40,358 nucleotides of DNA from Syntrophaceae bacterium (GTDB taxonomy: Bacteria; Desulfobacterota; BSN033; UBA1163), in the NCBI GenBank assembly GCA_013388635.1, contig JACAEX010000072.1, positions 1-40,358 on the forward strand, in the 5' to 3' direction. Positions within the stretch are counted from its first letter, which is position 1; each line of letters starts with the position of its first letter. The notes under the pieces are model-generated. The model was not told where the DNA came from. It saw nothing but the letters and a program-made list of their open reading frames with translations, and searched no databases. The position numbers were made by a program, and so were the translations under genes. Shown here piece after piece: positions 1 through 40,358 of the stretch.

Positions 1-60
1 CACGATGCATGATGCACGATGCACGAAGGATGATGTTTGATTTAGGATGGACGATGTCCC
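1..60. repeat. Short GATGCACGA-type repeats left of the four-helix gene
   Basis: The word GATGCA or a variant (GATGCAC, GATGATG, GGATGGACGATG) recurs about every 8-10 bases. The repeat runs into the 3' end of the minus-strand gene that stops at 42, so its last residues (HRPS) are encoded by repeat sequence. Related words in the opposite orientation (CATCCTGCATC, GAATCGTGAATCCTGC) lie at about 446-475 on the other side of the gene. The gene is therefore bracketed by imperfect inverted repeats. Confidence 0.6.
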
Positions 61-428
61 TTTATAACAGCTTCTCGAAAATTAAACAGCTTCGCACCTA
101 ACTCTTCATATCTCTGTAGGAGGACGTTAAATAAATCTTTCTTGAGAGATCCGGTTTCACGAAGCATTTCTAAATGAGCTTTCGTTTCATCGTATGACGC
201 AACGGCATAAGTTAAAAATTGAATGAATTCATTCTTATATCTTCTTCGGCCAAACCCTTCGACAATATTACAGACCACGGATTTCGAAGACTTCCTTATC
301 TGACTTCCCTCCTCAAACATTTCAAACTTCGGTAATTCCTCTAACGTCATTTTGTGAACATCCACCGCCAATTCTTTTGACAATCTGAAAATCTCAAGAT
401 CCCTGTATGATTTAAATTTCTTTTCCAT
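42..428 (-). CDS. Four-helix-bundle protein, 23S rRNA-intervening-sequence (IVP/S23) type
   Basis: This 128-residue protein has the family pattern: an N-terminal YRDLEIFRLSKELAVDVHKM helix, a central RKSSKSVVCNIVEGFGRR segment with the typical S-x-x-NIVEGFGR core, and a helix beginning EFIQFLTYAVASYDETK. It is predicted to be all-helical and cytoplasmic. The family was first found in insertions within 23S rRNA genes but is often free-standing, as here with no rRNA nearby. Its molecular function is not established. The ATG at 426-428 has only a weak ribosome site (GAGAAA). It sits downstream of livG, where livF would be expected, and is flanked by short inverted-type repeats, so it may be a small inserted unit. 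Confidence 0.85.
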   Translation of the reverse strand: MEKKFKSYRDLEIFRLSKELAVDVHKMTLEELPKFEMFEEGSQIRKSSKSVVCNIVEGFGRRRYKNEFIQFLTYAVASYDETKAHLEMLRETGSLKKDLFNVLLQRYEELGAKLFNFREAVIKGHRPS

Positions 429-497
429 TATTTCTCGAATTTTTCATCCTGCATCTCGAATCGTGAATCCTGCCTCTCTTATTATCAGAACGTCTGA
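429..497. other. Gap between livG and the four-helix gene, with repeat words
   Basis: This 69-base gap holds CATCCTGCATC and GAATCGTGAATCCTGC, which resemble in inverted orientation the repeat words at 1-60. No hairpin followed by a T-run was seen. Confidence 0.4.
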
Positions 498-1286
498 TTA
501 CATCGCTACACCGGTATCTGAGATACTTCCTCGACCTAAATAGGCTTCGATCACTTTTGGATCCCTCTGAATTTCTGCTGGCGTGCCTTCCGCAACCTTC
601 TCTCCATAATCAAGAACGGTTACGGTCTCCGAGATCCCCATCACCACTCTCATCTGATGTTCGATGAGGAGAATGGTGATTCCCAGCTCATCCCGGAGGT
701 GCTGGATGAGATCCATCATATCCTGGGTCTCTTTAGGATTCATGCCGGCTGTGGGTTCATCGAGGAGTAAAAGTTTTGGGCGGGAAGCCAATGCCCTGGC
801 GATCTCCAACCGTCTCTGATCGCCATAAGGAAGGTTTTTGGCTAAGTAGTCACCCTTACCCATAAGGTTCACAAATTTTAAAAGTCTCCTCGCCTCATCC
901 ACTGCCTCCTTCTCCTCTTGCCGGGTGGCAGGGGTGCCCAGCACGATCCCGAAGAACCCCGCACGAAGGTGGCAATGGAGGCCCACCAGGATGTTCTCTA
1001 TGGCAGTTAGATTGGGAAAGAGGCGAATGTTCTGATACGTCCGGGAGATTCCAAGACGAACGATCTGATCAGGCAAAAGACCAACCAGGGAATGATTATT
1101 AAAGAGGATCTCTCCCTCTTCAGGCTTATAAAATCCGGTAATGCAATTGAAGAAGGTCGTTTTGCCGGCTCCGTTCGGCCCGATCATGCTGTGGATACTT
1201 TTTTCACGGATGGCGATGTCGAGATTACCTACTGCCACCAATCCACCAAAGCGTTTCGTCACTTTGTTTGCAATCAGTAACGCCAT
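498..1286 (-). CDS. livG: Branched-chain amino-acid type ABC transporter ATP-binding protein LivG
   Basis: A 262-residue ATPase that would power uptake through the LivHM channel at the inner face of the membrane. Walker A (GPNGAGKTT) lies at residues 36-44 and the Q-loop Gln near 85. The signature loop LPYGDQRR is at 152-159; this LxYGxQRxLEIARAL form is typical of LivG rather than the generic LSGGQ. Walker B (LLLLDEP) with the catalytic Glu is near 172-178, and the switch His near 210. The length is normal for LivG. It begins 9 bases after livM, so it should be co-transcribed with the liv genes. The partner ATPase LivF, which normally follows LivG, is not present downstream within the window. 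The true substrate may be an amino acid or another small acid. Confidence 0.93.
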   Translation of the reverse strand: MALLIANKVTKRFGGLVAVGNLDIAIREKSIHSMIGPNGAGKTTFFNCITGFYKPEEGEILFNNHSLVGLLPDQIVRLGISRTYQNIRLFPNLTAIENILVGLHCHLRAGFFGIVLGTPATRQEEKEAVDEARRLLKFVNLMGKGDYLAKNLPYGDQRRLEIARALASRPKLLLLDEPTAGMNPKETQDMMDLIQHLRDELGITILLIEHQMRVVMGISETVTVLDYGEKVAEGTPAEIQRDPKVIEAYLGRGSISDTGVAM

Positions 1287-1295
1287 ATTCTCTTT

Positions 1296-2963
1296 CTATT
1301 CGTTCGAATTTGAGGTTTGATCTAACCCTGCTTCATCCTCATCTTCATGGAGCTCACGTCGGCGGACCGGTTCCGGCCACAGCCCCTCTGGTTTGAGGAG
1401 CATCATGGCCACTAGGACAGCACCATAAACAAGAAGTCGATATTCGGCAAACTCTCTTAAAAGTTCAGGAAGGCCGACCAGGGCAGCAGCTCCCACGACT
1501 ACGCCAGGGATCGAACCCATCCCGCCCACAATGATGACACAGAGAACATTGATCGAAATCATTACATTGAAGCTATGGGGGTAGACCGAGCTGAGTTTAG
1601 TTGCAAAGATGGCCCCACTGATGGCCGAAAATCCGGCACCTGTGGCAAAGGCAAGCAATTTGGTGGCAACGAGATTGATTCCCATAGCCTGTGCCACGTC
1701 TTCATCTTCGCGCATCGCCATCCAGGCGCGGCCCAGCCTCGAATCTCTTAGACGTAAAGAGACAAAAGCCACGAGGAGACAGCCCGCTAATATCAGATAG
1801 TAAATCTGTTGAGGACCGGTGAACTCAAAGCCGGCGATCGAGGCTTTGGGGATCTTTCCAATTCCCTGAGCGCCCCCCAGCCAGGGCCTGAGAAAGTCTG
1901 AGAGGACGAGAATTCGGATAATTTCACCGAAGCCCAGCGTGGCGATGGCCAGGTAATCCCCCCTCATCTTGAGGACAGGAATGCCCAAGAGTACCCCTGA
2001 AATGACTCCAAGGACGACGGCAAATGGCAGGGCTTCCCAGAAGGAGAGGTTGAAAAATCCGAGTTCAGGTGAGGTCAGAACGGCTACGGTATAGGAGCCG
2101 ATGGCAAAGAATGCCACATAACCGAGGTCGAGTAGGCCGGCATATCCCACGACGATATTGAGTCCAAGCCCTAAAAGGACATAGAGGCCCACGATCGTAA
2201 AAACCTCACTTAGAAAAAGTCCGAGGACCTGGGGCAGAATAAGGAGAATAAAGACGAGGGTCAGGATACCGGTCATCTTTAAGATGCGTTGGGGAGCAGA
2301 GGGAAGCTGATGAAACCTGCTTTGAATTGCTTTTCCCTTCCGATACCAGAAAAAGGAGAAGGCGGTAATCAATATGAACAATCCGATAGCGCCCCGAAGG
2401 GTAAGGCCATTGGCCGTAAAAATCCATTCATTGATAATTGAAAGAGGACCCCAAAGGGCGAAGGTAGGACGAAGGAGATCCTGCAGAACGCCTGCCCCAA
2501 CAATGCTCCCCACTGAAATGAGCAAGACCCGGCGAAGCAGAGGCGGGGCTAAGGTGAAGAGGCTTGCCAGCAGGCCGCTTGAAAGTCCGATGAGGATCAG
2601 CAGGAAAGAGCCTGCTCTCTTTTCCATGCCGACGGTGAGTAGATTGTAAAGCATGGGAGAGGCATTGATGAAGACTTTCCGGAGGTTGATCAGGCTTCCG
2701 AGGATGATCAGAAGGACCACCAGGCCCGCCACGAAAAACCCTGAGATGAATCCATTGGTCAGGACGTTTATGGGTTCTGTTGTGGGAGTCCGCTTGGCTG
2801 CCAGATAGCTCATCAAGAGGCCTACCAGCAGGAGAAGGGTATGCCCCATTGAAATGACATTGGCAATGATCTGGCGCTGACCGAAGGCCTCAACCATCCC
2901 CACGAGGGAAAGAAGAACGGCCACCACGCCCCCAATCAGTCCGAGTTTAATGGCTTGTTTCAT
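1296..2963 (-). CDS. livM: Branched-chain amino-acid type ABC transporter permease LivM, N-terminally enlarged
   Basis: The protein is 555 residues, whereas LivM is usually about 300-420. The conserved LivM core starts near residue 245 (VGLYVLLGLGLNIVVGYAGL) and contains GDYLAIATLGFGEIIRI and the cytoplasmic coupling region with AFATGAGFSAISGAIFA. It ends with the typical LLKPEGLWPE tail. The first 240 or so residues form an extra hydrophobic region with about five or six predicted membrane segments and no motif I recognise. The tail is acidic (HEDEDEAGLDQ). It lies between livH and livG on the same strand. Start choice: the ATG at 2961-2963 begins MKQAIKLGLIGG. The substrate specificity cannot be read from sequence. 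Confidence 0.9.
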   Translation of the reverse strand: MKQAIKLGLIGGVVAVLLSLVGMVEAFGQRQIIANVISMGHTLLLLVGLLMSYLAAKRTPTTEPINVLTNGFISGFFVAGLVVLLIILGSLINLRKVFINASPMLYNLLTVGMEKRAGSFLLILIGLSSGLLASLFTLAPPLLRRVLLISVGSIVGAGVLQDLLRPTFALWGPLSIINEWIFTANGLTLRGAIGLFILITAFSFFWYRKGKAIQSRFHQLPSAPQRILKMTGILTLVFILLILPQVLGLFLSEVFTIVGLYVLLGLGLNIVVGYAGLLDLGYVAFFAIGSYTVAVLTSPELGFFNLSFWEALPFAVVLGVISGVLLGIPVLKMRGDYLAIATLGFGEIIRILVLSDFLRPWLGGAQGIGKIPKASIAGFEFTGPQQIYYLILAGCLLVAFVSLRLRDSRLGRAWMAMREDEDVAQAMGINLVATKLLAFATGAGFSAISGAIFATKLSSVYPHSFNVMISINVLCVIIVGGMGSIPGVVVGAAALVGLPELLREFAEYRLLVYGAVLVAMMLLKPEGLWPEPVRRRELHEDEDEAGLDQTSNSNE

Positions 2964-3060
2964 ATTGAAGTGAGCAAACTGACTGAAGTTGAAGGTTTTA
3001 ACCTTTCAGCACTTCCACCTTGAGTGATTTAACTAAATATTCTCCGAACTCCGAACTTCT
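2964..3060. repeat. livH-livM gap with small dyad and CCGAACT repeat
   Basis: This 97-base gap contains an imperfect dyad, TGAAGGTT/AACCTTTCA around 2989-3007, and two direct copies of CCGAACT close to the livH stop. There is no poly-T run, so it is more likely an RNA-processing or repeat site than a strong terminator. Confidence 0.4.
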
Positions 3061-4122
3061 TTAAGCTTTCTTCACTGCCAATCGCTCTCCCAGGATGCCT
3101 GTCGGCCGGAAGATGAGGACCAGGACAAGCATGGTAAAAGCAATGGCATCTTTTAATTGATAAGGTGCGACAATGCCCAGACCGTCCAGAAAGAGGCTGG
3201 GTCCAACAGATTCCACGAGTCCGAGAAAGATTCCGCCCAACATGGCGCCCGGGATGTTTCCAATGCCACCCAATACGGCTGCAGTGAAGGCTTTAATTCC
3301 CGGGATGAAACCCATAAAGAAATGGACCTGCTTAAACATTAACGCATAGAGGACGCCAGCGGCTCCGGCAGCCATTCCTCCGATGACAAAGGTCGTGACA
3401 ATCATTCGATCGATATCAATCCCCATCAGGGAGGAGGTCTCCTTATCTTCTGATACGGCTCGAATGGCTTTGCCGACTCGGGTGCGCTGGACAAATGAAT
3501 AGAGAGAGGCCATCAGAATCGCTGCCGCCACAATCACGACCGCTTGAAACTTCAGAATGCGAAATTCTCCCCAAGCCCATTCTCCCTCAAGGATCTTTAC
3601 GACAGGATAGGCCTGAAAACCGGAACCGTAGAAACCACGAAAGGTGTACTGGAGAAAGAAGGAGGCGCCGATGGCGGTGATCAGAGGGATAAGACGTGGA
3701 GCGGTCCGGAGGGGTCGATAGGCGATCCGTTCCAAGAGAACGGCCACCAATGTAGAGGTCGCCATTGAGGTAAGAAAGATAAGAATGAGGCTGATGATGG
3801 GGTGTTGATCGAGAAAACCGGATGAATAGAAGGCGGCTGCAACAAAATAGGCTGTATAAGGGCCACTCATAAAGACTTCGCTGTGAGCGAAGTTGATCAT
3901 TCGGAGGATACCATAGACCATGGTGTATCCCATGGCAATGAGGGCATAGATGCTTCCCTGGGCCAGTCCAAAGACGATGAAATCGAACCAGTGGTGAGCG
4001 GTGTAGGTTTTTGCGGAGAGGGTAGCTGCAGAGCCCCAGAAGATCATCAATAAGATTGCCCCGCCGATGAGCCACATGATGACATCGGTAGGGGTCATTC
4101 TTTCTATCCAGCGTCTGAGCAT
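3061..4122 (-). CDS. livH: Branched-chain amino-acid type ABC transporter permease LivH
   Basis: A multi-membrane permease of 353 residues, partner of LivM. Recognisable LivH stretches include GLAQGSIYALIAMGYTMVYG followed by RMINFAHSEVFM, the RIAYRPLR segment, SEDKETSSLMGID and AAVLGGIGNIPGAMLGG. I place the start at the ATG 4120-4122 (MLRRWIERM), which is preceded by AAAGGAAAT. An upstream in-frame ATG at 4224 would add 34 residues, but those are translated from a C-rich intergenic hairpin and are not membrane-like. The gene lies between livK and livM and is part of the same minus-strand operon. Confidence 0.92.
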   Translation of the reverse strand: MLRRWIERMTPTDVIMWLIGGAILLMIFWGSAATLSAKTYTAHHWFDFIVFGLAQGSIYALIAMGYTMVYGILRMINFAHSEVFMSGPYTAYFVAAAFYSSGFLDQHPIISLILIFLTSMATSTLVAVLLERIAYRPLRTAPRLIPLITAIGASFFLQYTFRGFYGSGFQAYPVVKILEGEWAWGEFRILKFQAVVIVAAAILMASLYSFVQRTRVGKAIRAVSEDKETSSLMGIDIDRMIVTTFVIGGMAAGAAGVLYALMFKQVHFFMGFIPGIKAFTAAVLGGIGNIPGAMLGGIFLGLVESVGPSLFLDGLGIVAPYQLKDAIAFTMLVLVLIFRPTGILGERLAVKKA

Positions 4123-4179
4123 TAAAATTTCCTTTGGTTTTTTTCTGCCACCTGAATCAATCCTCTTAACGCTATTTTT

Positions 4180-4214
4180 CCCCCTCCCCCTCCCTTGAAG
4201 GGTAAGGGGAGGGG
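4180..4214. repeat. C-rich/G-rich intergenic stem-loop between livK and livH
   Basis: The arms CCCCCTCCCCCTCCCTT and AAGGGTAAGGGGAGGGG face each other across a one-base loop, with one small bulge. The hairpin lies downstream of livK and upstream of livH. Such elements often reduce or stabilise read-through after the binding-protein gene. The run that follows in the direction of transcription is A-rich, not T-rich, so it is not a classic intrinsic terminator. Confidence 0.6.
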
Positions 4215-4238
4215 ATACTATCATTTCAATTGATAGGG

Positions 4239-5555
4239 CTATTTCTTCTTTGGAGCTTCCTTGGCAGGAGCTGATTTAGCTGCTGCGGCCGCCGGTGACC
4301 AGATGGGTTTATCGGGAATAACCTGTTTTTTCACATTATCGGCTGTCATCTGATAGATGGCGATCATCGGGTCTGCACAGTCCCCGGTTGCGGTGCAGGT
4401 GAGGTTTCCTGTTAGCCCTTTGAAGTTCTTTGTTGCATAAAGGGCATCCCTTAATGCTTTGCGGCCAATGTGGAGTGTGCCGTCCGGAGCCACCCTTCCG
4501 ACTTTCTCGATGGCGGCGAAGACCATCATGGCTGCATCGTAGGCATGGGCATGGAAAGGTGCGATGGGCTTTTCACCGTATTTCTTCTGATGTTTTTCAA
4601 GGAAAGCCTTATAGCCTGCTCCAAAAGCGGAGAAGTCCGGACTGGAGTGATACATTCCTATGGCCGTTTCTCCTGCGGCTTTAATGAAGTCGGGAGAAAA
4701 GGTGCCGTCAGCGCTCATCAATTTCACTTTCTCCAATCCTTTGACTTCTTTCACCTGCCGGGTGATGTGCCCGCCTGCGGCGATGAAGATGGGATAGTAG
4801 ATGATGTCAGGCTTGCCCGTGGCGATCTTGGTTAAGACCGGTCGCATATCGGTGTCCGTCGGAGCCACGGCTTCCTGTGCAGTAATGGTTCCGCCCATTT
4901 TTTTAAAGGTCTCTGCAAAGACGGCCTGTAACTGTTCGGCATAAGGGCTTCCGTCATGGATCGTAGCTGCCTTTTTGAGTTTCAACTGCTTAATGGCAAA
5001 TTGAGCGGCCACAGCTCCCTGAACCTTATCATTATGAGCGGTACGAAGGTAGCCATCGTATTCCGGACCACGGCTCGGATCGGTCAGGAAAGGGGCGGTA
5101 TTCGAGGGGGATACAGTGGCAATGCCAGCCTTCCAGAGAATGGGAGCCCCTGGCCTTGCCTCACTGGAGCAGTTTGAACCGATCGCGGCCACAATGGTCG
5201 GGTCTGCGGCCAGCTTGGTCGCAGCGGCCTGGCCTCCTTCAGCATTACAGCCGGTGTCCTGAACAGACAGTTTAATTGGGAAACCAAGAATCTTTCCGCC
5301 TTTGTCGTCAATGGCAATTTCAACCCCCCTCTTGGTATCGGTTCCCAGAGAGGCGTCAGGGCCAGCCACAACCATCCAGCAGGCGATGTGGATCGGATCG
5401 CCTTTTTTGATCTTGACCACACCGATCTTATCTTCGTATACGAACGCTTTGGGCTTTGCCGGGGATGCCTTCGGCTTTTCCTGTGCTGAGGCCAAGGGCG
5501 CAGTCAGACTGACCACGATTCCCAAAACAAGTAGAAGAGAAATAAACCGTTTCAT
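4239..5555 (-). CDS. livK: Periplasmic branched-chain amino-acid type ABC substrate-binding protein
   Basis: A 438-residue type-I periplasmic binding protein. Residues 1-24 form a signal peptide (MKRFISLLLV then a hydrophobic core, with cleavage after ASA). The mature part has GTDTKRGVEIAIDDKGG, AAIGSNCSSEARPGAPI, IATVSPSNTAP and the second-lobe segment PFHAHAYDAAMMVFAAIEK. A Cys pair in LTCTATGDCADP probably forms a disulfide. Lys/Ala/Pro-rich tails occur at both the mature N-terminus and the C-terminus (AAAAAKSAPAKEAPKKK), which is unusual. The ATG at 5553-5555 follows a strong AAGGAGG site. It is the first gene of the liv operon. The ligand is unknown. Confidence 0.9.
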   Translation of the reverse strand: MKRFISLLLVLGIVVSLTAPLASAQEKPKASPAKPKAFVYEDKIGVVKIKKGDPIHIACWMVVAGPDASLGTDTKRGVEIAIDDKGGKILGFPIKLSVQDTGCNAEGGQAAATKLAADPTIVAAIGSNCSSEARPGAPILWKAGIATVSPSNTAPFLTDPSRGPEYDGYLRTAHNDKVQGAVAAQFAIKQLKLKKAATIHDGSPYAEQLQAVFAETFKKMGGTITAQEAVAPTDTDMRPVLTKIATGKPDIIYYPIFIAAGGHITRQVKEVKGLEKVKLMSADGTFSPDFIKAAGETAIGMYHSSPDFSAFGAGYKAFLEKHQKKYGEKPIAPFHAHAYDAAMMVFAAIEKVGRVAPDGTLHIGRKALRDALYATKNFKGLTGNLTCTATGDCADPMIAIYQMTADNVKKQVIPDKPIWSPAAAAAKSAPAKEAPKKK

Positions 5556-5719
5556 ACAAGCCTCCTTTCTGAGATATGAGATGGAAATTAAGATGCTCTT
5601 ACGAAATAAGGATTTCTCTCTCCCTAAGTTTACCGCATCACCTCCTCCAAAAAAGTTTTGGGTTTAGTATTTTGGTCATTTGGATTTGTTTCGAATTTCG
5701 TATTTGGTGCCTTGCGATT
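5556..5719. other. Gap upstream of livK with ATTTGG/ATTTCG words
   Basis: This 164-base gap contains ATTTGG, ATTTG, ATTTCG and ATTTGG as loose direct repeats at about 5667-5708. The liv promoter should lie here, but I could not pick a convincing -35/-10 pair on the minus strand. Confidence 0.35.
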
Positions 5720-6493
5720 TCAGCTTGAGTTGATATATCGCTTCACTGCCTGGAGGCCCCTCCAAAGATGGGCCTCCTGATGGGGTTCGATCGTATAAAT
5801 CGGATGCAATCCAAATCTCGAAAGGAGATTGAAGAATTGATCGAAATCGAAATCTCCCTCACCCACTGGGAGATGCTCATCCATCTGCCGATGGTTATCG
5901 TGAAGGTGGACCTCGCAGAGAAATTGCCCTAGGGCTTCAAGCCAGGTGAGAAGGGGGCTCTTGCTGAAGACGTGGTGGTGGCCCGTGTCAAAACAGAATC
6001 GAAAATGGGGAGAATCGATCCCGCTGAGGAGCATGGATAAAGAATCCGGAGCCTCTTCAAAGACATTTTCGATCGCCAGGATGACCCCCAATCTTTCAGC
6101 CTCTTCGACCAGAGGCATCCAGGTCTGGAGGCTGCTATCGAGCCAGAGCTTCACATTCCCATCGAACTTCCGCGTTTCATAGCCGGCATGAAAGACGATG
6201 ATGGCCGGCTTGAAGAAACGGGCCAGTTCGATCGTCCTTAAAAGGCGGTCGGATGTCACCTCCTTGATCTTTCGGTCAACCCCTCCGGGACTCAGATCCA
6301 TAAAAGGGCCATGCAAGGTGATTTCCAAGCCATTTTTTTGAAGGCCCTCAGCTAAATGCTTCAGATCCTTCTCCTGACAGGTGTCCAGGTCCTCGGCACT
6401 GAAATAGATCTCAGGATGGATACGGTTCCGGATCGCAAAGTCGATCCGTTGAAGGAGCATCGGATAAGGAACGTTGGTATGGATGGCAATCAC
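5720..6493 (-). CDS. Sugar phosphate isomerase/epimerase family TIM-barrel protein
   Basis: A 257-residue protein of the xylose-isomerase-like TIM-barrel superfamily (AP endonuclease 2 fold). Probable metal ligands appear in order: the Glu in LAIENVFEEAP, Asp/His in FCFDTGHHHVF, His in EVHLHDNH and Glu in YTIEPHQ. Earlier strands carry LHGPFMDLSPGG and IVFHAGYET. The superfamily covers sugar epimerases, dehydratases and endonuclease IV, and the sequence does not decide among them. The start is GTG at 6491-6493, preceded by GGGGAGG at a rather long spacing. It is transcribed toward livK, 164 bases away, so operon membership is uncertain. Confidence 0.8.
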   Translation of the reverse strand: MIAIHTNVPYPMLLQRIDFAIRNRIHPEIYFSAEDLDTCQEKDLKHLAEGLQKNGLEITLHGPFMDLSPGGVDRKIKEVTSDRLLRTIELARFFKPAIIVFHAGYETRKFDGNVKLWLDSSLQTWMPLVEEAERLGVILAIENVFEEAPDSLSMLLSGIDSPHFRFCFDTGHHHVFSKSPLLTWLEALGQFLCEVHLHDNHRQMDEHLPVGEGDFDFDQFFNLLSRFGLHPIYTIEPHQEAHLWRGLQAVKRYINSS

Positions 6494-6533
6494 CGTACTT
6501 CTATCCTCCCCGGGATTGATTTGGGTATGGTAC

Positions 6534-6562
6534 TTGAAAATTGGTTATAGAATTTATATCAT
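6534..6562 (+). promoter_or_regulatory. Candidate sigma-70 promoter for the tat-radC operon
   Basis: TTGAAA at 6534-6539 and TATCAT at 6557-6562 are separated by 17 bases in the divergent gap before the tatB-like gene. The match is good but based on consensus only. Confidence 0.5.
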
Positions 6563-6630
6563 CCTCTTCGTGAAAACTCAATCGATTAAAAGAGATGACC
6601 AGGCGTGCAGGCTGACCCCTTATTGCAATA

Positions 6631-6670
6631 AAAAGGAGATTTATGATATAAAAACTTAAAGGAGATTTCA
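6631..6670 (+). promoter_or_regulatory. Duplicated ribosome-binding segment with a two-codon mini-ORF before the tatB-like gene
   Basis: AAAGGAGATTT occurs twice, at about 6632-6642 and 6658-6668. The first copy precedes ATG ATA TAA (6643-6651), a Met-Ile-stop mini-ORF. The second copy precedes the real ATG at 6671. The duplication is plainly visible; a role in translation control is only a possibility. Confidence 0.6.
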
Positions 6671-7141
6671 ATGTTTAATATTGGATTGCCGGAGCTGCTG
6701 ATCATCTTGGCGATTGCCCTGATCGTCTTCGGTCCGAATAAACTTCCTGAACTGGCCAAGGCCTTTGGCAGGGCGATGAGGGAGTTTAAGAAGGCGACCG
6801 AGGAGGTGAAGGAAAGTTTTGAGGCCGAGACCAAGGACCTGGAGGAGCTGAAGAGCGCCTTGACGGAGGAGAAAGAGAACCTTATCTCGGATCTGGCTGA
6901 AGAGGTCTCAGCAGCTTCTGAAGAACCGGCAGGCCCTTCAGAGACGGCGGGTGAGATATCGGTCCTTGCCGAGCCGTCCCTCTCTCCTGAGACCCTGCAA
7001 GGGAGCTTGCCCCTCTTCCGCAGACCAGCGGAGGCGCCTCTTCTTGAATCGACATCAAAGCCTGAAGAGGCGGGGGAGGGCGATAAAGAGAAGAAGGAAG
7101 ACCCAAAAGGGCTGAAGGGAGAGGTCCCTTCCCATGGATGA
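6671..7141 (+). CDS. tatB: Sec-independent translocase TatA/TatB family protein
   Basis: Subunit of the twin-arginine translocase, which exports folded proteins, many with Fe-S or other cofactors. The N-terminus [20 protein letters not shown] is the short membrane segment. It is followed by the hallmark [14 protein letters not shown] hinge and an amphipathic helix ([17 protein letters not shown]). The rest is an acidic, Pro/Glu/Ser-rich tail ending with [14 protein letters not shown]. At 156 residues and directly before tatC it fits a TatB role better than TatA, but the motif fits both. The ATG follows AAAGGAGATTT. The 3' end overlaps tatC by 8 bases, implying translational coupling. Confidence 0.88.
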
Positions 7142-7874
7142 AAAGAAACTTCCCCTGACGGCCCATCTGAAGGAATTAAGGGATCGTTTGATCTATTCGT
7201 TTATTGCGATCGGTCTGGGCTTTGTCCTCTGTTATGCCCTGAAGGAAACCCTCTTCGATATCCTCGCTGCCCCTCTTTTAAAAGTGATGCCTTCAGGAAG
7301 CTCCCTGATCTTTACCAGTGTGGCGGAGGCATTTTTCACCTATATGAAGGTTGCCTTCATCGGAGGATTGATCTTGGCCTCGCCCTTTGTCCTTTACCAG
7401 ATCTGGATCTTTGTGGCACCGGGATTGTACCGACATGAGAGGAGGTACGTCATCCCTTTTGTCTCTCTCGGATCCCTCTTTTTTGCGGTCGGCATTCTTT
7501 TCGGTTACTTTGTTGCCATCCCTTTCGGTTTCAGGTTTCTCTTAGGTTATGCCACCGATTTCATCAAGCCGATGCCGAGCATGAAGGAGTACCTCTCCTT
7601 CAGTGTCAAATTCTTGCTGGCCTTTGGTCTGGTTTTCGAGTTCCCCGTAGCCTTGCTGCTTCTTGCGAAGATGGGGGTGATCGATGCCAAGACCTTGTCC
7701 CGGCAGAGAAAGTATGCGATCCTTCTCATCTTCGTCTTCGCCGCTGTGATGACGCCACCTGACATCATCTCCCAGGTGCTCATGGCCCTTCCCCTGATGG
7801 GACTCTATGAGCTGAGCATCCTCCTGGCCAGGCTTTTCGGAAAGAGGCCCGCACCTGTTCAATCCAGCACCTGA
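7134..7874 (+). CDS. tatC: Twin-arginine translocase subunit TatC
   Basis: A 246-residue polytopic membrane protein with six predicted membrane segments, forming the receptor core for twin-arginine signal peptides. The family N-terminal cytoplasmic motif appears as HLKELRDRL. Also typical are [21 protein letters not shown] around residues 85-105 and the loop before TM4 with [19 protein letters not shown]. The MTPPDIISQ segment precedes the last helices. The ATG lies inside the last codons of the tatB-like gene. Its TGA at 7872-7874 overlaps the ribosome site of radC (GAGGAG). Confidence 0.95.
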
Positions 7875-7880
7875 GGAGCT

Positions 7881-8570
7881 ATGGCCGAATTCCCTTATCA
7901 GATCACCCGATGGCCGAAGAAAGAGAGGCCGAGAGAGCGGCTCCTCCAACATGGCGCCCAGCATCTTACAGAGGCTGAGCTCTTGGGAATTCTGCTTGGA
8001 AAAGGGATGAGGAAGAAGACCGCCATCGACCTCGCGAGGGAACTCCTGGATCGATATGAATCCCTCCAGAATCTCTCCTCCCGTTCTCCTGCAGAATTGA
8101 GAACGGTCAAGGGGATCGGAATGGCTAAGGCCGCTATCCTCTCTGCCGCATTTGAGCTGGTGAGGCGAGTCCAATCTGAAGGGGGTGGGGAGAAACCCTG
8201 TTTCAAACGTTCCTCCGATGTGGCGAGGATCTATCTGCCGCTGATGAGAGACCTGAGAAAGGAGGTCTTCAAGGTTCTCCTCCTCAACCGGGCTAATCGT
8301 CTGATTAAAGAGGTCACTGTCTCAGAAGGGACACTCGATGCCAGCATCGTCCATCCCCGTGAAGTCTTTCGAGAGGCGATGCTGGAGAGCGCCTCTGGGG
8401 TGATCCTGATCCATAATCACCCGAGTGGAAATACAAACCCCAGCGAGGAAGACCTCCGGATCACCAGACAGTTGGCGGAGGCCGGTCGTCTCCTCGGGAT
8501 CAAGGTTTACGACCACATCATCCTGGCCGGAGAGGATTATCGGAGCTTAGCTGACGAAGGACTTCTTTAG
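7881..8570 (+). CDS. radC: RadC family JAB/MPN-domain protein
   Basis: A 229-residue protein with the two-part RadC layout. Residues 1-100 carry the UPF0758 helix-hairpin-helix region (LRTVKGIGMAKAAILSAAFEL). Residues 125-229 form the JAB/MPN metalloprotease-like fold. The JAMM motif is complete: HNHPSG at 178-183, then Ser188 and Asp191. RadC proteins are widespread, and the old DNA-repair label is poorly supported experimentally, so the function is open. The start is the ATG at 7881, only 2 bases after GAGGAG. It follows tatC by 6 bases, in the same operon. Confidence 0.92.
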   Translation: MAEFPYQITRWPKKERPRERLLQHGAQHLTEAELLGILLGKGMRKKTAIDLARELLDRYESLQNLSSRSPAELRTVKGIGMAKAAILSAAFELVRRVQSEGGGEKPCFKRSSDVARIYLPLMRDLRKEVFKVLLLNRANRLIKEVTVSEGTLDASIVHPREVFREAMLESASGVILIHNHPSGNTNPSEEDLRITRQLAEAGRLLGIKVYDHIILAGEDYRSLADEGLL

Positions 8571-8604
8571 TTTGGGCTGATGAGGTCGCCGCCTGCGATT
8601 CGAT

Positions 8605-8634
8605 TTGACAAGGTTGCTCTATTCTATATATAAA
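8605..8634 (+). promoter_or_regulatory. Strong sigma-70 type promoter for the tricarboxylate transporter block
   Basis: A perfect TTGACA at 8605-8610 is followed by an alternating AT block at 8625-8634 that offers TATATA or TATAAA with 16-18 base spacing. It sits 32 bases before the tctC start, which has the ribosome site AAAAGGAGA. Confidence 0.7.
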
Positions 8635-8665
8635 ACGAATAAACCTTATCAAAAGGAGACCGGAG

Positions 8666-9640
8666 ATGAAAAGGGTAAGAATTCTTTTTCTGTGCGTTGG
8701 TCTAATCGGGCTATGGATCGTGGGTAGTTGGAATATTGCCTCTGCTGAATATCCTGAAAGGGCGATTGAGATCATCGTTCCCTTTGGCGTGGGCGGAGGG
8801 AGCGATACCGCGGCCAGGGCTGTGGCAGAAGGGCTCAAGCCTCTCCTTAAAGTACCGCTCGTGATAACGAATATGCCCGGTGGCGCAGCCACCAAGGGGA
8901 TGCTCCATGTGGCCCAGCAACCTGCGGATGGGTATACGATATTGGCTGTCACCACGTCCCATCTGATCGATGCAGTTCAGCCAAAGACCCGGGCCCACAT
9001 CCTGAGGGACTTCGATCCCATCATGAGAATTCAGTGGGATACCACCACCGTTTTCATTTCTGCAGAATCGAAGTTCGAGACCCTGAAGGATCTCTTGGAG
9101 TACGGCAAGAAGAACCCGAGGCTTCTCAAATTCGGAGGGACCTCTCCTGGTGGATGGGCGGAGATTCAGACCGTGGCCTTCTTCAAAAAACTCGGCGTGG
9201 AGGTCACGTTCGTTCCCTTCGCGGCAGGTGCGGAGACCAAAGCTGCGATCTTAGGAGGACATATTCATGGGGCATGCGAAGAACTGGCAGAGACCCTTCC
9301 TCTGGTCAAGGCTGGCAAATTGAGGGCCGTCGCTGTGATCATGGAGAAGAGGCATCCAGCCCTTCCCGATGTCCCGTGCACGGCTGAATTGGGCGTCGAT
9401 TATACCCATGGCTTGATGAGGGCATGGGCGGTCAGGAAGGGCACGCCTCCCGATCGGATCAAATACCTGCACGACGTGATCAAAAAGGCTCTCGATGCAC
9501 CGGTCTATAAGAAATTTGTCCAGGATAATCATCTCTATGCACGACCTGGATATTTGAGCCCGGAGGATACGAGAAGATATTGGGAGGATGAGGTCCGTTT
9601 CTTTACCGGAGTGCTGAAGGAACTGGGTTATGTCAAATAG
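8666..9640 (+). CDS. tctC: Tripartite tricarboxylate transporter substrate-binding protein (TctC/Bug family)
   Basis: A 324-residue periplasmic binding protein of the TTT system. The signal peptide is MKRVRILFLCVGLIGLWIVG through ASA, and the mature protein begins EYPERAIEIIVPFG. This matches the Bug pattern YP-x-(R/K)-x-I-x-(I/L)-I-V-P-F, which is followed by GGGSDTAARAVA, NMPGGAATKGM and QQPADGYTI. The later segments GACEELAETLPLVKAGKLRA and ALPDVPCTAELG are also typical. Bug proteins bind citrate, other carboxylates, amino acids or nicotinate, so the ligand is not certain. Neighbours argue for a tricarboxylate. A hairpin just after the gene probably raises its expression relative to tctBA. 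Confidence 0.92.
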   Translation: MKRVRILFLCVGLIGLWIVGSWNIASAEYPERAIEIIVPFGVGGGSDTAARAVAEGLKPLLKVPLVITNMPGGAATKGMLHVAQQPADGYTILAVTTSHLIDAVQPKTRAHILRDFDPIMRIQWDTTTVFISAESKFETLKDLLEYGKKNPRLLKFGGTSPGGWAEIQTVAFFKKLGVEVTFVPFAAGAETKAAILGGHIHGACEELAETLPLVKAGKLRAVAVIMEKRHPALPDVPCTAELGVDYTHGLMRAWAVRKGTPPDRIKYLHDVIKKALDAPVYKKFVQDNHLYARPGYLSPEDTRRYWEDEVRFFTGVLKELGYVK

Positions 9641-9666
9641 CCCCTGCCTCATCCCTTCGGTTGGGT

Positions 9667-9702
9667 AAAGTGCGGAAAAAGGCTTTTGGTCCGCACTTTT
9701 TT
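9667..9702 (+). terminator. Rho-independent terminator or attenuator between tctC and tctB
   Basis: A perfect 10-bp stem, AAAGTGCGGA (9667-9676) with TCCGCACTTT (9690-9699), closes a 13-base loop and ends in a T-run. It would stop much of the transcription after the binding-protein gene, leaving a smaller amount for tctB and tctA. Confidence 0.85.
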
Positions 9703-9719
9703 CATCAGAGGATGACAGG

Positions 9720-10235
9720 ATGAAGAAGAATGAGATCGTCCCTACCCTTATCATCATTGCCTTTTTCGGTTTGATGTTGATCCATGCGATGGGCTTGCGC
9801 TTCGTCAAACGTTTTGGCGAGATGGGGAGCGGATTCTGGCCCATCCTGATCCTGGCCGCAGCCTTTCTTCTCAGCATCCTTCTTCTGATCTCGCATCTCA
9901 TAAAGTTCCAAAGAGAAAGAAAGCAGGCTCCAGAGGAGAGGTCAACCTCATCCGAAGAAGGGATAGACTTAAAGAATCGGAGAAAAAGACTGGCACTCAG
10001 CGTCGTCTGTCTTCTGGGATATATCCTCCTGATGCCGTGGATTGGGTTCGTTCTCTCCACCCTCCTCTATGTATTCGCTTTTATTCTGGCCCTTGGAGAA
10101 AGAAGAAGGTTGATCCTGGCCATCTCTCCTTTCCTGGTGACTGGGCTGACCGTAATCGTCTTTGCGAAGTTAATTTTAATGCCCTTGCCCAGGGGCGTCG
10201 ATATCTTCGCAGCATTCAGCCGGCTGATCTACTGA
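9720..10235 (+). CDS. tctB: Tripartite tricarboxylate transporter small membrane subunit TctB
   Basis: A 171-residue membrane protein with four predicted membrane segments, at about 7-24, 41-60, 99-118 and 120-160. It has a charged central loop (FQRERKQAPEERSTSSEEG). The FGEMGSGFWPILI segment near residues 35-47 is typical of TctB, where a G-x-x-F-x-P motif is common. Its length is normal. It sits between tctC and tctA, 19 bases from the latter. TctB sequences are poorly conserved, so the call leans on topology and position. Confidence 0.85.
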   Translation: MKKNEIVPTLIIIAFFGLMLIHAMGLRFVKRFGEMGSGFWPILILAAAFLLSILLLISHLIKFQRERKQAPEERSTSSEEGIDLKNRRKRLALSVVCLLGYILLMPWIGFVLSTLLYVFAFILALGERRRLILAISPFLVTGLTVIVFAKLILMPLPRGVDIFAAFSRLIY

Positions 10236-10254
10236 TCGAGAGGAAGGCCCATTG

Positions 10255-11745
10255 ATGCTCGAGCACTATCTGACCGCATTTTCAACGATCTTCCTTCCTC
10301 AGAATCTTTTGGCGTTATGTCTCGGAGGGCTCTGGGGTCTGATGGCCGGCGCACTCCCAGGGATCAGCACCTCGATGGGAGTGGTCCTTCTCACCCCTTT
10401 CACCTACTCCATGTCTCCACTGACAGCCTTTACGATTCTGGTCAGTGCCTATTGCGGAGGGATTACCGGTGGTTCGATCACCTCCATTCTATTTGGGATA
10501 CCCGGAGAACCTTCTTCTGTACCGACGGTCATCGAGGGGCATTCCCTCGCGAAACAGGGCCGTGCGGCCTATGCACTCTGGGTCTTCCTGCTCTGTTCGA
10601 TCGGAGGGGGTCTGTTCAGCGTCTTTGTGATGATGGCGGCCACCCCCCTGATTGCCAATTTTGCCCTGCAATTCGGGCCTCCAGAATACTTCGGATTGAC
10701 CATGCTCGGTTTGAGCGTGGTTTCAGGGCTCTCAGGAGGTTCTGTCTTAAAAGGTCTGATCTCCTGCCTGTTTGGCATCTTCTTAGCCACGATTGGAACG
10801 GATGGGATTACAGGTGTCGAAAGATTTACATTTGGGACGACGATCCTTCTCGGCGGGATAAGCTTTATCACGGCCATGGTCGGATTGCTCGCTGTATCTG
10901 AGATATTGATCGAGGCCGAAGAGCCGTTTCAGCAGTATAAGGGCTCTGTCGATTACAAGGGCATGAGGGGAGAGATGCCCAGGGTCTCTGAATTTAAGAG
11001 GCACTGGCTCATCTTAACCAAATCACCGATCATCGGAACCGTTATCGGAGCCCTGCCGGGTGCAGGGGCAACGATCGCAGCCTTTTTGGCTTATGGTGAA
11101 GCGGCCAGGTCATCGAAGAATCCTGAGAAGTTCGGACATGGGGCCGTGGACGGGTTGATGGCTGCGGAGTGCGCAAACAACGCCTCGACCGGAGGCTCGA
11201 TGACCATCCTCCTGTCGCTTGGCATCCCCGGAAGCAATACGACGGCCATGCTGATCGCCGCCTTTATGATCCACGGGCTCCAGCCAGGTCCATTACTGCT
11301 CGGCCAGAGGCCCGATATTGTCTACGGCATCTTTGTGGCAATGCTCATGGCCAATCTCTTTCTGTTAGGGCTGACCATCATAGGGATTCGTCTCTTTCTG
11401 CAGCTCAATAGACTTCCTTATTCCGTATTTTCTGTAGCGATCATGATCCTCTGCGTCGTCGGGGCCTTTGGATTGAGCAATAACATGGACGATATCTACC
11501 TGATGTTTCTGTTTGGATTGATCGGGTATTATATGAGAAAATATAGCTTTCCAATTGCCCCTGCAGTCCTGGGGCTTGTTCTGGGAAATCTCGCCGAGCT
11601 CTCTTTGAGGAGGACACTTCTGCTCTCCCTGGGCGACCCCCTCATCCTGATCTCCCGGCCGATCAGCGCCATCCTGCTGGCAGCTTCTATCTTTTCGATT
11701 CTATATCCCCTTTTCAAGAGACCAAAGGCCCTTAAGAGTGTCTAA
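10255..11745 (+). CDS. tctA: Tripartite tricarboxylate transporter large permease TctA
   Basis: The large, cation-coupled permease of the TTT system, 496 residues with about 11-12 membrane segments. Family signatures are GALPGISTSMGVVLLTPFTY near the N-terminus, GGITGGSITSILFGIPGEPS, GALPGAGATIAAFLAYGEA and ANNASTGGSMTILLSLGIPG in the second half. The two GxPG repeats reflect the internal duplication of the family. I prefer the ATG at 10255 over the overlapping TTG at 10252; AGGAAGG lies just upstream. Together with the two upstream genes it forms a complete TTT transporter. Confidence 0.94.
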   Translation: MLEHYLTAFSTIFLPQNLLALCLGGLWGLMAGALPGISTSMGVVLLTPFTYSMSPLTAFTILVSAYCGGITGGSITSILFGIPGEPSSVPTVIEGHSLAKQGRAAYALWVFLLCSIGGGLFSVFVMMAATPLIANFALQFGPPEYFGLTMLGLSVVSGLSGGSVLKGLISCLFGIFLATIGTDGITGVERFTFGTTILLGGISFITAMVGLLAVSEILIEAEEPFQQYKGSVDYKGMRGEMPRVSEFKRHWLILTKSPIIGTVIGALPGAGATIAAFLAYGEAARSSKNPEKFGHGAVDGLMAAECANNASTGGSMTILLSLGIPGSNTTAMLIAAFMIHGLQPGPLLLGQRPDIVYGIFVAMLMANLFLLGLTIIGIRLFLQLNRLPYSVFSVAIMILCVVGAFGLSNNMDDIYLMFLFGLIGYYMRKYSFPIAPAVLGLVLGNLAELSLRRTLLLSLGDPLILISRPISAILLAASIFSILYPLFKRPKALKSV

Positions 11746-11914
11746 AAATGAAAGAGAGCACGAGAGACTTTGTAAATGCTCAGCAGCAAGCAGGTTGATC
11801 GAACCAATCCGTACGCCCGTTGCCGGCTGTTGTGATGCATAACGCAGAGTACTTTACAACATGGACGGCGGGTGGTTATAAAGAGGATATTCGACCGATA
11901 TAAGGAGAGTGTTG
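11746..11914. other. tctA to PrpF-family gene gap
   Basis: This 169-base gap holds nothing certain. The words TTGTAAA and TTTACAA form a widely spaced 7-base inverted pair, and the PrpF-type gene has the ribosome site TAAGGAGAG at 11901-11909. No promoter or terminator stands out. Confidence 0.4.
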
Positions 11915-13054
11915 ATGCGGCGAAGAACCTTTTTCCGATGTACGATCATGCGAGGGGGAACGAGCAAAGGGATCTTCCTGATGGAGGAGGATCTTCCTCC
12001 AGACCCTGAGCTGAGAGAGCGGATCATCCTGGCCATCTTTGGGAGTCCGGATATTCGTCAGATCGACGGTCTCGGAGGTGCGGATTCTCTGACGAGCAAA
12101 CTGGCACTGGTCGCACCTTCGAACGAGCCGGATCGAGATGTCACCTATACCTTTGGTGCGGTGGGAATTGACAAGCCCTTTGTGGACTACTCGGCCAATT
12201 GCGGGAACATCAGCTCTGCAGTCGGACCCTATGCGATTGATCGAGGATGGGTCAAGGCTGAGGAGCCCTATACCACCGTGCGGATATTTAACACCAACAC
12301 GAAGAAGATGATCCATGCCAGAGTTCCGGTCAGGAGAGGGAAGGTCGTTTCAGAAGGCGACTATGCGATCGATGGCGTGCCGGGAACAGGTGCGAAGATC
12401 GAACTGACCTTCATGGACCCCGGAGGGGCCCTGACCGGGAGGCTTCTTCCCACGGGGAATGAAGTGGATGAGGTGGTCCTCGAAACTGGAGAGAGGTTCT
12501 TGGTGACGATCGTCGATGCGGGCAATCCCACAGCCTTTCTTCTTGCAGAGGAACTGGGCCTCAGGGGAACTGAGCTTCCTGAATTTCTGGAGCGGGCGCC
12601 GGAAATCAAGGCCAAACTGGAGGGCCTCCGCAAGAAGGTTGGAGAACTCAGCGGAATTCCCTTCACCCCATCAATCCCGAAGATTGCATTGGTCGCCAGC
12701 CCTCAGGACTACACCACGATCGCGGGTCAATCGGTGAGAAAAGAGGAGATTGATATCCTCGCCAGGTTGATGGCAATGGGAAGATTACACAAGGCCTTTG
12801 CGATCACTGCGGGCATTCCTGCTGCAGCCGCTTCAGCTCTTCCAGGCTCCCTCGTCCACAGGGTGATGGCAAAGGCCGGAGGCATTTCGGGAGAAGGGAG
12901 GTTGACCATCGGTCATCCTTCTGGCCAGATGGACGTTGGGGTCGAGGCAAGGGAGGAAGAGGGCAGGGTCCGGGTGGTGAGCTGTACCATCGGCAGGACG
13001 GCCCGAAAGATCATGGAAGGCCGGGTCTACATATCAAAGAAGGTCTATTCTTAA
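11915..13054 (+). CDS. PrpF family isomerase (2-methylaconitate/aconitate/4-oxalomesaconate type)
   Basis: A member of the PrpF family, which moves a double bond or interconverts cis/trans isomers of unsaturated tricarboxylates such as 2-methylaconitate, aconitate or oxalomesaconate. Family landmarks counted from this start: CTIMRGGTSKGIFL near residues 9-22, the IDGLGGADSLTSKLAL segment with Lys62, and DYSANCGNISSAVGP with Cys96. Lys and Cys at these places are the catalytic pair in PrpF. The C-terminal half repeats the fold, with the PTAFLLAEELGLRG segment between. The length (379) is typical. The ATG at 11915 has AGGAG seven bases upstream; GTG 11909 and TTG 11912 are less likely. No prpB, prpC or prpD is nearby. 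Placement between a tricarboxylate transporter and aconitase favours an aconitate-type substrate. Confidence 0.88.
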   Translation: MRRRTFFRCTIMRGGTSKGIFLMEEDLPPDPELRERIILAIFGSPDIRQIDGLGGADSLTSKLALVAPSNEPDRDVTYTFGAVGIDKPFVDYSANCGNISSAVGPYAIDRGWVKAEEPYTTVRIFNTNTKKMIHARVPVRRGKVVSEGDYAIDGVPGTGAKIELTFMDPGGALTGRLLPTGNEVDEVVLETGERFLVTIVDAGNPTAFLLAEELGLRGTELPEFLERAPEIKAKLEGLRKKVGELSGIPFTPSIPKIALVASPQDYTTIAGQSVRKEEIDILARLMAMGRLHKAFAITAGIPAAAASALPGSLVHRVMAKAGGISGEGRLTIGHPSGQMDVGVEAREEEGRVRVVSCTIGRTARKIMEGRVYISKKVYS

Positions 13055-13065
13055 GAAGACGAGAT

Positions 13066-13201
13066 AAATCACCAAATCCCAGGCGCCAACAATTCAAATA
13101 AGTTCCGATTTCCAATAACCAAAAGTTAAACACGGTTTATAATTATTGGTTATTGGTGCTTATTTGGAGTTTGGAATTTGGTGATTGGTTTTTTGGGATT
13201 T
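13066..13201. repeat. Nested inverted repeats in the gap before the flavoprotein gene
   Basis: Two perfect 11-base inverted pairs are nested: AATCACCAAAT (13067-13077) with ATTTGGTGATT (13176-13186), and CCAATAACCAA (13112-13122) with TTGGTTATTGG (13146-13156). AAATCCC/GGGATTT (13074-13080, 13195-13201) adds a third, offset pair. The element fills almost the whole gap between two genes on the same strand and has no T-run. Confidence 0.75.
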
Positions 13202-13216
13202 CATTGAAGTAAGCGT

Positions 13217-14845
13217 ATGTCCGGTTATCCAGAGAGCATGAGAGAATCGATCAGAAGGGTGGAGGCAACTCGGAGCTCAAGGGCGGAGCAGGAGATCCCC
13301 ATGCTCTCACTCAAAGAACGTCAGGAGTTGCTTCAGAGGTTTCACCCTGACTACCGGGAGGGTGGCAGACGGGAGATCAGGGTCGGTGTGAACAGAGGGG
13401 AGAGGGTCCCCAATGAGTTGGCCGATCTCTTTGAGGGGATCAGTCTGGTCCGGCCCGGAGAGATCGACCTCGATCATGTGAGACAAGAAGTGGATGTTCT
13501 GGTCATCGGAGGGGGAGGCGGAGGGGCCGCGGCTGCTCTCTTCGCAGCCGAAAGCGGGGCAAAGACACTGGTCACGACCAAACTCCGTTTTGGAGATTCG
13601 AATACGATCATGGCCGAAGGAGGGATCCAGGCAGCTGTGGGAAAGTTTGACTCTCCTGCCCTTCACTATCTGGATACCCTGGGAGGAGGAGGGTTCCAAA
13701 ACCTTCCCCATCTGGTTCACGCCCTGGTCTCCGACGCCCCTGTGATCTTAGACTGGCTTGTCCGGCTCGGAGTGATGTTTGACCGGAAAGAGAATGGAGA
13801 TCTCCTCGCCTCTTTCGCAGGCGGACAGTGCCGGCGGAGGGTCCATTCTGCGGCGGACTACACTGGCATGGAGATCATGCGGGTGCTGAGGGATGAGGTC
13901 TATGGCCAGGGCATTGAGGTTCTCGAGTTCTCGCCGGCCGTGGATCTGGTTCTCGATGAGAAGAGAAGGTGCGCAGGGGCTGTCTTCGTGGATCTCGATA
14001 CAGGAGAAAGGTTTGTGATCCGGGCGAAGACCGTCATCCTTGCGACAGGCGGGATCGGCCGGCTCCATATCCAGGGCTTTCCCACGACGAACCATTATGG
14101 CGCGACGGCTGATGGACTGGTGATTGCCAACCGTGCTGGGGCCAGGATGATCTTCATGGATTCCATCCAGTTTCATCCGACCGGAACGGCCTATCCCGAA
14201 CAGTTAATGGGCCTCCTTGTCTCAGAGGCATTCCGTGGCTGGAGCGCGCAGTTGGTCAATGGCGAAGGGGAACGATTCATCCATGAGCTCGAGACGCGGG
14301 ACATCACCTCCTCGGCAACGATTCGCGAGGTCGTGGACCGGAAAAAGGGGGTGATCACCCCCACGGGCATGCACGGGGTGTGGCTGGATACACCTCTGGT
14401 AGAGATCAAAAAGGGGAAGGGGACGATCCACCGGATCTTCCCTCACCTCTTTCACCGATTTCACACCTATGGCATTGACATCACAAAGGAGCCGGTTCTG
14501 GTCTATCCGACGCAGCATTATCAGAACGGCGGCCTCCTCATCGATGCATCCGGGGAGACGACTGTGCAAAATCTCTTTGCCGCAGGAGAGGTCTCAGGCG
14601 GAGTCCATGGTAGAAATCGATTGGGAGGCAACTCGCTCCTCGACATCTTTGTCTTTGGCCGCCGCGCCGGAATGGAAGCCGCCTCCCGGGCAAAAGAGAT
14701 TGTGATTGGAAAGCTCAGTTTAGACCATGTGATCGAATATGAAGAGGAGTTGGAGAGATTGGGGGTATTGAAGAGAGAGATCAAGGCTCCGCTCCTCCTT
14801 CCTGACTATCGGTACGAGAAGGCATTGGGAAGGGTCCATCAGTAG
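13217..14845 (+). CDS. Soluble fumarate reductase/succinate dehydrogenase-like flavoprotein (FAD-binding subunit)
   Basis: A 542-residue FAD oxidoreductase of the SdhA/FrdA family. An extension of about 90 residues (KERQELLQRFHPDYREGG) precedes the dinucleotide fold VDVLVIGGGGGGAAAALFAA (92-111). Catalytic positions are kept: His320 (QFHPTG), Arg361 (ETRDITSS), His434 (HYQNGG) and Arg467 (GRNRLGGNSLLD). The His that binds FAD covalently in membrane SdhA/FrdA is replaced: the segment reads SNTIMAEGG with Asn129. Flavin should therefore be non-covalent. The protein ends about 60 residues after the FAD domain, so the usual C-terminal helical domain is mostly missing. The partner Fe-S gene starts 7 bases later and no membrane anchor is present. 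Fumarate, succinate or a tricarboxylate such as tricarballylate are possible substrates. ATGs at 13238 and 13304 are alternative starts; 13304 has the better ribosome site. Confidence 0.85.
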   Translation: MSGYPESMRESIRRVEATRSSRAEQEIPMLSLKERQELLQRFHPDYREGGRREIRVGVNRGERVPNELADLFEGISLVRPGEIDLDHVRQEVDVLVIGGGGGGAAAALFAAESGAKTLVTTKLRFGDSNTIMAEGGIQAAVGKFDSPALHYLDTLGGGGFQNLPHLVHALVSDAPVILDWLVRLGVMFDRKENGDLLASFAGGQCRRRVHSAADYTGMEIMRVLRDEVYGQGIEVLEFSPAVDLVLDEKRRCAGAVFVDLDTGERFVIRAKTVILATGGIGRLHIQGFPTTNHYGATADGLVIANRAGARMIFMDSIQFHPTGTAYPEQLMGLLVSEAFRGWSAQLVNGEGERFIHELETRDITSSATIREVVDRKKGVITPTGMHGVWLDTPLVEIKKGKGTIHRIFPHLFHRFHTYGIDITKEPVLVYPTQHYQNGGLLIDASGETTVQNLFAAGEVSGGVHGRNRLGGNSLLDIFVFGRRAGMEAASRAKEIVIGKLSLDHVIEYEEELERLGVLKREIKAPLLLPDYRYEKALGRVHQ

Positions 14846-14852
14846 GCTGAGC

Positions 14853-15593
14853 ATGGGAGATCAGGGGAGGAGATTTTTCTCCATTTACATCTTCGGTAAG
14901 AAGTACCAGGTTCCAGAGGGCCTGACCATCCAGAAGGCCATGGAGTTCGCAGGATATCAGTTTATTCGATCCTGCGGATGCCGGGGCGGTATTTGCGGGG
15001 CCTGCTTCACAGAGTATCGAACTCCGGGTAGCTATCAGCTCAAGGGCGCCCTGGCCTGTCAGGCGTTGGCCGAACCGGAGATGCGGATCACGCAATCTCC
15101 TTTTGTGCCCATGCACCGGGCCGACTATCACCTTGAGGCCCTGAGGGCCCAACCCGGAATATTAGGAAAGATCTATCCAGAGATCTACCGCTGTCTTCAG
15201 TGCAATACGTGCACCCGGATCTGTCCGATGGAGATCGACGTCATGGATTACATCGCCCATGCCATTCGGGGAGATATCGAGAAGGTGGCTCATCTCTCCT
15301 TTCAATGTATCCTCTGTGGAGCCTGCGCCGCAAGATGTCCGGCTGAGATCTCCCAGCCTTATGTGGCGCTGTTAGCCCGGAGAATCTATGGAAGGCATAT
15401 TCTCTCCCTGCCCGCAGGTCTGGAGCAGAGGATCTCTGATATTAAGTCAGGACGATATCACAGGGTCTTAGAAAGACTGACCCAACTGCAGATCGAGGAG
15501 TTGATGAGAGTGTATATCCAGAGGGAGCAGGAGCCCCAGGAAGCGGATCGATGGGTTCCGAAGAATCCGAACTTCCCCGAGGATCTCTTTTAG
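14853..15593 (+). CDS. Succinate dehydrogenase/fumarate reductase-like iron-sulfur subunit
   Basis: A 246-residue electron-transfer partner of the preceding flavoprotein. The N-terminal plant-ferredoxin-like domain has a [2Fe-2S] set at Cys43, Cys48, Cys51 and Cys69 (CRGGICGAC). A C-terminal domain carries CLQCNTCTRICP (Cys114, 117, 120, 124) and CILCGACAARCP (Cys152, 155, 158, 162). The latter two sets suit two [4Fe-4S] clusters, whereas classical SdhB/FrdB has one [4Fe-4S] and one [3Fe-4S]. Here the fourth Cys of each set is present. The CCG domains of thiol:fumarate reductase TfrB are absent. Electron acceptor and cellular location are unknown; no anchor subunit is encoded nearby, which suggests a cytoplasmic complex. 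Confidence 0.87.
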   Translation: MGDQGRRFFSIYIFGKKYQVPEGLTIQKAMEFAGYQFIRSCGCRGGICGACFTEYRTPGSYQLKGALACQALAEPEMRITQSPFVPMHRADYHLEALRAQPGILGKIYPEIYRCLQCNTCTRICPMEIDVMDYIAHAIRGDIEKVAHLSFQCILCGACAARCPAEISQPYVALLARRIYGRHILSLPAGLEQRISDIKSGRYHRVLERLTQLQIEELMRVYIQREQEPQEADRWVPKNPNFPEDLF

Positions 15594-15644
15594 GATCGAT
15601 CGAATCACAGGAAACAGAATCGATACAGGAGAGGATGAGATAGA

Positions 15645-17567
15645 ATGGGAAAGAACCTGATCGAGAAGATATTAGAGGCCCATCTGGTATCGGGTCAGAT
15701 TCGTCAGGGCGAGACCCTCGCGGTCTCCATCGATCAAACCTTGATGCATGATGCAACCGGCACAATGGCTGCCTTGGAGTTTGAGGCCCTGTCCATCCCC
15801 AGGGTCAGGACGAAACTCTCTGTCGTCTATGTGGACCACAATACGCTCCAGCTCGGCTTTGAAAACGCGGACGATCATTTATACCTCCAGAGCTTTGCAG
15901 CCAAATATGGACTCCATTTTTCGAGGCCGGGCAACGGCATCTGCCATCAGGTTCATCTGGAGAGGTTTGCGGTACCAGGCCAGATCCTTCTGGGCGCGGA
16001 CAGTCATACCCCGACCTGTGGAGGGATGGGGATGCTCGCTGTTGGCGTGGGAGGGTTGGATGTCGCACTGGCCATGGCAGGGGAGCCTTTTTACATCCAG
16101 GTCCCCAAGGTGGTGGCGGTGAAACTGATAGGTCAACGGCCTCCCTGGGTCAGTGCCAAAGATATTGTTCTCGAAATGCTTCGTCGCCTGACGGTCAAAG
16201 GAGGGGTGATGAAGGCATTTGAATATGGCGGCCCCGGGGTGAAGAGTTTAACCGTGCCGGAAAGGGCAACCATCGCCAATATGGGAGCAGAGCTCGGGGC
16301 CACGACATCGATCTTTCCAAGCGATGAGAAGACCCTCGCTTTTTTGAAGGCCCAGAGGAGGGAAAAGGATTGGATTCCCTTGAGCCCTGATCCCGATGCA
16401 ACGTATGATGAGATCCTGGAGATCGATCTGGCAAGGCTGGAGCCCCTGATCGCCCAACCTCACAGCCCGGATCGCGTCTGTCCGGTGAGGGAAGTGGAGG
16501 GGCTTCGGGTCGACCAGATCGCGATCGGGAGCTGCACCAACTCCTCCTATCAGGACCTGATGACCGTGGCCTCGATTCTGAAAGGAAGAACGATCCCTCC
16601 CCATGTCAGCCTGGTTATCTCACCAGGGTCGAGACAGGTTCTCAAGATGTTGGCTTTGAAGGGCGCCCTTTCTGATCTTCTCGAATCAGGGGCTCGAATC
16701 CTGGAAAGCACTTGCGGGCCTTGCATTGGAATGGGCCAGGCCCCCTGTACCAATGGAGTCTCTCTGAGGACCTTTAACCGGAATTTCCAGGGAAGATCCG
16801 GTACCGAGAGCGCCCGGGTCTATCTGGTCAGCCCTGAAGTGGCCGCTGCTTCTGCGCTCAAAGGGGTGATCTCGGATCCCCGGAGACTTGGGCGCCCCCC
16901 TTCCATTGATCTGCCGGAGGTCTATCCGGTCGAAGACAACATGGTCATCCCTCCCCTGTCACCCGAGAGGGGAGCGGAGATCGAGACAGTCCGGGGTCCC
17001 AATATCAAGCCGGTTCCGCTGAGAAAAAGCTTACCCAGAGAGTTGAGGGGTCGCATCCTGGTAAAGGTTTCAGACAATGTCACCACGGATGACATCATTC
17101 CAGCAGGGGCCAGGGTCCTTCCGCTCCGGTCGAACATCCCTGCCATCTCTGAATATGTCTTCGAAAGATTGGACCCTTCATTTGCCAGGAGGGCCAAAGA
17201 GTTCGGTGGCGGATTTATCGTGGCAGGACATAACTACGGTCAGGGATCGAGTCGAGAACATGCCGCGTTATGCCCCATGTTTCTGGGAGTTCAGGCGGTC
17301 ATTGCCAAATCATTTGCCCGAATCCATCTGGCAAATCTTATAAACTTTGGGATCCTTCCTCTGATCTTTAACGAAGAAGGGGATTACCAGGTTTTAGAAC
17401 AGGGAGATGAGATTGAGATTGACGTCGGAGATCTGAGCGATAAGGTCACCCTGATCAACCTGACAAAAGATAAGAAGATCTTCCTCATCCCCCTGCTCAA
17501 TGAGAGGGAGAGGATCCTTGTCAGACATGGTGGCGCATTGCCCTTTGTCAAGGAGAAGAGATTTTAA
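15645..17567 (+). CDS. acn: Aconitate hydratase (compact, Aquifex-like type)
   Basis: Interconverts citrate and isocitrate through cis-aconitate using a [4Fe-4S] cluster. The three cluster Cys are visible: Cys297 in IAIGSCTNSSYQD, and Cys357 and Cys360 in STCGPCIGMGQAP. Substrate-site segments include GADSHTPTCGGMGMLAVGVG (117-136). The C-terminal swivel domain follows with VSDNVTTDDIIPAG (475-488) and HNYGQGSSREHAALCP (529-544). At 640 residues it is far shorter than AcnA or AcnB (about 850-900) and closer to the compact, LeuC/LeuD-like form. The ATG lies 51 bases after the Fe-S subunit gene; icd follows 12 bases after its stop. It is the central step of the pathway suggested by this block. 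Confidence 0.93.
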   Translation: MGKNLIEKILEAHLVSGQIRQGETLAVSIDQTLMHDATGTMAALEFEALSIPRVRTKLSVVYVDHNTLQLGFENADDHLYLQSFAAKYGLHFSRPGNGICHQVHLERFAVPGQILLGADSHTPTCGGMGMLAVGVGGLDVALAMAGEPFYIQVPKVVAVKLIGQRPPWVSAKDIVLEMLRRLTVKGGVMKAFEYGGPGVKSLTVPERATIANMGAELGATTSIFPSDEKTLAFLKAQRREKDWIPLSPDPDATYDEILEIDLARLEPLIAQPHSPDRVCPVREVEGLRVDQIAIGSCTNSSYQDLMTVASILKGRTIPPHVSLVISPGSRQVLKMLALKGALSDLLESGARILESTCGPCIGMGQAPCTNGVSLRTFNRNFQGRSGTESARVYLVSPEVAAASALKGVISDPRRLGRPPSIDLPEVYPVEDNMVIPPLSPERGAEIETVRGPNIKPVPLRKSLPRELRGRILVKVSDNVTTDDIIPAGARVLPLRSNIPAISEYVFERLDPSFARRAKEFGGGFIVAGHNYGQGSSREHAALCPMFLGVQAVIAKSFARIHLANLINFGILPLIFNEEGDYQVLEQGDEIEIDVGDLSDKVTLINLTKDKKIFLIPLLNERERILVRHGGALPFVKEKRF

Positions 17568-17579
17568 AGGAGAAGAGCC

Positions 17580-18794
17580 ATGGCCGATAAGATTGAGATC
17601 CGTTCCGACGGAACCCTTCAGGTTCCAGAAGTTCCGATCATTCCCTATATCGAAGGGGATGGGGTGGGGCCTGATATCTGGAGGGCATCGGTCCGGGTAT
17701 TCGACGAAGCGATTGAGAAGTGCTACGGAGGGAGGAAGAGGGTTCAATGGCTTGAAGTCTATGCAGGAGAGAAGGCCTTTCAGCTGAAAGGGGAGTGGGC
17801 CCCTGAGGAAACGATCGAGGCCATTCGGGAATACAAGGTGGGGATCAAGGGACCGCTGACAACCCCTGTGGGAGGAGGGATACGGAGTATCAATGTGCTT
17901 TTACGTCAGAGGCTCGACCTCTATGCCTGTATTCGACCGGTCAAGTATATCTCAGGAACACCCAGCCCGGTCAAACATCCGGAAAAGGTGGACATGGTGG
18001 TCTTCAGGGAGAATACAGAGGATGTCTATGCGGGCATCGAATGGAGAGAAGGAACAGAGGAGGCCTCTCGGATCCGTCTCTTTCTTGAGAGAGAGATGGG
18101 AAAGAAGATCAGGGAGGATTCCGGGATCGGAATTAAACCGATCAGCCGTTACGGAACGAAACGCCTTGTCCGCATGGCGATCCAGTATGCCCTTTCCCAT
18201 GGTCGGAAGCGTGTCACATTGGTTCATAAGGGAAACATCATGAAGTTTACTGAGGGCGCGTTCCGCGACTGGGGATACGAGGTAGCCCGGGAGGAGTTCA
18301 GGGATCAGGTCCTTTTGGAGAGCGAATGGGGTGACAGGAAGGCAGGGGATCTTCCCTCGGGGAAGATCCTTCTCAACGATCGAATCGCTGATGCGATGTT
18401 TCAACAGATCCTTCTAAGGCCTGAGGACTATGATGTCCTGGCCATGCCCAACCTGAATGGAGATTACATGTCCGACGCCCTGGCTGCGCAGGTGGGGGGC
18501 CTGGGCATGGCTCCTGGGGCCAACATCGGAGATCGGGCTGCGGTCTTTGAGGCGACTCATGGAACAGCGCCCAAATATGCGAATCAGGATGTGATCAATC
18601 CTGGCTCCCTCATCCTTTCTGGGGCAATGATGTTCGACTATCTGGGCTGGGATGAAGTGGCCCAAAGGATAAAAAAGGCGCTGGAAAAGACGATTTCGAA
18701 GAAGATCGTCACCTACGATCTCGCGCGTCAGATGAGAGGAGCGAAGAAACGCAAATGCTCTGAATTTGGGTCTGCCATCATCGAAAACCTTTGA
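17580..18794 (+). CDS. icd: Isocitrate dehydrogenase, NADP-dependent
   Basis: Oxidative decarboxylation of isocitrate to 2-oxoglutarate. The 404-residue protein shows the bacterial homodimeric Icd layout: [14 protein letters not shown] near the N-terminus and [20 protein letters not shown] at 91-110. The latter includes Ser103, equivalent to the regulatory Ser113 of E. coli Icd. [14 protein letters not shown] (142-155) follows. The coenzyme loop [11 protein letters not shown] (from His327) has Lys332 and Tyr333, the pair that reads the NADP 2'-phosphate. The Asp metal ligands lie in [14 protein letters not shown]. The ATG follows AAAGGAGAAGAG. No AceK kinase is visible. The stop codon overlaps a likely promoter for the kor genes. 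Confidence 0.96.
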
Positions 18795-18820
18795 CAACCT
18801 CTATGTTTATAATCTATAAA
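18791..18820 (+). promoter_or_regulatory. Candidate promoter for korDABC
   Basis: TTGACA at 18791-18796 overlaps the icd stop codon; TATAAA at 18815-18820 follows at an 18-base spacing. A short dyad GTGAAA/TTTCAC (18824-18839) lies at the presumed transcription start. A leader of about 230 bases, mostly repeat sequence, would then precede korD. Confidence 0.55.
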
Positions 18821-18932
18821 TAAGTGAAAGAAATTTCACGAATTAAACATTCATGAGATAAGGCTACCTCTAAAAATGTCATTTTTGTTTGAGATTATTT
18901 TTGAGGTGTCCATCGGTCTTATCCTGTCTGTC

Positions 18933-19003
18933 ATTCCGGGCTTGACCCGGAATCCAGTCTTTTCCTGGACTCCCGGCGGAGGCTACCCCGTCCTGGATAC
19001 GGG
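18933..19003. repeat. Dispersed palindromic repeat (GTCATTCCGGG type) with three successive hairpins
   Basis: Three stems follow each other: ATTCCGGG/CCCGGAAT (18933-18953), TCCAG/CTGGA (18953-18969) and CCCGT/ACGGG (18987-19003). The first is the widely dispersed bacterial intergenic element reading GTCATTCCGGGCTTGACCCG. It lies in the leader of korD. Confidence 0.75.
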
Positions 19004-19051
19004 ACAGCAAAGACACGCTTCATTCTGATTCATGGGGTTGAGGCTTTTGAG

Positions 19052-19366
19052 ATGGTAGAGGCGAAGAAGAAAAAGGGCGAAGAACCGAAGATCGATATTT
19101 ACAAGGCCTGGTGCAAGGCGTGCGGGATCTGTGTGGCCTTCTGTCCGACGGGTGTTCTGGCCAAAGATGAAGCAGGCTATCCCTATGTGAAAGAGATTGA
19201 GAAGTGCATCAATTGTGGATGGTGTGAGATCCGCTGTCCTGATTTTGCGATCACCGTGGAAGCGAGAACCAAGGAGAGAAAGAAGGTCGAGGGGAAAATT
19301 GGAGAGAAAGAATCGAAGGGCGAGGACGAAGTCTCACCAGAAAGAATGGTTGCTCCAGGGCAATGA
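19052..19366 (+). CDS. korD: 2-Oxoacid:ferredoxin oxidoreductase delta subunit (2x[4Fe-4S] ferredoxin)
   Basis: A 104-residue ferredoxin-like subunit with two complete Cys sets: CKACGICVAFCP (Cys21, 24, 27, 31) and CINCGWCEIRCP (Cys52, 55, 58, 62). A charged Lys/Glu-rich tail follows. It should carry electrons from the TPP and Fe-S centres of KorB to free ferredoxin. It starts the kor set, and its end overlaps the start of korA by 17 bases. The ATG at 19052 is 19 bases after a Leu-rich, weakly matched ribosome site; no better start is available. Confidence 0.92.
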   Translation: MVEAKKKKGEEPKIDIYKAWCKACGICVAFCPTGVLAKDEAGYPYVKEIEKCINCGWCEIRCPDFAITVEARTKERKKVEGKIGEKESKGEDEVSPERMVAPGQ

Positions 19367-20468
19367 AGCCGTGGTGGAGGGAGCGCTGCGCGCAGGTTGC
19401 CGTTTCTTTGCAGGCTATCCCATCACTCCTGCCACAGAGATCTCCGAAATCCTATCCGTTAAACTTCCTCAAGTAGACGGCACGTTCATCCAGATGGAGG
19501 ACGAGATCGCCAGTCTGGGCGCTGTAATCGGCGCCTCCTTAGCGGGTGTGAAGGCGATGACCGCGACCAGCGGCCCGGGATTCTCTCTGATGCAGGAGAA
19601 TCTTGGCTTCGCCGTGATTGCAGAAGTTCCCTGTGTCATTGTCAATGTGATGCGCGGAGGGCCCAGTACAGGCCTTCCCACATCCCCGGCCCAGGGCGAT
19701 GTGATGCAGGCCCGGTGGGGGACGCACGGGGATCACCCCATCATCGTCCTCTCCGCCTCCACCGTTCGGGAATGTTATGAGGTCACCATTCACGCCTTCA
19801 ACTTCTCCGAGAAATATCGAACCCCTGTCATTGTATTGATCGATGAGGTGGTCGCGCATATGCGGGAGAAGATGACCCTGGACGATGAGGAGAAGATAGA
19901 GATATTCAATCGCGTCAAACCGACCGTGCCGCCGGAATGGTACATCCCCTATGAGGATACGCCGAGGGGAATTCCGGCCATGGCCAACTTCGGGGAGGGA
20001 TACCGGTACCATGTCACAGGTCTGACCCATGACATTCGCGGTTTTCCCACCTCGAGGCCCGATGAGATCGGGCCCTTTATTGCCAGGCTCCATCGGAAGA
20101 TCAGTCAACATTTTTCAGAGATTCAGATGGGAGAGTTCTACCAGACCGAGGATGCGGAGATCACGATCGTGGCCTATGGATGTGTGGCTCGATCGGCGAA
20201 GAGGGCGGTCCGGGAGGCCAGGGAGAAAGGGATCAAGGTCGGGCTTCTAAAACTGACCACAATATGGCCCTTCATGAGATCTTCTGTGGAGAAGGTGCTT
20301 CAGAGTTCGAAGGTTCTGATCGTTCCCGAGATGAATATGGGTCAGCTCTCCCGGGAGGTGAAGCGGGTCAACCGGGGGATCGCAAAGGTGATTACGATCA
20401 ATAAGGTAGACGGGACGATCATCACTCCAGGAGAGATCATGAATCGCATCACGGAGGCCAAGTCATAA
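19350..20468 (+). CDS. korA: 2-Oxoglutarate:ferredoxin oxidoreductase alpha subunit
   Basis: Alpha subunit of the enzyme that converts 2-oxoglutarate and CoA to succinyl-CoA, CO2 and reduced ferredoxin, or the reverse. The conserved N-terminus LQGNEAVVEGALRAGCRFFA followed by GYPITPATEI is intact. TSGPGFSLMQENLGFA, RGGPSTGLPTSPAQGD and the late VPEMNMGQLSREVKR segment are typical. There is no ATG near the conserved start. The best candidate is TTG at 19350, giving 372 residues; a TTG at 19197 would read through korD in another frame and is unlikely. Adjacent icd favours 2-oxoglutarate over branched-chain 2-oxoacids, which related Vor enzymes use. Confidence 0.92.
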   Translation: MLQGNEAVVEGALRAGCRFFAGYPITPATEISEILSVKLPQVDGTFIQMEDEIASLGAVIGASLAGVKAMTATSGPGFSLMQENLGFAVIAEVPCVIVNVMRGGPSTGLPTSPAQGDVMQARWGTHGDHPIIVLSASTVRECYEVTIHAFNFSEKYRTPVIVLIDEVVAHMREKMTLDDEEKIEIFNRVKPTVPPEWYIPYEDTPRGIPAMANFGEGYRYHVTGLTHDIRGFPTSRPDEIGPFIARLHRKISQHFSEIQMGEFYQTEDAEITIVAYGCVARSAKRAVREAREKGIKVGLLKLTTIWPFMRSSVEKVLQSSKVLIVPEMNMGQLSREVKRVNRGIAKVITINKVDGTIITPGEIMNRITEAKS

Positions 20469-20607
20469 ACATCAATGCAAAATGATCAGTGAAAATTTAG
20501 CAATGCAAAATAGAACCAAAGAACTTTTTCTCTTGAATTCTTTAACATTGTTAATTGATCATTGCCTATTGCTCATTTTGCAATGATTATTACTGCGAGG
20601 TTTCCTG
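20469..20607. repeat. korA-korB gap filled by CAATGCAAAAT direct and inverted repeats
   Basis: CAATGCAAAATGATCA at 20473-20488, a direct copy of CAATGCAAAAT at 20501-20511, and the inverted CATTTTGCAATG at 20574-20585 give a long imperfect hairpin. TTGATCATTG at about 20555-20564 pairs with the inner part of the left arm. The korB ribosome site GAGGT follows. Confidence 0.7.
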
Positions 20608-21444
20608 ATGGCTGAAATTACGAAGCTGATTCATAAATATCTCCGCCATGACAAGAAGTTCCCTCATGTCTGGTGTCCGGGTTGCGGGATCGGGATCATG
20701 CTGGGCGCTCTGATCCGGGCCATCGACCGGATCGGTTATGAGAAGGATGAGATCGTCCTGGTCTCCGGGATCGGATGTTCCGGAAGGCTTCCGGTCTATG
20801 TGGACTTCAACACCCTTCATACCACCCATGGCCGGGCCCTGACTTTTGCGACCGGAGTGAAGCTGGCCAAACCCAGCCTGAAGGTGATCGTCATCATGGG
20901 CGATGGCGATGCAGTGGCGATCGGAGGGAATCACTTCATCCATGCCGCGCGGAGGAACATCGATCTCACGGCCATCATCCTTAACAACAGCGTCTACGGG
21001 ATGACCGGTGGACAATACTCTCCAACCACGCCCTATGGAATGAGATCCACGACTACGGTTTACTCAAACATCGAGCAGGACTTCAAGATCTCAGAATTGG
21101 CGGTCACGGCAGGAGCTGTCTTTGTCGGAAGGGGAACGGTTTATCATGCCAAGCTCCTGGATAGCCTGATCGAAAAGGCCCTGCTCAAGAAAGGCTTTTC
21201 CGTGGTGGAGGTGATTTCCCACTGCCATACTCAGTATGGAAGACAGAATCGTTTAGGAAGCGCTGTCGAGATGATGGAATGGCAGCGAGATCACGCCGTC
21301 GCAGTGGAAAAGGCAGCCACGATGAAACCCGAGGAGTTACGGGATAAGATCGTCATCGGCGTATTGGTGGACAAGGAGCTTCCGGTTTATCAGGATGAGT
21401 ATGACAAGATCCGGGAACGAGCCAAAGAGACAATAAGGAGATAG
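20608..21444 (+). CDS. korB: 2-Oxoglutarate:ferredoxin oxidoreductase beta subunit
   Basis: TPP- and Fe-S-binding subunit, 278 residues. The proximal [4Fe-4S] ligands are visible as CPGCGIG (Cys23, Cys26), Cys57 in GIGCSGR and Cys206 in SHCHTQYGRQN. The TPP/Mg site reads GDGD at 98-101, then NN at 126-127 and YGMTGGQ at 130-136. The length is normal for the KorB/VorB type. It is separated from korA by a repeat-filled gap of 139 bases, but order and strand argue for one operon. Confidence 0.95.
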   Translation: MAEITKLIHKYLRHDKKFPHVWCPGCGIGIMLGALIRAIDRIGYEKDEIVLVSGIGCSGRLPVYVDFNTLHTTHGRALTFATGVKLAKPSLKVIVIMGDGDAVAIGGNHFIHAARRNIDLTAIILNNSVYGMTGGQYSPTTPYGMRSTTTVYSNIEQDFKISELAVTAGAVFVGRGTVYHAKLLDSLIEKALLKKGFSVVEVISHCHTQYGRQNRLGSAVEMMEWQRDHAVAVEKAATMKPEELRDKIVIGVLVDKELPVYQDEYDKIRERAKETIRR

Positions 21445-21500
21445 GGCGATAGGGAGATAGGGAGAATGGTTTTTCTCCCTAAGCCCTGATCTCCCCATCA
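21436..21500. repeat. GATAGGG tandem repeat and hairpin between korB and korC
   Basis: Three GATAGGG units run from about 21440 to 21463, starting right at the korB stop. AGGGAGAA (21459-21466) pairs perfectly with TTCTCCCT (21473-21480), and the pairing continues imperfectly to GATCTCCCC near 21490-21498. Confidence 0.7.
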
Positions 21501-21551
21501 CCTCATCGTGACCCAAAGACCACATACTGATATCCCAGTTTAGGGGTTGAA

Positions 21552-22154
21552 ATGAGTTTTAGATACGAAATGAGGTTGAGCGGTTCAGGAGGTCAGGGGC
21601 TGATCCTGATGGGGATCATCCTGGCGGAGGCGATCGGAATTTATGACGGAAAATTTGTGGCCCAGACCCAGAGCTACGGGCCGGAGGCAAGAGGAGGATC
21701 GAGCAAAGCAGAGGTGATCGTCAGCGATGAGGAGATCGACTACCCCAAGGCGATGCAGCTCGATCTCCTCCTGGCGATGAACCAGAAATCCTGCGACGAG
21801 TTTTATCCAGACCTCAAGCCAGAAGGGATCCTCATTGTCGACTCCACCTTTGTCACCCAGGTCCCCAGCCTGAAGGCCTTCCAGATCCCTTTTGCTCGAA
21901 TTGCCCGCGAGAAGTTCAAAAGGGAGGTGGTGGCGAACATCATCGGCCTCGGAGCGCTGAGCCAGTTAAGCCCTATTGTTTCTGCCAAGGCGGTCGAATT
22001 GGCAGTATTGGCACGGGTGCCCAAGGGGACAGAGAAGCTGAATCGGGATGCCTTAAAGGCGGGAATCGCTGCGGCCAAAAAGGCGAAGCGGGAATGGATG
22101 AAGAGGGAGTCACTTCCCGAAATTCCCAAAGAGGACTTATTAGATTCGTATTGA
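21552..22154 (+). CDS. korC: 2-Oxoglutarate:ferredoxin oxidoreductase gamma subunit
   Basis: A 200-residue gamma subunit (POR_N/EKR type), which helps bind CoA in oxoacid:ferredoxin oxidoreductases. The family start RLSGSGGQGLILMGIILAEA is clear. It is followed by QTQSYGPEARGGSSKAEVIV, DYPKAMQLDLLLAMNQ and NIIGLGALSQL. It completes the KorDABC set encoded in order on one strand. The ATG at 21552 is preceded by GGGGTTGAA, a weak ribosome site. Confidence 0.95.
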   Translation: MSFRYEMRLSGSGGQGLILMGIILAEAIGIYDGKFVAQTQSYGPEARGGSSKAEVIVSDEEIDYPKAMQLDLLLAMNQKSCDEFYPDLKPEGILIVDSTFVTQVPSLKAFQIPFARIAREKFKREVVANIIGLGALSQLSPIVSAKAVELAVLARVPKGTEKLNRDALKAGIAAAKKAKREWMKRESLPEIPKEDLLDSY

Positions 22155-22159
22155 TTGAA

Positions 22160-22215
22160 ATAACGCTAAGCGCTTAGCCTGCTTTCTGCAGACAGGCGCT
22201 ATGCGCATCGCGAAA
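22160..22215. repeat. Palindrome and hairpin before the acyltransferase gene
   Basis: GCTAAGCGCTTAGC at 22165-22178 is a perfect 14-base palindrome. AGCCTG/CAGGC form a second small stem just after it. The words GCGCTATGCGC here recur on the other side of the next two genes at 23161-23220. The first codons of the acyltransferase lie in this repeat. Confidence 0.65.
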
Positions 22216-22881
22216 AGAGTGATGAGAAGAAATTCCTTCGTCTATGCCGTGACCAGGGGGATGGCCAAGCTGGTCTTCTCCATCTTCTATCGGATCGAGA
22301 CCGAGAGGAAGGGAAGGCTTCCTGAGGATGGACCTGTGATCATCCTTCCCAAGCACCAGTACTGGACCGATATCCCCATCCTCAGCATCGCCTTCAGCCC
22401 ATTGCTCTATTTTGTGGCAAAGAAAGAGCTCTTCCGTTACCCTTTGGTCCGAAGTTATCTCTCCCTCTTGGGCGGTGTCCCTGTGGATCGAAAACAGGCC
22501 ATCCATACCCTCGAATCCTTTAAGACGATTCTTTCCCTGATAAGGGTCGGTGAGAAGATCGTCATCTTTCCAGAGGGGACCTATTTTCGAGAAACCGTAG
22601 GCTCGGGAAAGAGTCGTCTGCTCCAGTTGATCTTAAAGTTCCAAACGGAATTGAACGATCGGATTCCATTTTTACCCGTGGGCATTCGATATGACAGAAG
22701 ATCGGGGTTCAGGAGACGGGTGGAGGTGCGCATCGGCGATCCCCTCTTTGCCGAGAAAGAATCGGATGCCGTTACCTTAACCCGTCGGGTGATGGATGAG
22801 ATTGCACGTCTCTGTCGGATGCCCCGACAGAGTCAAGAGTTCGAACTTCGGAATTCGGAGATTCAAAGCAGCCTACTCTGA
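22201..22881 (+). CDS. plsC: 1-Acyl-sn-glycerol-3-phosphate acyltransferase (PlsC family)
   Basis: A 226-residue acyltransferase with the catalytic H(x4)D motif at His52 and Asp57 (KHQYWTDIPI) and the phosphate-binding FPEGTYFRE at 123-131. The VPVDR segment near 93-97 and LPVGIRYD late in the protein are further family blocks. It probably transfers an acyl chain to lysophosphatidic acid at the inner membrane, though the family includes other acceptors. The ATG at 22201 lies in a repeat and has no good ribosome site; ATG 22222 (MRRNSFVYAV) is an equally reasonable start. It is followed by a tiny basic gene. Confidence 0.88.
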   Translation: MRIAKRVMRRNSFVYAVTRGMAKLVFSIFYRIETERKGRLPEDGPVIILPKHQYWTDIPILSIAFSPLLYFVAKKELFRYPLVRSYLSLLGGVPVDRKQAIHTLESFKTILSLIRVGEKIVIFPEGTYFRETVGSGKSRLLQLILKFQTELNDRIPFLPVGIRYDRRSGFRRRVEVRIGDPLFAEKESDAVTLTRRVMDEIARLCRMPRQSQEFELRNSEIQSSLL

Positions 22882-22917
22882 ACCAATGGCTCCACACCAT
22901 AGATAAAGGAGGAAACG

Positions 22918-23145
22918 ATGCCGAGACGTGAAAGAGATTGGGAGCTGAGAAGGAGAAGAAAGCGGAGAGAGAAGAGGAGGAAGCTTCGAGCCAAAGGCCT
23001 TCTGCCACCCATCGAGAGTCCAAAGGAGAGCCCCAAAGAGGCTTTGAAAGCGGCTGAAAAGAAGAGACCGGAAAAGGCTAAAGCCAAAGAGGCTCCAAAA
23101 GAAACCCCCAAAGAGGCCCCGGAACCATCCACTCCAGAAAGCTGA
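22918..23145 (+). CDS. Small highly basic protein with Lys/Pro/Glu tail
   Basis: This is a 75-residue protein of unknown function. Residues 1-27 are dominated by Arg, Lys and Glu (MPRRERDWELRRRRKRREKR), likely one charged helix. The rest is a low-complexity tail of PKE, AKE and PEK steps. Similar short RRERD-starting proteins occur in other bacteria under DUF names, but I cannot place it firmly. A very good ribosome site (AAAGGAGGAAACG) supports real translation. A nucleic-acid or ribosome partner is plausible from charge alone. Confidence 0.65.
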   Translation: MPRRERDWELRRRRKRREKRRKLRAKGLLPPIESPKESPKEALKAAEKKRPEKAKAKEAPKETPKEAPEPSTPES

Positions 23146-23154
23146 TCTCTACAT

Positions 23155-23222
23155 CGTGAGGCGCATAGCGCAAAGCGCGGAACCAAAAGAGGTTTTAACG
23201 CTATGCCCTATGCGCTATGCAG
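23155..23222. repeat. GCGCATAGCG inverted repeat in a convergent gap
   Basis: GCATAGCGCA at 23163-23172 pairs perfectly with TGCGCTATGC at 23211-23220, with CGCTATGC (23200-23207) as an extra partial copy between them. The gap separates convergent genes, so the hairpin could work as a two-way transcription barrier. It lacks a clear T-run. Confidence 0.65.
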
Positions 23223-23227
23223 GTAGG

Positions 23228-23869
23228 CTATTTCGTCCTCATCGGGATAAAGTACCATGTCCCCTTCTTCATCTGTTTGATCTCGCGGACCAATTGCGCC
23301 AGATCCTCCTGCCGGTTGACAAAATCGATCTCGCTCGTATTGACCACAAGCAGAGGGGTTTGATCGTAGTGAAAGAAATAATAATTGTAGGCTTCGGTCA
23401 ATAGCTTGAGATATTCCAGATCGACCCCTTTCTCATAGGAGATGTTTCTTGATCTGATCCGATGGAGCAAAACCTCTGGTCTTGCCTGTAAGAAGATGAC
23501 CAGGTCCGGAGAGGGAAGCTGCCCACGGAGGAGGCTGAAGATCTGTTCATAAAGAGCTAATTCGTCATCATTCAGATTGAGAGAGGCAAAGATTCGATCC
23601 TTTGCAAAGAGGTAGTCGGAAAAGGTGATCTGATTGAAGAGATCGAGTTGTGCAATCTCCTTCTGCTGCTGGAAGCGGTTCAACAGGAAGAAGATCTGGG
23701 TTTGGAACGCATATTTTTTCCGGTCCTGGTAGAAGTGGGCAAGAAACGGGTTCTCCTCGGTTTTCTCCAGGATACAACGGGCGTTGAACTCCTTCGCCAG
23801 AAGTTTGGTCAGACTCGTCTTGCCAACGCCGATCGGCCCCTCGATGACAATATAGCGAAACATCGCCAT
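23228..23869 (-). CDS. Deoxynucleoside kinase (dCK/dGK family)
   Basis: Phosphorylates deoxynucleosides for salvage, in the cytoplasm. The 213-residue protein has the P-loop GPIGVGKTS at 11-19, EKTEENPFLAHFYQD with the substrate-site Glu, FQTQIFFLLNRFQQ with the base-contacting Gln, and SDYLFAKDRIFA in place of the D-R-S motif. The lid region RIRSRNISYEKGVD carries the Arg residues of this family. The ATG at 23867-23869 has GGAG five bases upstream; the in-frame GTG at 23875 overlaps that site. Base preference is not readable. It starts 15 bases after proC, in the same operon. Confidence 0.9.
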   Translation of the reverse strand: MAMFRYIVIEGPIGVGKTSLTKLLAKEFNARCILEKTEENPFLAHFYQDRKKYAFQTQIFFLLNRFQQQKEIAQLDLFNQITFSDYLFAKDRIFASLNLNDDELALYEQIFSLLRGQLPSPDLVIFLQARPEVLLHRIRSRNISYEKGVDLEYLKLLTEAYNYYFFHYDQTPLLVVNTSEIDFVNRQEDLAQLVREIKQMKKGTWYFIPMRTK

Positions 23870-23884
23870 GATCACTCCAGATGT

Positions 23885-24706
23885 TTACCCGAGCTTTTCC
23901 CCCAATTCTTTCGATCTCCGCGCTGCTGCCATGACCGCATCGATCAGGATTTTGCGCAGGCCCCCCTCTTCGAGTTTGTAAAGCCCTGCCGCCGTGGTCC
24001 CTCCTGGAGAGGTGACCCTCTCCCGGAGCAGTGCGGGATGCTCCCCGGTCTCAAAGAGGAGTCTCGCAGAACCGGCCACGGTTTGCATGGCCAGGGTTAA
24101 GGCTTGAGCGCGTGTCATCCCCAGATGGACGCCAGCATCGGCCAGGGCCTCGATCACCAGGAAGATATAGGCGGGGCCGCTGCCGCTCAGTCCGGTCACG
24201 GCATCCATCAACGATTCATTGAGGATGATCGATTTTCCGACACAGTCGAAGATGGACCTGGCCAGCTGGAGATCGTCCTCGGTGGCGAGAGTCCCAGGAG
24301 CAATGGCCGAGGCGCCTTCCCGAACAAGGACAGCGATATTGGGCATGACCCGGACGAGACGGAGCTGCTTTCGGGCATAGGCCTCGATCACACGAAGAGG
24401 TACGCCCGCTGCGATCGAGATGATCAGTTTGGATGGGTTTAGGGCTTCTGAAACCTCCTCGATCACCTCCTTCATCGATTGGGGTTTGACACAGAGGAGG
24501 ATCAGATCGCATTGGGCCGAGAGACGGCTATTATCCGGAGCCCTTTTGATTCCATACTTCCTTTCGATGGAGAGCAGCCTCTCTCCGTCGGCGTCGAAAG
24601 CAAATACCTTTTCGGGCTCGGCGAATTTCGCCTTCAACAATCCAGCAATTAATGCCTCGCCCATATTGCCCGTTCCGATGAACCCGATCGGTTCTCTTTT
24701 TTTCAT
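23885..24706 (-). CDS. proC: Pyrroline-5-carboxylate reductase
   Basis: Last step of proline synthesis: NAD(P)H reduction of pyrroline-5-carboxylate. The 273-residue protein has the N-terminal Rossmann loop IGFIGTGNMGEALIAG (7-22). The C-terminal dimer domain has the signature SGSGPAYIFLVIEALADAGV and RVTSPGGTTAAGL. LLCVKPQSMKEVIEE and VRVMPNIAVLVREGA are other typical blocks. The ATG at 24704-24706 follows GGAGGG by 6 bases; a TTG six bases earlier is less likely. Confidence 0.96.
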   Translation of the reverse strand: MKKREPIGFIGTGNMGEALIAGLLKAKFAEPEKVFAFDADGERLLSIERKYGIKRAPDNSRLSAQCDLILLCVKPQSMKEVIEEVSEALNPSKLIISIAAGVPLRVIEAYARKQLRLVRVMPNIAVLVREGASAIAPGTLATEDDLQLARSIFDCVGKSIILNESLMDAVTGLSGSGPAYIFLVIEALADAGVHLGMTRAQALTLAMQTVAGSARLLFETGEHPALLRERVTSPGGTTAAGLYKLEEGGLRKILIDAVMAAARRSKELGEKLG

Positions 24707-24772
24707 ATCCAACCCTCCAGATGGAGTCGACTCTCTTTTATCATAGCCCGTCTCTTTTTTCTATCATAAAAT

Positions 24773-24803
24773 TTGACAAAAATCATTTCGGTTAATGTAA
24801 AAT
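24773..24803 (+). promoter_or_regulatory. Candidate promoter for the PAS histidine kinase gene
   Basis: TTGACA at 24773-24778 is followed by TGTAAA (17-base spacing) or TAAAAT (19-base spacing) at 24796-24803. It leaves a leader of about 115 bases before the kinase start, where I see no structured element. Confidence 0.45.
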
Positions 24804-24925
24804 GGGTAGGTGGCTTCAAGTCAGAGAGAAGCGCCTCCCTGCCGAGGCTTTAAGAGTTTCGTGAGGCTATTCGGAAGAACTGGACTTTTGAGACTTTTGA
24901 GAAGGAGAGAGAGGTGGTTTGAGCT

Positions 24926-27232
24926 ATGGAAAAGGGTGCGGATGATGAATTACTCAGACAGAGGGTAGCCGATCTGGAGAACCGGCTAAAGGCCTATGAG
25001 GGAGGGGGCAGCCGGGAGAATGTCCAGGAGCTGAACAGGCGTCTGGAGAAGATCGTCGAGATGGGGGACGATGGGATCATCGTCTTCGATGAGAATTACC
25101 GGATCGAATTTGCCAATACCGTTGCCTCCGAACTGACCGGCTATTCCAGAGGGGAACTGTTGGGCATGGATTTCAGGAAACTCCTCGACCAAAGGGATAT
25201 CGGTTATCTTGCCCGGATGCATTCCGAGGTAGGGACCGATGAGAGCAAGCGGGTCTGCACAGAGATGGAGGTGCTGACCCGAGAGGGGAGAAGATGGGAT
25301 GCGGAGGTCTGCATCACCGTTTCGAAGATGGAAAAAGGTGGGGTGGAGACCTATGCCTACCTGAGGGATATCACAGAGAGAAAAAGGATGGAGAGGCAGA
25401 TCCGGGAGGCCACGAAACGGTTTGAAAAGATTGCGGAGATGGGGGATGATGGGATCATCGTCTTCGATGAAGAGTCCAGGATCGAATTTGCGAATCAGAG
25501 GGCAGCCGAGATCCTGGGGCTTCCGAAAGATCAGATCCTCGGCCAGGGATTCTTCTCCCTGATCGGAAAGAGGGATGAGGAGTTTCTGGAGGAGATGGTG
25601 ATGCGGGGAGAGGGCCTGGGACAGAAGGTCTGTATTGAGATGTCGCTCCACACCCCGCAGGATCAGGTCAAAGAGGCAGAGGTCTGCATCGCCCCAACCC
25701 GATCGGACGACGGCCGGATTAAGACCTATGCCTATATCCGGGATATTACGGAGAGGAAGCGATTTGAGAATGAGTTGAGAGAGTCGGAGGAAAAGTATCG
25801 AAACCTCTTCGAGAGGGTTCGCCATGGCCTCTTCATCAGCACCAAGGAGGGGCGTTTTATCGACTGCAACCAGGCCTTGCTCGATATGGCGGGATACTCG
25901 GATAAGGAGGAGTTTCTGAAGATCGATATCGCCAAGGACCTTTATGTCAACGCGCAAGATCGGAAGACCTTTCAAAGGCTGATCGAAAAGCAGGGATTCG
26001 TCAAGGATCTGGAGGTCGAGTTTAAGAAGAAGAGCGGCGAGAAGATCACCGTCCTCCTCACCGCCCATACGAAGAGGGATGAGAAGGGGAGGGTTATTGG
26101 ATATGAGGGTCTCAACATCGACATCTCAGAACGAAAGAGGATGGAGAGGGAGTTGAAAGAGGCGAATGAATTTCTGATGAATCTGATCGAGAGTTCGGTC
26201 GACGGGATCATCGTGACGGATATGAAAGGGGACATCCTGATCTTCAATAAGGGGGCAGAGAACATCCTGGGCTATAAGGCGGAGGAGGTGGTGGGCAAGA
26301 TGAACATCCGAAGCATCTATGAGTCCGGGATGGCCAAAGAGGTGATGGAGAAAATGAGAAGCCCGGATTTTGGAGGGGTGGGCAAATTGACTTCCTTTCC
26401 CATCCTCCACCGGAGGAAGGACGGGGAGCTGATCGAGGGGGATCTTTCCGCATCGATCGTCTATGACGAGAATGGGAAGGAGATCGCCAGCATCGGGATC
26501 TTCAAAGACCTCAGGGAAAGGTTGAGAATGGAGAGGGAGCTTCAGAAGACACAGCAGGCCCTTCTCCAGTCAGAAAAGCTGGCAGCGATGGGCAGGCTCA
26601 CCTCCCAGATCGCTCACGAGCTGAACAATCCCATCTATGGCATTATGAACACGCTGGAACTGCTCAAGACCGAGATCCCGCCGGAGAGCAAACGGAGAAA
26701 GATCTTAGAACTCTCGCTCTCAGAGACCCAGAGGCTGGCAGAGATGTTGCGAAACATGCTCAGTTTTTCCAAGCCTGAAGAAGAGAAGCGGAGACCCATC
26801 AAAATAAACGATCTGATCGAAGGGATTCTCCTGGTGATGGAGAAGCAGATGAAGGAGGCAAATATCAAGGTCACTACAGAATTTGACGATGAAATCCCAG
26901 AGGTGATGGCCTCCACCAATCAGATGAGGCAGGTGTTGCTCAACATGTTGAAGAATGCGAAGGAGGCCATGCCAAAAGGAGGGACCCTGACCGTCCGAAC
27001 GGGCAAGGAAGATCATCATGTTTTAGTCCATATCCAGGATACAGGGGTGGGAATCCCAGAGGAGATCAAGGATAAGATATTCGAGGCGTTCTTCACCACG
27101 AAGTTGAAGGTGAAAGGGGTTGGATTGGGGCTCTCGGTCTGTTATGGCATTGTCAAAGACCATGGTGGTGAGATCACCGTGGAAAGCGAAGAGGGAAAAG
27201 GTACGACCTTCACGATCCGGTTGCCGGTCTGA
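24926..27232 (+). CDS. Soluble multi-PAS sensor histidine kinase
   Basis: A 768-residue kinase with no membrane segment, so it probably senses a cytoplasmic signal. Four PAS domains are visible: about 35-150, 160-275, 285-400 and 410-530, each ending in the D-I-(T/S)-E-R-K-R-type linker or a relative. PAS1 and PAS2 are close copies (both contain KI-x-EMGDDGIIVFDE) and each has a Cys pair 18 residues apart: Cys111/Cys129 and Cys236/Cys254. The HisKA H-box is SQIAHELNNPIYGIMN with His564. The ATPase domain has the N-box near 673-681, DTGVGI at 705-710, FFTTK at 722-726 and GVGLGL at 731-736. No response regulator is adjacent; the HTH-receiver protein 7 kb away is a possible but unproven partner. 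Confidence 0.93.
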   Translation: MEKGADDELLRQRVADLENRLKAYEGGGSRENVQELNRRLEKIVEMGDDGIIVFDENYRIEFANTVASELTGYSRGELLGMDFRKLLDQRDIGYLARMHSEVGTDESKRVCTEMEVLTREGRRWDAEVCITVSKMEKGGVETYAYLRDITERKRMERQIREATKRFEKIAEMGDDGIIVFDEESRIEFANQRAAEILGLPKDQILGQGFFSLIGKRDEEFLEEMVMRGEGLGQKVCIEMSLHTPQDQVKEAEVCIAPTRSDDGRIKTYAYIRDITERKRFENELRESEEKYRNLFERVRHGLFISTKEGRFIDCNQALLDMAGYSDKEEFLKIDIAKDLYVNAQDRKTFQRLIEKQGFVKDLEVEFKKKSGEKITVLLTAHTKRDEKGRVIGYEGLNIDISERKRMERELKEANEFLMNLIESSVDGIIVTDMKGDILIFNKGAENILGYKAEEVVGKMNIRSIYESGMAKEVMEKMRSPDFGGVGKLTSFPILHRRKDGELIEGDLSASIVYDENGKEIASIGIFKDLRERLRMERELQKTQQALLQSEKLAAMGRLTSQIAHELNNPIYGIMNTLELLKTEIPPESKRRKILELSLSETQRLAEMLRNMLSFSKPEEEKRRPIKINDLIEGILLVMEKQMKEANIKVTTEFDDEIPEVMASTNQMRQVLLNMLKNAKEAMPKGGTLTVRTGKEDHHVLVHIQDTGVGIPEEIKDKIFEAFFTTKLKVKGVGLGLSVCYGIVKDHGGEITVESEEGKGTTFTIRLPV

Positions 27233-27503
27233 AGAGGAGATCACAAGCGCTTTGTCGATACGAATGAGACACCTATCCTTGAGGTGAAGAGTTTTTTTCT
27301 CCTTCCCGCGGTTTTTTCTCATCCGGACTCCATCGAAACGTCTTTTTTTCAAACCTCTCCCGCCGGTCTTCTTAAGCCAATGGCAGAGATCAATTATTGA
27401 CAAACGGTTGTGAATACCGCATACATTACCGGGGACTCCTTTCGGAGGAAGCGAATGGTGGGAAGACAAAAATCTTAAACGAGCGAAGAGGAGGTCATTG
27501 AAG
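27233..27503. other. Gap between the kinase and acs genes, with candidate acs promoter
   Basis: The longest gap in the window. TTGACA at about 27398-27403 is followed after 17-19 bases by CATACATT, a partial -10. The leader then contains a small CTCC/GGAG hairpin and the acs ribosome site GAGGAGG. The first half of the gap (27233-27390) shows several T-runs but no clear hairpin. No riboswitch class was recognised. Confidence 0.45.
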
Positions 27504-29474
27504 ATGGAGAAGAAAGGGGTCGTTTCAACATTAGATGAGACGAAAGTTTATGAACCTGCTGACGGGGTGAAGATGAAGGCCTATATTAAGAACATGGATG
27601 AATACAGGAAGTTGTATGAAAGGTCCATTGCAGATCCCGAAGGGTTCTGGGCGGAACTCGCCGAACAACTCGACTGGTATAAGAAATGGGATAAGGTTTT
27701 GCAGTGGGACTTTAACAAACCCGAGATCAAATGGTTTGCCGGCGGAAAGCTCAATGCCAGTTATAACTGCCTTGATCGACATCTGAACACCTGGAGAAGC
27801 AACAAGGTGGCATTGATCTGGCAGGGCGAGCCTCTCGAAGAGAACAGGATCTTTACCTATCAACAGCTTCACTACCATGTCTGTAAGTTCGCCAATGTGT
27901 TGAAGAAGTTCGGTGTGAAAAAAGGAGACCGGGTTTCGATCTACTTACCCATGATCCCAGAACTCCCGATCGCCATGCTGGCTTGTGCGAGGATCGGGGC
28001 CATTCATAGCGTTGTATTTGGAGGATTTAGCTCCGAGGCCCTTCGGGATCGGATCAATGATTGTGGATCAAAGGTTCTGATCACCGCGGACGGCTACTAC
28101 AGAAATGGGAGGATCGTTCAGAACAAGGTCAATGCCAATGAGGCGCTCAAGGAATGTCCCGGCGTGGAGAAGGTGATCGTGGTCAAGAGGCTGGGGATCG
28201 ATGTGCCCTTTGAGAGAGAGAGGGATGTCTGGTGGCATGAAGAGATGGCGAGGGGGGATATCAAGCTCTCTTGTGAGCCTGCGGTGATGGATGCAGAAGA
28301 CATCCTTTTCATCCTTTACACGAGCGGAAGCACGGGCAAGCCGAAGGGGGTCATCCATACCACAGGAGGATACCTGCTCTTTGTTTATCAGACGCTGAAA
28401 TGGGTTTTTGATCTCAAAGACGAAGATGTCTTCTTCTGCACCGCGGACATCGGATGGGTGACGGGGCATAGCTATGTCGTTTATGGGCCCCTCGCGCTCG
28501 GGGCAACCAGCCTCATGTTTGAAGGCGTTCCCACCTATCCCCACCCTGACAGATTCTGGGAGATTGTGGAGCGATATCGGGTGAGCGTCTTCTATACCGC
28601 TCCCACTGCGATCCGGGCACTGATGAGGGAGGGTGAAGAATGGGTGAAGCGAAGAGGGGTCTCGAGCCTGAGGCTTCTCGGTTCGGTCGGTGAGCCGATC
28701 AATCCGGAGGCCTGGAGGTGGTACTACGTCAATGTCGGACAGGAGAGATGTCCGATTATGGATACCTGGTGGCAGACGGAGACCGGAGGATTTCTGATCA
28801 GCCCTCTACCGATCACCCCGCTCAAACCTGGATCGGCAACCTTTCCTTTTCCTGGCGTCCTTCCTAAGATCCTCAGGGAGGATGGAAGCGAGTGCGAGGT
28901 CGAGGAGGGAGGATCTCTGGTCATCGCCAGGCCATGGCCTGGAATGCTGAGGGGATTCTGGAACGATACCAATCGCAAGAGGTTCAAAGAGACCTATTTT
29001 ACGATCTTCCCCGGCTATTATTTTACAGGGGATGGAGCGAAAAAGGACGCAGACGGTTATTTCTGGCTGATGGGGAGGATCGACGATGTGATCAATGTCT
29101 CCGGGCATCGCATAGGCACAGCAGAAGTAGAGAGCGCCCTTGTCTCCCATCCCGCAGTGGCAGAGGCGGCCGTGATCGGCATCCCCCACGAGGTGAAGGG
29201 TCAGGGGATCTATGCCTTCGTCACTTTGAAGACCGGAGTGAAGAGCAGCGAGGAGTTACGGAAAGAACTTCTCGGCCACGTGAGAAAGGTGATCGGTCCG
29301 ATCGCCACGCCGGACAAGCTCCAGTTTGCCGACGCCCTTCCTAAGACAAGAAGCGGCAAGATCATGAGAAGGATATTGAGAAAGATTGCGGAGGGGAGGA
29401 TCGAAGAGTTGGGCGACACCTCCACGCTTACCGATCCCGGCGTGGTGATCCAGCTGGCTGGAGAGAGATTGTGA
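27504..29474 (+). CDS. acs: Acetyl-CoA synthetase (AMP-forming)
   Basis: Activates acetate to acetyl-CoA through acetyl-AMP. The 656-residue length is normal for Acs. The phosphate loop [11 protein letters not shown] is at 272-282. [16 protein letters not shown] with the active-site Trp region, then [18 protein letters not shown] and [18 protein letters not shown], follow in the standard order. The C-terminal [11 protein letters not shown] carries Lys619, the residue acetylated to switch off Acs in other bacteria. The ATG at 27504 is preceded by AGGAGG at ten bases; TTG 27498 is the alternative. A GNAT-domain fusion protein encoded 1 kb downstream could in principle modify Lys619. Confidence 0.95.
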
Positions 29475-29518
29475 TCTGATCTGAGCGTGAGGATTCAGCT
29501 TGGGTGCGGGTATCATAA

Positions 29519-29594
29519 CCAATGACCGGTAATCAAATAGCCACCGGCATTTCGAACTCCGATCACAGACATCGTTTGATTATTCGGTAATTGG
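29519..29594. repeat. Imperfect inverted repeat before the unknown gene
   Basis: CCAATGACCGGTAATCAAA (29519-29537) is matched in inverse orientation by TTTGATTATTCGGTAATTGG (29575-29594), with a few mismatches. The repeat takes up the middle of the 132-base gap after acs. Confidence 0.6.
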
Positions 29595-29606
29595 AATTTC
29601 TGAACG

Positions 29607-30407
29607 ATGACCTTCACCATTGCGAAGCTCAACCGATTTCCCAAGGAAGAGCGAAACCGAATCTACCTTCGGCTCGTCCCTGAATCGATATTTGAGAGGT
29701 TTCAGATTGACCGCAGGACCCTGAGAAATCAGTTCGGCGAAAGGGTGGTCAGGGGGATCTTTCCCCCTGACGACAATTTCGGATGCATCGAAGTGAAGTA
29801 CCGATCGGAGGACCGGGACTGCATCTTTTCGTGTCAGGTTTCTCTCGAGGCCTTCATGCAGAGCCTCCACCTCGACTTTCTGATCATCAACAACCCTTTT
29901 TCAGAGCGGTTTAACATCGATGTTGACGACCAGGGCAGAGATACCCTCTTCGGGATAAGATTGAGAAATATCCCTGAAGAGATCCGATCTATGGAGGCAG
30001 GGCTTGCCCCTGGAATGGTCAGGCCAGGCCTGAGGCTGGTGAAGGAGTTCGTCGGCTGTCTGGATGGTTTCATGGACCTGTTGGGGCTTAAGACCATTAC
30101 GATCGGCGCCTTCTTCTACCACAATGCCGTCATCTGGGAAAGATACGGGTTCGGCTACTTCAGGGGTCGCAAGGTCATGGAAAGGATCCATAGGGAATTT
30201 CAACCTGGAGGGATGCTCTACGAAAAGATCGATGATTCGACCCCCTTCCGCAGAAAGGGCATGGAACGCACCATCCGGGGCAGGAGCTGGGCCATCCACG
30301 ATGGCGTCTATCTGGAAGCCTTTGGTGAAGAGTGGGAGAGCCCTGTGATGTACCGGATGCTGGGAAAGGACTTCAAGGTCAATACGTTTCCCGGGCAGAT
30401 CTATTAG
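29607..30407 (+). CDS. Hypothetical protein, 266 residues, family not recognised
   Basis: The reading frame is long and has the codon style of its neighbours, so it is probably a real gene. I do not recognise the family. It looks soluble and mixed alpha/beta. Notable segments are KEERNRIYLRLVPESIFERF near the N-terminus, CQVSLEAFMQSLHLDFLIIN, and a C-terminal region with NAVIWERYGFGYFRGRKVME, faintly like the substrate-side end of acetyltransferases but without an acetyl-CoA loop. An Arg-rich stretch (RRKGMERTIRGRSW) precedes the end. No good ribosome site precedes the ATG at 29607. Its last 29 bases overlap the 3' end of the convergent CoA-transferase/GNAT gene. Confidence 0.7.
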   Translation: MTFTIAKLNRFPKEERNRIYLRLVPESIFERFQIDRRTLRNQFGERVVRGIFPPDDNFGCIEVKYRSEDRDCIFSCQVSLEAFMQSLHLDFLIINNPFSERFNIDVDDQGRDTLFGIRLRNIPEEIRSMEAGLAPGMVRPGLRLVKEFVGCLDGFMDLLGLKTITIGAFFYHNAVIWERYGFGYFRGRKVMERIHREFQPGGMLYEKIDDSTPFRRKGMERTIRGRSWAIHDGVYLEAFGEEWESPVMYRMLGKDFKVNTFPGQIY

Positions 30408-32280
30408 AGGAAAGAAAGGCCATCTTCAGTTCATACACGCCTTCTTCCCGTCTCTTTTCGATCTCGAATCCCATCTTTTCAAAGAGATGGAGCATCGGTC
30501 TGTTTTCAACCAGGACCTCCGCAGAGAAACCGAGAAGTCCCTGTCTCTTTGCTAAGTAGGTCAGATAGGCCAGCAGTTCGGTGCCGATCCCTCTGTTCTG
30601 ACTGTCGTCCCTGACGGCAAACGCAACCTCTGCGGTATGGTTTGTCTCGTCGATGCTATACTGGCCCACGCCTAAGACCTCCTCCTTCTCCCCTTTCTGA
30701 ATCACGGCGAGGATCACCATCTGCCTTGTATAGTCGATCACCACAAATTCCTGGAGACGCTCGTGGGGCATATCCGTCCGCACGGAGATGAACCTTCGGT
30801 AGAGGCTATTGTCCGAAAGGGAATAGAAGAAGTCCTTCAGCAGCGGTTCATCGCTCATCCTGACAGGTCGGAGAAGAATCTCCATGCCCGTCTTTGTTGT
30901 TCGGTAGACCTCCAGGTGCTCGGGATATTCACCTTTCTCTCCGGCGATGAAGGCCTGATCCTTGAAGATCAAGTTTCTCTTTTTTGCCTCTTCGATGAGC
31001 CAGGGGCGAAAGGTCGGGTGGGCGATGGAGATCAATGCCATGGCCCTTTCTCGGAGGTTCTTTCCCTGAAGATAGGCAATCCCGTATTCCGTGACAACAT
31101 AGTAAACATCGCCGCGGTGGAGCGTCACCCCTGCCCCTTCCCTCAGGAAAGGGACGATCCTCGAAACCCTGCCGCCCTCTGCCGTAGAGGGCATCGCCAG
31201 AATGGTTTTCCCATGTCGGGATAAGACAGCTCCCCTCATAAAGTCGGCCTGCCCTCCGATGCCGCTGTAGAGCAGGCTCCCGATCGATTCGGCCGTGGCC
31301 TGACCCGTCAGGTCGATCTCCAAGGCCGTGTTGATCGCTGTCATCGGATCGTGCTGGGCGATCACCAGAGGGTTGTTGGTATAGTCTATCGTTCGAAACT
31401 CAATGGCAGGGTTATCATGGATATATTCGTAAGTCTCCTTTCTCCCCATACAGAAAGCGGCCACCGTCTTACCCCGATGGATGCTCTTCCTTGTATTGTC
31501 GATCACGCGTCTCTTCATCAGCTCCACGATCCCGTCGGTCAGCAGCTCGGTGTGAACGCCCAGATGTCGCTTCTGGTTGAGATTGGAAAGGATCGCATTC
31601 GGGATGCTCCCGTACCCGACCTGAATCGTCTCTCCGTCCTGGATGAGACGGGAGACATACTTTCCGATCTGTTGGGCAATATCGCTTTCCGCCTCTGAGA
31701 TATATTCCAGGATCGGTTCATCATAAGGGATGATGAAATCGACATCGTCCATATGGACGAACCCATCGCCGTGAACGCGCGGCATCTCTGAGTTGACCTG
31801 GGCGATGACCAGCGAGGCCTTGTCGGCAGCGGCCTTGACAATATCCACACTCACTCCAAGGCTCATATAGCCGTGGTCGTCAGGAGGGGAGGTCTGAATG
31901 AGGGCCACGTCAATTGGAACAAGGCCGCGATAAAAGAGATCCGGAACCTTTGAAAGGAAGATCGGGGTATAGTCGGCAACCCCCTTGTTCACCGCTTCCC
32001 TGGTGTTGTTGGCGATGAAGAAGGAGTTATGGCGGAAGTTCTGCCTGAACTTCTCATCTGCATAGGGGGCGATCCCGAGGGCCCATACCTGAAAGACCTC
32101 CGCATCAAAAAAGGCGGTGGGATGAGATTCGACATAACGGATCAAAGCGCGGACGAGGTATTGAGGCTCGCCGCAGCCCGTGCCGATGAATATCCGGTCT
32201 CCGCGCTGGATATGGCTGAATATCCTCTCCTCCGATTCAAACTTTTCCGGATAGGTCTTCTTGATCTCCTCAATATCCAC
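30379..32280 (-). CDS. Acetyl-CoA hydrolase/CoA-transferase fused to a C-terminal GNAT acetyltransferase
   Basis: A 633-residue two-domain protein. Residues 10-440 match the acetyl-CoA hydrolase/4-hydroxybutyrate CoA-transferase family: GVHTELLTDGIVEL with the likely catalytic Glu245, SGIGGQADFMRGA at 339-351 and AMPSTAEGGRVSRIVP at 362-377. Residues 466-622 form a GNAT domain with the acetyl-CoA loop QNRGIGTELL at 561-570 and NRPMLHLFEKMGFE before the last strand. The first domain should move CoA between acetate and another acid or hydrolyse acyl-CoA; the second may acetylate a protein Lys or a small amine. The start is GTG at 32278-32280 after GGGGGGA. It is divergent from the acyl-CoA ligase and lies close to acs. 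Confidence 0.9.
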   Translation of the reverse strand: MDIEEIKKTYPEKFESEERIFSHIQRGDRIFIGTGCGEPQYLVRALIRYVESHPTAFFDAEVFQVWALGIAPYADEKFRQNFRHNSFFIANNTREAVNKGVADYTPIFLSKVPDLFYRGLVPIDVALIQTSPPDDHGYMSLGVSVDIVKAAADKASLVIAQVNSEMPRVHGDGFVHMDDVDFIIPYDEPILEYISEAESDIAQQIGKYVSRLIQDGETIQVGYGSIPNAILSNLNQKRHLGVHTELLTDGIVELMKRRVIDNTRKSIHRGKTVAAFCMGRKETYEYIHDNPAIEFRTIDYTNNPLVIAQHDPMTAINTALEIDLTGQATAESIGSLLYSGIGGQADFMRGAVLSRHGKTILAMPSTAEGGRVSRIVPFLREGAGVTLHRGDVYYVVTEYGIAYLQGKNLRERAMALISIAHPTFRPWLIEEAKKRNLIFKDQAFIAGEKGEYPEHLEVYRTTKTGMEILLRPVRMSDEPLLKDFFYSLSDNSLYRRFISVRTDMPHERLQEFVVIDYTRQMVILAVIQKGEKEEVLGVGQYSIDETNHTAEVAFAVRDDSQNRGIGTELLAYLTYLAKRQGLLGFSAEVLVENRPMLHLFEKMGFEIEKRREEGVYELKMAFLSSNRSARETY

Positions 32281-32420
32281 GGAAGTCCCCCCATCAATTT
32301 CCTTCAGGTTTAATCATATCAGATTTTGTGTAAAATGCCCATCCCGGAAAGGGGGGAAGAGAATCTGGTGGACTTTTAACCTCAGAAGATTGTATGAATA
32401 AGTCCAGGAGGGGGGGAACG

Positions 32421-34061
32421 ATGAAGGGGCAATTCAGAGTGACCATCGGCGGTCTTTTGGATGAGGTAGCCTCGAGGTTTCCCGATCGTGAGGCGCTGAT
32501 CGATCTCCCGAGGGCCAGGAAATATTCCTATCGAGAATTTCTGGAAATGGTGAACCGCCTGGCCAAAGGTTTCCTGAAACTGGGCTTTGAGAAGGGCGAT
32601 CACATCGCCCTTTGGGCCCCCAATCTATCGGAATGGATCATCACAGAATTTGCAATAGCAAAGATTGGAGGAGTTCTGGTCAGCGTGGATACGAGATGCA
32701 CCCTTCATCAGCTCGAATACCTGCTCAAGCAGTCGGATTCCAGAGCCCTCGTCATGGCAGGGGGATTGAAGGGACTCGAATACATTGAAATGATTGATCA
32801 GCTCGTTCCGGAGATAGGAGAGGCGGTTCCGGGTGAGTTGGATTCCGCCTCCTTCCCGGAGCTCAAAAGACTTATCCTTATATCGGATCAGCCCCATCGA
32901 GGAATGTTTCACTGGAGGGGTGTCCTGAAGGCCGGAGACAATATCTCTGATCATGTGTTAGCTGAACGACTGCGCTCCTGTCGAGAGGACGATGTCGTCA
33001 CTCTCCTTTATACCTCCGGGACAACAGGATCTCCAAAAGGAGTGATGTCCACGCACTTCGGATTGATCCATACCTCTATGGCGAGCGCTGAGAATCAGAA
33101 GTTGACCGAGAAAGACAGGCTCTGTCTCTCAGTTCCCTTATCCCATATGTTCGGCTGTGTCTGTATCACCCTCGTAGCCGTGATAAAGGGAGCGACCCTT
33201 GTCATCCCTTCAGAAGCTTTTGACCCGGGAAAGGTTCTCGATGCGATTGGAAGGGAGCGATGTACAGCCATCTATGGCTCGCCCAGCGCTTTCATGGCTA
33301 TGATGGAAGATGCCGAATATCCAAGGTCTAAGCTCAGCTCCCTTCGAACAGGGATTATGGGAGGGGCCCAGTGTCCCATGGAGGTCATGAAGAGGGTTGT
33401 GGAAGAGATGGGCGCAAGAGAGATCGTCATCGGTTACGGGCTGACCGAATCGTCCTCTTGGATTACGCAGACCCGGCCAGACGATCCTTTGGAATTGAGA
33501 GTCTCCACAGTGGGAAGACCCCTTCCAAACGTGGAGGTGAAGATGATCGACCCAGCCTCAGGCCAGGAGGTCCCTGAGAACTCCATCGGCGAAATCTGTG
33601 CAAGGGGGTTCAATATGAAAGGCTACTACAAGATGCCTGCGGCCACGGCCAGTGCAATAGATTCTGAGGGCTGGCTTCATACTGGTGACCTGGGATGTAT
33701 GGATGACAGAGGCTATATCAGGACAACAGGGAGATTAAAAGAGGTCATAAACAGGGGAGGAGTGATGATCTATCCAACGGAGATCGAGGAGGTTCTTTTC
33801 AGCCATCCCAAGATCTTGAACGCCCAGGTATTTGGGGTTCCGGACAAGGCACTGGGAGAAGAGATAGCCGCCTGGATTAAGCTGCAGGAGGGGGTGATCA
33901 TCACCGAGGAGGAGATCGCCGAGTACTGCAGAGAGAAACTTCCTGATTCCCATCTACCACGGTTCATAAAGTTCGTTAAGGAATTTCCAATGACCCCCTT
34001 GGGTAAGATTCAGAAGTTCAAAATGAGGGAGCTTATGACCAAGGAGTATAGGCTCGAATAG
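32421..34061 (+). CDS. AMP-forming acyl-CoA synthetase (fatty-acid/carboxylic-acid CoA ligase)
   Basis: An ANL-superfamily ligase of 546 residues. It shows YTSGTTGSPKGVMSTH from residue 197, IGYGLTESSSWITQT, the adenylate-binding GWLHTGDLGCMDDRGYIRTTGR block, the hinge RLKEVINRGG and the C-terminal Lys in PLGKIQKF. Medium- or long-chain fatty acids are the commonest substrates of this subgroup, but the pocket cannot be read here. I start at the ATG 32421 because AGGAGGGGGG lies at the right distance; the in-frame ATG at 32394 would put that site inside the gene. It is divergent from the CoA-transferase/GNAT gene across a 140-base gap in which I see no firm promoter. Confidence 0.92.
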   Translation: MKGQFRVTIGGLLDEVASRFPDREALIDLPRARKYSYREFLEMVNRLAKGFLKLGFEKGDHIALWAPNLSEWIITEFAIAKIGGVLVSVDTRCTLHQLEYLLKQSDSRALVMAGGLKGLEYIEMIDQLVPEIGEAVPGELDSASFPELKRLILISDQPHRGMFHWRGVLKAGDNISDHVLAERLRSCREDDVVTLLYTSGTTGSPKGVMSTHFGLIHTSMASAENQKLTEKDRLCLSVPLSHMFGCVCITLVAVIKGATLVIPSEAFDPGKVLDAIGRERCTAIYGSPSAFMAMMEDAEYPRSKLSSLRTGIMGGAQCPMEVMKRVVEEMGAREIVIGYGLTESSSWITQTRPDDPLELRVSTVGRPLPNVEVKMIDPASGQEVPENSIGEICARGFNMKGYYKMPAATASAIDSEGWLHTGDLGCMDDRGYIRTTGRLKEVINRGGVMIYPTEIEEVLFSHPKILNAQVFGVPDKALGEEIAAWIKLQEGVIITEEEIAEYCREKLPDSHLPRFIKFVKEFPMTPLGKIQKFKMRELMTKEYRLE

Positions 34062-34071
34062 CCTCTGCATA

Positions 34072-34178
34072 AATATTCTATTTAAAATTCAATTACTTAG
34101 ATCAAAAAAAGCCTGAGAATAAATTCCTCTTGACAATCTGTAAATTTTGTATTAATAGAATATTCCGTAAATATTCTA
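34072..34178. promoter_or_regulatory. Dyad operator candidate (AATATTCTA half-sites) upstream of the HTH-receiver gene
   Basis: TAGAATATT (34156-34164) and AATATTCTA (34170-34178) form a perfect 9-base inverted repeat with a 5-base spacer. A third copy, AATATTCTA, lies at 34072-34080. A TTGACA at 34130-34135 points to a promoter whose -10 or start would fall on the dyad. The segment is far more AT-rich than its surroundings. Autoregulation by the HTH protein encoded next is an inference. Confidence 0.6.
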
Positions 34179-34209
34179 ATTTTTATATTTATGGAAAAAG
34201 GAGAAAATT

Positions 34210-34782
34210 ATGGAAATCCTGACCGTATCTCAAGCGGGCAAATATTGTAATGTTTCCGCAAAGACGATTATCAACTGGATCGAGGCGGGTTATATCAAAG
34301 CGTACAAGACCGTAGGAGGACATCGAAGGATCAGGAAGGAGGATCTCGATCAATTCTTAAGGGAGAAGGGAATGCCCCTTCCAGAGGAGGCAAAGATTGC
34401 GGAGAGAAAGAAGATCCTCGTAGTGGATGATGACAGGATCATTGTGGAGACCATTGTTCAGGCCCTTGAAGAAGATGAGTTCGGTTATGAGATGATCTCT
34501 GCCTCCGACGGTTTTGAAGCTGGCCTTCAGGTCAGCCATTTCAAACCGGACCTCTTGATCCTCGATATCATGATGCCGGACATTAATGGCTACGAGGTCT
34601 GTCAGAAGATCAAGTCCAGCCCCGAGACGAAGGATATCAAGATCATCGTCCTCTCTGCGTATCTCGATGATGAAGCCTTCAAACAGATGAAAGAGTATGG
34701 CGCTGACGCATGCTTTTCAAAACCCCTGCCCTTAGAACAGTTGAAGTACGAGGTGGCCAAACTCCTCGGCCTCAAGAAATGA
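34210..34782 (+). CDS. Excisionase/MerR-type HTH domain fused to a receiver domain
   Basis: A 190-residue regulator with an unusual order: DNA-binding domain first, receiver second. Residues 1-50 match the excisionase/BldC-like winged helix (TVSQAGKYCNVSAKTIINWI and GGHRRIRKEDLDQFL). Residues 67-190 are a receiver: acidic pocket DDD at 73-75, phosphorylation Asp119 in LLILDIMMPD, Ser in VLSAY and Lys in FSKPLP. Phosphorylation would presumably alter DNA binding. No kinase is adjacent; the soluble PAS kinase earlier in the window is one candidate. The ATG follows AAAAAGGAG. metF and the HdrA fusion lie directly downstream, and a dyad lies upstream. Confidence 0.92.
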   Translation: MEILTVSQAGKYCNVSAKTIINWIEAGYIKAYKTVGGHRRIRKEDLDQFLREKGMPLPEEAKIAERKKILVVDDDRIIVETIVQALEEDEFGYEMISASDGFEAGLQVSHFKPDLLILDIMMPDINGYEVCQKIKSSPETKDIKIIVLSAYLDDEAFKQMKEYGADACFSKPLPLEQLKYEVAKLLGLKK

Positions 34783-34831
34783 GGAGCTTGGGATCGAACA
34801 TACCCGATCCCGCGATTGGAGGTAGATGACC

Positions 34832-35704
34832 ATGAGTTTAGAGGAGAGTCTGAAGAAGAAGAGATTCATCGTGACCTCAGAGGTTCAGCCTCCGATTGGC
34901 ACCGGTGTCCAGGAGCTGATCCGAAACGTGGAACGGATTCGCGGAAGGATTGATGCCCTGACCGTTCCTGAGCTGAAGATCGAGGGACTGGTGACAGACA
35001 CCATGGGTACCTGCCGGGCCCTGCGGGAGCAGAAATTTGAACCGATTCTACAGACGACATGCCGTGAGAAGAGCCGGGTCGACATCCAGGAACATCTCCT
35101 TCGTGCCTCCGAGTCAGGGATTGAGAACATCCTCGCCTTTACAGAAGATTACCGCATTACAGGAGACAGCCTTCAGGAAATCATGTTCTTCCATGTCGAT
35201 TCAGGAAAACTCTTCTCCGTGGTGGAGAGCCTGAAGGAGGGGCATGACATTTCAGGCAAGGAGATTTCCTTCAAGCCGAGGTTCTGCGTGGGCTCAGGGG
35301 TCGACTCGAGCTGGGGGAAGAGAGTACCTGATCTTGAGATGAGGGAGATGGAGGAACTGGCCGGTTTGGGGACTCAGTATTTTCTCACCACGCCGGTTTT
35401 CGATCTCGATTCCTTCAACCAGTTTATGGCAAAGGTTGGTCCGATTCGAATTCCTGTGATTGCGGAGGTGATCCTGGTCAGGTCGGCGGAGATGGGACTC
35501 TTCCTGAACAAACATGTCAAGCCAAATCTGGTGCCGAACCATATCATCGAAAAGCTGGCCAAGGCCCCGGATAAGGAGAAGGCGAGCATCGAGATCATCC
35601 GCGATCTTGTCAAGGGATTGAAAGACCTCTGCCAGGGGGTTCATTTCATCCCCATCGGGGCCGAGGATCGGATTTCGAAATACCTCGACGCATTAAAGCT
35701 TTAA
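34832..35704 (+). CDS. metF: Methylenetetrahydrofolate reductase (MetF family)
   Basis: Reduces 5,10-methylene-THF to 5-methyl-THF, or the reverse in acetate oxidisers. The 290-residue TIM barrel shows FIVTSEVQPPIGTG with the catalytic-type Glu on strand one, LTVPELKIEGLVTDTMGTCR, LQTTCREKSRVDIQEHLL and NILAFTEDYRITGD. FKPRFCVGSGVDSSWGKRVP and LGTQYFLTTPVFDLDSFNQF follow. I choose ATG 34832, which has GGAGGT at eight bases; ATG 34826 is too close to it. The next gene, an HdrA-type electron-transfer fusion, starts 149 bases after metF. That pairing resembles MetF systems that use Hdr-like modules as electron partners. Confidence 0.92.
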   Translation: MSLEESLKKKRFIVTSEVQPPIGTGVQELIRNVERIRGRIDALTVPELKIEGLVTDTMGTCRALREQKFEPILQTTCREKSRVDIQEHLLRASESGIENILAFTEDYRITGDSLQEIMFFHVDSGKLFSVVESLKEGHDISGKEISFKPRFCVGSGVDSSWGKRVPDLEMREMEELAGLGTQYFLTTPVFDLDSFNQFMAKVGPIRIPVIAEVILVRSAEMGLFLNKHVKPNLVPNHIIEKLAKAPDKEKASIEIIRDLVKGLKDLCQGVHFIPIGAEDRISKYLDALKL

Positions 35705-35807
35705 ATCCGAAGCACGAAATCCGAAATTCGAAACAGATTCGAATGGCCAAAATGTTACAATTAGTAAATGAATGTAAGTTTTGAAAAATTGGGTTTGTTT
35801 CGGATTT
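35703..35807. repeat. AAATCCGAAA inverted/direct repeats between metF and the HdrA fusion
   Basis: AAATCCGAA occurs at 35703-35711 and 35717-35725, followed by ATTCGAA words at about 35726-35744. TTTCGGATTT at 35798-35807 is the perfect inverse of AAATCCGAAA at 35717-35726. The repeat begins inside the metF stop codon. Confidence 0.7.
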
Positions 35808-35853
35808 ATAAATATTACAGGTTCATCAAAAAGCAGTAGGCGATAGGGACAAC

Positions 35854-38800
35854 ATGGTTGAAAAGATCGGTGCCGCATTAGTGGTGGGGGGAGGGATCGC
35901 CGGGGTTCAAGCCGCTCTTGACTTAGCCAATTCGGGAATCAAAGTCTATCTCTTAGAGCGCTCCCCGGCGATCGGTGGTAAGATGGCCCAACTGGATAAG
36001 ACCTTTCCCACGAATGACTGTGCCATGTGTATTGTTTCTCCCAAATTAGTGGAGGCTGGACGACATCTCAATATCGAGATCATTACCAATGCAGAGTTGG
36101 TTGCTCTTGAAGGAGAGGCTGGACATTTCAAGGCAACAGTTAGAAGACACCCGCGCTATGTGGACGTGAACAAATGTACCAGTTGTAATGACTGCACAGA
36201 GGTATGCCCCATCATCTTACCCAATGAATTTAATGAAGGGCTTGATCAGAGAAAAGCCATTTACAGGCCCTACCCTCAGGCCATTCCCAACACCTTTCTG
36301 GTCACGAAGCGGGGGACCAGCCCCTGCAAACACACCTGCCCGGCTGAGACCAGCGCCCAGGGCTACGTCGCCCTGATCCAGGCCGGTCGATACAAAGAGG
36401 CGCTCGATGTGATCAAAGAGTATAACCCCTTTCCAGCCACTGTCGGTCGGGTCTGCAGCCACCCGTGTGAGGAGAAGTGCAGTCGGGGAAAGCTCGATCA
36501 GCCGGTGGCGATCTGTGCGCTGAAGCGGTTTGCAGCGGATTGGGTCTACGAGCATAGAGATGAGTTTGGGAAGCAAGAAGAGACGGTTCACGATTCCCGG
36601 TTCACGACTCACAAGAATGAAGAGCAGCCCAGAGCAAAGGTGGCGATCGTCGGCGCAGGTCCGGCAGGGCTGAGCTGTGCCCACCAACTATCCCGAATGG
36701 GGTATCAGGTCACGATCTTTGAAGCCCTTCCCGTGGCAGGAGGGATGATGAGGGTGGGGATTCCATCCTATCGTCTTCCAAGGGACGTGCTTCAGCGGGA
36801 GATCGACGAGATCATCCATCATCCCAATGTGGAATTGAAATTGAATACCCCCGTCCGAAACATCAACAGCCTCTTTGATGCAGGTTACTCCGCGGTCTTT
36901 TTGGCAATGGGGGCGCATGAACCGCAGAAATTGGGGATTCCAGGTGAAGAGGCCTTAGGGGTTCACCATGGCGTTCCTTTTCTTCAGGGCGTCAGCCTGG
37001 CCGAAAGACATGGGATCATGGAGGGACTCGAAGATCGATTCATCATCGCCTTTGGAATTCCAATCGCGCCCAGGGTGGGAGAAAAAACGATCGTGATCGG
37101 CGGTGGGAATGTGGCGATCGATGCTGCGCGAACAGCCCTGAGATTGGGCGCAAAGGAGGTGAGCATTCTCTATCGGCGATCCCGGGATGAGATGCCTGCC
37201 AATTCGTGGGAGATCGAAGCAGCAGAGAAAGAAGGCATAGATCTTCGGTTCCTCACTGCGCCGATCGAGGTGGTGACAGAGGGAGGTCATGTAAAGGGTG
37301 TTAAATGCGTAAAAATGGAGCTGGGAGAGCCGGATGCCTCTGGTCGAAGAAGACCCATACCTATTGCGGGTTCTGAGTACGTCATCCCTGCTGACACCAT
37401 GATTGCCGCGGTAGCCCAGGCTCCTGAGATCTCCTTCCTCGATGAGACCCATGGCCTCGAGGTCACACCCAAAGGAACATTTGCTGTCGATCCACACACC
37501 TTAGCTACCAATCGGCCGGGTGTCTTTGCAGGAGGAGACGTGGCCAGAGGCCCATGGATCCTGATCCAGGCGATTGCGGATGGCAGAAGGGGTGCTCTTT
37601 CGATCGACCGTTATTTAAGAGGGGTGCCCCTTCTTACCCCAAGAGAACAGATCCCTCTTCCTGTGGTCGACCTTTCGAAAGAGGAGATCGACCAGATGGT
37701 GGAAGAAGGAAGAGTGAATTTAGCCCCCAGGGCAGAAATTCCAGAACTTCCGGAGCAGGAGAGGGTCAAAGATTTTAGAGAAGTGGAGCAGGCCCTCACA
37801 GAGGAGCAGGCGAGGCAGGAGGCAGCGCGCTGTCTTGGCTGTGGCATCTGTTCGGAGTGCCATCTCTGCGTCCAGGCTTGTAAGCGGGAGGCGATCGATC
37901 ATCAGCAGGCCGATGTCGTCGAAGAATTAGAAGTGGGATCCGTCATCCTCTCCCCTGGCTACGCCCTTTATAAACCCGAACTCTCGGCCGAGCTCGGCTA
38001 CGGCCGTTATGCCAATGTGGTGACGAGCATGGAATTTGAGAGGATGCTCAGCGCCTCAGGTCCATGGGGAGGCCATGTCACAAGACGATCAGACCATCAG
38101 GAGCCGAAGAAGATCGCCTTTCTTCAGTGTGTGGGATCGAGGGAGAAGGGGCGCGACTATTGCAGTTCGGTCTGCTGCATGTATGCGACCAAAGAGGCAA
38201 TGCTGGCAATGGAGCATATCCCGGGAGTGGCATGCAAGATCTTCCAGATGGATATGCGAGCCTTTGGAAAGGGTTTTGATGCCTATTACGAAAGGGGGAA
38301 GGAGAAGGGGATCCAATACATCCCCTGTCGCCTCTCTTGTCTGGAGGAGGATCCCGAGACAAAGGACATCCTGATTCGATACGAGAGCTCGGAGGGAGGA
38401 CATTTGATTAAGGAGGAGCGATTCGATCTGGTGATCTTAAGCATCGGCATGTCTCCCCTCCCCAATATCGAGGAGCTGGCAAGGGCCTCGGGTATCGAAC
38501 TCGATCCCCATCGTTTCTGCCTCACTCAAGACTTTCATCCGGTCGAGACCAGCAGGCCGGGCGTCTTCACCTGCGGTGCCTTTACAGAACCGAAGGATAT
38601 TCCGGATAGTGTGATCCAGGCGAGCGGTGCAGCGGCAAAGGCCCTTGGTATCCTCGGAGAGGTCAGAGGAACACTGATCCGAAAGAAGGAGTACCCAGCG
38701 GAGAGAGAGGTTTCTCCGGATGAGGAGCCCCGCATCGGTGCCTTTATCTGCAGCTGCGGAACGAACATCGCCGGGGTCGTGGATGTCAAAGAGGTGGTCG

Positions 38801-40358
38801 AATATGCGAAGACACTCTCAGGGGTGGTTCATGCCGAGAACACCATCTATACCTGTTCTGCCGACTCCTTGAAATTGATTCAGGAGAGGGTCCGGGAGCT
38901 CAACCTCAATCGCGTGGTGGTTGCCTCCTGTACGCCGAGGACCCATGAACCCCTCTTTCGCGATACGATTCGCGAGGTCGGGCTCAATCCTTACCTCTTT
39001 GAGATGGCCAACATCAGGGATCAGTGCTCATGGGTCCACATGGGTCAGAAGAAGGAGGCCACAGAGAAGGCAAAGCATCTCGTCCGCATGGCGATTGCGT
39101 GCTCAAAGAATTTAGAGCCCCTCCAGCAGGTCGCACGAAGCCTCGTCCACAGATGCCTCATTGTCGGAGGTGGCTTGGCCGGGATGGTGGCAGCCCTGAG
39201 CATGGCAGACCAGGGCTACCCTGTTTACCTCGTAGAAAGGGAGACGGAGTTAGGCGGGAGGTTGAGACAGATCTATTTCAGCGGAGATGGTGGCGATCCC
39301 CAGGCCTATTTGAGAGAGCTGGTTCATAGGGTTGAGAGCCATCCCAGGATCGAGATTCTGAAAGGCTATCGGGTGACTGAACACGAAGGGGCAGTCGGAA
39401 ATTTCAAGACCAAGGTGACCAGTGGTTCCATCGAGAGGGTCCTGGATCATGGGGCAACGATCATTGCAACAGGTGGAAGAGAGTATCGGGGTAAGGCCTA
39501 TCTTTTAGGCCAGGATTCGAGAGTGATCACTCAGGAGGATCTGGAGAAGAGGATCTTCTCATCCGATCCTTCTCTCTCGGCTCTAAAATCGATTGTGATG
39601 ATCCAGTGTGTGGGTCCATGGGATGAGGACCCGTCCAGGCCCTTCTACTGCAGCCGAATCTGTTGTAGCGTAGCGGTCAAAAATGCAATCAAGATAAAAG
39701 AAGTTCATCCCGGGGTTTCGGTTACCATTCTCTATAAGGATATGAGAACCTATGGATTTAAAGAGGCCTTCTATACAAAGGCCAGAGAGAAAGGTGTTCT
39801 CTTTGTCCGATTTGATGAAAAGAGAAAACCTCTGGTCTCTCTCTCCGAGGGTCAGCTCTCCGTTGAGTTGGAGGATCCGATGCTCCACGTTCCTCTGACC
39901 TTTCATCCAGATCTCCTGGTTCTTTCCGAGGCTGTGGTTCCAAGCGAGGGAAGCAAGGAGTTGGCCAATCTCTTCAAATTCCCTCTCACCTTAGAAGGCT
40001 TCTTCTTAGAAGCCCATGTCAAGTTGCGGCCGGTCGACTTTGCCACGGATGGCCTCTATCTCTGCGGCATGGCGCATTATCCAAAATCGATCAATGAGAC
40101 GATTGCCCAGGCAGAGGCTGCCTCAGCCAGGGCCTCGACGATCCTCTCTCAAGAGGTGCTCCAGGTCGGTGGGGTGGTGGCGGTGGTGGAGGGTGAGCGG
40201 TGTGCGGCGTGTTTGACCTGTGTGAGGGTTTGTCCTTATAGTGTGCCAGTGATCAATGCGAAGGGCGAGGCGGAGATCGATCTGGCCAAGTGCAAGGGTT
40301 GTGGCAGTTGTGTGGCGGAGTGTCCGGCCAGGGCGATTGAGCTGATGCACTTTCGGGA
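35854..40358 (+). CDS. hdrA: HdrA-GltD-HdrA giant fusion flavo-iron-sulfur oxidoreductase (3' end beyond window)
   Basis: I read one uninterrupted frame from ATG 35854 to the window edge, at least 1501 codons. Order of parts: an HdrA-type start with FAD fold VVGGGIAGVQAA (10-21), TNDCAMC (53-59) and CTSCNDCTEVCP (108-119). Next is an inserted GltD-like module (about 150-645) with Cys158/162/201/205/209, FAD loop VGAGPAGL (266-273), NAD(P) loop IGGGNVAIDAA (415-425) and GVFAGGDV. A Cys cluster follows (CLGCGICSECHLCVQAC, 660-676), then the rest of HdrA with Cys759 and CSSVCC (770-775). A second HdrA-like module begins near 960 (CSCGTNIAG) with Cys1026, Cys1058, FAD loop VGGGLAGM, Cys1252 and CSRICC (1266-1271). 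The end is a ferredoxin domain (CAACLTCVRVCP, CKGCGSCVAECP; 1450-1491). It likely links NAD(P)H, ferredoxin and another couple, perhaps by flavin bifurcation. Location is cytoplasmic. Confidence 0.92.
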   Translation, partial: MVEKIGAALVVGGGIAGVQAALDLANSGIKVYLLERSPAIGGKMAQLDKTFPTNDCAMCIVSPKLVEAGRHLNIEIITNAELVALEGEAGHFKATVRRHPRYVDVNKCTSCNDCTEVCPIILPNEFNEGLDQRKAIYRPYPQAIPNTFLVTKRGTSPCKHTCPAETSAQGYVALIQAGRYKEALDVIKEYNPFPATVGRVCSHPCEEKCSRGKLDQPVAICALKRFAADWVYEHRDEFGKQEETVHDSRFTTHKNEEQPRAKVAIVGAGPAGLSCAHQLSRMGYQVTIFEALPVAGGMMRVGIPSYRLPRDVLQREIDEIIHHPNVELKLNTPVRNINSLFDAGYSAVFLAMGAHEPQKLGIPGEEALGVHHGVPFLQGVSLAERHGIMEGLEDRFIIAFGIPIAPRVGEKTIVIGGGNVAIDAARTALRLGAKEVSILYRRSRDEMPANSWEIEAAEKEGIDLRFLTAPIEVVTEGGHVKGVKCVKMELGEPDASGRRRPIPIAGSEYVIPADTMIAAVAQAPEISFLDETHGLEVTPKGTFAVDPHTLATNRPGVFAGGDVARGPWILIQAIADGRRGALSIDRYLRGVPLLTPREQIPLPVVDLSKEEIDQMVEEGRVNLAPRAEIPELPEQERVKDFREVEQALTEEQARQEAARCLGCGICSECHLCVQACKREAIDHQQADVVEELEVGSVILSPGYALYKPELSAELGYGRYANVVTSMEFERMLSASGPWGGHVTRRSDHQEPKKIAFLQCVGSREKGRDYCSSVCCMYATKEAMLAMEHIPGVACKIFQMDMRAFGKGFDAYYERGKEKGIQYIPCRLSCLEEDPETKDILIRYESSEGGHLIKEERFDLVILSIGMSPLPNIEELARASGIELDPHRFCLTQDFHPVETSRPGVFTCGAFTEPKDIPDSVIQASGAAAKALGILGEVRGTLIRKKEYPAEREVSPDEEPRIGAFICSCGTNIAGVVDVKEVVEYAKTLSGVVHAENTIYTCSADSLKLIQERVRELNLNRVVVASCTPRTHEPLFRDTIREVGLNPYLFEMANIRDQCSWVHMGQKKEATEKAKHLVRMAIACSKNLEPLQQVARSLVHRCLIVGGGLAGMVAALSMADQGYPVYLVERETELGGRLRQIYFSGDGGDPQAYLRELVHRVESHPRIEILKGYRVTEHEGAVGNFKTKVTSGSIERVLDHGATIIATGGREYRGKAYLLGQDSRVITQEDLEKRIFSSDPSLSALKSIVMIQCVGPWDEDPSRPFYCSRICCSVAVKNAIKIKEVHPGVSVTILYKDMRTYGFKEAFYTKAREKGVLFVRFDEKRKPLVSLSEGQLSVELEDPMLHVPLTFHPDLLVLSEAVVPSEGSKELANLFKFPLTLEGFFLEAHVKLRPVDFATDGLYLCGMAHYPKSINETIAQAEAASARASTILSQEVLQVGGVVAVVEGERCAACLTCVRVCPYSVPVINAKGEAEIDLAKCKGCGSCVAECPARAIELMHFR
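36585..36607 (+). repeat. In-frame GGTTCACGA direct repeat inside the HdrA fusion gene
   Basis: GGTTCACGA occurs at 36585-36593 and 36599-36607, a period of 14 bases. It encodes part of a low-complexity linker (TVHDSRFTTHKN) between the Cys-rich start of the GltD module and its FAD fold. It resembles in style the word repeats seen in intergenic gaps. Confidence 0.6.

Follow-up and report, generated by a model that had tools for sequence, protein, structure and literature searches.

The locus described here raises the question of which substrate is handled by an FrdA-like flavoprotein and its Fe-S partner, a pair of succinate/fumarate type, when both are encoded in an operon with the order TctCBA–PrpF–FrdAB–aconitase–isocitrate dehydrogenase–KorDABC. 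The window, i.e., the whole stretch of DNA that was analysed, comprises 40,358 nucleotides from a Syntrophaceae bacterium (contig JACAEX010000072.1), and the features of interest are as follows.

8666..9640, + strand: TctC-like solute receptor of a tripartite tricarboxylate transporter (PF03401, 138 bits)
9720..10235, + strand: TctB-like small membrane subunit (PF07331, 68 bits)
10252..11745, + strand: TctA-like large membrane subunit (PF01970, 480 bits)
11909..13054, + strand: PrpF-family isomerase, proposed aconitate cis-trans isomerase (PF04303, 402 bits)
13217..14845, + strand: FrdA-like flavoprotein, proposed tricarballylate dehydrogenase catalytic subunit (intact ORF, 542 aa)
13814..13843, + strand: signature loop Phe-Ala-Gly-Gly-Gln-Cys-Arg-Arg-Arg-Val, codons 200-209 of the flavoprotein
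14853..15593, + strand: Fe-S subunit with a plant-type [2Fe-2S] domain and an HdrC-like double [4Fe-4S] domain (intact ORF, 246 aa)
15645..17567, + strand: aconitate hydratase, short type (NF005558, 939 bits, cut-off 612)
17580..18794, + strand: NADP-isocitrate dehydrogenase (TIGR00183, 654 bits, cut-off 567)
19052..19366, + strand: two-cluster ferredoxin, KorD-like by position (PF12838/PF13237; no NCBIfam model at E 1e-20)
19197..20468, + strand: KorA-like 2-oxoacid:acceptor oxidoreductase alpha subunit (NF006412, 606 bits, cut-off 411; the program-called start is too early, the model match beginning at residue 48)
20608..21444, + strand: KorB-like beta subunit (best model NF007207, 326 bits, below the cut-off of 364)
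21552..22154, + strand: KorC-like gamma subunit (PF01558, 119 bits)

The reading that we propose, and to which we give an even chance, is that the pair is a soluble tricarballylate dehydrogenase with non-covalent FAD, recruited from a succinate/fumarate-type family that is mostly linked to Hdr or fumarase. TctCBA would import tricarballylate (propane-1,2,3-tricarboxylate), from which the FrdAB-like pair would strip two hydrogens by succinate-dehydrogenase chemistry; with such chemistry, the product should be the fumarate-like isomer, trans-aconitate. PrpF would convert trans-aconitate to cis-aconitate, aconitase would then yield isocitrate, isocitrate dehydrogenase 2-oxoglutarate, and KorDABC succinyl-CoA. 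From the flavin, electrons would run through one [2Fe-2S] cluster and both [4Fe-4S] clusters and on to a soluble protein, which is probably of the HdrB type in relatives. Which acid the pair acts on, in which direction and with which electron acceptor, and that its product is the trans isomer, are inferences; the neighbourhood, a second copy in a succinate-type context and an altered loop together point to the tricarballylate/aconitate couple rather than to succinate/fumarate.

The flavoprotein was aligned with E. coli FrdA, SdhA and NadB to map its residues. Its FAD_binding_2 domain covers residues 93-474, so the N-terminal extension of about 90 residues described in the initial annotation is real; it is kept in 26/26 family rows among the alignment rows listed. 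None of the PDB matches of the predicted model reaches the first 69 residues, which is no sign of a new fold. The alignment end likewise agrees with the annotation that the helical C-terminal domain is missing. The covalent-flavin His had been said to be replaced by Asn129, which indeed aligns with the FAD-linking His45 of the E. coli reference alignment. Among the catalytic residues, His320 falls in the column of SdhA His242, Ser336-Glu337 in that of Thr254-Glu255, Arg361 in that of Arg286 and His434 in that of His354. The previously assigned catalytic set stands for His320, Arg361 and His434 and is corrected at one position, since residue 467 is Asn and the true arginine is Arg468, in the SdhA Arg399 column. 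Asn129, Glu337, Arg361, His434 and Arg468 occur in all 126 distinct family rows, and His320 in 125 of them, the remaining row being unreadable there; at residue 336, 107 rows have Thr, 18 have Ser and one has Ala. Such conservation indicates that this anatomy is not due to chance.

The Fe-S subunit carries Cys43/48/51/69, Cys114/117/120/124 and Cys152/155/158/162, and these 12 cysteines are invariant in 30/30 aligned sequences, window included. All 30 thus have two full CxxCxxCxxxC sets and not the classical [3Fe-4S] set, which bears out the earlier assignment of two [4Fe-4S] clusters plus a [2Fe-2S] cluster. The C-terminal half of the predicted structure partially matches HdrC (rank 6, Foldseek); SdhB chains are absent from the best 50 Foldseek rows, which excludes nothing. 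No CCG domain (PF02754) was matched in 14853-15590 at E 0.001. As had been noted, no SdhC/D-like membrane anchor was recognised among the Pfam and NCBIfam matches of the cluster's genes.

These traits place the pair in a large, soluble, Hdr-associated FrdAB-like family, to 80 loci of which it shows 51-82% identity, with full-length similarity that includes the N-terminal extension, Asn129 and the 12 cysteines. The best-scoring named models for this family are fumarate reductases and aspartate oxidases. E. coli SdhA, FrdA and NadB, the three references included in the tree, which has no TfrA or TcuA sequence, branch outside the 108 family rows (SH-aLRT 99), and the pair thus does not cluster within an SdhAB clade. 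This position and the cysteine sets rule out a standard SdhAB with a distant anchor: compared with classical SdhAB/FrdAB, the pair lacks the FAD-linking His, the [3Fe-4S] set and an operon-borne anchor. TfrAB, the CoM/CoB fumarate reductase, similarly combines an FrdA-like and an Fe-S subunit, and TfrA is the best-scoring NCBIfam model, yet the score (NF004900, 356.6 bits) is far below the cut-off of 718, and the window Fe-S subunit differs in having no CCG domain match. TcuA is rejected at 46.3 bits against a cut-off of 369 (NF006130), which no place in the genome exceeds.

What sets the window enzyme apart within its family is the signature loop. Ser199, Phe200, Ala201 and Val209 are invariant in nine PrpF-linked rows and occur in at most 6 of the 116 other rows; five columns in all are invariant in these nine enzymes and rare elsewhere, four of them within residues 199-209. 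Residue 201 lies at the position of SdhA Phe119 and NadB Glu121, which we take to be part of the substrate site. Judged from the alignment, the putative substrate loop is altered in the PrpF-linked group.

Gene context was counted within 6 kb, leaving out 46 of the 126 distinct rows that have less than 6 kb of total flank; near-copies are included, and the counts lack independence. L016, one of the short-flank rows left out, nevertheless has PrpF close to its Phe-Ala enzyme. For rows L143, L145 and L147, longer loci of the same genes were used (L016, L018 and L065), and row L174 ends 302 bases past FrdA. Hdr, fumarase or succinyl-CoA synthetase genes lie near 60 of the 69 other family loci, i.e., those without the signature loop, and an Hdr gene near 39 of them. 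HdrB and HdrC lie near 4/9 Phe-Ala loci with enough flank, whereas the 6 kb around the window pair contain no recognised HdrBC, a point against the proposed reading. The suggestion of a soluble dehydrogenase/reductase with an Hdr-type acceptor therefore holds in part: the position outside the E. coli rows, the frequent Hdr neighbours and the HdrC match favour it, and the missing HdrBC does not.

The first alternative, which we regard as unlikely, is that the pair is simply a soluble succinate dehydrogenase/fumarate reductase completing a TCA segment beside aconitase, isocitrate dehydrogenase and Kor, with PrpF being incidental. The succinate-binding residues are kept, succinyl-CoA from Kor leads on to succinate, and fumarase or SucCD lies near 25 of the 69 other loci. 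However, the window operon showed no gene for fumarase or succinyl-CoA synthetase, and the genome encodes two other succinate-type enzymes: a 56% paralogue of the pair on contig 36, in a FumB...Hdr...MvhD...FrdBA-SucCD context, and an SdhA-like protein that shares 40% identity with its E. coli counterpart and lies next to an SdhB-like gene. A further succinate enzyme is thus not obviously needed. The change in the loop also argues against it, as does the distribution of PrpF, which accompanies 8/9 Phe-Ala loci, 0/2 Leu-Ala loci and 0/69 others. One of these 69, L067, does carry a PrpF-like gene, at a distance of 8.9 kb, beyond the 6 kb limit and with opposite-strand genes in between. The succinate/fumarate pattern read by the initial annotation holds for the residues, while transporter, PrpF, aconitase, isocitrate dehydrogenase, Kor and loop favour tricarballylate/aconitate.

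The association with PrpF extends to whole genomes, where "window-type" was assigned, if no sequence was fetched, by identity and not by the loop (at least 78%, or 63-64%, versus 53-59% for the rest). In the window's class, PrpF is present in 3/3 genomes with a window-type enzyme versus 2/20 without, the latter two counting against the link. In the class of Desulfotruncus arcticus (17 genomes), the fair prior count is 5/5 with window-type FrdA versus 1/12 others; in the exception, a Desulfofundulus genome, following PrpF led to the cassette (L192), whose FrdA is truncated at the contig end, so that counting it gives 6/6 versus 0/11 (Fisher test). In the two Leu-Ala genomes, PrpF is encoded away from the enzyme, which counts against the link, and so does Candidatus Adiutrix (L065), whose genome has no PrpF match and whose Phe-Ala enzyme has fumarase and citrate-lyase neighbours; the fumarase neighbours also speak for a plain succinate enzyme. 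Among 392 genomes drawn from L016's phylum, none gave a further match with an E value of 1e-190 or better.

The cassette is repeatedly assembled from different parts. In relatives of D. arcticus, the order is DctPQM-PrpF-IDH-FrdBA-Acn-HdrCB, with a TRAP transporter and an isocitrate dehydrogenase different from that of the window, and a third genome has a third type. With three types of this enzyme at such loci, isocitrate oxidation is what is conserved. The AU test rejected one common clade for the five PrpF-linked enzymes known at first (p 0.003). A 12-row group that adds the two Leu-Ala enzymes, Adiutrix and four more D. arcticus relatives was not rejected (p 0.24), although its rows were picked after the motif had been seen, and the group may have one origin or two.

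The window PrpF itself has Lys64 and Cys98 aligned with the catalytic Lys73/Cys107 of Shewanella PrpF, and the superfamily includes proven aconitate isomerases, according to the cited parts of PMC5690661 and PMC11495376. By its sequence, it is a PrpF-family protein with the catalytic Lys/Cys, for which we propose an aconitate isomerase role. Against this role, among solved structures it comes closest to 3-methylitaconate isomerase (328 bits, versus 266 bits for Shewanella PrpF), and the two NCBIfam models that match it are both below cut-off. Salmonella TcuA counts against the PrpF step, too, as it is reported to yield cis-aconitate, which would need no isomerase. The excerpts on the Salmonella system name tcuA, tcuB (FADH2:quinone oxidoreductase) and tcuC (transporter), and no isomerase. 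This system shares with the window the proposed substrate and the joining of flavoprotein and transporter in one operon.

The reverse direction is a second alternative, and one that we consider rather improbable: trans-aconitate would be taken up and partly oxidised via PrpF, aconitase, isocitrate dehydrogenase and Kor, while FrdAB would act as an aconitate reductase and tricarballylate would be excreted as an electron sink. As far as the cited excerpts go, maize and some other plants are rich in trans-aconitate (PMC11495376), rumen fermentation yields tricarballylate as an end product (PMC5830445), and an importer with a PrpF-type isomerase forms a trans-aconitate uptake set in Bacillus velezensis. 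In the latter, the tar operon resembles the window set in TarA (aconitate isomerase, PrpF superfamily) and TarB (importer), and differs in that the excerpts name no flavoprotein pair, aconitase, isocitrate dehydrogenase or Kor. HdrCB partners could supply the electrons. On the other side, the Desulfotruncus and Desulfofundulus relatives are sulfate reducers and have other electron sinks; the sequence fixes neither direction.

Another branched succinate substrate (e.g., one with a methyl or carboxyalkyl side group), PrpF then being an isomerase of the methylitaconate or oxalomesaconate kind, is very unlikely, for although it would suit the solved relative of PrpF and its best model (4-oxalomesaconate tautomerase, 339 bits, cut-off 440), the window aconitase and isocitrate dehydrogenase exceed equivalog cut-offs, and it is not obvious why a methylated pathway should require these enzymes, the latter present in three types at the locus.

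The nearest described counterpart of the family's Flx-Hdr loci is the "succinate operon" of Pseudoclostridium thermosuccinogenes, in which, by the partial account available, two fumarate reductase genes lie beside fumarase and Flx-Hdr and a ferredoxin link through Hdr is proposed for the soluble fumarate reductase. The resemblance is one of described gene content, and the context there is succinate/fumarate, unlike the PrpF/aconitase/isocitrate dehydrogenase neighbours and changed loop of the window pair.

Tricarballylate dehydrogenation by this pair would amount to a TcuA-independent, soluble and oxygen-independent tricarballylate/aconitate enzyme, Hdr-wired in relatives, so that tricarballylate oxidation, or aconitate reduction, could be tied to electron bifurcation or confurcation, and standing at the entry to a complete anaerobic tricarballylate-to-succinyl-CoA pathway, multiply assembled with different transporters and isocitrate dehydrogenases; we hold this fuller picture with somewhat less than even confidence. 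As the same cassette occurs in named, cultured strains (Desulfofundulus thermobenzoicus DSM 14055 and Desulfotruncus arcticus DSM 17038), the claim is directly testable. If it is true, genome reconstructions would be corrected, and one loop signature would mark a new substrate class in a widespread anaerobic flavoenzyme family.

The FrdA-like flavoprotein and its Fe-S partner are encoded on the same strand and separated by only 7 bases:

13217-14845, plus strand: FrdA-like flavoprotein gene
14853-15593, plus strand: three-cluster Fe-S protein gene

What the initial annotation observed on the pair as a whole is confirmed by a residue map and by the cysteine sets. Alignment to E. coli FrdA, SdhA and NadB bears out the presence of Asn129 in place of the FAD-linking His, and the succinate-type active site is kept at His320, Ser336-Glu337, Arg361 and His434, although the residue given as Arg467 was numbered one too low and is Arg468. 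The three four-cysteine sets claimed for the Fe-S protein are all present and are invariant in 30/30 aligned sequences. The flavoprotein structure model (pLDDT 85.7, pTM 0.87) best matches flavocytochrome c3 (Z 37.6, 390 residues, 2.7 A), with FrdA at Z 36.0 (430 residues, 4.1 A), and its structural matches fall within residues 70-530. The Fe-S protein model (pLDDT 86.0) gives weak matches to many [2Fe-2S]/[4Fe-4S] electron-transfer subunits, with HdrC of an Elp-Hdr complex ranking sixth (104 columns, 4.7 A, E 5e-4). A C-terminal tail of about 20 residues on this subunit (15519-15590), common among the 30 aligned sequences only to the window, L016 and L019, is a possible docking site.

With each species represented by one genome, a scan confirmed 156 loci of this soluble FrdAB-like family; the best 80, which were retained, are 51-82% identical along almost their whole length and span many bacterial and archaeal phyla. 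Neighbour clustering finds HdrC-HdrB, HdrA, MvhD, hydrogenase or Flx-like, fumarase and succinyl-CoA synthetase genes as frequent company. Together with a published description, this clustering indicates that the main structural oddities of the window pair are family traits; they have probably been noticed before. In another branch (L035, L039, L042, L048, L063), the pair adjoins fumarase-like, CitE/CitF-like and formate-dehydrogenase-gamma-like cytochrome b genes, sometimes also with MmgE/PrpD genes near the FrdA match; one guess is a methylsuccinate/mesaconate/citramalate route.

The window pair lies in the gene order TctCBA – PrpF – FrdAB – aconitase – NADP-isocitrate dehydrogenase – KorDABC; between TctC and isocitrate dehydrogenase the intergenic gaps measure 7-163 bases, and 257 bases separate the latter from the ferredoxin gene. 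The closest relative's operon has an MmgE/PrpD-family gene between TctA and PrpF (L127:9724-11082, minus strand) that is absent from the window. The same genome encodes a 56% identical paralogue on contig 36, flanked by FumB, Hdr, MvhD and SucCD genes, as well as a protein resembling SdhA (40% identity to the E. coli enzyme) whose neighbour is SdhB-like. A family member is present in 23/23 genomes examined from the window's class, yet the window-type enzyme occurs in only three (the window, 82% and 78%; other matches 53-58%). PrpF, an isomerase-family protein, is found in 3/3 of these versus 2/20 others, where it is more distant (51% and 49% versus 67-69%).

Elsewhere in the window, a methylenetetrahydrofolate-reductase-like gene followed by a gene for a 1501-aa HdrA-like multi-domain flavoprotein reaching the window's end (34826-40358) looks like a MetF-Hdr type complex. 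Just upstream lies a small protein with MerR/HTH_17 DNA-binding and response-regulator receiver domains (34210-34782), and a GNAT acetyltransferase domain fused to an acetyl-CoA hydrolase/transferase is encoded at 30379-32280 (minus strand).

The window enzyme also carries a signature loop. Columns were sought that are invariant in the nine PrpF-linked enzymes and whose residue recurs in no more than 6 of 116 rows lacking Phe-Ala; five pass (Ser199, Phe200, Ala201, Val209 and Val372), four of them inside eleven residues. Ala201 aligns with SdhA Phe119 and NadB Glu121, a position known for substrate gating and aspartate recognition. Across 126 distinct rows, residues 200-201 are Phe-Ala in 10 and Leu-Ala in 2, the rest being mostly His-Gly (83) or Met-Pro (11). 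Where a locus has 6 kb of flank or more, PrpF lies within 6 kb of 8/9 Phe-Ala, 0/2 Leu-Ala and 0/69 other enzymes (Fisher p 4e-10 for 8/9 versus 0/69, a value that is too small since near-copies are counted). Those 69 loci have an Hdr gene within 6 kb in 39 cases, a fumarase or SucCD gene in 25, and one or the other in 60. In the tree, the window clade groups with a relative from the Spirochaetales (100/100 and 100/99), apart from the Desulfotruncus arcticus group. Testing does not reject a single origin for the 12 rows with Phe-Ala or Leu-Ala (p 0.24); it does reject a single clade of the first five PrpF-linked enzymes (p 0.003).

In D. arcticus, the cassette reads DctPQM – PrpF – IDH – FrdB – FrdA – aconitase – HdrC – HdrB. 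Among 113 genomes searched in the class to which it belongs (E 1e-190), four further enzymes turned up at 63-64% identity, three of them with the whole cassette and the fourth on a contig that stops just after FrdA. Among 17 genomes of this class examined, PrpF is present in 5/5 with such an enzyme and in 1/12 others; the exception, Desulfofundulus thermobenzoicus, has the cassette, with FrdA beyond the contig end. A second, ordinary copy lies beside HdrCB in at least three of these genomes (L175-L177). The cassette is served by three kinds of isocitrate dehydrogenase, in the window (TIGR00183, 654 bits, cut-off 567), in D. arcticus (NAD-IDH-like, best model 469, below its cut-off of 510) and in genome G011 (PRK08299, 630, cut-off 335), and by two kinds of transporter, TTT and TRAP; no importer was recognised among the further G011 genes scanned. 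That different parts fill the same roles is good evidence for a single pathway made up of import, PrpF chemistry, the flavoenzyme, aconitase and isocitrate oxidation.

Dehydrogenation of succinate to fumarate leaves the two carboxylates trans, while the aconitase intermediate is cis-aconitate. A succinate-type dehydrogenation on the FrdAB-like pair would thus convert tricarballylate to trans-aconitate, and an aconitate isomerase would be needed because the FrdA-type product is trans and the aconitase intermediate cis. PrpF, in which the catalytic Lys and Cys are kept, may provide this activity by forming cis-aconitate, and the remaining operon genes would carry isocitrate on to succinyl-CoA. 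Shewanella PrpF interconverts trans- and cis-aconitate, with a structure containing trans-aconitate (PMC5690661), and TarA/TbrA are aconitate isomerases of the PrpF superfamily (PMC11495376). In G011, a carboxyltransferase gene is among those adjoining the set, as are genes for an OAD-beta-type pump and for a member of the methylmalonyl-CoA mutase family, neighbours that would suit succinyl-CoA as end product. The corresponding genes of locus L128 look as if they serve decarboxylation of succinyl-CoA to propionyl-CoA:

L128:10847-16313, minus strand: carboxyltransferase, OAD-beta-type sodium pump and methylmalonyl-CoA mutase family protein adjoining PrpF-FrdAB

Several points speak against this reading. 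The Phe-Ala loop is also present in the Candidatus Adiutrix enzyme (L065), yet the neighbours of that enzyme are fumarase and citrate lyase and its genome gives no PrpF match; the two Leu-Ala genomes carry PrpF genes, but away from the enzyme; and among proteins of solved structure, the one closest to the window PrpF is 3-methylitaconate isomerase. Salmonella TcuA, the tricarballylate dehydrogenase, reportedly forms cis-aconitate, and the trans product is therefore one we infer from FrdA chemistry. Among the titles and abstract openings listed from open-licence literature, none describes such an enzyme. The earlier interpretation is partly supported. The window enzyme is a member of the soluble FrdAB-like family and should work like succinate dehydrogenase, but as to its couple, the operon, the paralogue and the loop make tricarballylate/aconitate the most likely.
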